DNA from: Closterium sp. NIES-65
Taxonomy: Eukaryota > Streptophyta > Zygnematophyceae > Desmidiales > Closteriaceae
Length of the DNA: 64,000 nt
Reading direction: 5' to 3'
Assembly: GCA_948144175.1 (NCBI GenBank)
Contig: CANXME010000886.1
Coordinates: forward strand, 124,001-188,000
Below the pieces are notes generated by a model. It ran no database searches. It was not told the DNA's origin and was given only the letters and a program-made list of their open reading frames with translations. This document shows positions 1 through 64,000 of the stretch, piece after piece. The position numbers and the translations under genes are program-made. Every line of letters starts with the position of its first letter. The stretch's first letter is position 1.

Positions 1-434
1 CAGCAGCGCACTTTTACGAGGCGCACGCACGTCACGTTACTCGGTTCCTGATCACCAGTTTTTATCCAATCGAATACCCGATATCTGTCCAGTAGTGCAC
101 CGTTCTGTGTTTGTTAGCCAAGAATGGTCCAACGCTCATGCGATGCGATTGATAAGGGCGCCGTTAGCTCGGATTGACTCCTTATGCAAGCGATAACAAC
201 TTGATCGCGACCTGCTGCTAACAGCCGATTTTTTTGCCCAGCTGGCACTCGTAACTTCGTAATCGTCTTTCCACCTACCACGCGATCAATAGGGCCGTCT
301 TCTTTCTTAAACCGCCATAGCCGGCCTTATAGTTAGAACCTTCGACCCAGTTCGCGAGTTTTAGGACATTCGTTTCCGTTTCTGATCAGTCTACTTCAAG
401 CCGACCTTACTGCGTCCAGCACCTAACCCTAATC
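1..434. other. 5' flank of the HMGR gene
   Basis: No open reading frame of note and no repeat is seen. It lies directly upstream of the reductase start codon, so it should hold the promoter and 5' UTR, but no clear TATA box or known element could be assigned by eye. Confidence 0.4.
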
Positions 435-3400
435 ATGGAGCCGCCAGGACATCCCTACCTAACATATAGAGGCCACAGGCACAGACAGCCAGGAGACATG
501 ATCGCACATTACGATCGCATCCGAGACGAGCTCTTAACGGGTCGGCCTGTATCGGATCAGGGCGAAACTCACAGCCGGAAAAAGCGGCCCAGAACTCTAG
601 CTTCCGACGGCCTTCCGCTCCCGCTCTGGCTCACTAATGTCATCTTCGTTATAGCGTTCGTTCTTTCTAGCTGTTACCTACTCCGCCGGTGGCGCGAGAA
701 GCTGGACTCCTCGGAAAAGCTCCATATTTTATTATGGCGGGACTTAGCGGCCGTCACGCTCGCGATCTGTTCGTTTATCTACTTAATCGGTTTCCTGGGG
801 ATCGGGTATGTGCAAGCGACGGTGGGGCTGAGCGTTCTATCGGACGAAGAGGAAGAGGAAGAGGAGGAGGAGGAGGAGCGGGAGGAGGAGGAGGAAGAGG
901 AAGAATCGTCTAGGAAGCTTCGTAACTGCCAGCACCAAGAGCAGGCTAAGGAGCTTGCTCACCGCTCTCCTTCTTTTAAGTCCTATCTCCAACCTTCGTC
1001 CTTCGAGCCTGAGTGTGCTTCTAAAGCGGTTCCGATTCCATCCGCTGCAACTGTCCCTTCCGTTACAGTCTCCTCTGGTACAATCACGCCGAACACCAGC
1101 ACTGAAAGCTTGAAAACCTTCGTCTTCAAGTCCGACAGTGCATCCTCGTTACAAGACGTCCCGCTGCAAGACCTCCCGGATGACGACATCGCGCGCGCCG
1201 TCGCGCGCGGCGCCATTCCCATGCACTCCCTCGAGGCGCAACTCGGCAACACCCTCCGCGCCGCCGCGGTCCGGCGGCGCGCCGTGGAGATTAAAACCGG
1301 GCGGTCCTTAGCCGGGCTCCCGCTGGAGAATTACGACTACGACGTGATCCGCGGCGCATGCTGCGAGATGGTGATTGGCCACGTGACGATCCCCATTGGT
1401 GTAGCGGGACCGTTACTTTTGGACGGAACGGAATTCTTCGTACCGATGGCTACGACAGAGGGGTGCCTTGTCGCTAGCACGAACCGCGGCTGCAAAGCCA
1501 TCTGCGCCGCCGGCGGCGCGCGCAGCGTCGTGCTCCGCGACGGCATGACGCGCGCGCCCGCCGTGCAGCTCCCGTCTGCGGTCCGCGCGGCGGAGCTGAA
1601 GGCGTACGCGGAAAGTCCGCGCAATTGGGCGGAGCTCGCGGAGGCCTTCAACAGCAGCAGCCGGTTCGCGCGGCTGCGGAGCCTCCGCGTGGCGGTCGCG
1701 GGGCGGAACGCGTTTATCCGCGTGGAGTGCGGCACGGGCGACGCGATGGGCATGAACATGGTTTCCAAGGGCACCGCGAGCGTACTCGGCGCGCTGCGGG
1801 ACGCGTTTCCGGATATGCGGGTTGTGAGCATGTCTGGGAATTACTGCGCGGATAAGAAGGCGACTGCCGTCAACTGGATCCACGGGCGCGGGAAATCTGT
1901 CGTCTGTGAAGCCACCATTCCCGGCCACGTGGTACGTTCCTCCCCGCCTTTTTTCCCCCTTACCCCGTTCCCCTCTTCCCCCATTTTCCCAATCTTCCTT
2001 CTCCACTCCCCCAAGCTACCATTCCTGGCCACGTGGTTCGTCTCCCCCCGCCTTCCCCTCCGGTCTACATTTCCATTCCCCATGCCCTCCAGAACCTCCT
2101 GTCCTCCCCACCCCATTGCCCTCCTCACCCCATTGCCCTCCTGACCCCCCTGTTCGTCCCTGGCCGCGTGGTACGTTCCCGTCCCGCTTTATCCCTGCCC
2201 TTTGTACCCACCGCCATCCCCATCCCCCGTCCTCCTCTGTACCCTGTCCGTCTTCCCCTTCCCCTTTAATTTCTCCTGCTCTTCCGCGTGGAATCGGTGC
2301 TAAAGACAACGGTTGCCGCCCTGGTGGAGCTCAACATGGTGAAGAACCTGGTGGGGTCCCCATTGACTCGACCACTCTGCACCCCTCCGTATTCCCGGTA
2401 CCGTCTCCCCTTCTGTTTCCCCTCCCAGGTCGAAACTGTGCTAAAGACAACGGTTGCCGCCCTGGTGGAGCTCAACACCGTCAAGAACCTCGTGGGGTCG
2501 GCTATGGCGGGCGCGGTGGGCGGCAGCAACGCGCACGCGAGCAACATTGTCACGGCGGTGTTTCTTGCAACGGGGCAGGACCCCGCGCAGAACGTGGAGA
2601 GCTCGCAGTGCCTCACGCTGCTTGAGGCCGTCAATAACGGTGCCGATCTGCACGTGTCTGTGACCCTCCCCGCGATTGAAGTGGGCACTGTTGGCGGAGG
2701 AACGTTCCTCGCACCGCAGGTGAGAAAGCAAGGAAGCTTCCTTGCACCGCAGGGAAGAGAGCGGGGTTGGGTAGAGAGCTGAGGGCAGGACCCCGCGCAG
2801 ATCGTGGAGAGCTCGCAGTGCCTCACGCTGCTGGAGGCCGCGAATGGCGGCGAAGATCTCCATGCGTCGGTGACCCTGCCTGCGATTGAAGTCGGCACGG
2901 TTGGCGGAGGAACCTTCCTCGCACCGCAGATGAGCGTAAGGGTGGGAGGTGGTGGGTAGGTGGCAGAGGTCAGTGTTGTTTGTGCCAATGGTGTGTTCCT
3001 GGCGACGTGGAAGGACCGAGCTGACTTCTGAGTCAATAGTGTTTGTCTTGACTCAGGGCAGAGGGCAATAGTGTTTGTCTTGACTCAGGGCAGAGGGCAA
3101 TAGTGTTTGTCTTGACTCAGGGCAGAGGGCAATAATGTTTGTCTTGACTCAGGGCAGAGGGCAATAGTGTTTGTCTTGACTCAGGGCAGAGGGCAATAGT
3201 GTTTGTGCCAGTGGTGTTTGTGCCCATGGTGTGTTCCTGGCCGCGGGGCAGGACCCCGCACAGAACGTGGAAAGCTGGCGCGGGTGGTGGCGGCAGCAGT
3301 TGCCTAAACTCTTATTCTCCTCCCCGCTGCTCTACTTCCCCCTCCCACAGGCAGCAGCGCTGGCCATGCTGGGCGTGAAGGGCGCGCACAAGACAGAGCC

Positions 3401-4064
3401 AGGGCTGAATGCGCAGCAGCTGGTGCGCGTGGTGGCGGCAGCAGTGCCTTTAACCCCTTCTCTTCTCCCCTCCGCTCCCCCTCCCCCTCCTCCACGCGGC
3501 AGCACTGGCCCTGCTGCGCGTGAAGGGCGCGCAAGACACAACCAGGGGCAAACGCGCAGCAGCTGACGCAGCAGTTTCCTAACCCTCTCGTCCCCCCACG
3601 CTCCCCCACGCTTCCCCACGCTCCCACAGGCAGCAGCGCTGGCCCTGCTGGGAGTGAAGGGCGCGCACAAGACGGAGCCAGGAGCGAACGCGCAGCAGCT
3701 GGCGCGGGTGGTGGCGGCAGCAGTGCTGGCGGGGGAGCTCTCCCTCTGCTCCGCCCTCGCCTCTGGTCACCTCGTGCAGGCGCACCTCAAATACAACCGC
3801 TCTACCCTCAATGCCACTGCTGCTTCTGCTGCCATCACTGCTGCTGCTGCTGCTGCTGCTGTTGGTGCTGCCGCTGCTGCTCCTGCAGTCGCTTCTTTTG
3901 TTTCTGAAGCTGCTGGTGCTGGAGTTGCTGCTCCTGTTGCTGCTGCCTCAGCTGGTGCGGCGGTGTTCAGGGCAGTGGCGAGTGAGTCGGACTGCAGTGA
4001 GAGTGGTTCTAGAAGAGGCAGCAGTGGGTCACTTGAGGGGTTGTGTATGGCGGACAAGTGCTGA
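435..4064 (+). CDS. HMGR: HMG-CoA reductase, 3 exons
   Basis: This is 3-hydroxy-3-methylglutaryl-CoA reductase, which makes mevalonate at the ER membrane for sterols and isoprenoids. Exons are 435-1931, 2429-2719 and 3630-4064, all joined in phase 0, giving 740 residues. Two membrane segments (about 63-83 and 103-125) are followed by a linker with an unusual run of about 20 mostly Glu residues (138-157), then the catalytic domain from about 240. Catalytic residues are visible: Glu342 in TTEG, Lys474/475 in [11 protein letters not shown], Asp550 in GQDPAQNV, and His648 in [11 protein letters not shown]. The NADP-binding motifs DAMGMNM and GTVGGGT are present. The C-terminus carries an Ala-rich extension from GCT repeats that the plant family normally lacks. 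Both introns and the 3' flank hold partial copies of neighbouring exon sequence. The identity is certain. Which exon copies are used is inferred from frame and splice sites. Confidence 0.95.
1915..2180 (+). repeat. three copies of the exon 1 / intron 1 junction
   Basis: The last bases of HMGR exon 1 plus the donor (GGCCACGTGGTACGTTCC) recur at about 2028-2046 and 2163-2179 inside intron 1, each followed by pyrimidine-rich DNA. The second copy has lost the donor (GTTCGT); the third keeps GTACGT. These look like local tandem duplications. Confidence 0.7.
2286..2358 (+). repeat. partial copy of HMGR exon 2 start
   Basis: This segment encodes [20 protein letters not shown] and a few more residues, nearly identical to the start of exon 2 at 2429. 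It has no AG acceptor in front and runs into non-homologous DNA after the GS codons. It is a truncated tandem duplicate inside intron 1. Confidence 0.8.
2783..2929 (+). repeat. copy of HMGR exon 2 second half
   Basis: About 49 codons match exon 2 from GQDPAQ to GTFLAPQ. It differs from the true exon at several codons (for example QIVESS for QNVESS). The splice donor after CAG reads ATGAGC instead of GTGAGA, and there is no acceptor at its left edge, so it is unlikely to be spliced as it stands. Confidence 0.8.
3038..3197 (+). repeat. 32-bp minisatellite in HMGR intron 2
   Basis: Five near-perfect 32-bp units start at 3038, 3070, 3102, 3134 and 3166, followed by a partial sixth. The unit holds TTGACTCAGGGCAGAGGGC. 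It lies between the decayed exon 2 copy and the exon 3 copies. Confidence 0.9.
3231..3306 (+). repeat. chimeric scrap of HMGR exons 2 and 3
   Basis: The left part repeats the [10 protein letters not shown] stretch of exon 2. It is fused, out of frame, to the GCGGGTGGTGGCGGCAGCAG stretch of exon 3. This suggests repeated local copying rather than one simple tandem duplication. Confidence 0.65.
3351..3576 (+). repeat. two copies of HMGR exon 3 start
   Basis: Copy one (3351-3449) keeps a good acceptor (CCCACAG) and reads in frame for 33 codons ([18 protein letters not shown] and on) before running into pyrimidine-rich DNA. Copy two (about 3497-3576) is more decayed, with a lost acceptor and a frameshift. 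The true exon 3 starts at 3630 after the same kind of pyrimidine tract and CCACAG. Confidence 0.8.
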
Positions 4065-4120
4065 GCCCACTGGTGGTGTGGTGCCGATGCTGCTGCTGCC
4101 TGTAGTGTCAGCAGGGGAGG

Positions 4121-4773
4121 CTGTGTTCAGGGCTGTGGCGAGTGAGTCGGACTGCAGTGAGAGTGGGTCTAGAAGGGGCAGCAGTGAATCACTGGAGGGG
4201 CTGTGCATGGCATACAAGTGCTGAGCTCACCTCTGTTGCTGCTGGTGTGGTGGTGGTGCTGCTGTCGCTGCTGGTGTGATGGTGCTGCTGCTGTTGCTGC
4301 TGGTGTGGTGGTGGTGCTGTTGCTGCTGGCGGTGGTGGTGGTAGTTGCGGGTGGGGCTGTGTTGAGGGCTGTGGCGAGTGAGTCGGATTGCAGTGAGAGT
4401 GGGTCTAGGAGGGGCAGCAGTGAATCACTGAAGGGACTGTGTATGGCGGACAAGTGCTGAGCACACTGCTTCTGCTGCTGGCGGTGCTGCTGGTGCTGCT
4501 GGCGGTGCTGCTGGTGGGGCTGTGTATGGCGTACAAGTGCTGAGCTCGCTGCTGGTGCTGCTGGTGTGGGTGGTGGTACTGCCGCTGTTGCTGCTGGTGT
4601 GGTGCTGCTGTTGCTGTTGGCGGTGGTGGTGGTGCTGCTGCTGTTGCTGTTGGCGGTGGTGGTGGTGGTGCTGCTGTTGCTGCTGGCGGGGGTGGTGGTG
4701 GTGCTGCTGTTGCTGCTGGCGGTGGTGGTGGTGGTACTTGTGGGTGGGGCTGTGTATGGCGTACAAGTGCTGA
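4121..4773 (+). repeat. tandem copies of the HMGR C-terminal tail
   Basis: The last about 104 bp of exon 3 (3961-4064, coding for the tail ending CMADKC and a TGA stop) is repeated at 4121-4224 and 4356-4460. Short tail-only copies lie at about 4518-4543 and 4746-4773. Between copies are CTG/GCT and GGT triplet runs. Each long copy can be read to the same TGA in frame with an Ser-rich tail. Copies one and two contain a GTTCAG acceptor-like site; copy three has GTTGAG. Confidence 0.85.
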
Positions 4774-4996
4774 GCTCGCTGCTGGTGCTGCTGGTGGTGC
4801 TGCTAATTATGCCAGTTGCAAGTGGTGCTGCTCTCTCAGCCGTTGCTGTTGCCTCATGTGACTCTATGGAGGGCAGCAGGTGCAGCATAGGGTGCAGGAG
4901 GGGCTGCTGTGACATCAAGGAGGGGTCCGCAGGTGCAGCAGCAGGAGTTGCAGCAGCAGGTGCAAGGATGGCAGGTGCAAGGATGGCAGGTGCAGG

Positions 4997-5030
<34 letters not shown>

Positions 5031-5134
5031 AAAGCTGCAGCAATAGCAGCAGCTGCTGCAGTTTCAGCAAGAGGGGGCTTTTATGGGTTTCAGCAGGTGC
5101 AGCTGGGGTGGCAGCTGGGCTGGCAGTTGGGGGC
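4774..5134. other. triplet-rich DNA, no gene seen
   Basis: CTG, GCA and CAG runs (dense at 4999-5066) give open frames full of Ala or Leu that match no protein. This is probably HMGR 3' flank. Confidence 0.5.
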
Positions 5135-5415
5135 GGCTGATCACAGCCATTGGCTCATCACGGCTGTGGGCTGATCACAGCCATTGGCTCATCACGGCTG
5201 TGGGCTGATCACAGCCATTGGCTCATCACGGCTGTGGGCTGATCACAGCCATTGGCTCATCACGGCTGTGGGCTGATCACAGCCATTGGCTCATCACGGC
5301 TGTGGGCTGATCACAGCCATTGGCTCATCACGGCTGTGGGTTGATCACAGCCATTGGCTCATCACGGCTGTGGGTTGATCACAGCCATTGGCTCATCACG
5401 GCTGTGGGTTGATCA
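5135..5415. repeat. 34-bp minisatellite, 8 units
   Basis: Units start every 34 bp from 5135 to 5373, with a partial ninth at 5407. Each unit holds CACAGCC and GGCTGTG, so the unit has internal dyad symmetry and can fold on itself. The last three units share a C-to-T change (GGTTGATC). Confidence 0.95.
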
Positions 5416-5715
5416 TTAATGCATAACCGTTCCAGCAGCACCGCCGAGTGAGTTTGTGTGAAACCGTTGGCTCACTCCAGCGTTACAGTGCTTGTAACGG
5501 GAACAGCTACAGTGCAATCTCGTTATAAGCATGCTGCTGAACCCGCCAACAGTTTCTCCCGGTGTGTATGTTGTTTGGCAGCAGCGCTCACACGCAGGCA
5601 GCACAGCATGCCCTGTCTGCTCCTCTGGTTCCACTGGAATGGTCCACGTAAAGCCATGCTCTGTGCGCTCAGCAAGTTCCGTGCTGACTGCTTCAGTCGG
5701 ATGGGAGGCAATTCC

Positions 5716-5850
5716 ACCATGGTATGGCTGGCACTGTACCACCATGGTATGGCTGGCACTGTACCACCATGGTATGGCTGGCACTGTACCACCATGGTAT
5801 GGCTGGCACTGTACCACCATGGTATGGCTGGCACTGTACCACCATGGAAT
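5716..5850. repeat. 25-bp minisatellite, 5 units
   Basis: Five identical units ACCATGGTATGGCTGGCACT plus GTACC start at 5716, 5741, 5766, 5791 and 5816, followed by a partial diverged unit. Open frames through it are by-products of the repeat. Confidence 0.95.
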
Positions 5851-8198
5851 CGCTGGAGTATGACTAACGCTGTTGCGCTGTTCTGCGTGGGTTGTGGGTG
5901 CTATTTGCTTCGGTGGGCTGCTGCTTGTGCTTTGAGTCGACCCAAAACAGGCGGATGGGAGGCGGATGGGAGGTGATACTATGAGCCACCACGCCGTACG
6001 GGTGACACTGTTGCGCTGCTCTGCGTGCGCTGTGAGCGCTGCATTTAAACGTTTGGCGCTATTTCCGCTCGATTTGCTTTGGTGGGCTGCTGCGGGTGCT
6101 CTGGTGTGCTTCTGTCTGCTGTGTGTCTGCTCTTGCTGTGCTTTGGTGGGTGGGCTGTGTTGTGACTGCCTCGTGTGTACTCCCTCCCATGTGCTGGGAA
6201 AGCCGCAGTGGTGTCTTGACCTTGCAGCTGCTGTCTGCCCGTTGCGGTATGCTGCTCTTCGCTGTGTTATGGTGGGCAGCAGTGTGCCTATGCTGTCACT
6301 GCCTCCCTTCTGTGCGCTCTCATGTGTTGGGAAATGGCTCCAGGGGCGTGGTCTTCGCTCAAGCCAATCGCAGCCGTTGATCTTGATGTTAGAGCCCAGG
6401 GAGTAGTTGAGTAGTTTGATTTGATTAGGTGTCTGACAACTGACCTGCGATATTCAGTTACCGGTAGTTGCGTTAGGGCTGGAGCATGGTGTGGTAGGGT
6501 AGGCGAAGGGGGTAGAGCACAAGAAGGCTATTGCACTGTAGATTAGCGTAAGTTTTTTACCATTGCTTATGGATTGCCATTTTTATGTCTTAATCTGAAC
6601 CTTTGAAGGAAGACAGGAGAAACTACACTGATCATTGACGGATGAAAGGAAATACCTAATTGATATTGTCATTACCATCAAGCACTTTTTGTCTTCAATA
6701 TGCGTACACTAACGACTCCATCGAAACTGAATCCTTCCGAGGACTAGTGGGCGCAGTGAAGGATTTGATCGTGACATGACAACTGTGCCGTTTCAATGCG
6801 GTGGAAGATTCACGCTGCAGAATATGGTTAGATTCACTCATCGCCAGTGGTCATTCAACGAATCATTTGGGTCTTTCCTCGAGGAAATCTTGCCGCGCCA
6901 CTGTCCTTGACATTATCCAACTCAGCGCCAGGTGGCTTCAAGTTCTAGATCCAAGGCTCGAATGGCTCGGCCAATGAGGTGCGGTGCTCACCCACGAAAA
7001 GTCGTTGATGACACCTCTTGCTACACTATACTTAGCAAGAGGTGTAATCGAGGATAGAAGATATGAGCAATCGTTTCTTTTCCCTCAAGCGAAGTGAATC
7101 TTTCGTCGAAGCTGCTGAAAGTACGTAAGCGAGGGACTCGGCTGATTTCGTGGTCAGAATTCTTCCTCATTCACGGCCTGCGTACGTACAGGTTGGCGGA
7201 CGCGGCGAAAGGACGCCCCGACATTTTCGCGTTCGCGAACTCCCACGCCAGCCTGCTTGTGCACACGAGGCGAATAAATTCTGACAGGAGGCCACCTGTG
7301 GCCAGTCTGTCACAAGTTTCGCACAGGGAACAAATTCGCCCCCCTTTTCAATTTCCGAACCGAACAAATTCTAGTCCACCCACCTTCCCTCACGCCTACC
7401 CCCGCTCCCTTCACTCCCTTCCCCTGAACGAGCCAAGCCAATCAATCACTCATCCACGTGCATTTCCCCTACACCCGAGGCTGGCGCGCTCAGCGCCGAA
7501 CCGAAGTTCCCAGAGACCTCGAACGCCGCACGCTGCTCTCCCTTCAGTTCCGAAATGATCCCCGCAAACAACCCTACCCCCGGATCCAAAGATCTTCCCA
7601 CACCCCCAAAAAATCCTTCAACTACTCTCAGAATGTCTTGCATACCACGCTGCAACGTTTTGAATCCCTCTCAAGCTTGAGTTATGTTTTTGTGCCATCC
7701 CCCAAGCTGAAAATTTATCAGAAGCCAATAGACCGGCCCGGTGTGCCTTGATTGGTTGGCGCTCGTGTTACCGGAACAGTGAGGTGAAGTGAGTAAAGCT
7801 GAGGTGGAGGAACCGTGTCGTCCTTGTCACCTCAGACCTGCATTTGGCCACAGATTCAGCAGCCATTTTCTCCCCCCGCACCCGCTGCCATTGCAAGCAA
7901 CTGCAATTGCAATTTCCGCCTCTCCCAGCGAAACGGGACAGGGCCGGAGGAGACCGCGGCTGTTTCCGCAGAAAGTCGGTCTTCCGCTCCAACGTCCCAG
8001 CAAGTAATTTCGCAAGTATTTACTGCACTTCAGTTCACGAGCAGATTCAAGTATCTGTTCCTGCCTTCCAAGTCAGCACTCCAGGTTGCTTCAGAAACTG
8101 CTAGCCACCGAAGCTAGCCCAGCTGACTAACAGGGTTCCTGACTGCATTTTGAGTACTAACTTGCACTCTCCGCTCTACCTACAAGAGGTTGTGCAAG
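5851..8198. other. intergenic region upstream of the bZIP gene
   Basis: No protein is recognised. At about 6085-6345 there is a diverged local duplication (CTTTGGTGGGCTGCTGC and TGCTGGGAAA type words recur). From about 7100 the base composition becomes that of a promoter and 5' UTR; the true transcription start cannot be placed. Confidence 0.45.
7455..7460. promoter_or_regulatory. G-box CACGTG upstream of the HY5-like gene
   Basis: A palindromic CACGTG lies about 740 bp before the bZIP start codon. HY5-type factors bind this core in land plants, so self-regulation is possible. A single hexamer is weak evidence. Confidence 0.3.
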
Positions 8199-9772
8199 AT
8201 GATTCCCGGAGAGATTTCTCTCTGTCCGAGCTCCGGCTTTCCCATGGAGACGAACCAGAAGCTCGGTTCCAAGAGGCCTTGCGCAGACGCGTTCGACGCA
8301 GCAGACGACACCATGTTCTCCTTCGGTCAGACCGGAGACCTCTTTGATCGAGGGCTCGACCAACTAATGACGTACATGGGCGAAATGGGGGGGATTGCCG
8401 AGAAGGATAACAAAGCGCTCCCTAACGCGGACAGGCTTCTGCCGGATGATGTTCCCGAGGAGTCGGTTGGGGAGGGAGGTAGCCATGACAATTTCGGCAT
8501 GTTCGACTCAAACCCGTTCGGTGCCGTGAATCTCGCTGCGTCGTTTCCGGAAGGCTCGTGCGAGCCGCAGCTAGTCCCGTGCGCTCAGAAGCCGGCTGCG
8601 ACGACGACGACGACGAACGACGTCGCCGACTCAGTCGCAGACGGAGCGTTCGGATCGCCTGACGCGTTCAGCTCGCCGGACGGCTTCGCCTCGGAGGATT
8701 TCAATCTGTCGTTCGGGATGGATGACGTGGATGCGATGAACCAGCAGGACCTTCGTTACAATCTCATGCTCAGAGGAGCGGGCCTTGCAGGTACGCAGTG
8801 AAGAATAGCTATCCTACTCATTCTCATTTTCACTCTCGTGTCTCCCATACGTTCTTGCTCCTGTTTCCGTTTCCTGTTACCACGAAGATTTGTGGCTAAC
8901 TCGTTATTTTCCTTTATTCTTTGTTTTTTCTGTAACGCAGAGCATTCTACCGCGGATGCTCCGTCTCATCCCAAGATGGAGTTCCCGGAGTACCCCGCGC
9001 ATCACCCGATGAATCATCCGATGTATCCGCCGCACATGCCGCTCTACTATCCGGGAATGCCCACCATGCCGGTTCCCTACTACGGCATGCCGTACCCTCC
9101 CTTCGCGTACAACCCGTGGATGACTCCTTATTCCTCGCCCTTCATGCCTCCTCAACAGTAAGTATGCGTCGCGTAATCGTTCATTTACGAATTTGCTCAA
9201 GCGATGTCAGAGGTTTCTTTGTGCGGCCGACGGGAAGTCATGAGCCATGAACATCTATACTTCTCGAAAAGAACTCAAAAGCGGTGAATGGAAACTAACG
9301 ATCGCTTTCTTTTTCTACTCTTCTGCAGTGCCATGCCTGGAACTAGCGCAATGCCCACCGACCCTGCAGCCATCGCGCGTCAGCGTCGCCTTGTCGCGGA
9401 TTCCGTGCGCGGAAAGCGTCGACGACACGCACACAATGCCTCCTCGCAGCTCCCTTCCGCCGCATCTTCCGCCATGCCGTCCGTATCTGGTTACGGCCAC
9501 CCTTTCCCATCCTCACCATCCATGCTCCCCTGGACCCACGTCAATCCCGAGGCTGCTGACTCAGTGAACACCGCTCCCCCTTCGCCGTTCGTTCCTGCTG
9601 CTCCCCTGCCGCCGTTCTCCCCCGCCGTCGTCCCGTCGTCTCCCAAAGCCGTCGCGTCTCCCGCACGGTGCGCCTCGCCTGTCCCCGCATCATCCCCCAC
9701 TGCGGTGGGAAAAGGCGGCGCGGGGAAGGCTGCGGCGAAGAGTCCGCTGGGTAGATCTGCTCCTCCTGCTCC

Positions 9773-9804
<32 letters not shown>

Positions 9805-10211
9805 ATGGCAAATCTCCTGCTGTGAAGTTCTCAGCTGAAGCGGATGTCGTTGCTGCTCCAGCCGCTACCCTGCCGGTTTCGCCTGTCCTTAAGATTGAAG
9901 AGGACGTGTTCGTTCCTACGGCTACCGCTCCCGTTATCCCCGCCATTGCCGCTCCTGCGGGCGGGCAGCAAGCTAAGGGAGGGAAGGCTGCGGCGAAGCA
10001 GCAGCGGGATGAGAGGCGCGTGAAGCGGCTGCTGCGGAACCGCGTGAGTGCGCAGCAGGCGCGGGAGCGGAAGAAGAATTATGTGTCGGAGTTGGAGCAG
10101 CGGTGCGAGACGGTTGAGAGGAGTAACGCGGAGATTGAGGGGGAGATTGCTGCGCTGATGGCGGAGAACGAGCGCCTGAGGCAGTCAATGCGGAGAGCCA
10201 TCGGGGTCTGA
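8199..10211 (+). CDS. HY5: HY5-like bZIP transcription factor, 3 exons
   Basis: A nuclear DNA-binding regulator. Exons 8199-8790, 8941-9157 and 9329-10211 join in consistent phase (1, then 2) and give 563 residues. The bZIP domain is C-terminal (about residues 496-560). Its basic region KRLLRNRVSAQQARERKK is the signature of the HY5/HYH (group H) family, which drives light responses in land plants. A short leucine zipper follows. About residues 85-87 read VPE in an acidic setting (PDDVPEES), resembling the COP1-binding motif of HY5. The middle of the protein is low-complexity: a Pro/Met/Tyr-rich exon 2, a poly-Thr run, and a poly-Ala run from GCT repeats at about 9774-9803. It is much longer than land-plant HY5 (about 170 residues). 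The start is the first ATG in the open frame. Family assignment is strong. The COP1 link is inference. Confidence 0.92.
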
Positions 10212-11784
10212 GTTGGTACATTATTCCAGCAAATCCGTAAGGTGTACTCTGACTTACAACTTGTACAAATAATCTGAGCGGGACTGCAGCATGCATGATG
10301 GGAGTGCAACGGGAGTGAAGCTGGCTGGACCACAGGCGAAGGCTGTGGAGTTCGGAACCGTGGGATCTAGATGCTGAGGCACTTCTGGCGGATACAAATT
10401 GGGGAAATGGTGTCGGTAGACACTGGTGCTGGAGCAGAGGTGTCACGCTTCGGAGCAGTCTGATGGAATGCGTATTGAGGCTGATGCAGCTGCTTTCACA
10501 TAGGAGATTTCTATGCTTGCGCATACCTTTTTGGATAAGCATGAGGGGTTAATGGCACTGTTAGCGCTTATGGAGTTGGACTCCAGTGCTTGCTGCTGGT
10601 TTGCTTGCAGGTCTTCTAGAGTAGGACACCAGATGAGTGAGGATCGGACCTTTCCAGTATGGTTTTTGAGGACAAGTCTGTGGTAGCAAGGTAATGAGTA
10701 TACTAGATTAGGCAAATGTGGTAGCATGTACATACTCAAAAGTTATCATGTGCCCACTGTCAATCATTGTTAGTGTTCACCTGTGTTTTATCCCTGACTT
10801 TCAACACGTTTGGACGAAAGCAAGGCAGGAATTAGGTTGGTTTAATTGGGATGAAATTCACATATGTCAGTCTAACAAATTGTTCTAGTACGCATATAGA
10901 CCGCTCTGCAGTGCAAAGCACCTCACGAAAACGCTTTCCTGACTACAACTTCGCTTCAAGCATCTTTACTGCAGTGCTGTGAGAAATTCTGGACTGGAGG
11001 ACGTTGTTTTTGTCGTCACCCCGTTCAACCATTGTGCACCCAATTGAACCTTGGAAAGTTGATGACGTACGCACATGACCTGATGCAGCCAACCATGATG
11101 ACAGACGAATACTGTTATGAATGAACTTGCAGAGTGCGCAGTAAAACGAATAACGTGAATGGAAATTACTGAATTACTGAATGACGATACAATGGAAGTG
11201 AAGAGGCCTAAATAGGGGAAGTCCTAGCTAGGCGGAGAGGTTGGGCGAGGATGGCTCGGTGATGGTTGCGATTGGTGCGGAGGCGACTCGGGAGTGGTTC
11301 GGTGCGACGAAATAGGAAGGGCAGGTTGGTCGCGTGACCCTCGGGATGGCCTCGCTAACGAGTGCCTCAGTAAGGATTTGTAAATCCTTACAAATACTAC
11401 AATGTCACCGTACTGTAACGTTCTGCAAGGTGACGAACAGTGCTAACTTCGAAAGTTTGCCTCTGATCTAACCTCAGGACGCGGTGGAAGTGCTCGATCG
11501 GGGGTAGATCGATTCGATCACCGCACTGAACCCCGCATTTTGGACACGAAAGGTACACAACCTCACTGCGATTTTGGTGGCCATTTTCAAGCTAATTGCA
11601 TCGCGTCGTAATCTGCGAGCACACATGAGGAGCGTTTAGTACGGACGGAAATGCCGCATCGTGATGATCAGTACTAGAACGAGTCACCGAGGTGATTGTG
11701 GTGGTCAAACCCTAGTCGAGAAAGATGGCGCCTCGGAGTGAAATTTACTAGGATTCGTTATCTAAGAACTCCTATTGCGAGAAG
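10212..11784. other. 3' UTR and intergenic DNA, no gene seen
   Basis: The first part (to about 10740) is probably 3' UTR of the bZIP gene. The rest shows no protein match and no repeat beyond chance. Confidence 0.45.
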
Positions 11785-14700
11785 ATGGGACCTCGTCGTA
11801 GGGCTGGTGTTGCAACGGACGTGGATTCGCCACGTGGCGCTGAACAGAAGGCGGATGCAAGCTCAGTAGATTCGAGACAGGTTCGACCCAAGTCCAGCGA
11901 TGATGGTCGAGGCAAGCATAGCAGCGTCGCAGATCGTCGCCGAGCTGGTGGCATTGTGGTCGCGACAGCGGCGGCGTCGCGAGTAGTTATGCTGATACTG
12001 TTCTTCGCCTTCGACGCGATTCTAGAAGATTACGACACGTCAGCACGCATCTATTCCCCGTGTCGTCCGCGCCACGTATCCCCCGGAAATTCGTCTGCAG
12101 TAGACCGCACTCTGACACTCCTAGGAATTTCCCATGCCAGTAACGAAATATCTGACGAATCAACTCTCGTGACTGTCGCTACGGGTCGTATAGGCTTCGT
12201 TACCACATTTTCTCACGCGACTGAGTGGATCGTACGCCACTTCCCCCCTGAATTGTTTTCCACATCGCTAATTCAAAACTACCCAGGTAAATAACACCTC
12301 GCCCGCCATACCCCTGCTATCATTTACACCTGGTTTGACACGACTCACATATACACATTTTTCGTGTTTAAACCCAAAACCTTCAACCCCGAACCCTCTT
12401 CTCCCCCGGCAGCCCGCAACAGCATCGTACAGGGGAGAACATTCTGGTGGTGTGGGATTCGGTTCGGTCTTCGCCTTCCACCGCAATTCCCTCTGTGGCT
12501 GCATGACACCCCCTCCCCCCCACGCCAACAACCCCATACCCCACCCCACACACCCAATCCAGACCATAGCAGCATGGCACAGCGAACGTTGGAGGGCTTG
12601 GTGGTGTGGGATTTGGTTCGGTCTTCTTCCACCGCATTGCCCTCTGCGGCTACGAGTTTGAACATGCCCACGCCTTCTTCCCCACCCTGCCTTCCCCTAT
12701 GATAACCCCTTTCCTCCTTGCCCCTCTGCCCCCCTAATCAGGTCATAACAGCACCGTAAATCAAGCATTAGAGAGCCTGGTGGTGTGGGATTCGGTTCGG
12801 TCTTCTTCCACCGCATTGCCCTCTGCGGCTACGAGTTTGAACATGCCCACCCCTTCTGTCCCCACCCTGCCTTTCCCTATGATAACCCCTTTCCTCCTCG
12901 CCCCTCTGCCCCCCCTAATCAGGTCATAACAGCACCGTACAGCAAGCATTAGAGAGTGTGGTGGTGTGGGATTCGGTATTTTTCCACCGCATTGCGCTCT
13001 GCGGTTACGAGTTTGAGCAGGCCTACGCTTTTTTCCCGCTCCTGCCCTTGCTCATGAGGCTCCTTGCCACTGTCACACCCTGTAAGGCCTACGCATTCTT
13101 GTCCTCCCTGCAGCAGCTTACTCCCTCTCCCTCTCTCCTCTCAATTCCTCCTCCCATGTCCTCCTCCCATTCTTGCCTCCTGTATTTTCTCCTCCGCTAC
13201 TCCCTCCCCTTTCCTCTTCTTCGTTCGTCCTCCCTTGGCCTCCTACCCATCCTTCCTCTCTTTCCTCTCGCTCTGTTCCCTCAGTCCGTCTGCTTCTCCC
13301 CATCCTTGGAGCACCAGCCACGTTCGCCCTCGTGGGACTGCTGCTCTCCAATACCACTCTCGCTGCAGCAGCTTACTACCTCTCCTTCCCTCCTCTCCTT
13401 CCGCCCCCTGTCCTCCTAGTTGTGTGTTTTCAGTTCGTCCCCTTCTCCCCGTCCTTGGAGCACCAGCCACGTTCGCCCTCGTGGGACAGCTGCTCTCTAA
13501 AATGCTGCTTTCGTCGCAGCAGCTTACTGCCTCTCCTCCCCTGTCCTCCTGTCCTTGCTCCCTTCCCTTCTGTTCCCTCTCCCCTCAATCTTCTCAGTCC
13601 GTCTGCTTCTCCCCATCCTCGGAGCTTCAGCCACAATTGCCCTTGTGGGACTGCTCCTCTCAAATGCCGCTTTCGTTGCAGCAGCGTACTGCCTCTTCAG
13701 GTATTTTTAGTCGACTCAAAAGATGGATTTGGAGTCGACGGTTGAGTCGATTTTTTAGTCAACTCAAAAGCTTACTGTCTCTTCAGGTATTCTTCTCTAT
13801 CGGATGAGGGCCAAGTGAGTGAGTGAGTGAGTGAGTGTGAGTGATCGATATCTGCCCTTGAGTCAACTCAGATCCTGGCCTTCAAGTGTGCTCTTCTTGA
13901 TTGTGCTTCATGCCTTGTGCGGGCTGACAAAGTGTTTTGAGTCGATTCAAAACATGACAACGTGTGTTCTCTTCTCTGACATGTGCCGAGCCTCCTTTCT
14001 TCCCACTCAGGCGCTGCAGATTCTTGAAAGCACGCCTGCTGCTTCTGAGCTTCCTGCAAATCCATTTTCGAGTGTGCTCCTCTTGACCGTTCTGTGGATT
14101 CAAGTGCGCTCTTCTTGATCTCGTGCTTAATACCCTGTTCAAGCAGACAAAGTGTGTTCTCTTCTCTCTGACGGGTGCCTAACCTCCTCTCCTCCTGCTC
14201 AGGCGCTGCTCTTGAACTTCCTGCAAACCCGTTATTTTTTCTCTCTCTTTCTCTCTCTCTCTGCAGGCTGACCGAGTGTGTTCTCTCCGACACGCGCTTG
14301 GCCCTCCTCTCCTCCCTCTTCTTCTGCCTCACTCCCTCCTCCACTTTTTACTCTGCCATGTAAGTTGGGAGACTGGTTGTGTGTGTTTGTGTGAGAAAGA
14401 GGGAGAACGGGCATGCTGCGCCTGCTTGCCAGCTCTCCTCCCTCCCTCTTCTTCTGCATCACCCGCTCCTCCACTTTTTACTCTGCTATGTAAGTGAATG
14501 AGTCCACGGGAACGAGTCTGAGGAAGTGAGTGTGAGAGTGTGGGTGAGGGAGTGTGTGTTTGTGTGCGTGTGAGAGGGGGAGTGGGCATCCGTGAGAGGG
14601 TGGGGGAGAGAGAGTCAGGGGGAGGGGAGAGTGAGAGGGAGAGTGCATATTAGAGGGGGATATGTGTCTTTGCGTCCTTCTCTTTCCCACATCCCCCACC

Positions 14701-16014
14701 TCCCCAACCCACTTGTCCTGGCCGCACCACCTCATCCCAACTCACCCCACCCCACCCCATCCGACCCCACCACACCCCTACCTAAACCACCCCTCCCCTT
14801 GACCCCAACAGCTACTCCGAAAGCCTATTCGCTCTGCTCTCCTTTGCCGCCATGTGGCGCGTTGTGAGTGGCCGATGGTTCTTGGCATCCCTCCTCATCG
14901 CCCTCTCAGCAGCAGCTCGCTCTAATGGCGTCCTGCATGCGGGTTTCTTCCTCTTCTCACTGCTGCAGGTATGTGTACCATCTGCACACATGGTGCTACG
15001 TGCAAACTTGATAGATCCCTCATCGCCCTCTCATCACCAGCTCGCTCTAACGGGGTGCTGCACGCAGGTTTCTTCCTCTTCTCGCTGCTACAGGTACATG
15101 GTACGGTGGGTTTCGCATGGTGCATGGGGGTGCACATTGTGCGTTGTGAGAGGCCGATGATTTTCTGCATCCCTCCTCATCGCCCTCTCAGCAGCAGCAC
15201 GCTCCAACGGCGTCTTGCACGCTGGCTTCTTCCTTCTCGCCTCACTTCAGGTACGTGGTGTGTTTTTGGCGGGGTTACAGGCCAGTAACCACCGCACACG
15301 CACATGGTATGGGAATGCCCAATCCTTAACTAATGGTGCCTTCAGCAGCACCTTTCTTTAAGGTGCTCTTGGCAAGACCTTGTTTCTTTGAATTGCTCTC
15401 AGCAGCACCTTTCTCTGAGGTTCCAATCCAATGGTGTCCTACACTCGGGCTTATTCCAATTCGCCTCCATGGAATCAACAGGAAGTTGGAAAAAGAGGGC
15501 AGCACAGCACACGTATCACGTCTCTCACTCCTCCTTGAGGCATCATTGCCCCTCGTCCTCCTTTTTCTGCCACTGCAGTTGCTGCAGCGGCTGTTCAATG
15601 CTGTTACGCCACAAGGGGATGAAGAGCTGCAAGGGATCTGGTTTTTGAGAATTCTCAAAAACCATTCTGAGAACTCTCAAAAACCATTCTGAGAATTCTC
15701 AAAAACCATTTTTGAGAACTCTCAAAGACTGGCACACGTCTCACAAGGTGTCGCTCTTCTCTTCCCTTCCCTCCACCCCTCCGCCCCCCCCCCCCTCAGA
15801 CAGCAGGGTCCCTCATCCTGCCTCTCCTGCCACGGCAGCTGCTTCACCAGCTGTTCAGTGCAGCCAAGCAAGAGGGGAGGGAACCAAGAGAGCGGCACAC
15901 ATCTTACAAGTCAACAGAGAGGCAGGCAGACAGAAGAGCGTCAAGAACGGAGGTGACAGGCCAAATTGCGCCGTTTTTGGAAGGAAAGTGGCAGCTGTGC
16001 CGCACAAGGTGAGC

Positions 16015-16081
<67 letters not shown>

Positions 16082-17062
16082 TGCGTGCGAGCGTGCATGC
16101 GTGTGTGCGTGCGTGCGTGCGTGCATGTGTGTGGGTGAGTGTTTCTCCTTTTTTAAGCACCATTTTGTTCCCTTTCTTCCCCAGCACCCACTTCCACACT
16201 ACACCCCACTTCCTCCCTGTTACCTCTCCCTCCCTTCCCCTTCGTTTCCCCTCATAATTTATTTCGCACCCAAATTCCTCCCCATTCTCCCTCCCCACAT
16301 CCTTCTGCTGCGTCCTTTCCCTTTTCCCTCCTTCCACTTCCTCTCCTTTTCCCTCTTCCTTTCGCTCCAAACCTTCACCCTTTCACGCAAAAAACTTTGT
16401 TTTCCCTTTGTTGCTCCCCCCTGCCCTCCCCCCTCTTTCACCCCTCCCTCCCCTTCTCCCTCCCCCCCACCCCCTCCCCTTCTTCCCCCCCTCAGGCTCC
16501 TCCCCATCCTCCTCTCCACCGCCCTCTGCTGCCTTCTCTCCTTCTCTCTCCTCGTCTCCCTTCAAGCCTTCGCATTCACCCAGTTCTGCCTCCCTGCTGC
16601 AAGCACCAAAAGCAACCTGGACACTGAAACCCCTCAAGACGTCCCCCCTTGGTGCCTGGACTCGGTTCCCTACATCTACGGCTATGTGCAGCGCAAGTAC
16701 TGGTGAGAGAGAAAGAGACACCCTTCACTTGACTTTCTGAGACAGGACGACCCTAGCTGTCTCCCCCCGGTGCCGCGACTCCCTTCCCTACATCTACAGC
16801 TATGTGCAGGGAAAGTACTGGTGAGTAGCATTTGACACAGCTTTTGAGGCGCCTCAAATCTGGTTCTTATACCCCACGATATGAGGTGCCTCATAAGTAA
16901 TTACCCACAGCTTCAGGTGGTTCAGTCACCCCTTGGTGCGTCAATTTGGTTCCACACATGGGGTGGGTGAACCACCTGAAGCTGTGGGTAATCACGGCCA
17001 TGTGCAACGCATGTACTGGTGAGGCACAACGGATGCATTCGCTTCCTGCCCTCCCGCTCTCC

Positions 17063-17100
<38 letters not shown>

Positions 17101-17200
17101 TTCTGATGCTTTTTATCCGTTTGCTGAAGCAATTAGTGACTAGCAAACAGAAAGCACCACTCCTTGTCCCTTCTGCCCCCTACCCCCTGCAGGGACGAGG

Positions 17201-17231
<31 letters not shown>

Positions 17232-18953
17232 GTTTTGTTTTGTTTTGTTTTTTTTTTTCATTTTGATTCCTTCCAGCTGAAGCAGCTCCCCAACTTCCTC
17301 CTAGCAGCACCCACCCTCCTCCTCGCCCTCTCCGCCATCCTATCCTTTGCACTCACCCGCCCCCTCCTCTCCTTGTCGCCCCTCTCTGCCCGCCCCCTAT
17401 CTCCCTGCAGGGATGTCGGATTTCTTCGCTACTTCCAGCTGAAGCAGCTCCCCAACTTCCTCCTAGCAGCACCCACTCTCCTCCTCTCCCTCTCCGCCAT
17501 TCTATCCTTCGCTCACACCCGCCCCCTCCTCTTCCTCTCTCTTGGATTCATCTCCTCTCCCTCCGATCACCATTGCCTTCTCTTCCTTCCACCCTCCAAC
17601 CACTCAAAAGCACGGGAGCAGGAGGAGGAAGGGGAGGAAGAAGGGGAGGAAGAAAGGGAGGAAGAAGGGGAGGTGGAGTGGAGAAAATGTGACCACTGGT
17701 GTAGATCCAGGGGTTTTTATTCCGCTGCTGCTCTTCCATTCTTGCTGCAGCTGCTGTTCATGACAGCAGTGGCAACGTTGGTGATGCATGTACAGGTGAG
17801 ATATAATTCCCACAGCCCCAACCTCAGGATTCCTTTTCTTGTGAGTTTCAGATGGCCACTCATTCTCCTCCTCACCTCCCCTCTACTGGTTCCTGTCCCA
17901 TCTCCCCACATATGCAAATACCTTTTTTATTTTTTTACATAGGACCCAGGGGATTCTCTACAAATTACAAATCCCGCGAAAAACGCTAGGGTGATCATTA
18001 CAGCGGCAACACTTTTTTAAGACCTGTTATATCTAATTTTCATTTATTAACTTGAGAAGTACCGTGTACAATTGAATTTGGGGGGGGAGGGGGGGGGGGG
18101 GGAGGAGGAGGAGGGGGGGGAGGAGGAGGAGGGGGGGGGGGAGGAGGAGGAGGGAGGGGGGGGGTCTTGTATTTGTACTGATGAAAACCACCGATGTGTG
18201 TACAACTCGTGCAACTGGCGCGTCAGATCAAATCTCTGACGCGGTGGATGTGTCAAATTTCAAGTCTGGCACAAAAACCGCATCAGAATTCAAATCAGCT
18301 CACCCTGAAAGCTGACGCACTGGATATTTTCATATACTGCATGCAACAAAAGGGGGGTCCTTCAATTGTCAATAGCAAAAGGGGCGCCTCTAAAATACCT
18401 GCCAAAATAAGAGTCTCATCTCCGCGAACAATTCTCGGGAGACTCTCTTTCCGGAAGTTTCTATGTACGGGAGAATACGTTACCAATCAGTCTCAGTCTG
18501 TCCTCCCACCCAACCCCCCACCCTCCTTTCCCCCCTCCCCTCGCCACACCTCACAACCCCCTCCCCTCTGAGCTACAGGTGGCGACTCGCTTTCTCTCCT
18601 CCTCACCTCCTCTTTACTGGTTCCTGGCCCATCTCTTCACATTGGCACACACCGTGCCAAGCATTCTCTGTCTGTCCCTCCCCTCCCTGCCTCCCTCTTC
18701 CCTCCTACCACCGCTCTCCCCTTGTGAGTTTCAGGTGGCGACTCGCTTTCTCTCCTCCTCACCTCCTCTCTACTGGTTCCTTGCCCATCTCCTCACATCG
18801 GCAAATAGCACGCTCTCTAAATCCGCCCGCCTATCTTCTACGAATGAGGATCACAGGTGGGAGTTGTTTATGATAAGGGCATGGGTCGGTGCATCATTAG
18901 GTTATGCAGTGATTGGCTCCTTGCTTTTCATCAACTTCTATCCCTTCACCTAG
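11785..18953 (+). CDS. PIGV: GPI mannosyltransferase 2 (PIG-V), 9 exons
   Basis: An ER multi-pass membrane enzyme that adds the second mannose to the GPI anchor from dolichol-phosphate-mannose. Exons chosen: 11785-12286, 12923-13081, 13599-13701, 14267-14359, 14812-14968, 15839-16008, 16496-16702, 17411-17795 and 18735-18953. All phases agree and give 664 residues. Family signatures in order are: VVWDSVFF with the conserved Trp-Asp of the first luminal loop and YEFEQAYAFFPLLP (exon 2); FCLTPSSTFYSA joined to IYSESLFALL (exons 4-5); ARSNGVLHAGFF (5); FTQFCLP and PPWCLDSVPYIYGYVQ (7); GFLRYFQLKQLPNFLLAAP and MHVQ (8); VATRFLSSSPPLYWF and the terminal NFYPFT (9). Exon 6 is the least certain, placed by phase and splice sites. 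Exon 8 carries a Glu-rich insert. Every exon after the first has extra partial copies nearby. Confidence 0.93.
12412..12870 (+). repeat. three extra copies of PIGV exon 2
   Basis: Copies start at about 12412, 12563 and 12742, each after a pyrimidine tract and AG. Each keeps the VVWD codons. Copies two and three carry a 5-bp excess (TCGGT) after GATTYGGT that shifts the frame before the FFHRIALCGYEFE part. Copy one is shorter and ends at a stop. Only the fourth copy, at 12923, reads through to a donor. Confidence 0.85.
13285..13530 (+). repeat. two extra copies of PIGV exon 3
   Basis: Copies start at 13285 and 13434, each directly after a CAG acceptor, and encode a LLLPILGAPATFALVG type segment as in the true exon at 13599. 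The first reads in frame well past the homologous end. A short scrap of the exon end with its GTATTC donor also recurs at about 13768-13790. Confidence 0.85.
13920..14495 (+). repeat. partial copies around PIGV exon 4
   Basis: The 5' half of exon 4 (GCTGAC..GTGTGTTCTCT) recurs at about 13920-14000 and 14140-14200. The 3' half with its donor (TTTTTACTCTGCTATGTAAG) recurs at about 14431-14495. The copies lie on both sides of the true exon at 14267-14359. Confidence 0.7.
15010..15475 (+). repeat. three partial copies of PIGV exon 5 end
   Basis: Copies end at 15093 (donor GTACAT) and 15250 (donor GTACGT); both still encode a SNGVLHAGFF type stretch and end in CAG before GT like the true exon at 14968. 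A third, weaker copy lies at about 15415-15470. Confidence 0.85.
15585..15650 (+). repeat. partial copy of PIGV exon 6 start
   Basis: After a GCAG acceptor the segment encodes LLQRLFNAVTPQG, close to LLHQLFSAAKQEG at the start of the chosen exon 6 (15839). It ends near GTTTTTGAG-type palindromic DNA. Confidence 0.55.
15645..15730. repeat. short palindromic repeats GAGAATTCTC
   Basis: Four units of about 24 bp built on TTTTGAGAATTCTCAAAA or GAGAACTCTC lie in tandem inside a PIGV intron. Confidence 0.85.
16019..16136. repeat. (GT)n then GTGC-rich microsatellite
   Basis: About 22 GT dinucleotides are followed by GCGT and GTGC tetranucleotide runs, just after the exon 6 donor. The long Cys/Val or His/Thr open frames here are repeat artefacts. 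Confidence 0.95.
16745..17022 (+). repeat. two extra copies of PIGV exon 7 end
   Basis: Both copies (about 16760-16821 and 16925-17022) resemble the PPWCLDSVPYIYGYVQ codons and end at TACTG before GTGAG, so the donor is kept in all three. The second is split by a 25-bp inverted repeat. Confidence 0.8.
16900..16992. repeat. perfect 25-bp inverted repeat (hairpin)
   Basis: Arms 16900-16924 and 16968-16992 are exact reverse complements (core CCACAGCTTCAGGTGGTTCA) with a 43-bp loop. The loop holds part of a duplicated exon 7. Confidence 0.9.
17068..17262. repeat. poly-C and poly-T tracts
   Basis: A run of about 33 C (near 17068-17100) and T runs near 17205-17230 and 17250-17258. The T tract interrupts the extra copy of exon 8. 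Lengths in the assembly may be unreliable. Confidence 0.85.
17188..17380 (+). repeat. extra copy of PIGV exon 8 start
   Basis: CTGCAG followed by GGACGAGGA, then the poly-T tract, then a near-exact copy of QLKQLPNFLLAAPTLLL codons (17268-17380). The true exon at 17411 follows another CTGCAG. Confidence 0.85.
17848..18662 (+). repeat. two extra copies of PIGV exon 9 start
   Basis: One diverged copy follows GTTTCAG at about 17850. One good copy starts at 18576 after CTACAG and encodes VATRFLSSSPPLYWFLAHL. The chosen exon starts at 18735 after TTTCAG. The copy at 18576 is open in frame right through to the true stop, so it could serve as an alternative acceptor. Confidence 0.85.
18080..18167. 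repeat. G-rich tract
   Basis: Runs of G broken by AGG triplets on + inside the last PIGV intron, with high potential for G-quadruplex folding. Confidence 0.8.
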
Positions 18954-19080
18954 GTTTGTTTCCGAGCAGTTGTCTGGCATGACACAGGCAGGTGAGGCGA
19001 CTTTTGAGTTGACTCAAATGTCAACTTTTATCCCCTCACTTAGGTTTGTTTCCGAGCAGTTTTCTGGCTTGACACTGGCA
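18936..19080 (+). repeat. duplicated PIGV 3' end
   Basis: The sequence coding for the last residues plus 3' flank (ACTTCTATCCCTTCACCTAG and GTTTGTTTCCGAGCAG) recurs about 83 bp later at 19023. The copied stop is TAG in place. Confidence 0.7.
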
Positions 19081-19384
19081 GTCACCCGGTTTGCCTTTTG
19101 AGGCGCCTCAAAACGTTTTCTGGGATGACACAGGCAGGCACACAGAGTATAGCATATATAGAAAAAGCGATACATGAAGGGGAAAAGTAGGCAGAGAAAC
19201 CCGAGTGCTAATAAATACTGACTAGTCCAGGATCAAGCACCCACAAGTACAGAGCCTTTCTCCATTATTTTGCAGTTTAGATTGTGATGTGTGGTTATGT
19301 GAGCGGAGTGAAAGCAGGTTATGTGAGAAGGGAGGAGGCTTATGTGAGGATAATGAGGAGATAATGTTGGAGGAATCAAGGGTT

Positions 19385-19665
19385 ATGTAAGGAGTGAGAT
19401 GGGTTGTCATGCAAGACGAGGAGTACGGAGGTCATGCGGGTGGACGGGAGTTATGTGAGAGGAGGGAAGGGGGTCATACGAGAGGAGGAAAAGGGGTCAT
19501 GCGAGAGGAGGGTCTGCTTTTGAGTCGACTCAAAGGAAAGGAGTTATGTGAGAAGAGGGAAGGGGGTCATGCGAGAGGAGGGGAGGGGGTCATGCGAGAG
19601 GAGGAAAGGGGGTCATGCGAGAAGATAGAAAAAGGTTATGTGAGAGGAGGTACTAGATGATAGAA
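19385..19665. repeat. purine-rich minisatellite
   Basis: Imperfect units of about 22-25 bp built on GGTCATGCGAGAGGAGGA. It is interrupted by the palindrome TTTTGAGTCGACTCAAA at 19515-19531. Confidence 0.8.
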
Positions 19666-19847
19666 AAGAAGGATGGAGGAGAGAAGGGGGGTCATGTGAT
19701 AAAAGGAAGATCATGTGAGAAGAGACGTACTCAGCTCAGCGTCTGCCCCTGACCACCTTCTGTTAGCCACAGAAGTCAAGAGATTAAAGACGTAGGAGCT
19801 CCATGCCATGGCCGGAAGGAGCGTGGCTGATGTCAGCTTGCTTTACA

Positions 19848-19963
19848 CCCTTAGGACCCCCTCAGGACCCCATTAGGACCCCACTAGGACCCCATTAGGA
19901 CCCTCCGGACCCTTCGGACCCTCAGGACCTTTAGGACCCTTAGGACCCTTAGGACCCTCAGGG
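19848..19963. repeat. TTAGGACCC-type short tandem repeat
   Basis: About a dozen 9-11 bp units of the form (C/T)AGGACCC(C). It does not match a telomere repeat. Confidence 0.85.
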
Positions 19964-21970
19964 TTGCGCCTCCTCCGTTAGTGCCGACTCAAAGACCATT
20001 AGGATGGTGTACCAGCAGTCATGGATTGTCAGTTGATTTTTTAGATGCCTCAAAGAAGTCAGCTTGCTCAGGACCCTGCCGCCTGAAATGCGGCATTTCC
20101 TCTGTTAGACCCGACTCGCACGATGAATCGGTAGTCATGGATTGTCCGCTGGATTCAGCTGCTTGGAACTTTCTCATCAGGTCTCGCTTCACTGTAGAGT
20201 ACATGCTGATCCGACGGCCGATGGGACTCGCCAGCTTCATTGGAGCTCCAGGACAGGATCTCGACCGTTGATGGTGGGACTTGTTGATTGGTGTGTTAGT
20301 CGTCAAACCAATGTCTGAAACGAAAACAAGAAGCTGTGTCAAAGATTAACATGTATGAAAGAAAGATGATATTACTAAACGTTTAATTAATGATAAATGA
20401 TTAAAACGCGTACTTAATGAGTACGTCGTAGTAAAGGCACTACTATCTTCGCTTCGACGCTGGCTCTGAGTCGTCGGCTGGCTCGATTCCCGACTCAGGA
20501 AATAATCCATGTTCGCCGGTATAAGAGAAATTTCCAGCTTCTGCTTCATCGTCGTCCGAAGCCGCTTTGGAGCTGAATCACGAAGAAGATGCAGAGAATG
20601 GCTCCTGCGGCAGGAGACAACTTCCCAAAGAACGGAACTGAATCACGAAGAAGTAAAGGTCGACTCAACATTCTGCCGCGCGTATCCTTCAGGGTCATGT
20701 CACAGCTGGCACCGAGCTACTACTTGTACGGTGGCTCTCCGCCGCATCTCTAGTAAAGCTCTCGTTACCGCACGGAAGGAGATTGAGGGGGATTCCTTAC
20801 AGAATAGTCCAACATTGAATTGGGCCCAAGATATCTCGCATGTTCGCCATGCCTGAGCACCTATGTTAGGGGGTCTTTAGCGTACAGATAGTACCACAAA
20901 ACCCGAGTACAGAAAATTCAGCATTAAGCAGGAAATCACGTGACACGAAACCTAAAGACATACACAGACGAATGTCGTGAAAATTCCGGAGCTGGCCACT
21001 GAATTTAGAACTGCTGTTCCTCCACGTTGGCTGTTCTAGTGCTTATGCTCTGTATTCACGCTTATTCCTACCGATTTGTGTAATTTGCGGGCGTGAAATC
21101 CTACAAAAAAAATCGCAGCCATAAGTAGAAAATGAGCTCCGTTATAAATATGTAACAGTAAACGGTCAAACGTTAACAAACACCAGAACTGTACAAGAAG
21201 GAAGCAGACAACTGTTCTACTGTGAGAACAAAGAGAGTCCTTCAGATTTCACACAGTTGTCCCTAAGTATAGTACACCCTCATTCTCACCTCTATCACCG
21301 TCGCGCGCACTGTGTACAGTGCTCGGAGCTGGCGCGATGGTGCCCTTAGCCATTTCCCAGGCAAATGTCCAGGTTGAGACAAAACAGGGGGGAGGTGGCA
21401 GAATCCTTTGTAGCACATTCCCCAAGAACCACAGGTGGCACGAATCATCGGAAGTCAACATCACAATGTAGTGGGTATCGGTTTGGTCTTATTTTTGACC
21501 AAAATCGGTCTCTCTAACTTAAATTGGATCTTTTTTGGACCTTTTTTGGTGCCTGATTTAGGACCAATTTTGGTGTGGCTGCAAACCTGAAATTGGGCCT
21601 AGAACTAGGGGAAATTCGGCCAAAATTTGTTAGACCAAGATTTCCCACACAAAAAACCAAAATTGGTCCAATTTTATTCTAATTATGGCACCACAAGTCA
21701 CTCCCATCGCACCTGCAAATTGAGTTATTATTTGTACTAAAGGTATTTTGGGAAAATATATATATTAAAATTCCTGCATACAATAATGACTACTACACTA
21801 CATGACACTACACTCAGCTTAATGAACACTTCAGGACTCCATCTCTACATGGTTGCTCCCAACTCACTACTTGCTGCTGCCCCTAGATCCAAGTACAGCC
21901 CGAGTTCCGCCTACTCTCCTAGCTCCATTTGAAGCTACTGCTTTCCTGTTACCACCTTTACTCCACCCCG
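19964..21970. other. no gene recognised
   Basis: Short open frames occur (the longest at 20509-20856 on +) but match nothing I know and lack supporting splice structure. At about 21480-21680 there are several scattered copies of an AAATTGGTCC/GGACCAATTT word, an AT-rich self-complementary stretch that might be a decayed MITE. Confidence 0.4.
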
Positions 21971-21971
21971 A

Positions 21972-22290
21972 TTGCTCCTCATGGTGCAACTAGCTCCCCA
22001 CCCTAATTGCTCCTCATGCTGCAACTAGCTCCCCACCCCTATTGCTCCTCATGCTGCAACTAGCTCCCCACCCCAATTGCTCCAGGGACAGTGCTGCCAA
22101 CATCACCCCATCTCAACTGCTCCACGTGCTGCCAACATCACCCCATCTCAACTGCTCCACGTGCTGCCAACATCACCCCATCTCAACTGCTCCACGTCCT
22201 GCCAACATCACCCCATCTCAACTGCTCCACGTGCTGCCAACATCACCCCATCTCAACTGCTCAACGTGCTGCCAACCTCACTCTAACATA
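21972..22290. repeat. 35-bp minisatellite, left half
   Basis: About five to six units of CTGCTCCACGTGCTGCCAAC plus ATCACCCCATCTCAA (35 bp) at about 22085-22280. They are preceded by three units of a related TGCAACTAGCTCCCCACCCC repeat. The array is cut by the MITE at 22291. Confidence 0.9.
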
Positions 22291-22804
22291 CCGTCACCCC
22301 CCGGATATACCCCCATGGGGGGCAATAATAAAACAGGTTTTTTCAAGGGGGTGGGCTTATAATCGAGTAAATTTATAAGCGCCGGCGTTTATAAAATGAC
22401 ATTCATATTTTTTATATTGTTTAACACCAAACTGTAGGTCTCGTGCTTGCCCTTTCAATCGAGTCGAATTTACATGGGGTCGTCTGTGAAATTCTCGCGC
22501 GCGCTGGGAGACACACCCAATCTGACTCACATCCAGCTCCTGACAGCTCCTGCTGACTGGACCCGCATCCAGTGCAGGGTCCGAATGTGAAGGGAACCGA
22601 ATCTGCAACATATCTGCCTGCTAAAGTAAAAATCATTACAACGTTTTGTACACATTTCAAATTTTAAAGTTTACGTGCGCTTATAATAAAACTAGTTTTT
22701 TCAGGGGGTGCGCTTATAATCGAGGAGGGGATATAAGCGCCATATGCCAATTAGAAGCGCCAGGCGCTTATCCTAGGGTGGCGCTTATATCCGGGGGGTG
22801 ACGG
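22291..22804. mobile_element. 514-bp MITE with 19-bp TIRs and TA target site
   Basis: Perfect 19-bp terminal inverted repeats (CCGTCACCCCCCGGATATA at 22291-22309 and its reverse complement at 22786-22804) are flanked on both sides by TA. This fits the Tc1/mariner-pogo superfamily. Inside, near both ends, is a direct repeat built on GGGGGTG and GCTTATAATCGAG. No transposase frame is present, so it is non-autonomous. Confidence 0.9.
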
Positions 22805-22806
22805 TA

Positions 22807-23065
22807 ACTACTCCACGTACTACCAACATCACACTATCCCAATTGCTCCACGTGCTGCCAACATCAACCCATCCTAACTGCTCCACGTGCTGCCAACATC
22901 ATACCATCTCAACCGCTATACGTGCTGCCAACATCACCCCATCCCAATTGCTCCACGTGCTGCCAAAACTACTCCACCCCAACTGCGCCACGTACTGCTA
23001 ACATCACACTATTCAAATTGCTCCACGTGCTGCCAAAATCATCCCATCCTACCTGCTCCACTTTT
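22807..23065. repeat. 35-bp minisatellite, right half
   Basis: Diverged units of the same CCACGTGCTGCCAACATCA repeat continue after the MITE, with CAATTGCTCC or CAACTGCTCC variants. They are more diverged than the units on the left. Confidence 0.85.
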
Positions 23066-23089
23066 GTCTCTCAACTTGCACCTCATGCA

Positions 23090-23587
23090 ACTTATTCTTC
23101 CGACCACTGTCAGCCGCACTTATTCTTCCAACTGCTGTCAGCTGCACTTAATACTTCCAACTACTGTCAGCTGCACTTATTGCTTCCCACAGTTGTCAGC
23201 TGCACTTATTGCTACAAACTAGTGTCAACTGAACTTATTGCTTCCCACTGCTGTCAGCTGCACTAATTGCTTCCATCTACTGTCAGCTGCACTTATTGCT
23301 TCCCAGTGCTGTCAGCTGCACTAATTGCTTCCAACTACTGTCAGCTGCACTAATTGCTTCCAGCTACTGTCAGCTGCACGTATTGCTACAAACTACTGTC
23401 AGCTGCACTTATTGCTACAAACTACCGTCAGCTGCACTTATTGCTTCCATACCTCAGTCAGCTGCACTTATTGCTACAAACTACTGTCAGCTGCACTTAT
23501 TGCTTCCCACTGCTGTCAGCTGCACTTATTGCTTCCCACTACTGTCAGCCGCACTTATTCCTTAGACTACTGTCAGCTGCACTTAAA
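23090..23587. repeat. 29-bp minisatellite, about 17 units
   Basis: Units of TGTCAGCTGCACTTATTGCT plus TCCCACTAC (29 bp) with small changes. Open frames rich in Cys, Ser and Leu in several frames are artefacts of the repeat. Confidence 0.9.
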
Positions 23588-23782
23588 TCAGGAGCCCTTC
23601 ATATCGCTTTGACTGTTGCCCAACCGCCCTTCTTGGTCCCAACCACGCTTTCCCGGAGCTACAAGAGGGGGGACAACCTGCACTTAGAACATACACCAAA
23701 AGGATTTTGGACAACTGATGGCACGCTAATGGCACAGATACGCGAACACAAAACTTACTAAATGACAAAACACACAAGTTGT

Positions 23783-26700
23783 TCAAATATTCTTTGAGTT
23801 GAACACCCAACCATTCGCGTAACTCACCCTGATCTGTCGCACAATCGAGCCGCAGTCGGATGCATCGATGTACACTTCGTTTGGGAAAACAAACGCGTCC
23901 ATTGTCCTGTCGTATGCCACCCCATGATCGATCACAGCATGCTCGACCCATCTCTTCACCCGCGCACACATGACTTCGTAATTCGTGCGATTCACTTTCC
24001 ACTTCCCTGAAAGCTTCCCATCTGGAGCATTGTTCACAAGGGGCCACTCAATCTGGGGTTTGTGGATAGGTTACAGAATTTGGATGTAATAAAAAGAATG
24101 TAAGCCAAGAGTCGAGAATAGTGAAAAGAGCACCCAGCACCAGAGCGCTGCAACTCGTGTCTCACTGCTTAGGCAATAAGGAGAAAAGGAAGGGATGATG
24201 TAAAATCGTTTACGAAGAGACTCTTGGATATTTTGGCTGATGGAATGTCATAAGTTGAAAACAGATAGAACCCCATGATATCATTTGATGTCTAACACAT
24301 CAACAAACAATGAACTGCTGGACATAAAAAGGCAACATGGGTATAGGCAACCATGATTTCATGCATAACGAAACAGCTCTGCTTATAACAGAAACATCAA
24401 GTAAAGCACATCTTTCCCAACAAGACACTTACAGCATACAAAATCCATGCGATTTGTCGGATCTTGTACTTTTCAATGTTCACCCCCCTCCGTGTCAATG
24501 CCTGCCGAAGCGTAACTGCAAAAATGAGAGTGGAAAACGGCTTCCCACGCAAGCAGTGCCAAGGAAAGCCCCACTCATCTGCACAAAGACGGATTGAAAA
24601 AGAGGCATCACAGGAATAATTATACGATAATCAACAATACAATCTACAAAAACACGATCAATCAAACAAGTGATCATGCCACTTACCATCATGGAACTTC
24701 TCCACCAACTGTTCATCGGTATAGTATTCATCTGGCGGGCTAAGCTCTGCTGGTAAATCGTTCACATATCTTTTTGCAGAAGCCCGACCAAGAGCAGGCA
24801 ATGTGACTTTCCGCCCAGGGGTGTTAATTGTGGTTCTTGCAGCGGACATCTGATCATTGAAGACACCATGAGTGGCGGGATCATTGTGATCAAACAAGAT
24901 ACCCAGCCCCTCAACTGCATTGGCAGGCGCCACCTGCTTGAAGCCGAGCTCCATCGCCTCTCCGTTTGAAGGATAGAACTGAATCTTGTCTGCTGGGTTC
25001 GTGTAGAGCAGTTTTGTCGTCACGCTACGAGACACATCGTGTTGATGGGGTAGAAGGAGTGGAAACCAGAAAAGAAAAAAACACCAAAATCCCCTCTTCA
25101 GGGCTGAAACAATGTTAAGGAAGCATGGTTTAGATGGCAATGTAAACTAGAGGAAAGGGGTTGGGGAAGGGAAGGGAAACAGTGAATAAGAGGATAAGGT
25201 GAGTGGATAGGTAAGAAGCCAACCTGGTAGCATTGTTAGAAGAACAAAATAAAAAGATACAAGAGCAAAGGTAGTTGAGAATCACATGCACCTTACATAC
25301 ACCCCCCACCTACACCACCCCTCTACATGCCCTCTACATGCCCAGACCTTATATTTCTTCCATTCCCCCAAACCCAAACCGTCACTCACCCAATATTTTG
25401 GAAGACATGTCGAGACAATCGATTTGGCCCACAACACGGGACTCTCTGTAACGTCCGGAACGTCAGATGTGGGTGCAGCGACGTGCGTAACAACAGGTGC
25501 GACAGCAGGTGCATCGTAAGCAACAAGCGCGTCGGGTTGGTTGTTTGTTGACGTGCTTGCCCGTGAACCTTCTATCATCGTCCGGATTGTCGCCAACTCG
25601 CACTGAACCGTCCCCTCCAAATTGGCAAATTCGGTCCTGGTCACGGGTGTTCCTCTCTCACGGTCGTCAAGAACACTTGCACCACGACCCGATACTGCTT
25701 TCGGTGCTGCAGCCAGTTCATGACACTTCGTTTCTTTGCATGAAACCCTGCCCGGTGGTGCAACGCCTGATAAACCTGGAGAGTGAGACCGGGAGGGGGA
25801 GGGGGGGGGAGGGGGGGGGGGGAGGGAAGGGGAAGGAAAGGGGAAGGGAGAGGGAGGGGGGAGGGGGATAGGGGGGGGGGGGGGGAACAGGGAGAGGGGA
25901 TTTTCGGAAAGGGAAGGGAGGCGGATGGAATTAGTGGTGGGGCCTTCAAACATACGTTAAGTGAATGGGAAGGAATCGGATGTATGAGACAAGAGCGGAT
26001 GAATTGGACAAGGTTACACAAAGTGGGGGGAAGAGAACAGATAATTGTAGATCACACATAGAGTTAAGCTTTAAGCGTGAACATGGATCCCTACCTTTCT
26101 CCTTTATCACAAACTTCTTTTTGTCCTTGTCCCCTCCTTGGTTTTTTCCTCCACCCTTCTCCTTGTTTTTCCTCTCTCCCTTAGGCATCTCCTCATCCTT
26201 GCATTTCCCTTTCCCCTTATCCTTGGTATTGTCAGAACATTTGCTCGAATCCTTCCTCCTGCTCTTCTTGTTTCCAGGACGAACGTCTTCCTCCCAATAC
26301 AAGCCTGTCGGGTCTCGGGAGAACAACACACAACCAGCAAATGAATCTTAAACATCCTATGGTGTGCCAATCACAACCTATTAATGATACTGCCATAGGA
26401 ATTATAACCACCATAAAATACTAAGTTTTTGAAACTGGATTGACTTACCCTTTACTGCTGTGTCGCGTTGTTGACTCGAAGTGCCAGGGTTCCCATCAGC
26501 TTGCTTGCTGTTGTTTCGAACTGCGTCATCCAAGTCTTCCACAGAGCGCAGTTTCCCGTTCATCAAAGCACGAGCCTCTGCTTCTTCTTCGTCCTCCTCA
26601 CTCTCTTCATCACTGTTTTCACTTTGATCATCCGATTGCTCATCTGCTTCTTCTTCTCCCTCACTTTCGGAATCACCATCATTGTCAGAGTCTGAATCTT

Positions 26701-27662
26701 CATCTTCCGACTCATCACTCCTCTCAGCTCCATCACTCATATCCGATGCCTCGTTCACGTTCACGTTATGTTCATTGCCACCACCGGTCTCCTCCGCCTC
26801 ATCTTCTTCACCCCCCTCATGTTCAGCATCAGATACTTGTTTACGCGCCTCGTCCTCACACAACCGTACCCTTGCCCGCCTCTTTTGTCCCGACCTCACC
26901 TCATGTTCTTCCCCCCCCTCAAGTTCCGCATCAGATACTTGTTTACGCGCCTCGTCCTCACACAACCGGACCCTTGCCCGCCTCTTTTGTCCCGACCTCC
27001 GCGCGGGTGCCTCACGATCAGAAGACTTCCTGTCCTTCGTATCTGACCGCCGATCCTTTACATCCTTTTTCTTGTCCTGCGTCACATAGGAAAAATGCAC
27101 GTACAGTAACCATGAAAAAAGAGAATGTTATCATCATTCCACTACCGTGGCATGTCTGATGTTGCATGAGTCACCTCATCATGATGGGTGCTGTGCCTCA
27201 TTACTCCTGCTGTGATGTCCCTATCCACTGTGTAGTCCTCAGTTCACCATGTAATGAAGAGCCAGGGCATAACTGCACTTTGTAACATTCCATCAGCATC
27301 ACATGCCAGTAATCAATCATAACATATCACCTGTTGTGCTGACTCCACCCGATGCCTTCTTCAAGCTCCACCTCTGTACAACTTGCAAAAGACTATTACC
27401 AACACCCCATTGCATCTTTGGTTGTGAAGACTCTTTGTAGTTTCAATCAATCATCCATGTATGCAACCATAGAATCAGACTCTCACGATACAACACATCA
27501 TCTCACTCCCTCAGTACACCCTATCATCCTCACCTGTTTAACTTCCTGTCGGGCTTTCTCCTTGCCCTTGCCAGACGAATTCTTGGACCTCTTAAAGTCG
27601 TGTTCATCCCCGCTCCCTTGCACGTGGGAATAATCCTGGTGGTGTCTCTTCTTGCCAGCCAT
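23783..27662 (-). CDS. unrecognised spliced gene for a highly charged protein
   Basis: I do not recognise this protein. Likely exons on - are 27662-27534, 27076-26449, 26304-26095, 25775-25390, 25024-24687, 24515-24433 and 24052-23783. All but one junction agree in phase. The fourth exon ends in phase 0 while the fifth needs phase 2, so a small exon is missing or the frame is broken. The N-terminal half is Lys/Arg-rich with nuclear-signal-like clusters. It also has a tandem 34-residue duplication (SGQKRRARVRLCEDEARKQ, period 102 bp) and a long Glu/Asp/Ser acidic stretch. A Lys/Gly-rich exon follows. The C-terminal part is globular (EQLVEKFHD, LRQALTRRGVNIEKYKIRQ, NRTNYEVMCARVKRWVEH). A nuclear role is plausible. 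Its place among transposons leaves an element-encoded protein possible. Confidence 0.55.
25793..25891. repeat. G-rich tract in an intron of the charged-protein gene
   Basis: Runs of G with A and GAA interruptions on +, hence C/T-rich on the coding strand just upstream of the 25775 acceptor, where it forms the pyrimidine tract. Confidence 0.8.
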
Positions 27663-29575
27663 ACGTGGGTGCATAAAAATACTTGGTGGTGAGGTGAGTC
27701 AGAAGTTACTCGAAAGAGTATCTTAGGGTTGCAAAGATGGTTTGGAATGAGAAGCTACTGCAGAACAATGAATAGCTACGGTAGAACTCAATTATGTATT
27801 CTGATACATGAAGCTAGCTTCAGCAGTGGGATGGCTGGTGCGAATGGGAAACTTGTCAAAAACCGACAAGTCAGCAAAGGCTTACCGATTGCACTCCGAC
27901 ATCATTCTACCCTGCTTCGTGGCACGTTTGTCGAAGCGTGCTACTTTCGTGCAGCGCGGTATCTGCGCGCGCGGTTGACGTGAAGGGCTTGTAAACACGT
28001 CTGAGCTAGTACGAAGGCAGGCTCCGGAAGGAAGGAGAAACCATTGCTTGGGGTGACAAAGCTCGTAGAATGGGAATAACGTGCTAGACCCCATCAGTCG
28101 TGGTGTAAGATCCGTGGGGGTTGTGCTCTTCAGGACGTATTCGAGATATTAGTACTTTCTCCTCTTTCCATGTTATGTCCAAGAAACGAGCCCTCTGTAC
28201 TAAGATTTTGTATGGCTCTTATGAACAGAATATGACATCTTCAAAACATGGAACAATAAGGGAACGGGTCTTGTATCATCCATACGTAACAAGACTTGTC
28301 CCTTCTAATCCATACTCCTGGCTAGCAATTACAAAAACATCCAAAACCGTTTAGGACGTCGCTGCTGCATCATGCGGTTACTTGCTGGCTGTGTGTGGCA
28401 CAGCGATGCCAACACAGCATACGGGCAGCTATTTCAGTTGTTGCAGAGAATAAAACAAAAACGGATGTTTGCTCGGTAAAATGGATGTGCCAAACAAACA
28501 ACTTCGCATCTGTCGTGACACAGGCACGCGAGCTAGGCCAGCCTGTAACTTCCCTGCCACCACCATTACGTAAGAACCTTCTGTACAGCAAAACGAGGCA
28601 GGTCCAGACTGACGCAGTTGGTGGGGACCTGGCTGACTCAGCCAGCTCTGAAAACGGCACAGGTCGTCGCTGGCATGTTTAGTTACCCGACGATAGCTGC
28701 CATCGCGAGGCGTGAAATGGGTCAGCAAAGAATCACACTCCACTGAATTCACGACCTGTGCATCTGCAAAACTAATCCCCCCTAGAAAACAGTGAGCTAT
28801 TTCGTGAGCGTTAAAATCGTAAAAGTCAAGAAAGATACGTGCGGGGAGAGGAAGCAAAAACGCACACTGTTTAATATCTTTTGTCTGGGGCCGAACATGA
28901 ACCTCGACGTTTGGCACAATTCTGCCAATAAAGCGCATAATCCAGTAAGTGCAGGTTGGTGATAAGTGCACAGTGTGGCACGATTTTCACCGCACTTCCA
29001 ACACGGCAGCAAAAACAGAAGTGAGGTCCCGAAATTTGTGGCACAGAGGTGCCAGCGCATGTAAATTGAAGCCAGCATTTAATGCGCGTGCAGAGATAAC
29101 TGGATTTCACGGGCAAAGATAGCTGGGTCGTTTTGGCTGCTAGCACAACGTAGCAACGAAACGCGACAGTGCGGCGAAAGAGACCATAAATGCGCAGTAG
29201 TGTTTGCTTCGATCCTTCGACCTGTGGTAAAATATGACAGCATTTCGTGACAGCTCATCATAGATGCCACACACTGACGCAAACTCACGGCATGACCGAT
29301 GGTTGACGAAAGTTGGGCTTTAAGGGGACACGATGTTATAGCCCAGACACGATGTATTTGAATAAGGGAATGTACCCCTTAGAGTATATGGCTAGCAAAG
29401 TCGTTTTATCTCCCCTGTACTCATATTTATATTTGCTGTATTTGCATGTTTTAAATATCTCAAAGCATTTTACATTCACTCTGCAATTGAGGTCAAGGGC
29501 CCATAAGCATCACTTCTCTGCTTGCGAACCTTCCTGAGTAGATCCTAGGCCACGATCAACTTCTGATTGCAGCAC
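27663..29575. other. no gene recognised
   Basis: The stretch next to 27662 should hold the promoter of the charged-protein gene. An open frame on - at 28429-28971 matches no family I know and has no support. Nothing else is seen. Confidence 0.4.
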
Positions 29576-29579
29576 TATG

Positions 29580-31262
29580 CATGCAGCAATTCTACTTACA
29601 ACAACGTTGACGGCTTACGCACTTTTAGTGAATTCACCAACCTACTCTGCTTCGCATGCTCTGATTTTTGGAAGAGGCACTCCCTGCACTATTTCTAGAT
29701 CCCTCACAAGTTTCCAGGTCTTTCCAAAAAGGTTAGATAGGTATTTCATGCCTTGCTCTGTATGCAGCAGCTCTACTTGCAGCGATGTTGCCTGTTTACG
29801 CACTATTAGTGAATTCACCAACGTCTAATTCTCTGCATGCTCTGATTTTTGGATGAGGCACTCCTTGCACTAGTTCTAGATCCCCCACAAGTTTCCAGGT
29901 CTTTCCAACAAGGTTAGATATGTATCTCATGCCTTGCTCTGTATGCAGCAGTTATACTTCTAGCGACGTTGCTTGCTTACGCATTGTTAGTGATTTCACC
30001 AACCTCTACTGCTCCGCATGCTCTGATTTTTGGATGAGGCACTCCTTGCACTAGTTCTAGATCTCTCACAAGTTTCCAGGTCTTTCCAACAAGGTTAGAT
30101 ATGCATCTCATGCCTTGCTCTGTATGCAGCAGTTATACTTCTAGCGACGTTGCTTGCTTACGCATTGTTAGTGATTTCACCAACCTCTACTGCTCCGCAT
30201 GCTCTGATTTTTGGAAGAGGCACTCCCTGCACTATTTCTAGATCCCTCACAAGTTTCCAGGTCTTTCCAAAAAGGTTAGATAGGTATTTCATGCCTTGCT
30301 CTGTATGCAGCAGCTCTACTTGCAGCGATGTTGCCTGTTTACGCACTATTAGTGAATTCACCAACGTCTAATTCTCTGCATGCTCTGATTTTTGGATGAG
30401 GCACTCCTTGCACTAGTTCTAGATCCCCCACAAGTTTCCAGGTCTTTCCAACAAGGTTAGATATGTATCTCATGCCTTGCTCTGTATGCAGCAGTTATAC
30501 TTCTAGCGACGTTGCTTGCTTACGCATTGTTAGTGATTTCACCAACCTCTACTGCTCCGCATGCTCTGATTTTTGGATGAGGCACTCCTTGCACTAGTTC
30601 TAGATCTCTCACAAGTTTCCAGGTCTTTCCAACAAGGTTAGATATGCATCTCATGCCTTGCTCTGTATGCAGCAGTTATACTTCTAGCGACGTTGCTTGC
30701 TTACGCATTGTTAGTGATTTCACCAACCTCTACTGCTCCGCATGCTCTGATTTTTAGATGAGGCACTCCTTGCACTAGTTCTAGATCTCTCACAAGTTTC
30801 CAGGTCTTTCCAACAAGGTTAGATATGTATCTCATGCCTTGCTCTGTATGCAGCAGTTATACTTCTAGCGACGTTGCTTGCTTACGCATTGTTAGTGATT
30901 TCACCAGCCTCTACTGCTCCGCATGCTCTGATTTTTGGATGAGGCACTCCTTGCACTAGTTCTAGATCCCCCACAAGTTTCCAAGTCTTTCCAACAAGGT
31001 TAGATATGTATCGCATGCCTTGCTCTGTATGCAGCAGTTATACTTCTAGCGACGTTGCTTTCTTACGCATTGTTAGTGATTTCACCAACCTCTACTGCTC
31101 CGCATGCTCTGATTTTTGGATGAGGCACTCCTTGCACTAGTTCTAGATCCCCCACAAGTTTCCAGGTCTTTCCAACAAGGTTAGATATGTATCTCATGCC
31201 TTGCTCTGTATGCAGCAGTTATACTTCTAGCGACGCTGCTTGCTTACGCAGTTATACTTCTA
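29580..31262. repeat. 181-bp satellite, 9 units plus a partial
   Basis: Monomers start at 29580, 29761, 29942, 30123, 30304, 30485, 30666, 30847 and 31028, with a partial unit at 31209. The period is exactly 181 bp throughout. Monomers share GCATGCTCTGATTTTTGGA and AGTTTCCAGGTCTTTCCAA. The segment at about 29650-29900 recurs almost unchanged 543 bp (three monomers) later at about 30193-30440, so there is a three-monomer higher-order repeat. Confidence 0.97.
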
Positions 31263-32321
31263 TCTCATGTTTCCAACTCTTTCATTAAGGTTAGTTGAAT
31301 AATGTGCCATGATAGGCTGGATGAACACGCTATGCCGTTTGAACATTGGATGGCGTACAATTGTATCATGGGTTAGCGTTGTCATTTTCTGTTTTGTAAG
31401 CATGATGGTACGTGTATTGTTTGTATGTAGATCAGACAGACGTAATCATCAAATTAGAACTGCGTAGTTGGACTTTCAACCAAAGTTGATAGTTTAGTAT
31501 CTACCTCAAGCAAATATTGTTTATTAGGTTCAGCTAAATAGGGTACAGATTCTTGTGTCCGAGTTTTCCTAAGTTTGAATTTCCGACCCTCCAAGGCACG
31601 CTACCACCCAACCATGAGAAACCCTAATGCGCTTTGCTGCGTTAGGCGTCGCCAATCTCTCTACGCCGCTCGCGTTTTTTTCCCGCCATTCCCTTTTAGA
31701 ACTACTAGCTTCCACTGTAAGCGTGGCGCGACAATGGCAATCACTACAGTCACGTCGACCGAGTGTTTTCGCGTCCACCAGCTGCTACTCCATTCTCTGG
31801 TCATTTCGTGTTTAGTAGGCATACTGATGCCATTATGCGGGCGTCTTAGATCTCGTACCAATCGCCACGGGTCCGAACATATTATGCTATTGATTAGATG
31901 GATTGCGCGGAGAGCTGTTTCTGCAGCGTATGTGACAAAAGTTAGAAGAAGAAAGAGAGAGGAATGAACTAGCAGAAATGGGGATACAAATAGCAAACCC
32001 TAGAAGGGTTGTACTCGCTATAGAGCACCCCACTACAGGCTAGAACATAGGAATAATATTCTGACAGTATGCGGCCTATGCTGCCCAAATGCGCAAGTGC
32101 TGGGCGGGCATCTAGGCGGAAACTCGCCATGCGCGCCATGGCGAGGACGGCGATCAGGGCGAGGAGCACCAGACACCTCTGCGCTCGGAGGTGTTGGGGT
32201 CGTGTATGCCATCCCTGCTCCTACCTACAGGCGCTGTGTTAGACGTAGGGTGGACGCTGCAGATGATAGCACCTCACAACGCCCGCAATCACACATTCCA
32301 CAGGCCAATCGCGATGCTGAG
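31263..32321. other. no gene recognised; upstream of the Plavaka-type gene
   Basis: AT-rich then GC-richer DNA. A + strand open frame at 31575-31967 matches nothing known. An earlier first exon of the downstream transposase gene could lie here: its frame stays open upstream of the chosen ATG to 32097 and there is an acceptor-like CTACAG at about 32230. Confidence 0.4.
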
Positions 32322-35300
32322 ATGGCGTCTCCAGTGTCTGCTGGAGACGGCGAGACGGGCGCTCGTGAGGATATGCCCTCCACCTGCACATCCTCCGATC
32401 CCGTCGAGGAGGGACCGTCGGTAATCCCCCCTGCACCGCCACCAGATTGCGGGGCGGACACATCTGCATCATCATCTCCAAGTGTGAAGATCACCCCAGC
32501 GCTTCTAAAGTTGCTGCAGCTCGTGGACGGCGTGAATGAGGGTGACGGACTGTCGAAGATGAATACAAACCGACTGCTGCAGCTTCTATTGCATCCCGAA
32601 TTAGCAAAGAACCTCGTCGACGCCAACATTTCAAACTCGCGCTATCTTGAAAGGCTCCACCTCGAGTACTTGGCAAGCACCGGGCGCGGCTACATGACAA
32701 CCACCATCGTGGTCGAGGGTTGGCCTGATCAGGTCATGCTGCACCGAAATCCACTCCACGTAAGTAATGTCATGTCTCCCTTCCCTGCTCCCTTCCCTGC
32801 GCCCTCCACTGCTGCCATGTCTCCCTTCCATGCTCTCTCCCATGCTACCATGTCTCCCTTCCATGCTCTCTCCCCTACTGCCATGTCTCCCTTCCCTGCT
32901 CTCTCCACTGCTGCCATGTCTCCCTTCCCTGCTCTCTCCACTGCTGCCATGTCTCCCTTCCCTGCTCTCTCCACTGCTGCCATGTCTCCCTTCCATGCTC
33001 TCTCCCCTGCTGCCATGTCTCCCTTCCCTGCTCTCTCCACTGCTGCCATGTCTCCCTTCCCTGCTCTCTCCCCTGCTGCCATGTCTCCCTTCCCTGCTCT
33101 CTCCACTGCTGCCATGTCTCCCTTCCCTGCTCTCTCCCCTGCTGCCATGTCTCCCTTCCCTGCTCTCTCCCCTGCTGCGTTGTCTCCCTTCCCTGCTCTC
33201 TCCCCTGCTGCCATGTCTCCCTTCCCTGCTCTCTCCACTGCTGCCATGTCTCCCTTCCATGCTCTCTCCCCTGCTGCCATGTCTCCCTTCCCTGCTCTCT
33301 CCACTGCTGCCATGTCTCCCTTCCCTGCTCTCTCCCCTGCTGCCATGACTCCCTTCCCTGCTCTCTCCACTGCTGCCATGTCTCCCTTCCCTGCTCTCTC
33401 CCCTGCTGCCATGTCTCCCTTCCCTGCTCTCTCCCCTGCTGCCATGTCTCACTTCCCCTGCTGACATGCCTCAGTTCCCTGCTGACATGTCTCACTTCCC
33501 CTGCTGACATGCCTCAGTTCCCTGCTGACATGTCTCACTTCCCCTGCTGACATGCCTCGGTTCCCTGCTGACATGTCTCTCTTCCCCTGGTGACATGTCT
33601 CAGTTCCCTGCTGACATGTCTCACTACTCTTTTCGCATGTCTCACTTTCCCGCGGACATGTCTCACATGTCTTTCTCGCATGTCTCAGTTCCCTGCTGTC
33701 ATGCCTCAGTTTTCTGCTCCCATGTCTAGCCTCCCTGTTTCCATGTCTCGCTGTAGTATTCCCATGCCACACTGCCGCGTTATCTTGTCTCCTAGCCATT
33801 GCTCACATGACTCACTTCTCTTATGCCAAACCAACACATGCTTCTCTGATTCTGGGACTCTCTTTCCTATTCCCATGTCAACTTGCCGTGATACCATGTC
33901 TCCCCGCAATGTTCCCATGTTAGTAGCACGGTAGCCTGCTAGTACTTCCTTTGTTGGCCTTGTACTCGCTTCTACCTTGCTGCATCCCTGCTGTGTTACC
34001 CATTTGTGCCCGGCGTATGTTTGCCCCCATGGGTTTTTTTCAGGCTCTGGGAGACATGTGGTCTGCCAAACAGAACTCCAACGGCTTTCGTTTCAGGCCA
34101 CGGAAGGAGGTCGATTCGGATAGTCGACAGCGTGCCTACACCACAGCAGAGACGGGGACATGGTGGCATGATGCTCAGGTACGTTGTCCCATGTTGTGTT
34201 TAGTCTCTGAGTACATTTGAGGTTTGATGTGCCATCCAGTTTCTTGGCTTCAAGTGCAAGGTTACTTTCTCCTCCCCTATGTGAATCCGGGAAATCCTCG
34301 GCTGAAACCCAACTATGCTTTCTACCTGAATTTTGCACCCAGGAATTGGTAGGACCTGATGCTGTGATAGCCGCTCTCATTTTCTACAGCGACGTCACGC
34401 ACCTCAGCAGTAATGGCAAAAAACAGGCCCATCCAGTTATGATGACACTTGGCAACATCCCTTTTCCTAAGCGTTGGGGTCCAGCAGGGCATTCATTGCT
34501 AGCAATGCTCCCTATACCTCCCAAAGACATGCCAAATGACCTGAAGGTTGAGATTTTCAACACCTGCGTGGCCAAGTTGTTGGAACCTCTGGTTCAGCTA
34601 AAAGAGAGGTAAGATGAGATGTTTTTATAGACATAAGTGTGTACTTGCATTCTGATTGTAGGTTTCTGCCCCCTGGACATGATGCGCTTGTAACTCGGTC
34701 CAACAGCCGTATTGTTGTGTGACATATGCAGGGGTGTACTACTGAAGGATGCGAACGGTGTCGAGCACAAGGTCATACCGCTGCTGCTCGGGTGGGCAGC
34801 TGACTACCCAGAATCGGGCAAATTGACATGCACACTCTCCGGCCAGCGCTGCATGAAGCCCTGCAGCATTTGCTACGTGGATAGGGTAATGTGATCTCTG
34901 GTAATTCAGTGAGTTTGTGTTCCGGCACAACACTCAGCTGCAGCATGAGCAGCCACTAAACCTTAGCAGGATCAAATCCTCACGCACATCCCCCTTTCCC
35001 TCCGCCGCATCTCCCAATGCCCCCTCAGGTGTGGAGCAAGGGGTAAACGTGTTTCCTTGCAAAGGGCCAGTGCTGCACATGCTGACCCCAGCCATTTGCA
35101 GCATGAAATCCTCATCCCCACTCCCCTTCCTACCTCCTCCCTATCTCCCTTTGCCCCCCAGGTGTGGAGCAAGGGGTAGACGGTATCCCTGTCAAAGCGC
35201 TACTTTTCTGCACATGCTGCCACTAGCCATCAGCAGCATCAAATACTCATCCCCACTTTCCTGCATACCTCGTCCCTTTCTCCATATCTAGCTCCGGTGT

Positions 35301-38300
35301 GGAGCAATGGGAAAGCAGGGTCCCTTTCATAGCGCCAGTGGGGCACGTGCTGCCAACAGCCATTTGCAGCATGAAATCCTCATCCCCACTCCCCTTCCTA
35401 CCTCCTCCCAATCTCCCACTGACCCTTAGGTGTTGCAGCAGGGGGTAAATGGGTTCCCTTTAACATCGCCTCCTGTTCTAACTATGCCATGTCTTTGTCT
35501 ACCCCTTTGTACCTTGGTCACCGATCCTCTCTATACCTTTTAGTGGCCCAATTTTAGTTGCTATGTTTTTCTTATTGCGGCAGGACAACCTCTCATCAAT
35601 CAACATGGAACATATTGTACGCACTCCAGAACAGCAACAATGGGTGATGTCTCAGGCAGAGGGGGAAACATCTGATGATGACAGCACTCTATCAAAATAC
35701 TCAACGTTTGACGTTGAGGTGAGCTCTTGCATGCGTGTTCATGGATGTGCTCGTTGGGGTGAGGTGCAAAGATCCAGATGAATCATAGTCTGACTTTAGT
35801 TTATGGACATCATTAGTGTTTCGTATGACGTTAATTTTGGGGATTTGTGATTTCTGAACAGACTTTGTAACTTGTGTTGCCCATGTAATGTTGTATGTGT
35901 GTGCTTTCCCATAACTTACTTTTATACTGCTCCCCATTGTTTGGCAGTGCGCACTGTGGCAATGGGCTATAAATGGTCATCCATGGGCGAACCCCTATCT
36001 AGCAGTTATGCCAGATATCATGCATATGGCGGATTTGGGGATACTGGACCACATTATCAAGTGCATTCGCACGGCAGTGCCAAGGGCGGTGAAGAAGCTT
36101 GATAAGTACGTCCCTAATCTGCTGGTTAAGTGCTGTTGCCATGGCTGCATGCATCGACCTGCCAGCACTTACTCAGTCTAGAAATTTGGGCGGACTTGTT
36201 TCGATACTCTCATTAAGTTTCCTTTAACAACCACTCCAGCCACTCCCCCTGAACAGGAGGCTGCAAATTGTTCAAGAAGCCACCCGTATCAACTTGATGC
36301 GGTTCCCGGAGAAGGAATACTTTGAAAGCAATGCTACGGTCCCAGCATTCCAACACAGGGCAGTCATGCAGGTAAGGATGAGGGCCAGCCATGTTTTGGA
36401 ACTTTGATTTAGTGAGTGATTTCATGCCTCTTTCACACCACGGTCACACGCAGTCTTATTTACCTTCCACCGTTCCCCTACCCCCCCACCGTAAGTCTGA
36501 AATTTCGCCCACAAAGTTGTTTCTTTTTGTGATCATGTACGCGCACATTGTTATCCACAGCCATGACTTTGACTGGAATATCTTGCACCCATGTCCCATC
36601 CACACATCATCCCACCCTCCTGCCTTTTCTCTCTTACAACCCTACATGATGCCGCGACACGCTTATTGTCACCCACAAAGCCTGCCTGACATTTCTACCA
36701 CGTGTGTCACATCCCCACAACACCCCACAGCAGTCCTTTTCTCCATTCCCATGGCCAATATGCTTAGGCAAACCCATGAGCCCTCATGTCACATCCACAT
36801 GATTGCAGGTTTTAATATTCCTAGTGGCAGATATTTTGGATGCACCACAACTCGAGGCGATACGCGCGTACCTTGACTGGTATAGCTGCTGTAACAGCCA
36901 CATTCATACCGAGGCCAGCCTACGAGAGCTACAGCGGAAAGTAGGCAGGTATGCTAATGCGCATGCAAAGACCACTTGCACAAGGGTGACCTAGGCTCAA
37001 TGTGGGGCCGTTGGAGTGCCCAGTTATGTCATTGGCGTAATGGCATGCCTGTTTTTCCAAATTCCCCTTTTTGACACAGGCTCGTGAAGCTATTGGTGAA
37101 AGCATTTCCCGACCAAAAATCAGAGTGGAACTTGATCAAAACGCACCTGATGACGCATTTCTTTCCTGCCATTCGAAGGGCAGGTTATGTGCAAGAGTAT
37201 AGCACGAACCTATTTGAGCACCTGCACAGCGTTCTCTTGAAACAGATATACCGCCGTACAAACAAAAGAGACGCCGACAAACAGATAATGAAGCGTCACG
37301 AACAGCGACTCGACTTGTGGGAGGACGAGGAGTCGGACCATGGCCGAGAAACCGCTATGGCAAAGGTATGGACCCGAGTGTAACTCGTGCACTAGCATTT
37401 GTAATGGTGCGATTTTCAGCACTTATTGTGTCTTACGTACAGGCCATTGAAGAAGGAATCCGTGTGATGACCAAGGAATCACACTTCTTCCCGGTAGAAC
37501 CAACCGGGGCCACCGAGTCTACGAACGATTTCGTGAAGGGGTGGAGCGAGCAGCACCCCGAGGCACATGCCGCATTCAAAGGGGCACTAACACGTGCTGG
37601 CCTGACGCCAAGCAAGGTTCGGGTAAGGAGCTCATGCGTCATACTCACTGGATCACCCCATGCATGCTCATTACGTTCTTTATGTCAATTAATATGGCAT
37701 CCTAATCCTTCGATTCCACCCATTGTATCTTTTGCAATGTGTTTACATCGCAATGGAGAGATACTACTACACACAGCAGGGTCCTCATTTGTGCACTAAT
37801 CCCGCCTTCCCTCATCCATCCTCCCTCTCCTCCCTCCCAATTGATCCACTCTACTTCACTCCCCTCCTCCCTCCGTCACTGCCACACTCTCCCCTATCCC
37901 CCTCTGCCCCTTAGGTGAAGAACATTGTGAGAACAAGCTGATTTAGCCCTGATGTGTCTGCTAACCAGCCCAAGCAGCATCAATCCTAATGCCCTTCCCC
38001 ATTCCTCCATCGTTCCTTAATGCGTGTGCTCACCCAGGAACTTGATCATGGGCCGAGGCACCTTAGAACAAGACCCTAAACTCCTTACGCCCTACCAGTT
38101 TGCCCCTTCATCCCTACCTCCCTCTGCCCTCCAGATGCTAAACATGGGGCAAAGGGCACTGGATTGAATCCACCTCTGCCTCACGAGCTCCCACCAGGCC
38201 ACACGAGCATAATCTCCTCACACCCAGCCACCTTCCCCCTTCATCCCTACCTCCCTCTGCCCTCCAGATGCTAAACATGGGGCAAAGGGCACTGGATTGA

Positions 38301-39564
38301 ATCCACCTCTGCCTCACGAGCTCCCACCAGGCCACACGAGCATAATCTCCTCACACCCAGCCACCTTCCCCCTTCATCCCTACCTCCCTCTTCCCTCCAG
38401 ATGCTAAACATGGGGCAAAGGGCACTGGATTGAATCCACCTCTGCCTCACAAGCTCCCACCAGGCCACACGAGCATAATCTCCTCACACCCAGCCACCTT
38501 CCCCCTTCATCCCTACCTCCCTCTGCCCTCCAGATGCTAAACATGGGGCAAAGGGCACTGGATTGAATCCACCTCTGCCTAACGAGCTCCCACCAGGCCA
38601 CACGAGCATAATCTCCTCACACCCAGCCACCTTCCCCCTTCTCCCCATCTCCCTCTGCCACCCAGTTGTTGATAATGAGGCAAACGTGTTTTCCCCTTTG
38701 TCCCCATCTCCCTCTGCCACCAGCCCGTTGCAGCACTATATCCTCACGCCCAAAACCCTGTCACTCCTCAACCCTAGCACGCTCTGCCCATATGTGTTGA
38801 TCATGAGGCAATCATTTTTTTTTCCAAAGCGCCACCGCTGCACAAACGGCACCCAGCCTATGGCAACACTCACTCCTCACGCCCGTCCCAATTCCTCCTC
38901 TCCATCCCCCTCTGCCCCCCAGGTGTTGTTCATGAGGCGAACCGTTTTTTTTTTTTCAGTGCGCCTCTGCCGCATATGCTGCCACCTGCCACCAGCAGCA
39001 TCAAACCCTTCTCCCCTTACCCCTATATGCTTCCCCTCAAGTGTGGACCATGTGGGAGGCATTAGACACCAAGACCCCACAGTTGGCGCTGGCGTTGGGT
39101 GGCTTCGGGGTGTTGCAGGAGCATGCCAATGGAAACCACATCAGGGAGTTTTTCTTCTGGAATGCTTTCATCTTGCAGGCGCATACAACAATGGCCATTC
39201 TAGCAGCCGAGGGAGAGCACTTTTCACGTGTCGCTCATTTTGTGAGGGCCGCTCCCGACTCATACTCACGGCCATGGTTTTCGGATGTGGCGGTCAAAGG
39301 GACAGCACAAGATGGGAGCGATACTGAGTGGTATGGAAAGCTCTTGCTCCTATTCCATGCAGTGGTTGATGGTTGCAAGAAGGAGCTCGCATATGTTAAG
39401 TATTGGTCAAGAACGGGAGAGGATGCGAAAACTGGATGCACCCGACTTGGTTGGACTCCCGGTCGAACGTGATTGACATTGAATCAATCTACAGGGAGGT
39501 GCACGTGATCAAGGCGTTCCATAGTGATACTGCTTATTTGCTTAATAAGTATCAATTGAGGTGA
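32322..39564 (+). CDS. Plavaka-type (CACTA-related) transposase gene, about 11 exons
   Basis: A DNA-transposon transposase of the Plavaka group. Exons are 32322-32759, 34044-34178, 34343-34608, 34732-34885, 35584-35718, 35948-36105, 36257-36371, 36809-36948, 37080-37365 and 37443-37622, all in agreeing phase, then about 39041-39564. Family landmarks are: GTWWHDAQ; YSDVTHLSSNGKKQAHPV then MTLGNIP; LLLGWAADYPESGKLT; the Cys cluster RCMKPCSIC; MPDIMHMADLGILDH; an AYLDWYSCCNSHIHTE segment; and EYSTNLFEHLHSVLLK. Asp in YSDVTH and MPDIMH are candidate metal ligands. The last exon is damaged. Its acceptor reads CTCAAG and does not give the needed phase. A one-base frameshift near 39405 separates AYVKYW from the C-terminal NVIDIESIYREVHVIKAF. 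Several introns are filled with tandem repeats. No terminal inverted repeats were identified. Confidence 0.8.
32770..33460. repeat. 33-bp intronic minisatellite, about 20 units
   Basis: Unit ATGTCTCCCTTCCCTGCTCT plus CTCCACTGCTGCC, alternating CCACTG and CCCCTG. As 33 is a multiple of three and the unit lacks stops in most frames, the array is open in several frames on both strands. It sits directly after the GTAAGT donor at 32760. Confidence 0.95.
33461..33720. repeat. GACATGTCTCA-type repeats
   Basis: Imperfect 20-24 bp units of CCTGCTGACATGTCTCACTT, a relaxed continuation of the neighbouring array. Confidence 0.8.
34985..35460 (+). repeat. about 133-bp intronic repeats with acceptor-like ends
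   Basis: Four imperfect units in the intron between the exons ending 34885 and starting 35584. Each ends in a pyrimidine tract plus AG (CCTCAG, CCCCAG, CTTAG) followed by GTGTGGAGCAAGGGGTA or a variant, then a GCATGAAATCCTCATCCCC stretch. Confidence 0.75.
37913..39030 (+). repeat. 133-bp tandem repeat filling the last intron
   Basis: At 38104-38640 four near-identical 133-bp units (CTCCAGATGCTAAACATGGG at 38133, 38266, 38399 and 38532). On both sides are diverged relatives with CCCCAG or CCCAG followed by GTGTTGATCATGAGGCAA or similar. These resemble the units in the 35-kb intron and the start of the final exon at 39041. Confidence 0.85.
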
Positions 39565-40435
39565 TGAGTATCAGGTACAAACATGTGGCTTCTACACATG
39601 TTTTTCTTGTTTTGTGTGTGTTTTTCTCCTCTTATTCCTCCAGTGAACTGATTATAAAACAGCAAATGATGTGTAAACTGGGTATTCAAATATTTTGACA
39701 TGTCTAAAACATAATGCAAGATTGCTATCTTCGTAAGCTTTAAAACCTCAAGTTGAAAAAAACAAAAATATGATAGATACATTGGCAAGGATGTATTCAT
39801 TATAATGTATTTCTTCACATCTTCAAATGTTGCAACTGTATACTGGTGCCTGAAATTGGACCATTTTTGGAGTTACATAGGTGCTGTGAAAGTTGGACCA
39901 AATCTGGTCCCTTATCGAACCTGCGCTGGACAGATTTTCGGCGCCCGAACCGCGCCCTAAGCTGACGCGAAATGTGTTTTGGCGCGACTGGAGCAATCTC
40001 AGGCCAAGGCGGCTCGAATGTGGGTCGCGGGAGAAATTCTGGACAGGGATTGGACACAACAGAAAATTCATCGCGAAACCAATTCCTCCAACCCCACAAA
40101 ACTTCCCAACCCCCCGCAAAACGAAACGAGGCTTGTTTGTGATGAACAGCCCCACGAAAAGGCCTAGCAGCTCAAAACAGCATCACGCCAACTCTGGAAA
40201 CCAGGAAGCATTTTATTGCCGGAGGCACACAACGAGACTTCTTTCGACACTTCATAACTAAACTCAAAGGTTGGTAAGCCAGCAAAGGAGGAATCACACA
40301 GACTAATCACACATCACATACGGCGATCCTGCAGAACTACTTGAAAGGAAAGTATGAGACGAGCAAAGGGAAAAAGACGGTAGCCCTGCACTCCACTGAA
40401 GAGATCTGGCCGCCAGGTAAGAAGCGATCATGTTA
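39565..40435. other. no gene recognised
   Basis: AT-rich first, then GC-rich. Short open frames on both strands have no match. A GGTGCCTGAAATTGGACCAT word near 39845 resembles DNA near 21540, hinting at a shared dispersed repeat. Confidence 0.35.
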
Positions 40436-41220
40436 TTACTGCTCTGGCTGACGCAGAATTTCCAGAGCCATAGCCAGTAGTTCTGCCTCGTCTTCAATGG
40501 ATGTAGAGGCGTTAAGGAGATCGTCCGTGCGGTCCTCAGCGGGCATGTTCAGGTCTACCGTCACCCTGCTTGCACGCTCGAGACGGTCTATGACGCTGGG
40601 GTTGCCAATTTCTAGGTGCTCTAGCAGCTCTCGAGGCAAAATACCTCTAGCATGCGCAAATTGAACCAGGATCTCGGTTGCCTGACGTGCAATTCGACGC
40701 GTGCCGCGGTCAAGATCAGAAGAGGTCGCTGCCTCATCTGTCTAAAGGTCACCATCCTTGTCATCTTGATTCGAGTGCACCACCAGCCCTGGTGCCATCA
40801 GCTCCGAGGTTGGCTGATGGTCGTCAATAGTTATAAACTCCATTGGCCCCATTTCCCGCTCTGCAAGTTGAAGCTTCTGGATCGCCAGTGATAAATCCAA
40901 CACTTCGCGTTGTGAAATCACAGTTGCCTCATCCATGGTGTGCGAGGTCACATGGCTCATCTGTGGCAGCCAAACTGACGGAATGCACCCCGTACGTGCC
41001 CAACATTTCTGTACACTGGCAGCTTCAATGGAACCCCAAGAATCGCCAATCCAAATCACGGTGAATTTTGCACCGGGCTTTTCGCGTTGAAGTTCCACTC
41101 CTCTGAGGCCACGGTCGAATAGGCAGATGAGCTTCAACATCCACCTGCGCCGAAATCGCATCTTCAGCGTGGCAATGATGCCTTGATCTAAGGGTTGAAG
41201 GAAAGTTGTGGTGTTGGCAG

Positions 41221-42965
41221 TGTCAGATTATAATGCATGTCTAGTCTGTAGTGGGGTACTCAAAAGTGAGTATAACCCTTTTAGGGCTTACTACTTGTAT
41301 CCCCCTCCTTTCTAGTTTCAACATTCTCCTTCCACAATCCCCTCGACATTTTCCTTACACCCTTCAACTCGATCATCAAACCCTCGAACCATCTACCAAG
41401 GCTCCTAAGCTATGGCTACTAAGCCCACTATTACTTAGCCTATCTCTCAACATGCTATCAGAGCTTAAAGCTCCTGGCCTGTGAGCCCACTTGCTTCCGC
41501 TGCCCTACTGTGTGTCGCGCGCCCCGTGGCGCGCGACATTCTATTTTTCTTCCCGCCACACGCTCGGAACGCGTGGCGGTTTTCTGCCCGCCGTGCGCCC
41601 GAGGCACGCGGCGGGTTCTTACCTCGTCGTGGCGTCCTGGGAACCCGCGCACTGGCTCCGACCGTCGCCTCGTCGCGGCGTTTTGGGGGCCCGCACGCAG
41701 GCCCCTCCCGTCGCCTCGTCGCGACACTTTCAGGGCCCGCGAGCCGGCCCCTCCCGTTGCCTCGTCGCAGCGCCTTAGGGGCCTGCGCGCAGTCCCCTCC
41801 CGTCGCCCGTCGTGGCACTTTCGGGGGCCTGCGCGGCTCCCTAGCACGTCGCCCGTCAGGGCACCCTGGGGGCCGCGCCCTTCCCCTCCCCTCCCTCCTA
41901 ATTTCCGCTGCAGCAGCAGCCCCTGGAGCAGCCGCCCCAGCAGCAGCAGCACCTGGAGCAGCTGCCCCAGCAGCAGCAGCCCCTGGAGCAGCCGCCCCAG
42001 CAGCAGCAGCCCCTGGAGCAGCCGCCCCAGCAGCAGCAGCACCTGGAGTAGCCGCCCCAGCAGCAGCAGCCCCTGGAGCAGCCGCCCCAGCAGCAGCAGC
42101 CCCTGGAGCAGCCGCCCCAGCAGCAGCAGCCCCTGGAGCAGCCGCCCTGGCAGCAGCCCCTGGAGCAGCCGCCCCAGCAGCAGTAGCCCCTGGAGCAGCC
42201 GCCCCAGCAGCAGCAGCCCCTGGAGCAGCCGCCCCAGCAGCAGCAGCCCCTGGAGCAGCCACCCCAGCAGTAGCAGCCCCTGCAGCAACAGCCCCTGGAG
42301 CAGCCGCCCCGGCAGCAGCAGCCCCTGGAGCAGCCGCCCAAGCAGCAGCCCCTGGAGCAGCCGCCCTAGCAGCAGCAGCCCGTGGAGCAGCCGCCCCAGC
42401 AGCAGCAGAACCTGGAGCAACCGCCCCAGCGGCAGCAGCCCCTGGAGCAGCCGCCCCAGCAGCAGCAGCCCCTGGAGCAGCCGCCCCAGCAGCACCAGCC
42501 CCTGGAGCAGCCGCCCCAGCAGCAGCAGCCCCTGGAGAAGCCGCCCCAGCAGCAGCAGCCCCTGCAGCAGCAGCCCCTGGAGCAGCCGCCCCGGCAGCAG
42601 CAGCCCCTGGAGCAGCCGCCCCAGCAGCAGCCCCTGGAGCAGCCGCCCTAGCAGCAGCAGCCCCTGGAGCAGCCGCCCCAGCAGCAGCCGCCCCAGCAGC
42701 AGCAGCCCCTGGAGCAGCCGCCCCAGCAGCAGCAGCCCCTGGAGCAGCCGCCCCAGCAGCAGCAGCCCCTGGAGCAGCCGCCCCAGCAGCAGCAGCCCCT
42801 GGAGCAGCCGCCCCAGCAGCAGCAGCCCCTGGAGCAGCCGCCCCAGCAGCAGCCGCCCCTGGCCCCTGCAGCAGCCGCTCCTGGACCCGGTGCAGCCGTG
42901 GGGGGGTGGGTGTGGGGGTGATGGTTGTGGGGGTGTCGGTTGTGCGTGTCGTCCCCTCCGCAACA
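41221..42965 (+). mobile_element. 1.75-kb LTR-type insertion with perfect 5-bp TSD
   Basis: The element starts TGTCAGATTA and ends CGCAACA. It is flanked by GGCAG on both sides (41216-41220 and 42966-42970), and removing it plus one GGCAG restores the transposase frame (YLPANTT). A candidate 5' LTR (41221 to about 41453, ending CTCAACA) is followed by TGCTATCAGAGC, very like the initiator-Met tRNA primer site of plant LTR elements. No full 3' LTR and no gag or pol remain, so it is a deleted or non-autonomous element. Confidence 0.8.
41909..42875. repeat. 30-bp CAG-rich minisatellite, about 30 units
   Basis: Unit CAGCAGCAGCAGCCCCTGGA plus GCAGCCGCCC. In + frames it reads as Gln/Pro/Glu decapeptides or Ala/Pro/Gly, and on - as Leu/Gly or Gly/Cys, giving open frames up to about 510 codons that are artefacts. 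It forms the body of the LTR-type insertion. Confidence 0.95.
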
Positions 42966-44254
42966 GGCAGGCAGATATATGATGCGAACATTAGTCATTT
43001 TGAATGTCCGCATCCCCATTAACGTTTCCTCCCGTCCAACAGCAGCATTAAGCGCGTGGGAGGAAGCGTTATCCATCAGAATGACACACTATCGTCCTTG
43101 CACGAAAAACGTGGCATTCACATTGTCCATGTATTCTGCAAACAGCTGTGAATTCAGGAAACGCAAACAAAGCGGTTCTTAGTTACTTTCTAGGTGGCAT
43201 ATGCCGCATGACTTTGCCTGAGAATCCAGCGGCCAGGTTTTCACCTCTTTATTCATCCACCCTTTTCGGTTCCAGCGCCACTTCACATGTGATTCAACGT
43301 CAAAACCGCTGAAGTAGCGAGGGCGTTGCACCTTCGCAATCACCAAGGGTCTCCACATGTCGGAACCATCAGCATTGCATAGCAGTGCGACAGTAAGGCG
43401 GTCTTTGCACCCCTTCCCTCCAGCAAGCGTTTCCACAGCGTAAGTTCGTCTCGGCGTTTGTGCAGGGTAGATGGCGGTCTCATCGAAGCTGTACGTGTCT
43501 TCAGCTGTCACACCAAGCCTTGTTAACAGGATTGGCAGCTTCTCACGGCACTCGTTACAGCCTTCATGTTCGCCGATCCTGCCTCCCCTTTACGCATGAG
43601 GCATCGAAGACCCACTCGGGCTAGACTGCGTACCACTCAGCCCACCGAGCATTTAAAGGTGGCTGGGATTGACATATCGGTGGCCAGTTGGCGTGCGCGC
43701 AACTGAATAACCTCTATTGAAAGTGGCAAGCCTGGAGCAGCAGCTCTGTTGATCCAGCCGCAAACGCTCAGCTCCAAGGCAGGATAGTATCCCATCCGTT
43801 GACGTTGCTGCTCGTCTAAACCTGGAGCATCGGCAAGCCAAATGGCTTTGTCTTTCAACACCTTTGAAACGGTGGACCGTGCTGGAGCAATGTTGAATTT
43901 CATGGCCGTCCATTCAGCCAGCTGTTCATGCGTCCAGGTATCGCAAGCAGCATGTTGTTGGCAGATGGAGTGCTTGATGCTGCGTGTTAGAGCCGCTCTT
44001 GTTCGGCCTATCCTCATCGTGTAAGGAGGTGAGGGGTGTCGAGTTACTCGACTGGCGCAGTATGGGTTTGAGTTCAATGTCTGAAATGTAAATGTCATTT
44101 CGCGACTTGGATTTCGGGACATCGTGGTTTGCATTTGGATTTCTACGATTCCATTCCGATGTTGCCTCGTGTTGCCTCGTGTGTGCTGACGCGACCATCC
44201 GCATTGGGTGTGTCCGATGTGGCATTGTGATTCCGGTTGTTTCGTTTCAGCCAA

Positions 44255-44778
44255 TTAGGTGATCATGGCAGCCAATCATATTTCTGGATTGTTGCATTGT
44301 TAGTTCGTGATGTTCGACTGTCTTTGATTTCGGTCCACACTGTGTCCCAGGTGGTTCAAGTTGTCGTCCGTGCAGGCAACAACATCGGCCAACTTTCTGG
44401 TGCCTGTATGCATGGTGATAACACCTCATTTGGTGCGTTGCTGCCAGTCAAAGCGTCCCGGTCAGTATAACATATGCCAGTCTAACGAGAATGAGGGTGT
44501 AACTCGATCGGTGGGAGTGAAATCCTGGTCAGCAAGATTTCACTTCCCCGATCCAGACCGTACGGTACATTAAAGATTTCACTTCACATTACCCGTACGA
44601 GCCGCTGCTGTGTGCTGTGTTCTAGTGTACACATGGCACATCGGATGAGACAGAGGGGCGTCAAAATTGTCGAATCCGGGCAAGCATTGGCCTGCCCTGC
44701 AATGTTCACGCTGTAAGGGTCCAATGCTTGCCCGGATCCTATACATTGCATCCTATACAATGTAAGGGTTTAAACCAA
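44255..44778. other. spacer between two broken transposase genes
   Basis: No gene is seen. It holds a 17-bp perfect inverted repeat (see separate entry). Confidence 0.4.
44674..44737. repeat. 17-bp perfect inverted repeat
   Basis: ATCCGGGCAAGCATTGG at 44674-44690 and its reverse complement at 44721-44737, with a 30-bp loop. It could fold into a hairpin or be the remains of a very small element. Confidence 0.85.
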
Positions 44779-46276
44779 TCAATCAACAAGGCGCAGACAT
44801 GAGAGCACGAAGATCCTATACATCAACGCGCATGCGTATAGGTACTCAACAAACATGTTCGCACACAAACCGAACACATACACACATGGCAGCTTGTTGT
44901 TGAACAGTTTGTGCTGTTGAGCCAGCCACTTTTTGAAGCTCTCCAAACGCTTTGCATCGTTTGTGATGTATGATGCTGAGCGAAACAGCTTCGACCCCTC
45001 GAGATGCTCGAGGTCCCTCATGCGCCACTCCAGCTCCTTATCGATTTCACGTACGAATTTGAACGACAGCTCGTAACACACTGTAACGTCGCCACCCGAC
45101 TCGTGCCCTTTGATTTTCCTCTCGTGCAGCTCATACTTGAAGGTCACGGGCTCGCCATCACTGTCCACGCCCTCATCCTTCACCTCCAGCTTGTCCATCT
45201 TCTGGTGGCGCTGAATGAAGTCGATGAGGGTCATCTTCTCCCCGCTGCCGAAGTGATGAGATGAGGAACCGTTCAAATATCGGTTCTTCAGGCGCCATTG
45301 TGTCTGCTGCACGAGGTGCGCCACCAGAGTGATGTTGATCTGCAGAGCAAAAACACGTGAACGGGTAAGCGACGTGTATAATCGAAACACGTTGGAAGAG
45401 GGAAACATCTGAACGGGTATGTGCCAACCATACCTGCCTTTGCTGGAACTGCTGATTCAGGAAATTCAGCTCCCAAAGCACATCAGCAAGCAAGCAAAGC
45501 ATCCAGTGGAATTTGAATGAAGTCGCAATCTCGTACAGATCGGGGTTGTACTCGTGCAGCACAACAATCACTGCAGGTAGGATTTCGAGGAGGCGTCTAT
45601 GCCTCTCCGCGTGATAGCCATCGAACTTCATGAATGCCTTGAGCCTCGAGGTTGGTCTTGCAGAACCCCTGCTGGATGTTCTGAAACTTGTCGTACTTAA
45701 CGTTGGAATGGCCAATGAGGTCAGCGAAGCCACGGATGACATTGTCCACCATGAAAAGTTCCGGAACTGCCTCCGTGGCAGTTTTAGCTACTAAAGCCTC
45801 CCTGCAAATGTAAACAAGTAAGCAGCGTGAGAACGATAGTGGATAACACAAATGAACATTACTAGCGAAATGTTAGGTAACAAACTACCGATGTGCGACG
45901 CACTTCGTTGAGGCAAGATGAGGAATCCGCATGCGCAGACGGGAGACAACACCATAATGCTTCCCCGTCATCACATTCGCACCGTCTGTTGACACGGACG
46001 AGATCTTCTGAAGATCCAGTCCAATCCTTGTGAAGTACTGCACCACAGCAGAGGTCAAAGACGCGGCATCAGCACGGTCAATAGTTATCGGCGTCAAAAA
46101 CTCGTTCACCACTGCGGTCCCACGGAAAAAAGTGGCGTAGAGGATGAGGTGTTTACCGTTGACGCGATCAGTGCCTTTGTTAAGGGATAGACCAATCCAG
46201 GGCGACTCCAGTAGATGCATCCGCTGCACTTCCTGGAGGTAAGCAGAGATTGCCCCGAGGTTTTCTCTGAAGCTGT
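44779..46276 (-). pseudogene. hAT-derived (ZNF862/KIAA1586-like) gene, C-terminal part
   Basis: Exons on - are 46276-45889, 45801-45434 and 45339-44779. The first holds the transposase-like core (SPWIGLSLNKGTDRVNGKHL, ISSVSTDGANVMTGKH, STKCVAHR), the second IHEVRWLSRGEA and LLEILPAVIVVL, and the third the C-terminal helical part ending near LRLVD. These are landmarks of domesticated hAT relatives of the ZNF862/KIAA1586 kind. A frameshift near 45600 breaks the second exon. The 5' end is cut at 46276 by an LTR repeat. The upstream coding part continues at 63685-64000. Confidence 0.75.
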
Positions 46277-46405
46277 TGTCAAGAATGAGAAGTGGTTGCA
46301 CTAGGAAAAGTGTGGGGTACAAGTAGGAAACCCTGAAGTTATCACACCCCATAGTATGTACCCAACTACAGCCTAAACAAACTGTAGCAGATATAACACT
46401 TGACA
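46277..46405 (-). repeat. 129-bp LTR copy (left)
   Basis: Begins TGTCAAG and ends CTTGACA on +, a perfect 7-bp inverted end. Two other copies in the same orientation lie at 53447-53575 and 63478-63606. On - it follows a purine-rich TATGGGGGTG stretch, as a 3' LTR would. It lacks the about 77-bp extension seen at the other two. Confidence 0.8.
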
Positions 46406-46665
46406 CACCCCCATAGGCAAAGTGGGGGAGAGCAAGGGGTCACAAGACCAGTCAAGAAGGGCAAAGCAAGCTCAGGGTGGATCACAACGTCACCACACTC
46501 ATTGAGCACAAGCAAGAGGCCACAAGGCCAGTTCACATGCAGAGGCATATATGTAACACAAGCATCACAGTGATCTATACCTAGCAAAGCAAGCATGCAG
46601 GTATATATATAGAGATCACAGTACAGGCAAAGTCTACAACAAGTGAGGAAAAGTGGGCACAAGGC

Positions 46666-48000
46666 CTAGCAAAGTGCAGAAACGCTGATGATCACTAGAC
46701 TGAAGTGCCTTGGTGAATATATCAGCAGTGTTGGCCTGAGTGGCCACGTAACGCAGACGAAACTGACCACGCTGCTGCAACTCTCGAGCCAGGAAGTAAC
46801 GAAGAGCGATGTGCTTCGTTCTGTGCTCCAGTCTGTGCTCCTCACACAAGGCAATGGCAACCTTGTTGTCGACCTACAGCACTGGAGGAGAACGAGGCAG
46901 CTCTCCCAGGCCGGTGAGCAGGTAGGTGAGCCAGCGTAACTCCTGTGCACCCATGGCTGTGGCGTAGATCTCAGCCTCAAAACTGGAGCTGAGAACTGAA
47001 GACGAACGCGTAGAACTCCACGAAACTGAGCCAGAACCAAGGCTGAAGGTGTAACCCTGTGACGACCGCTGAGTAGCCTGGTCGTCAACCCAAGAAGCGT
47101 CTGAGTGTCCAGTGAGAACAACTGAGCTCCTCCTTCCAAGCACAAGCCCCATGCCCGATGTACTGCACAAGTAGCGCAATACCCTCTTTGCAGCATCCCA
47201 GTGCACCTTTCGGTGCCTACCAGGAGCCACGCAGCGAGCCAGAAGGCCAAGAGGGTACGCTAGGTCAGGACGAGTGCAAGTCATCAGGTACATGAGGCAG
47301 CCAACTAGCTCTAGGTAACGACCACTCGGCTCTACGGACTCGTCCGAAGGTGGAGCTAAGAGCGAGTGACCTGTAGCCAGAGGAGTGGCCTGTCGGTGCG
47401 CAGAGACAGCGATGGGTCAGCAGTAGAAGGCGCGAACCCAAGAGCCGCAAGTGTAGTCCTCAGTGTGTCGTGCCACTCACGTGGCGCTTGGCGGAGATCG
47501 TAGACCAGCCTCCGGAGGCTCCACTGGGTACCTGGAGGAAACGACCCAGTGAAGCCAGGAGGGCGGTGCAACCAGATCTCCTCGTGCCGACTGCCTTGCA
47601 AGAAAGCTGTGCTGAAGTCAAGAGAGTGAAGCTCGTAGTCACGTTGAGCGGAAACGTGCAGTAGCACCCGAAGAGTGGTCATCTTCGGGGTGGAGGAGAA
47701 GGTCTGGAAGAAGTCTACTCCCTCTCGCTGACTGAAACCTCGAGCAACGTAACGAGCCTTGAAGACAGGCAGAGAACTTGGCGGCCGCTTCACCCTGAAA
47801 ATCCACATGCCACTGACGATGTTCGCCCCATGAGGGGGGACCTCGTCTACGTAAGTGCCGGTGGATTTCCAGGATGCCAATTCTGCGTCCATGGCTGACT
47901 GCCACTGAGAGGAGTACTCACCTGCGATCACCACTGCGTAAGAGCGCGGGGTCGGGATGTCTGGTGCATCCGGGTCTCCCTCAGGTGCAATCAGCATGGA
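46666..48000 (-). pseudogene. copia reverse transcriptase and RNase H, active site deleted
   Basis: Reverse transcriptase starts near SSQWQSAMDAELASWKST and includes LDFSTAFLQG. At SLSLRTD it jumps straight to the TPL-type region near 47390. Compared with the plus-strand copy about 240 bp are gone, including the YVDD motif. RNase H follows (LTGHSDASWVDD, FEAEIYATA), then the end LRYVATQANTADIFTKALQS. It cannot encode an active polymerase. Confidence 0.85.
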
Positions 48001-48899
48001 TACAAGATGAAGTACAGTAGCGGCAAAGCACTCAAACTCCTCCTACCTGTCCTCAAGGACGTCCGTGCCTAGAGCACACTCACCTCCGACGGACGGAGGA
48101 CAGAGAGACTCAGACTCAGCAACAAGACTCGCGACGTAGTCTAGACGACAGCGAGCGGCAAAGTCGACAAGCTCAGCAACTAAGGCAGACGCAACAACAG
48201 ACTAAAAGGAAGGGTCAGTGACAGCCGTGGCCAGGAGACGCGTGACAGTAGGACTAGCAGCACGAAGAGAGTCAGACTCCGGGTCAGCAAGGGCAGAAAG
48301 AGAGGACGTAGGAGGAGAAGGCAGAGGGACACGCTGTGGAGCAGTGGAAAGACGAAGCGTCATCTGGTGAGTGCCTGGGATAGCAGGAGGACGCTGATGC
48401 GGGACACGACGACCAGTGCGAGCAGCATGAGCAGGTGACACAGAACGAGACTCAGGCAACACAGAACGAGACTCAGGCTCACGACGCTCCGTAAGACCTC
48501 CTGTCGGACCAGTGTAGGGAGAAGGACCAGGGAGTGGCGTTGCAGGCTGTAAATGTAATTGAGACTGGACAGGCTGATGACACTCTAAGGAGGGAGCAGG
48601 ACAAGGAGGAGGAGGCTGACCAAGAACCTGCTGAAGGAGCGGAACGAAGTACGGCCGCGGCCATGAAGCGCCCCCAGAACCAGCAGAGACAGCACCAAAA
48701 CCCCCAGCAGTAGCTCCAACTCCTGTAGCACTACCAGCAGCTCCAGTAGTGCCAACTCCAGTACCCCAAGTAGCGCCAGATCCAGCCGCACCGTCGGCTC
48801 CAGCACTTGCACGACCAACCCCAGGGTCAGCAGCTACACCAACTCCAGTAGGCTCGGCGTCCTCAGTTCCACCGGTAGCTCCAGCAGCTCCAGCACCTA

Positions 48900-49540
48900 C
48901 AGCTCAAAATCCAGCACCAGCAGCACCTCCAGTAGCACCAGCTCCAGCAGCTCCAGCTCCTGTAGGTTCCCCAGTCCCAGCAGCTCCAGTACCGCCTGTA
49001 CGAGCACCTCCAGGACCAGAGGTTCCAGTACCTCCAGCCGCACCAGGGCCTCCAGCGGGCGGCACCCCAGTGCTAGGAGCGCCGCTCCGAAGGCTCCAGC
49101 GTAGTGCGTACCACTCACGCAGTCGTTGTGGGGAGGGAGGCGACGGCTGCGACCCAGCACCCGCAGTACCATCAGCTCCAACTCCGGCAGAACCCCCAGC
49201 TCCAGCAGCCCCACGCCGGAGGCTGTAACGCTGAGAGTACCACTCATGCAGATGCTGTGAAGAGGGAGCGTCACCAGGCGCAATGCGGTCAGTCTTAGCT
49301 CCCCCAGGCTCAGCGCCCCAAGGCTCAACACCCCCAGCCTCAGCACCCCCAGTCTCAGCACCCCCAGGCTCAGCACCCCCAGGCTCAGCACCCCCAGCCT
49401 CAGCACCCCCAGACGCAGTACCCCTCGCAGGAGCAGAGTCGACAGCTACCTCGACAGGCTCGACCGGGTCTACCTGGGAAACACCTGAGGGAGCAGGACC
49501 CTGGGGAGGGAGGGGGTCGACCGAAGCAGCACCTGGCATG
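48900..49540 (-). pseudogene. copia inter-domain Gly/Ala/Pro linker
   Basis: A low-complexity linker between integrase and reverse transcriptase, with repeated GGAEPGGAE units and a LHEWYSQRYSLRR segment. The same linker occurs in the plus-strand copia at 60618-61370. Confidence 0.7.
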
Positions 49541-50147
49541 AGGAAGAGCGGCGCGGGGGGGAGCGGCGTAGTGCGGTAGGGGAACAGACGGTAAAAGGGT
49601 ACCGACTCGTCAAAAGTGACGTCCTGAGAGGGGAAGACACGGCGCGAGGTGGGGTGGTAGAACTGCCAGCCAGGCGCGTCAAGGACAAAGCCAAGAAGGA
49701 CACAGGGAACGGTACGGGAGGAGAGCTTGTCCGCGGACGTATCGCGGACAAAGGCTCGACAGCCCCAGACTCAGAACACCGACGCATCGCCAACCTTCCC
49801 TGTCCAACACAGTGTGGGCGAGGTCTCCGGAGCTGAGACACGGGGCCAGAGGTTGAGCTGATGCGCAGCGTACTGCACTGCAAACGGCCATAGGAAATGG
49901 GGGGCAGCCGCATGGATCACGGAGGTACGAGCGACCTCCATGACTAAGCCAATGCGGCGCTCAGCAATCCCATTCTGCTGTGGAGAGGCCGGAAGTGTGA
50001 AAGTCTGGCGGATGCCGTGCTCCGCACAGTAGGCTGCCAAGAGGTCGGAGGAAAACTCACCACCCCTGTCAGAGTGCAGACGCAGGACTGGAAAGTCCGA
50101 CTGGAACCGCTCGCGGAGCTAGAGATGAGCAGCGCGGATTCATGGGA
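49470..50147 (-). pseudogene. copia integrase C-terminal part
   Basis: Encodes EHGIRQTFTLPASPQQNG and IAERRIG with the third catalytic Glu, then the LWPFAVQYAAHQLN and FVRDTSADKLS-type segments typical of copia integrase. Several frame changes break it at about 49770 and 49690. Confidence 0.75.
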
Positions 50148-52436
50148 TCAAAACATCAGGGACCTCACCCTTGGTGCGCAAGGGGAAGACAGTGGTGCAT
50201 CGACGACCAGCAGGAAGTACCGCTCGTGGCCCTGTCCACGGACGCGGGCTGGGCCCCACACGTCCAGGTGGAGAGTTTGCAGAGGAGCCTCTGTGGGAGG
50301 GAACGAGGAGGAGTGAGAAGTGGCGCGATGCCGCCCCTCAACACAGGGAAGAAAGGGAGGAGCAGGCGAGGGTGGGAGAGGAGGGAGAACCCTGGGAAGA
50401 CCAGAGACAAGGTACCGGGAGTGCATGCCACGAAGGCGTTGCACTAAAGGGTGACCAAGGCGGTGGTGCCTGAGGACGGTCTGGTGCGACAGGGTGCGAC
50501 ACGAGCAGGGGGCCGACAGCTGACCTGATGCAGACGCAGAGGCAGCTACCTGAGGGGACTCAGTGGTCAGTGTGTACAGGTCCGACCCCGGCTGTCGAGT
50601 AAAGGTAGCCAGGTGGCGACCCGTCCGAGCACACGTACAGTGGGTCACACGCTCATAGGCAGGGGTGAACTGGTGAACACCCCCGTCCTGACGAGCAGAG
50701 CCCGCCACCAAGTTTCTAGAGAACGAGGGGAGGTAAAGACCTGACAGAGTGCCGGCTGGAACCGCTGGACAAGGGAGGACAGTGGAGGAGGTCGCAAGGA
50801 CTGGGTCCCCAGAGGGGTCAGCGAGGGAGACAGCAACAGGCCGAGCTAGCTGCTCAAGGACAGTGCGGTCACGAAAGAAGCAGCAGGAAGCACCCGAGTC
50901 CAGTGTGAAGGTGTGCAGTGCCTCAGTAGACGCAGTACCAGCAGGCGTAGACGCACGAGCACCTGGAGCAGCAGACTCACTAGCACCTAAAGCAGCACCC
51001 TCACCAGGACCTAGGGCAGCAGACGCACTAGCACCTAGAGCGGCAGTCTCACTGGTCCCAATACCCGGCTCGGGCGGTACACTCAGGTAGCAGTCACCCT
51101 CAACACTAATAGTCAATGCATACATAGTACTAAGGATAGCATCAAAATCAAGAGCAAAGATATCAATTCCCTTCTTAAGCAGATCAGCCCAGCGGGGCAG
51201 CTCAGAGGCGTCAGGGAACTGCTTGCGCCAGGCGTCGTCGAGACGAAAGAAGCAGCGCTCCGCCCTGTGAAACCTCCCACAGGTTTGGCCAGTGCGGTCA
51301 CCTGTGCGGATGACGTACGGGCAGGTACCTCCACCCCCAGACCCCCCACGCTGAGAGTACCACTCACGCAGCTGCTGGGACGACGGGGTCTCGCTGGGAC
51401 GCTGCTGCTGCTGCCTCTGGCCACCTCCGATCCCCCCACGCTGCACCGCTCCACCGCGCCCGCCACCAGCTCCACTGCCGCCACCACTGCCACCACCACC
51501 CCCACCACCCCTGCCACCGCCGCCGCCACCACCCCCGGCTCCGCCATTAACCCCCCCACCACCAGCACCACTCCCACCACCGCCACCACCCTTGTCGCCT
51601 CCACCCCCTCCACCACCACCGCCCCCGCCTTCCCCTCCGCCACCCCGGCCCCCCTTGCCCCTGCCGCCTTTGCGCCTCCCACTAGGAGCAGACGCAACCC
51701 CGACCCCCTCAGCACCGAGGTAGTCGGCAGCAACAGCAGATGCAATGGAAGGGAGGAGGGGGACGGGGGAGCACCCTTCAAAGAAGGGGGCGCGAGGGTC
51801 GCCACGAGAGGCACCTACAGCTACAATGCTATTCTCAGCTACTAGGAGTTCCTTCTCGAGCAGGCTGACGGTGAGGTCGGTAGGGGAGAGGGTGAGAAAG
51901 TGGTCCCTGACAGTGCGAAGGGAGTCAGGGAGGCGGGTGACTAGGTGATAGAGTGTGAGGTACATCGGGGGAGGGTTCTTGGCTAGGAAATCGGGGGGAA
52001 GAGCGGCACAGTAGCGAAGATCACTAGTACGGAGGTGCGTGATGAGGTCAGCTACAGTGGCAAAAGCAGACAGATCGGGGAAGAGATAGGGCAGTGAGAG
52101 ACGGCCTATCGCAGCAGTAGCAGGGGAGGAGTAGCGTGCAACTACAGCGTCGTACAACTCCTTAGCGGTCTTATGCTAGCCAAAGTGCTCGCGCTCATCT
52201 AACGGTAGGTGACTGCGAACGACTAGGCGAGCATGAGCGTCACCGGTCTACCACTGTGAGCGAGCAGTGCTGTCAGCAGTAGCAGCAGGTGCGGGAGCGG
52301 CGCCAGACGTGTGGTCAAACAGGGAAACATCGTTCTTGGCAGTGATCTGGAGGAACAGGTGCAGGTCATCGAGCCAAACGTCTAACTTAATCGGACGGCC
52401 CTCAGAGTCAAAAGTGAGAATGGTAGGACTGGCCAT
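50148..52436 (-). pseudogene. copia gag-protease-integrase N-terminus
   Basis: Starts MASPTILTFDSEGRPIKLDV at 52436. Two TAG codons (52248-52250 and near 52183) interrupt gag; then a frame of about 669 codons runs to 50148. It holds the gag core, a long Gly-rich tail (about 51300-51700) in place of the usual region before the nucleocapsid, a CCHC-like Cys/His stretch (TCPYVIRTGDRTGQTCGRFH), the protease LDSGAS, a gag-pre-integrase HRLGHP segment, and the first integrase Asp (LHLDVWGP). A frameshift after LLVVDA ends it. Confidence 0.85.
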
Positions 52437-53446
52437 AGTGGCAGTAGCAGCAGTAGCAGTAGAAGCAGTAGCAGTAGCAGCAGTAGCAGTAGCAGTAGTA
52501 GCAGTAAGAGCAGTAGCAGTAGCAGCTGTAGCAGCAAGAATAGGAACAGCATTTGCTGCAGGTGGGGCGGCGCGGCTCGGTCAAGGCGGCGCGGCTTGGG
52601 CAGGTAGGGCGGCGCGACGGCGGGCCTATGCACGGTGCGCGGCGGCGCCTAGGGTGCGGCTGCGCGCGGGCCGCGGCTGCATTCGTGCGGCGGCTAAGCG
52701 CGAGCTGCAGCAATCGACGCGCGATCGCCGCTGCGCGCGGTCTGCGGCCTGCGGGCGGGCAGCGGTGGGTCGAGCGTCGGCCTAGGGGCGAGCGGGGCCT
52801 AAGGGCGACAGCCTGCTGGCTCTCGCGAGAAAAAATCGGGCCGCCCTAGGCGGCTGACGAGCTACTCGCGCTAAAAACGCGGGGCCATGCTCGGGCTGCT
52901 AGCCGGCTGCAAACGAGCAGCGTGAGAAAAGGGCGCACGAGGGCGCACTAGGAGAGAGGCGCACGAGGGCGCTAAGACGGTAGGGCGCCCGAGGGCACCT
53001 CTAGCAGAACGATGGTCCCTTAGGCAAGCGGTCCTAGGCCCCCAATGTGAGGATCTAGGATCAAGCTCAGAAAAGAGAATGAGATTTGAGTCGAATTGAA
53101 TGATCACCTGGGTACAACACGAGGCTATATATAGGCTCGACACAAGGTCCCGTAATCAGGTGTTACGCGAAGGTTCCGCGGGCCGCGTAGCGTCCCGAAC
53201 AGATCCTTACCGAATTCGGTAGAAGGCAATTTGGTGGCGACCGAAAAGGCCAGAATTCGGTGCACGCAACCTAGCTCGGTGCTATAACTAAACTAAAATA
53301 TAGGAAAGCACCTAGTCTAGGAAATCAAGCAATTCATGCATGCATATAATTATCCTATGCTAGAAATAGCATAATTAAGTAAGGCAAGCAAGCATAGCTG
53401 GCATAAGCCGTCGTACTCTCACACCCAACCTAGGCTCTTAATACCA

Positions 53447-53652
53447 TGTCAAGAATGAGAAGTGGTTGCACTAGGAAAAGTGTGGGGTACAAGTAGGAAA
53501 CCCTGAAGTTATCACACCCCATAGTATCTACCCCACTACAGCCTAATCAAACTGTAGCAGATATAACATTTGACAGCCGTATCTGCAGATCACATGAACA
53601 ACACACAACCGTTAGAACACGATTTGGGTACATCGCACGCCAAACTCTCACA
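53447..53652 (-). repeat. 206-bp LTR (middle copy)
   Basis: On - it begins TGTGAGAG and ends CTTGACA. It directly follows the purine tract AAGGGGGGGACG of the gypsy element, as a 3' LTR should. It is followed by TGGTATTAAGAGCC, a primer-site-like sequence that would suit a 5' LTR of a second element in tandem. Confidence 0.75.
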
Positions 53653-53662
53653 CGTCCCCCCC

Positions 53663-56515
53663 TTAAAGCTGGGTGGCGTGAGAAACACCCTGCTTGACAA
53701 GATAGTCCTTGAGAGCACGGCGTGCGTTGCCCATATCAGCTTCTACAACCCAACTGTCCTCAGTGGGGTCGTATCCCTTCCAGCGTATCAGGAACTCGAG
53801 GGTCTTGCCGCCGCGGCACCGATGAGAGAGAACGCGCTCGATCTCGTACTCGGGTTCATCCTGCACAAGAACAGGTGGAGGTGGCGGTAGCTGCCGTCCC
53901 CGGAACTGTTGGTTGGGGTCCTTGTAGGGTTTCAGTTGCTGCACATGGAAAGCATTGTGAAGCTTCCAAGTAGTAGGTTAGCGCAAGTGGAATGTAACTG
54001 ATGTCACCTGTGCCTCAACGAGAAAAGGACCACAGAAGCGAGGCTGGAGTTTGGATGGGAGGTGAGACAGGTTCAAGTTGCGTGTGTCAAGAAGCACCTG
54101 ATCTCCGACTGCTACTGAGTGATCTCGTCGCTGACGATCGGCATACTGCTTCTGGGAGTTCTGCATCGTGGTGAGAAGTCGCTGAGTCTTCTCCCATAGC
54201 TGCTGCATGGTGGTGACAAAGTCATGTGCGGCTTGGACGTGTGCCGGTGTGGTTGGCTGCTGTGGTGTGAGTGGTTCCCGTCCGTAACACAGGAAGAAAG
54301 AAGTTTTCCCTGTGGCCGCATGTGAGGCGTTGTTGTAAGCGAACTCTAGGGTCAGTAACTGTGTGTCCCAGTGGCTGACGTCGTCCTTGCAAGCTGTGCG
54401 TAGTAATTGTTCAACCACTTGATTGAGTCGCTCTGTCTGTCCGTCAGTCTGTGGGTGGTATGCTGAAGACATTGCAAGCTTTGTCCCCAACAGTCCCATG
54501 AGCTCCTTCTAGAACTTACTCGTGAATTTTGGGTCTTTGTCTAAGATGAGTGTAGCGGGGATGCCGTGGATGGTGATGATGCGGTCGAAGAAGAGGCGAG
54601 CATTAGCTGTAGCTGTGGTGTTGGTCGGTATGAAGTGACCCATTTTGGAGAACTTATCGATGACTACGAGGATGGAATCATGCCCCCGTGAGGTCAAAGG
54701 AAGTCCTGTGATAAAGTCAAGGCTAACGACCTACCATGGCTGCTCCGGTACGGGTAGAGGCTGAAGTAACCCTGCTTTTTCAGCTTGCTGCTCTTCATCC
54801 GCTGGCACGTGTCGCAAGAGGTGACGAACTGCTGCACGTCTGCTGCCATCCCGAGCCAGTAGTAATACTTCGCTATCCCTGCTAACGTCTTGTTGCTCCC
54901 GAAATGTCCCGCGTAAGGTACGTCGTGAAACTCCTCCAATAGTATCTGCCGTAGCGGGGCGTAATTCGGTACCCAAATTTTTCCTGAACCTTTCCTTATC
55001 GCTAGGTCTTTCTCCCACTGTAACAGCTTCTGGTTCTGTGCTGTAGTGATTTCTGCGTCCACGGAGTACCCATGTTGGAATAGACCCTTGAGCAGAGGGT
55101 TCATCCCGTCGAGCTGGATGCCAGCTACATGTGTGGGGCGCCTCAATGCGTCTGCTCTGTTGTGTAGCCCAGGCTTGTAGACGATGTCGTAGTGGAAGTG
55201 AGTTTCCAGGAAGTCCACCCACCGCACCTGTCTTCGTGAGAGCGTCGGTTGTGACTTCAGGTATTTGAGACTGCAGTTGTCAGTATAGACTGTAGTCTTG
55301 GCTCCCTCTAGGTAACACCTCCACGCCTTGAAGGCTATGATCATCGCTAAGGCTTCCTTGTTGTGAATGGGGTAGTTCAGTTCTGCTCCGTGTAGTTTCT
55401 TACTGAGGTAGGCGATAGGCTGTAAACCGCGTCCGTGATCCTGCATCATTATTGCTCCGACTGCTTGGTCACTAGCGTCGGCTTCCACCACGTAGTCCTT
55501 GTCTGGATCTGGCAAGATGAGTACTGGCGCTGTAGTCAGTGCTGTCTGTAGCTGCTCCATGGCTTGCTGATGAGGGGTATCCCGTTTGTAGGGCGTATCC
55601 TTTTTCAGTAGGTCGGTTAGTGGCGCTGCTATCTTAGCGTACTGCAGCACGAACCTGTTGTAGTAGTTGGCAAAGCCTAGGAACTGCTGCAACTCCTTCA
55701 CGTTCTCCGGTACTTTCCACTTCTTGACGGCTTCGATCTTCCGCGGGTCCACGTGTACACCCTCGGCACTCACCATGTGCCCGAGAAACTGCACCTTCTT
55801 CAGGGCAAAGTCGTTGTTCGACAACTTCACGTAGGATCTCAAATACCTTCTGCAGATGCTCCACGTGCTCCTTCATGTTCTTGGAGTAGATGAGAATGTC
55901 GTCCAGGTACACCACCACGCACTCGTCCAGCAGGGGTCGTAAGATGTGATTCATCTCCGCCTGAAACGTTGCTGGTGCGTTGCAGAGTCTGAATGGCATC
56001 ACCAAGTATTCGTAGGAGCCGTATCTGTCACGGAACGCCGTCTTGTGGATCGAGTTGTCCGCCATCTTGATCTGCCAGTAACCCGACCGTAGGTCCAGCT
56101 TCGAGAAGACTGTTGCACCACGCAGTTGGTCCAGTAAGTCGTCGATGCGCGGAATGGGGTATTTGTTTTTACCTGTCTATTTGTTCTGTGCGCGATAGTC
56201 GATGCACATCCGTAAACCGCCGTCTGGTTTTGGAGTGAAGAGAACTGGTGCACCGTAGGGAGAGGTGGATGGGCAGATCAGTTGTCTGTCCAGTAGATAG
56301 TCTATCTGTTTCTTCATGTCTGTCAGTTCTGTCCGACTCAGTCGGTATGGTGCACGTGAGACGGGTTTCGCACCTGGTTCCTCCACGATCTCATGCTCGT
56401 GGGTGCGTGCTGGAGGTACGCCTGCAGGTAGGTCGTCGGGCATTATATCCTTGTATTGTTCCAAGACCTCCTTTACTACTGCAAGGTGCTCGATACTTGT
56501 ACCCAACTGTCACAT
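53663..56515 (-). mobile_element. gypsy chromovirus, truncated, pol with chromodomain
   Basis: A Ty3/gypsy pol on -. In order: reverse transcriptase (56506 to about 55640; [20 protein letters not shown]), RNase H (VEADASDQAVGA, TVYTDNCSLKYL), integrase with the His/Cys zinc end (HDVPYAGHFGS, CDTCQR), the core Asp, Asp and Glu (VVIDKFSKMGHF, LILDKDPKF, TDGQTERLN), and a C-terminal chromodomain (EIERVLSHRCRGGKTLEFLI then RWKGYDPTEDSWVVE, 53944-53663). Gag, protease and the 5' end are missing at 56515, where copia DNA begins. Stops or frameshifts lie at about 56175, 55842, 54720, 54506 and 53978. Confidence 0.88.
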
Positions 56516-56744
56516 AGTTCAATCATTCTCATTCTAATTCTCTCATGGTATAGAGCAGGTTCCCCCGTGGGAACTGTTCCTAGGGCCCACCGACCTTTTA
56601 TTTCCTGTCCAGAGCGCGCTTGGCCCCTGCCCCAGTCGCGCCCCGTGTGACTTCCCTCACGGCCCCTAGTGGCCCCGTCGCGCCGTCCTCACAGCCCCGT
56701 CGAGCCGCCCTCGCGGCCCTCTTCGGACCGCCCTCGCGGCCCCT

Positions 56745-57520
56745 TTCCGCGGCCCCGTCGCCGCCCTTTCAGCGGCCCCGTCGCCGCCCTTTCCGCGGCC
56801 CCGTCGCCGCCCTTTTAGCGGCCCCGTCGCTGCCCTTTTCGCGGCCCCTTCGCCGCCCTTTTAGCGGCCCCGTCACCGCCCTTTCAGCGGCCCCGTCGCC
56901 GCCCTTCAGCGGCCCTGTCGCCGCCCTTCCACTGCCTCGCCGCCCACCCTTGCAGCGGCCCCGTCGCCGCCCTTCCGCGGCCTCGACGCTGCCCTTCCGC
57001 GGCCCCGTAGCCGCCCTTCCACGCCCCCCCCCCCCCCCCCCCCCCCCCCCCGGCGCCGCCCTTCTGTGGCCCCATCGCCGCCCTCCAGCGGCCCGTCGCC
57101 GCCCTTCCGCGGCCCCGTCGCCGCCCTTTCAGCGGCCCCGTCGCTGCCCTCTCAGCGTCCCCGTCGCCGCCCGCCCTTTCAGCGGCCCCGTCACCGCCCT
57201 TCCGCGGCCCCGTCGCTGCCCTTCAGCGGCCCCGTCGCCGCCCTTCCGCGGCCTAGTTGCCGCCCTTTCAGCGGCCCGTCGCCGCCCTTTCAGCGGCCCG
57301 ACGCCGCCCTTTCAGCGGCCCCGTCACCGCCCTTCCACGGCCCCGTCGCCGCTCAGCCGCCCAGCGTCCGAGCCGCCGAGCAGCCCAGCTGCCAATCAGC
57401 AGAGCCGCCGAGCAGCCGAGCCGCCGAGCAGCCGAGCTGCCCGACCGCCGAACCGCCCTGCAGCTGAGCCGCCCGATCGCCGAGCCGCCCAGCAGCCGAG
57501 CCGCACTGCAGCCGAGGCGC
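56745..57520. repeat. 23-bp GC-rich minisatellite in the copia leader
   Basis: Units of GCCGCCCTTTCAGCGGCCCC plus GTC, alternating CAGCGG and CCGCGG. It is interrupted by a poly-C run (about 57025-57050). A GAGCCGCCGAGCAGCC repeat follows to about 57520. Confidence 0.9.
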
Positions 57521-57627
57521 TGCCGCCTGTCAGCTTGCCCGGGACCGCCCCACTTGCCTGGTAAGAGCAGCGCCTCTGCCACTGCAGTGCCCTGCCCCAC
57601 TGTACTCACTGCCTGTCTACTGCTGTC

Positions 57628-58717
57628 ATGGCCTCCCCTAGTGTTCTCACCTTTGACGCTCAGGGTCGGGCAGTTGACTTTGAGGTCTGGGTAGATGATA
57701 TGCAGCATTTCCTACAGTGCGACAGGTCAGACGGTCTCTCCCTGTTTGACCTCACTTCTTGTGCCTCTCCTGCCCCTGCTGCTGATGCTGACGCCACTGT
57801 TCGCTCACAGTGGGCCACGCGTGATGCTGCTGCTCGCCTTGCTGTGCGCCGCCACTTACCGACCACTGAGCGTGCATACTTTAGCCAGTACAAGAGTGCT
57901 CAGACCTTGTACGACGCTGTAGTTGCACGCTACTCTTCCCCTGCCACTGCTGCACTCACCTGCCTCATGCTACCATACCTCTTCCCTGACCTTGCTACCT
58001 TTCCCACAGTCGCTGACCTCATTACGCACCTCCGCACTAGTGACACTTGCTACCGCGCTGCGCTTCCTACTGAGTTCTGCGCCAAGAACCCCCCCCCCCA
58101 TGTACATCACCCTCTACTACATAGTCACCCGGCTCCCTGACTCTCTCCGCGTAGTCAGGGACCACTTCCTCTCAGTTTGCCCCACCACTCTCACTGTTGA
58201 CCTCCTCGAGAAGGCCCTCCTAGCAGCAGAGAAGAGTATAGTCGCTGTAGGAGCCTCTCGTGGTGACCCTCGCACCCCCGTCTTTGAGGGGTGTTCTCCC
58301 TCCCCCCTCTTGCCCTCAGTTGCCTCTGCTGTTGCGGCCGACCTCGTTGGTTTAGAGTCGGTCGGCGCTGCGTCTGCCCCGAGCGGGAGACGCCGCACCG
58401 ACAAGGGCAAGGGGGGCAAGGGCGCTGGAAGGGCTGGAGGGGGCGGTGGAGGTGGTGCTGGAGGCAGTGGAGGGAGTGGGGGTGGTGGTGGGAGTGGTGC
58501 CGGGGGTGGCGGCGGCGGCAGCAGCAGTGGAGGCGGCGGAGGCGGTGGTGGTGGAGGAGGGAGCGGAGGCGGCGGAGGTGGCGGAGGAGGCGGAGGTGGA
58601 GGAGGCGGCGGAGGCGGCGGCGGCGGTGGTGGAGCAGGTCGCGACTCTGCGCAGAGGAGTGGCTCAAGTGGTGGTCCGCGCCAGCAGCAGCATAGTGGTG
58701 TGACCCTGTCCCCTTAG
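57628..58717 (+). pseudogene. copia gag (plus-strand element)
   Basis: Starts MASPSVLTFDAQGRAVDFEV. A run of 11 C at 58089-58099 shifts the frame by one base relative to the sister copy. The second frame carries gag to SIVAVGASRGDP and a long Gly-rich tail (about 58435-58640), ending at a TAG before QLREWY. Confidence 0.85.
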
Positions 58718-59668
58718 CAGCTTCGTGAGTGGTACACTGCGCGTTAGCACGGTGGGGGTTTTGGTCCCTGCACTTACGTCCTCCGTACCGGCGACCGAGC
58801 TGGTGAGCAGTGCAGAGGCCCGCACTCCACCCAGCGCTGCTTCGGTCGCCTGACGGACGCGTGGCGTCGCCAGTTCCCTGAGGCGTCAGAAATCCCTCGG
58901 TGGGGAGATCTCTCTAGGGCGGGGGTTGCCGTCTTTGATCTTGACTATGATGCTATCCTTGCTGCCATGTATTCTGTAACTACTAGTGTTGAGGGTGACT
59001 GTTACCTGTGTGTACCGCCTGACCCGGGCATTAAGGCCACTGCTCTAGGTGCTGGTGAGGCTGTTGCTCTAGGTGCTAGTACGTCTGCTGCCCCAGGTGC
59101 CAGTGCGTCTGCTGCCCCAGGTGCTGGTGAGTCTGCTCTCTCAGGTACTACGTCGGCTCAGGCCTTCCACACCTTCACCCTTGACTCGGGTGCGTCCCGC
59201 TCCTTCTTTCGAGACCGCACCACTCTTACGCCGCTTAGTCGGCCGGTTGCAGTCTCCCTGGCAGACCCCTCTGGGGGTCCTGTCCTTGCTAGCTTCTCCA
59301 CTGTCTTACCGTGCCCGGCAGCCCCCTCTGGCACCCTGTCAGGTCTCTACCTCCCCTCGTTCTCCACGAACTTGGTGAGTGGAGCGGACCTACAGGACAG
59401 GGGGGTTGACCAGTTCACTCCTGCGAGTCAGCGAGTGACCCACTGCACGTGTGCTCGGACAGGCCGACACTTGGCCACGTTCACCCGTCGGCCAGGGTCG
59501 AGCCTGTACACCCTTACTACTGAGTCTCCGCCAGCTGCTGAGTCTGCCCAGGTAGCTGCGTCGAGTCAGGTGTTTGCTACAGCGTCCAGGTCTGGTCCAG
59601 AGTCTGCTCCCTGCTCGTGTTGTCTGCTGTCCCACCAGACTCTCCTTTGGCACCACCGCCTTGGTTAA
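58718..59668 (+). pseudogene. copia protease region (plus-strand element)
   Basis: After two TAG codons the frame continues through a Cys/His-poor nucleocapsid-like stretch, then from 58967 VEGDCYLCVPPDPG, an Ala-rich spacer, the protease LDSGASRSFF, and the HHRLG of the gag-pre-integrase region, ending in TAA at 59668. Confidence 0.85.
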
Positions 59669-59689
59669 CCCTCCCTGCCTCGTCTCCAA

Positions 59690-60506
59690 GGCATGGCCTC
59701 GGGTGTCCTTGTCTCTGGTCTCCCTCGGTCTCTCCCTCCCCTAACTCCGGGGCCTAGCCCTACCTGCGTCCCCTGCGTCGAGGGGCGACAGCGCGCCGCC
59801 CCTCACTCCTCCGAGTTTCCTCCGACAGAGGCTCCGCTACAGACTCTCCACATGGACGTGTGGGGCCCAGCCCGCGTCAGTGGGCAGGGGCGCGAGCGCT
59901 AATTCCTGCTGGTGGTTGACGACTGCTCGCGTTACACCACAGTCTTCCCCTTGCGCAGCAAGGGTGACGTCACTGAGGTGTTGATCGACTGGATCTGCGC
60001 AACTCGTCTCCAGCTCAGAGAGAGTTTCGGCTCGGACTTTCCTGTTCTGCATCTGCACTTGGAAAGAGGCAGGGAGTTTTCCTCTGCCCGTCCGGGAGCC
60101 TTCTGTCGTGCACAGGGCATCCGCCAGACCTTCACGCTTCCAGCCTCTCCACAGCAAAATGGGATTGCTGAGCGCCGCATTGGCATGGTCATGGACGTCC
60201 CAATTTCTGTGGCCCTTAGCGGTTCAGTACGCCGCGCATCAGCTCAACCTTCAGCCCCGGGTCTCCATGCCAGAGACCTCCCCCGCCTTGCGGTGGACCG
60301 GGAAGGTTGGCGATGCGTCTGCGTTACGGGTCTTGGGATCACGCGCGTTTGTCTGCGACTTGTCTGCGGACAAGCTGTCCCGGCGTGCTATTCCCTGCAT
60401 CTTCCTTGGCTTCCCCCCTGACGCGCCTGGGTGGCAGTTTTACCACCCCACCTCGCGTCGAGTTCTGTCCTCCCAGGACGTCACGTTTGACGAGTCGGTG
60501 CCTTAA
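59690..60506 (+). pseudogene. copia integrase (plus-strand element)
   Basis: Holds the first Asp (LHMDVWGP), a TAA at about 59900 where the sister copy has Tyr, then VVDDCSRYTTVFPLRSK. The second core position reads LHLERGREF, where copia normally has Asp. The Glu is in QNGIAERRIG. A frameshift near 60200 moves the rest (WPLAVQYAAHQLNLQPR, FVCDLSADKLSRR) to another frame. Confidence 0.8.
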
Positions 60507-60617
60507 CACTGTCTTTTCCCCTTCCGCACTGCGCCTCTCCCCCCGCGGCCGCTGTTCCTTGCACCAGGTCCTCCCCCGGTAGACCCCCTCCCCCCTCAGG
60601 GTCCTGCCCCATCAGGT

Positions 60618-61370
60618 GTGTCCCAGGTAGACGCAGTCGAGCCTGTTGAGGTAGCTGTTGACTCTGGTGCTGTTAGAGGTGCTGAGCCTGCGGGTGCCGG
60701 GTCTGGGGGTGTTGAGACTGGGGATGGTGAGACTGGGGGTGCTGAGTCTGGGGGTGCGAAGCCTGGGGGTGCGGAGCCTGGTGGTTTGGAGCCTGGGAGT
60801 GCCGAGCCTGAGGGTGCTGAGTCTGCTCGTGTGGCCGCCGGCGGTGCTTCGTCGAGGCGGGAGCCACTCTCTCCACAGGAGCTGCGCGAGTGGTTTGCCC
60901 ACCGCTGGAGACGTGCTGCTGAGACTGGGGGTGCTGCTGGGGCTACTGGAGTTGGTCTTGCTGGAGTTGCTGGCGGTACTAGTGCTGCTAGAGCTGGAGC
61001 TGCAGGGGGTGTTGGCGCTGGAGTTTCTACTGCCGCTGGTGCGTCTGGGGGTGCTGATGAGGCTGCTGGAGCTGACGCTCCTACTGGAGTTGGTGCTGTT
61101 GTAGCTGGAGCTGCTAAGGGTGTTGGCGCTGGTGGTGCTGCTGGCGCTGGTGCTTTTGAGGGTGCTGGAGTTGGCGCTGGTGGAGCTGGAGGTGCTCCTG
61201 GCGCTGGTGCTGCCGCTGGGGGTACTGGTGCTGCCGCTGGGGGTACTGGTGCCGTCCTTGCTGGTCCACGAGGCGCTGCGCGGCTGAGGCCGTACTTCGT
61301 TCCGCTCTTGGAGCAGGTTCTTGGTCTCCCGCCCTCTCCTAGTCCTGCTCCTTCCTTAGATTGTCCATAG
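60618..61370 (+). pseudogene. copia inter-domain Gly/Ala linker (plus-strand element)
   Basis: A low-complexity linker with repeated GGAESGGAKPGG units, the ELREWFAHRW segment, and then GAGA-type repeats to VLGLPPSPSPAPSLDCP, ending in TAG. It matches the linker at 48900-49540. Confidence 0.7.
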
Positions 61371-61559
61371 CCTGTCCAGTCGCAGTCACACTTACAGCCC
61401 GCCTCCCCTCTACCTGCTCCTTCTCCCTACACTGGTCCTACTAGAGGTCTTGCTGAGCGTCGTGAGCCTGCGTCTCGTCCTGCGTCGCCTGTTCGTGCTC
61501 CTCGCACTAGTCGTCGTGCTCCGCGTCCGCGTCCTCCTGCGGTCCCAGGCACACACCAG

Positions 61560-63209
61560 ATGGCACTGCGTCCTTCCACTGCTCCTCTGCGTGTCCCGTT
61601 GCCGTCTCCTCTAGAGTCCTCTCTTCCTACTCTTGCTGACCGGGAGTCTGACTCCCTTCGTGCTGCTAGTCCTTCGGTCACGCGCATTCTTGCTACTGCT
61701 GTCACTGACCCTTCCTTTGAGTCCACTGCTGCGTCTGCCCTGGTTGCTGAGCTTGTCGGCTTCGCTGCTCGCTGTCGTCTAGACTACGCTGCCAGTCTCG
61801 TTGCTGAGTCTGAGTCTGTCTATCCTCCTTCCGTCGGGGGTGAGTGTGCTCTTAGCACGGACGTCTTTGAGGACAGGCAGGAGGAGTTCCAGTGCTTTGC
61901 TGCTGCTTTGCCCCATCTCGTGTCCACACTAATTGCCCCTAAGGGAGACTTGGATGCACCAGACATCCCGACTCCTCGATCGTACGCTGAGGCGATCGAG
62001 GGTCCCTACTCCTCTCAGTGGCAGTCAGCCATGGACGCAGAGATGGCTTCCTGGAAGTCCACAGGCACCTACGTCGATGAGGTTCCCCCACATGGGGCGA
62101 ACATCGTCAGTGGCATGCGGATTTTCAGGGTGAAGCAGCCGCCGGGTTCTCCGCCTATCTTCAAGGCGCGTTACGTGGCTCGAGGCTTCAGCCAGCAGCA
62201 GGGAGTTGACTATTTTCAGACCTTCTCTCCCACCCTGAAGATGACCACTCTTCGGATGCTGCTGCACATAGCTGCTCAGCGCGACAACGAGCTTCACTCT
62301 CTTGACTTCCGCACAGCTTTCCTGCAAGGCAGCCTGCACGAGGAGATCTGGCTGCGCCGCCCACCTGGCTTCACTGGGTCGTTTCCCCCTGGTACCCAAT
62401 GGAGCCTCTGGCGGCCACTCTACGGTCTCCGCCGGGCACCCCGTGAGTGGCACGACACACTGAGGACTACACTTGCAGCTCGTGGGTTTGCTCCTTCTAC
62501 AGCCGACCCGTCGCTGTTTCTGCGCACCGACACCTCTTTGCCGCCGTTCTACATCCTTGTGTACGTCGACGACTTGGTCTTTGCCACTGCTAACACTGCT
62601 GGACTCGCCCACGTGAAGTCCGAGCTGCAGAAGAGACACACGTGCACAGACCTGGGTGAAATGCGCAGCTACCTTGGCTTGCAGGTCACCCGGGACAGAG
62701 CACAGCGCACCATTACCCTTACTCAGTCACACATGGTGCAGCAGGTCCTTCAGCGCTTCGGCTTCACGTACTCCTCGCCTCAGGCCACTCCTTTGTCTAC
62801 TCGCCACTCGCTCTCAGCTCTGCCTTCGGATGAGTCCGTAGAGCCGAGTGGCCCGTACCCAGAGCTTGTTGGCTGCCTCATGTACCTGATGAAGTGTACA
62901 CGACCTGACCTTGCATACCCTCTTAGCATCTTGGCACGCTATGTTGCTCCTGGGAGACACCGACCAGAGCACATGGCTGCAGCGAAGAGGGTGTTGCGCT
63001 ACGTGTGCAGTACGTCGGGCATGGGGCTAGTGCTTGGAGGGCGACGTCGAGTGGTCCTCACAGGTCACGCTGACGCGTCTTGGGCTGACGACAAGGCTAT
63101 GCAGCGGTCGTCACAGGGTTACACCTTCAGCCTCGGTTCCGGCTCTGTTTCGTGGCGGTCTACTCGCTCGTCTTATGTTCTCAGCTCCAGCTGTGAGGCT
63201 AAGATCTAA
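61560..63209 (+). CDS. copia reverse transcriptase and RNase H (intact RT frame)
   Basis: A single open frame of 549 codons. It covers the whole reverse transcriptase domain (WQSAMDAEMASWKSTGTYVD, LDFRTAFLQGSLHEEIWLR and the catalytic YVDD at about 62562-62573) and most of RNase H (VLTGHADASWADDKA, SSSCEAKI), ending in TAA where the sister copy has Tyr. Downstream RNase H sequence (63210-63387) resumes at ANTADIFTKALPSCDHQ after a deletion of about 60-80 codons. It is the least damaged retroelement frame here, but it lacks a working upstream gag-protease-integrase. Confidence 0.88.
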   Translation: MALRPSTAPLRVPLPSPLESSLPTLADRESDSLRAASPSVTRILATAVTDPSFESTAASALVAELVGFAARCRLDYAASLVAESESVYPPSVGGECALSTDVFEDRQEEFQCFAAALPHLVSTLIAPKGDLDAPDIPTPRSYAEAIEGPYSSQWQSAMDAEMASWKSTGTYVDEVPPHGANIVSGMRIFRVKQPPGSPPIFKARYVARGFSQQQGVDYFQTFSPTLKMTTLRMLLHIAAQRDNELHSLDFRTAFLQGSLHEEIWLRRPPGFTGSFPPGTQWSLWRPLYGLRRAPREWHDTLRTTLAARGFAPSTADPSLFLRTDTSLPPFYILVYVDDLVFATANTAGLAHVKSELQKRHTCTDLGEMRSYLGLQVTRDRAQRTITLTQSHMVQQVLQRFGFTYSSPQATPLSTRHSLSALPSDESVEPSGPYPELVGCLMYLMKCTRPDLAYPLSILARYVAPGRHRPEHMAAAKRVLRYVCSTSGMGLVLGGRRRVVLTGHADASWADDKAMQRSSQGYTFSLGSGSVSWRSTRSSYVLSSSCEAKI

Positions 63210-63404
63210 GTAGGGGCCATGGCTACACAGGAGCTACGCTGGCTCACCTACCTGCTGACTGACCTACGTGGTCTCTGAGGCCAATACTGCTGATATCTTC
63301 ACCAAGGCCCTTCCGTCTTGTGATCATCAGCATTTCTGTACTTTGCTAGGTCTTGTGCCTACCTGGTCTCATTTTCTCACTTCTTGATCTTGCTTGTACT
63401 GTAA

Positions 63405-63477
63405 TCTAAGTAAGGCAAGCAAGCATAGCTGGCATAAGCCGTCGTACTCTCACACCCAACCTAGGCTCTTAATACCA
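63405..63477 (-). other. LTR-element leader with primer-site-like sequence
   Basis: On - the LTR is followed by TGGTATTAAGAGCC and a leader. The same leader follows the LTR at 53446-53375. Here it breaks off at AAGTAAGG and joins the end of the plus-strand copia. Confidence 0.6.
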
Positions 63478-63684
63478 TGTCAAGAATGAGAAGTGGTTGC
63501 ACTAGGAAAAGTGTGGGGTACAAGTAGGAAACCCTAAAGTTATCACACCCCATAGTATCTACCCCACTACAGCCTAAACAAACTGTAGCAGATATAACAT
63601 TTGACAGCCGTATCTGCAGACCACATGAACAACACACAACCGTGAGAACACGATTTGGGTACATCGCACGCCACACTTCTAACA
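63478..63684 (-). repeat. 207-bp LTR (right copy)
   Basis: On - it begins TGTTAGAAG and ends CTTGACA. It closely matches the 206-bp copy at 53447-53652, and by position it is the 5' LTR of the gypsy element. Its outer edge abuts hAT-derived coding sequence. Confidence 0.75.
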
Positions 63685-64000
63685 AACATGAGCTTCCTCT
63701 GTGTAGTAGGCGCCATAGCCGCCACTGTTGGGGAGGTCGGGAAGGCCTTCCTTCTACAAGAACCAGCAGAGCGGGATGAACATTGCGATTGGCTCGTCCG
63801 CCTTCCAGACGATCTGAGCGATGTGCAGAACATGAATGATGTGCCTCGTCGACGCGTCGGCTGCCTGCCAGCGGGTGATGCTCGTTTGTTTCGCCTTGTC
63901 CGCTTCCGCTTGGTTCTTCAAGGCGTTCTTGTGGGCTCTCGTCGCGGAATGGGCCCGGATGCTACCAATCTGGAGGTCGCGCCCACCCTCGCCCTTTGCA
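63685..64000 (-). pseudogene. hAT-derived gene, upstream part (runs off the window)
   Basis: On - an open frame from the window edge reads AHKNALKNQAEADKAKQTSI, TRWQAADASTRHIIHVLH, IVWKADEPIAMFIPLCWFL. Then comes a TAG (63754-63756), then KEGLPDLPNSGGYGAYYTEE, cut by the LTR. In this family such a segment lies just before the core found at 46276, so both halves probably formed one gene. Confidence 0.7.

Follow-up and report, generated by a model that had tools for sequence, protein, structure and literature searches.

Why should the introns of one gene hold piece after piece of that gene's own exons, and are such pieces spare parts or remains? The question is raised by a plant-type PIG-V, a sugar-transfer gene of the zygnematophyte green alga Closterium, probably strain NIES-65, located in the 64-kb stretch of DNA analysed here (the window). 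The live gene model comprises nine exons with GT-AG borders at all introns and encodes 677 codons, replacing the 664 codons of a first-pass annotation. Its protein matches Pfam PF04188 at 1.3e-98, and its five best homologues among the matches listed all come from Closterium.

Partial copies of some edge of each of exons 2–9 are found in the adjoining introns or in the 3′ flank (Table 1), confirming the initial claim that every exon after the first is copied in part; no copy of exon 1 was detected at the locus. Self-BLAST (E ≤ 1e-4, length ≥ 40 bp, separation below 2.5 kb) returns 18 nearby pairs at this locus; of 40 block-wise dinucleotide shuffles, 37 gave none and 3 gave one each. The end of exon 4, previously counted three or more times, has one clear copy and is thus present twice, the other probe match being C-rich, while the two degraded exon 4 start copies and the copy of the 3′ end of exon 9 are additions to the inventory. 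The copies are in very different states: part of the exon 8 copy (17270-17377) is identical to the live exon at 99 of 108 bases, and the second exon 7 copy is broken up by an inverted insert, with an inverted repeat at 16897-16995. All three exon 2 copies have one frame-breaking 5-bp insertion in common and none has a donor; the common insertion points to a dead exon 2 copy that was itself re-duplicated. Of 14 palindromes, 13 fall at 13.7-20.1 kb of the window.

Table 1. Live genes and partial exon copies, in window coordinates
Feature	Position	Strand	Basis or state
Live PIG-V gene	11785..18953	+	GT-AG introns, Pfam, homologues
PIG-V exon 1	11785-12286	+	live model
PIG-V exon 2	12923-13081	+	live model
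PIG-V exon 3	13598-13700	+	live model
PIG-V exon 4	14267-14359	+	live model
PIG-V exon 5	14812-14968	+	live model
PIG-V exon 6	15800-16008	+	live model
PIG-V exon 7	16496-16702	+	live model
PIG-V exon 8	17411-17795	+	live model
PIG-V exon 9	18735-18953	+	live model
Exon 2 start copies (three), upstream	12418-12498, about 12565-12702, 12742-12882	+	alignment
Exon 3 tail fragment, upstream	13104-13165	+	similarity
Exon 3 copies, upstream	13285-13383, 13436-13534	+	acceptor kept; end 4 nt before donor
Exon 3 short end copy, downstream	13770-13786	+	seen by eye; donor GTATT checked
Exon 4 start copies (two), upstream	13955-14007, 14143-14195	+	degraded; acceptors lost
Exon 4 end copy, downstream	14424-14489	+	donor GTAAGT intact; homology persists in intron continuation
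Exon 5 end-region copies, downstream	15018-15093, 15141-15250	+	alignment; donors kept
Exon 5 end-region copy (third), downstream	15396-15462	+	degraded, without either edge
Exon 6 start copy, upstream	15541-15626	+	24 of 86 aligned bases differ
Exon 7 end copies, downstream	16751-16820, 16925-17018	+	alignment
Exon 8 start copy, upstream	17193-17377	+	interrupted by poly-T stretch
Exon 9 start copies, upstream	17853-17920, 18579-18647	+	acceptors kept
Exon 9 end copy with stop codon and first part of 3′ flank, downstream	19021-19112	+	alignment
HMGR live exons	about 435-1931, 2429-2719, 3630 to about 4221	+	last stretch split by one more intron in prediction P0121
HMGR copy region overall	2013..4770	+	exon-edge similarity
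HMGR exon 1 end copy	2013-2035	+	
HMGR exon 2 start copy	2288-2357	+	
HMGR exon 2 end copy	2786-2929	+	
HMGR exon 2 inner fragment	3231-3279	+	
HMGR exon 3 start copies	3351-3445, 3496-3575	+	
HMGR gene-end copies	4410-4457, 4511-4540, 4743-4770	+	inside GCT-rich tandem arrays
bZIP gene (comparison)	8313..10211	+	three exons; two introns, about 147 and 174 bp

The copies had been described for a single gene, but the neighbouring HMG-CoA reductase gene (HMGR) carries copies of the same kind, and a process specific to PIG-V is rejected. Between about 20 and 46.5 kb, a six-frame Pfam scan, by which only Pfam-matching genes are detectable, revealed no further clear multi-exon host gene; it yielded weak matches, extensin-like repeats and transposase pieces.

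The copies are placed with a consistent polarity. Probes of 50 nt from all 30 exon edges of the three genes, searched against their own gene region (E ≤ 1e-3), gave 26 matches in introns or flanks: exon starts matched 12 times upstream and never downstream of the live exon, and exon ends 12 times downstream and twice upstream. With two C-rich matches dropped, 22 of 24 have exon-start copies upstream and exon-end copies downstream, the two exceptions being the exon 3 copies that cover all but the last 4 nt of the exon. The HMGR exon 1 end probe was one base too long (1932 vs 1931), and weak copies (exon 2 copy A, the exon 4 starts and the exon 9 end) lie under the probe threshold and outside this count. 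Because the live exon was picked by its open frame, the polarity is partly built in; it counts against random placement, not in favour of duplicated introns. Copy spacing is mostly about 90-310 bp. Elsewhere in the window PIG-V has five matches, all to C-rich tracts, as expected for local events; no PIG-V sequence of the kind left by introner-like elements was found in unrelated introns of the window.

The copies are probably relics of small tandem duplications that arose in situ time and again, each crossing a single splice site. A duplication over one splice site would leave one exon intact and would therefore be tolerated. If the donor is crossed, the first donor can still close the intact exon, and the exon end that follows would drop into the intron; if the acceptor is crossed, the last acceptor can still open the intact exon and the spare start would drop into the preceding intron. 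Introns would thus lengthen as spare exon edges pile up in them, later to decay and sometimes to be duplicated anew. We infer that the mutational step was replication slippage or template switching and that selection purges duplications within an exon or spanning a whole one, as these would harm the protein. In a simulation, 94% of tolerated duplications cross one splice site at intron lengths of 160 bp, 75% at 250 bp and just 37% at present lengths, which under this model would mean that either the introns were short when hit or exon edges were favoured. The copy-free bZIP introns, of about 147 and 174 bp, may be set beside the short-intron case of the simulation.

Some or all of the copies might instead be in use, either in regulating PIG-V as alternative or decoy splice sites or as alternative exon ends. 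Splice dinucleotides are kept at 15 of the 17 PIG-V copy sites checked, and three public predictions, P0005 and P0128 from strain NIES-65 and P0001 from strain Yama58-4, translate copies. Through live sites and kept copy sites, 48 open paths reach the PIG-V stop, but the peptides of all nine exons are retained in only two: the live path and one of 729 codons that opens exon 9 at acceptor 18579, from where it reads in frame into live exon 9 and adds 52 codons. The claim of a sole full-frame path was therefore nearly right, and the exon 9 copy acceptor could yield an in-frame isoform. However, judging from how far the copies themselves have diverged at codon positions 1 and 2, about 13 of the 17 dinucleotides would be kept anyway (P for at least 15 = 0.14-0.31), so that they are retained about as often as expected; in HMGR, 2 of 6 are kept, and the HMGR prediction P0121, from a 1,180,382-bp NIES-65 contig, follows the live path over the first three exons. 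An acceptor together with a donor is found in none of the 18 aligned PIG-V copies, 11 of which are frameshifted. Compared with the live exons, they show 105 synonymous and 126 non-synonymous differences (65, 51 and 115 at codon positions 1, 2 and 3), without the shortage of non-synonymous changes that a pair of constrained exons would show. Where the live exon and its relatives agree, the copy is altered at 74 of 388 copy-sites. The live residue is derived at nine copy-sites (eight distinct residues), where the copy has the ancestral residue in seven cases, another in one and the derived one in one; the copies' age can thus be set against changes in the live exons. At residue S279 of exon 4, live exon and copy are alike and the relatives differ, a hint of possible conversion between the two. 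Frameshifts, the lack of a strong synonymous excess, ancestral residues, the absence of two-site copies and splice-dinucleotide retention at the expected level favour decayed relics rather than a set of working spare exons. Use of the copies appears unlikely, and selected alternative exons as the general case are not supported, given 11 of 18 copies frameshifted, the ancestral residues and no sign of protein-level constraint.

Still less probable is a boundary-targeting process that copies the exon edge with the splice consensus alone, as the first-pass annotation had suspected in describing copies that are seeded at exon edges and end exactly at a kept donor. Most longer copies at the PIG-V locus do include an exon edge, and for exons 5 and 7 the description stands as far as similarity is visible: their copies are 77-88% identical within the exon, with no detectable homology beyond the donor, and for these two exons seeding at the edge may apply. 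Across nine donor-side copies, ungapped identity is 0.86 over the final 20 bases of the exon but 0.31 at +7 to +12. Of the 19 intron continuations that tandem duplication predicts, however, 10 retain residual homology at p < 0.05 (about one expected), seven of them at p < 0.01; in a simpler 70-bp flank test, 9 of 23 flanks exceed the 95th percentile of the null. The nine pairs not above shuffles are both of exon 5, both of exon 7, one of exon 2, both of exon 3, that of exon 6 (p = 0.058) and the HMGR exon 2 start (p = 0.080). Random duplications also cross splice sites in the simulation when introns are short, and detection probably favours exon edges, because live exons stay recognisable and intron-only duplicates would fade on both sides. 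Six exon-edge probes from the bZIP gene gave no match.

Similar copies occur outside the window. P0005, from another NIES-65 contig, translates a matching exon 4 end copy with the same spacer; the exon 2 copies recur in P0005 and P0001, and the HMGR copies in P0128, from a 172,754-bp NIES-65 contig, one residue off the window in a comparison by eye. Although the strains, six of which were assembled in PMC10407611, are described there as rich in copy-number variation, with polished assemblies built from raw long reads, an assembly or haplotype artefact, the possibility raised in the first-pass annotation, is scarcely credible, because predicted proteins of other contigs and strains hold such copies and the copies vary widely in divergence and carry frameshifts. 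A diagonal self-scan of the 17 Closterium proteins among the homologue matches listed flagged 11, most of them low-complexity; by eye, P0001, P0005, P0128 and P0241 contain repeats of folded-domain or exon sequence. The same threshold flagged 14 of 343 other proteins, and among the 12 of these listed the score exceeds 60 in one, P0129, which has a very long repeat. Gene prediction in Closterium can stitch dead copies into proteins, as P0001, P0005, P0128 and perhaps P0241 of the 17 examined suggest.

Splice-crossing tandem duplication would explain, simply and in a testable way, why introns contain pieces of exon: being nearly harmless, it lengthens the intron, and introns can grow step by step, storing old exon sequence as they do so. 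The polarity of start and end copies provides a cheap test applicable to any genome. More tentatively, and with the balance somewhat against it, the process may drive intron growth throughout Closterium, in which case most edges in long-intron genes would carry copies of varied ages. If so, Closterium introns would preserve a record of ancestral exon sequence, and some of the spare edges, acceptor 18579 among them, would provide a lasting reserve of in-frame alternative ends or conversion donors.

The first-pass annotation knew of no described process behind such copies, but related events are on record. In a potato RdRp gene, a tandem duplication across one intron–exon boundary is described, with the model of Rogers 1989 cited (PMC4974935). 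As in Closterium, one boundary is crossed and an exonic piece lands in an intron; as reported there, however, a single event produced a new intron, whereas Closterium shows many events in existing introns of two genes, and its live path needs no new intron. Along this path no PIG-V intron starts or ends at a copy, as intron gain by duplication would have it; the copies sit inside introns. Mutually exclusive exons derived from tandem exon duplication, as described in PMC9013439, likewise involve exon sequence copied in tandem within a single gene, but the 18 Closterium copies include no whole exon with both sites, show no protein-level constraint and decay. A further likeness is to the intronic, partial and inter-boundary exon duplications counted by Exonize in 20 genomes, which are reported as generally fewer in lower eukaryotes (PMC12343006). 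Those classes comprise within-gene exon copies in introns, degenerate ones included, and the PIG-V copies belong with the degenerate intronic duplications, in which an exon aligns to an intron of its own gene and the copy is degenerate. Beyond the picture given there, eight of the nine PIG-V exons are hit, several repeatedly and with consistent polarity. In Closterium, events of a known kind thus occur in dense form.

The PIG-V gene proposed in the first-pass annotation is genuine: its 677-codon product carries the PIG-V domain PF04188 (1.3e-98), and its best five matches in a large protein database all belong to Closterium strains, with land plants next. Local self-BLAST found 18 nearby pairs within the locus; among 40 dinucleotide shuffles in 300-bp blocks, 37 gave no pair and three gave one. 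The copies are real. Eighteen copies were scored by individual alignment, and visual inspection added a nineteenth, a very short one of the exon 3 end. Exons 2 to 9 are each represented, and exon 1 has no copy among those found at the locus, as had been proposed; the initial inventory overlooked exon 4 start copies and an exon 9 end copy, and gave too many exon 4 end copies. Elsewhere in the window, PIG-V matches only C-rich tracts (five matches).

Features of the copy-bearing genes and elsewhere in the window
Feature	Position	Remark
HMGR coding end, repeated several times downstream	4233-4770	17-residue string, within GCT-rich tandem arrays
Arrays resembling these	41.9-42.9 kb; 60.7-61.3 kb	
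PIG-V gene (+ strand)	11785-18953	nine GT-AG exons
Palindromes TTGAG-NNNN-CTCAA	13706-20053	13 of 14, in or just behind PIG-V
Remaining palindrome	5932	
Duplicate palindromes	19004; 19098	centres TTGA and GCGC
Inverted repeat	16897-16995	inside the second exon 7 copy; resembles inverse copy of sequence directly upstream, a template-switch signature
Run of 35 C, then, about 100 bp on, long T tracts	17066-17258	intron 7
Kept copy acceptor of exon 9	18579	
Tandem array, 181 bp, nine copies	29581-31250	near the transposase piece
Plavaka-like transposase piece	about 34.4 kb	
Two related tandem arrays, 133 bp	35009-35460; 38103-38659	near the transposase piece

An assembly artefact, named at the outset as what would undo the claim, is not supported as an explanation of the copies, which recur in predicted Closterium proteins from elsewhere. 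P0128, from a separate NIES-65 contig (172,754 bp), translates the same HMG-CoA reductase (HMGR) copies with one residue different in a by-eye comparison; P0005, predicted from another contig of NIES-65, includes the exon 2 copy of PIG-V, an end copy of exon 4 whose spacer is the same, and exon 9 starts that are repeated; and P0001 of strain Yama58-4 has an exon 2 copy. A local fault of assembly is therefore not the source of the copies, and that of exon 4 probably arose before two diverged versions of the gene split. The C run and T tracts of intron 7 are possible assembly trouble spots. In its bZIP part P0005 agrees with the window at 99.7-100%, and its exon 2 copy is an exact match, but its exons 6-7 equal, by eye, those of the Naga37s-1 protein P0004; such mixed matches indicate that the locus is recombinant or chimeric inside PIG-V. 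These Closterium strains were haploid when sequenced and show abundant copy-number variation (PMC10407611).

The copies were first ascribed to a single gene, a view contradicted by HMGR, about 7 kb from PIG-V, which has them in both long introns and behind the gene end (one copy each of the exon 1 end and of both edges of exon 2, two of the exon 3 start and three of the gene end). The three gene-end copies, which sit within GCT-rich tandem arrays, carry less weight as evidence, and the true HMGR C-terminus is uncertain. The HMGR open frame, at the left of the window, matches P0121, a NIES-65 prediction from a 1,180,382-bp contig, with 100% identity at 88% query coverage. The bZIP gene between HMGR and PIG-V, whose two introns measure about 147 and 174 bp, gave no exon-edge copies with 50-nt exon-edge probes. 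Of the three multi-exon host genes recognised in the window, two thus show the phenomenon. A hint of a further case comes from a predicted DUF3172 protein of Naga37s-1 (P0241), in which 13 residues are repeated in tandem; its NIES-64 counterpart, P0251, is without this repeat.

Tandem duplication over one splice site would force the spare exon start upstream and the spare exon end downstream of the intact exon. Probes of 50 nt from all 30 exon edges of PIG-V, HMGR and bZIP gave 26 matches in introns or flanks, a count excluding two more that overlap live exons, i.e., those used in the full-frame path. Start probes matched 12 times upstream and never downstream, end probes 12 times downstream and twice upstream. 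Two of the 24 rule-obeying matches are C-rich and probably due to chance; without them, 22 of the remaining 24 matches agree. Both exceptions are near-complete exon 3 copies, with a kept acceptor at the start and an end 4 nt short of the donor. This polarity is partly built in, because an open frame was the criterion for picking the live exon; as evidence, it favours a local tandem origin over random placement.

Tandem duplication would also double the intron next to the exon edge. Predicted intron pairs exceeded shuffles in 10 of 19 cases at p<0.05 and in seven at p<0.01, in a test with little power in pyrimidine-rich tracts; a simpler test of 70-bp flanks placed 9 of 23 above the 95th percentile of mismatched flanks. 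The nine failing pairs belong to exons 5, 7 and 3 (two each), exon 2, exon 6 (p 0.058) and the HMGR exon 2 start (p 0.080). For exons 5 and 7 the misfit is genuine, because identity in the exonic portions of these copies is still 77-88%; fast intron indel turnover or breakpoints near the donor could each account for it. When random duplications with the observed copy spacings were simulated, 94% of the tolerated ones crossed one splice site at 160-bp introns, 75% at 250 bp and 37% at present lengths. Targeting of exon edges is therefore not required if the PIG-V introns began as short as the copy-free bZIP introns. The second exon 7 copy holds an inverted insert, which, together with many nearby short palindromes, suggests template switching as the mutational source. 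The window contains 14 palindromes with at most one mismatch, versus 2.6 expected (shuffle maximum 7); four lie within a single 22-bp tandem array, and the centres of the palindromes vary even at homologous places.

Frameshifts interrupt the aligned blocks of 11 of the 18 PIG-V copies. Differences between two constrained sequences are expected to be mostly synonymous; 105 synonymous and 126 non-synonymous differences separate live exons from copies, about the ratio that one constrained and one free sequence would give. The copies were compared with five predicted relatives, of which P0004 and P0005 are partly alike, leaving out 56 copy-sites with variable relatives. Copies are altered at 74 of 388 copy-sites where the live residue equals that of the relatives. 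At nine others the live residue is absent from relatives, and the copy has the relatives' residue at seven, another at one and the derived one at one, two of the nine being the same residue in two copies. Most informative copies therefore predate those live-exon changes and have not been overwritten since. All three exon 2 copies have a 5-bp frame-breaking insertion in common; a dead copy was therefore re-copied. Splice dinucleotides are retained at 15 of 17 PIG-V copy edges, no clear excess over the roughly 13 that the divergence of the copies themselves predicts (chance of at least 15/17, 0.14-0.31), and at 2 of 6 HMGR edges. The full-frame path is not the sole one: of 48 open paths via live and kept copy sites that reach the PIG-V stop, only the live path and one via acceptor 18579, which would add 52 residues, retain the peptides of all nine exons. 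No functional candidate other than this predicted isoform emerged.

The statement that no such process had been described is not supported. Among the open-literature papers listed on Closterium, Zygnematophyceae or partial and degenerate exon duplication, none gives an account of such a density of splice-edge copies, judged by titles and abstract openings. A potato gene provides a described case of tandem duplication across one intron-exon boundary (PMC4974935), fly genes provide cases of tandem duplication and intronisation (PMC2891723), and Exonize counts intronic and partial exon duplications in 20 genomes (PMC12343006). The kind of event is therefore already known, and these Closterium genes show a dense form of it.
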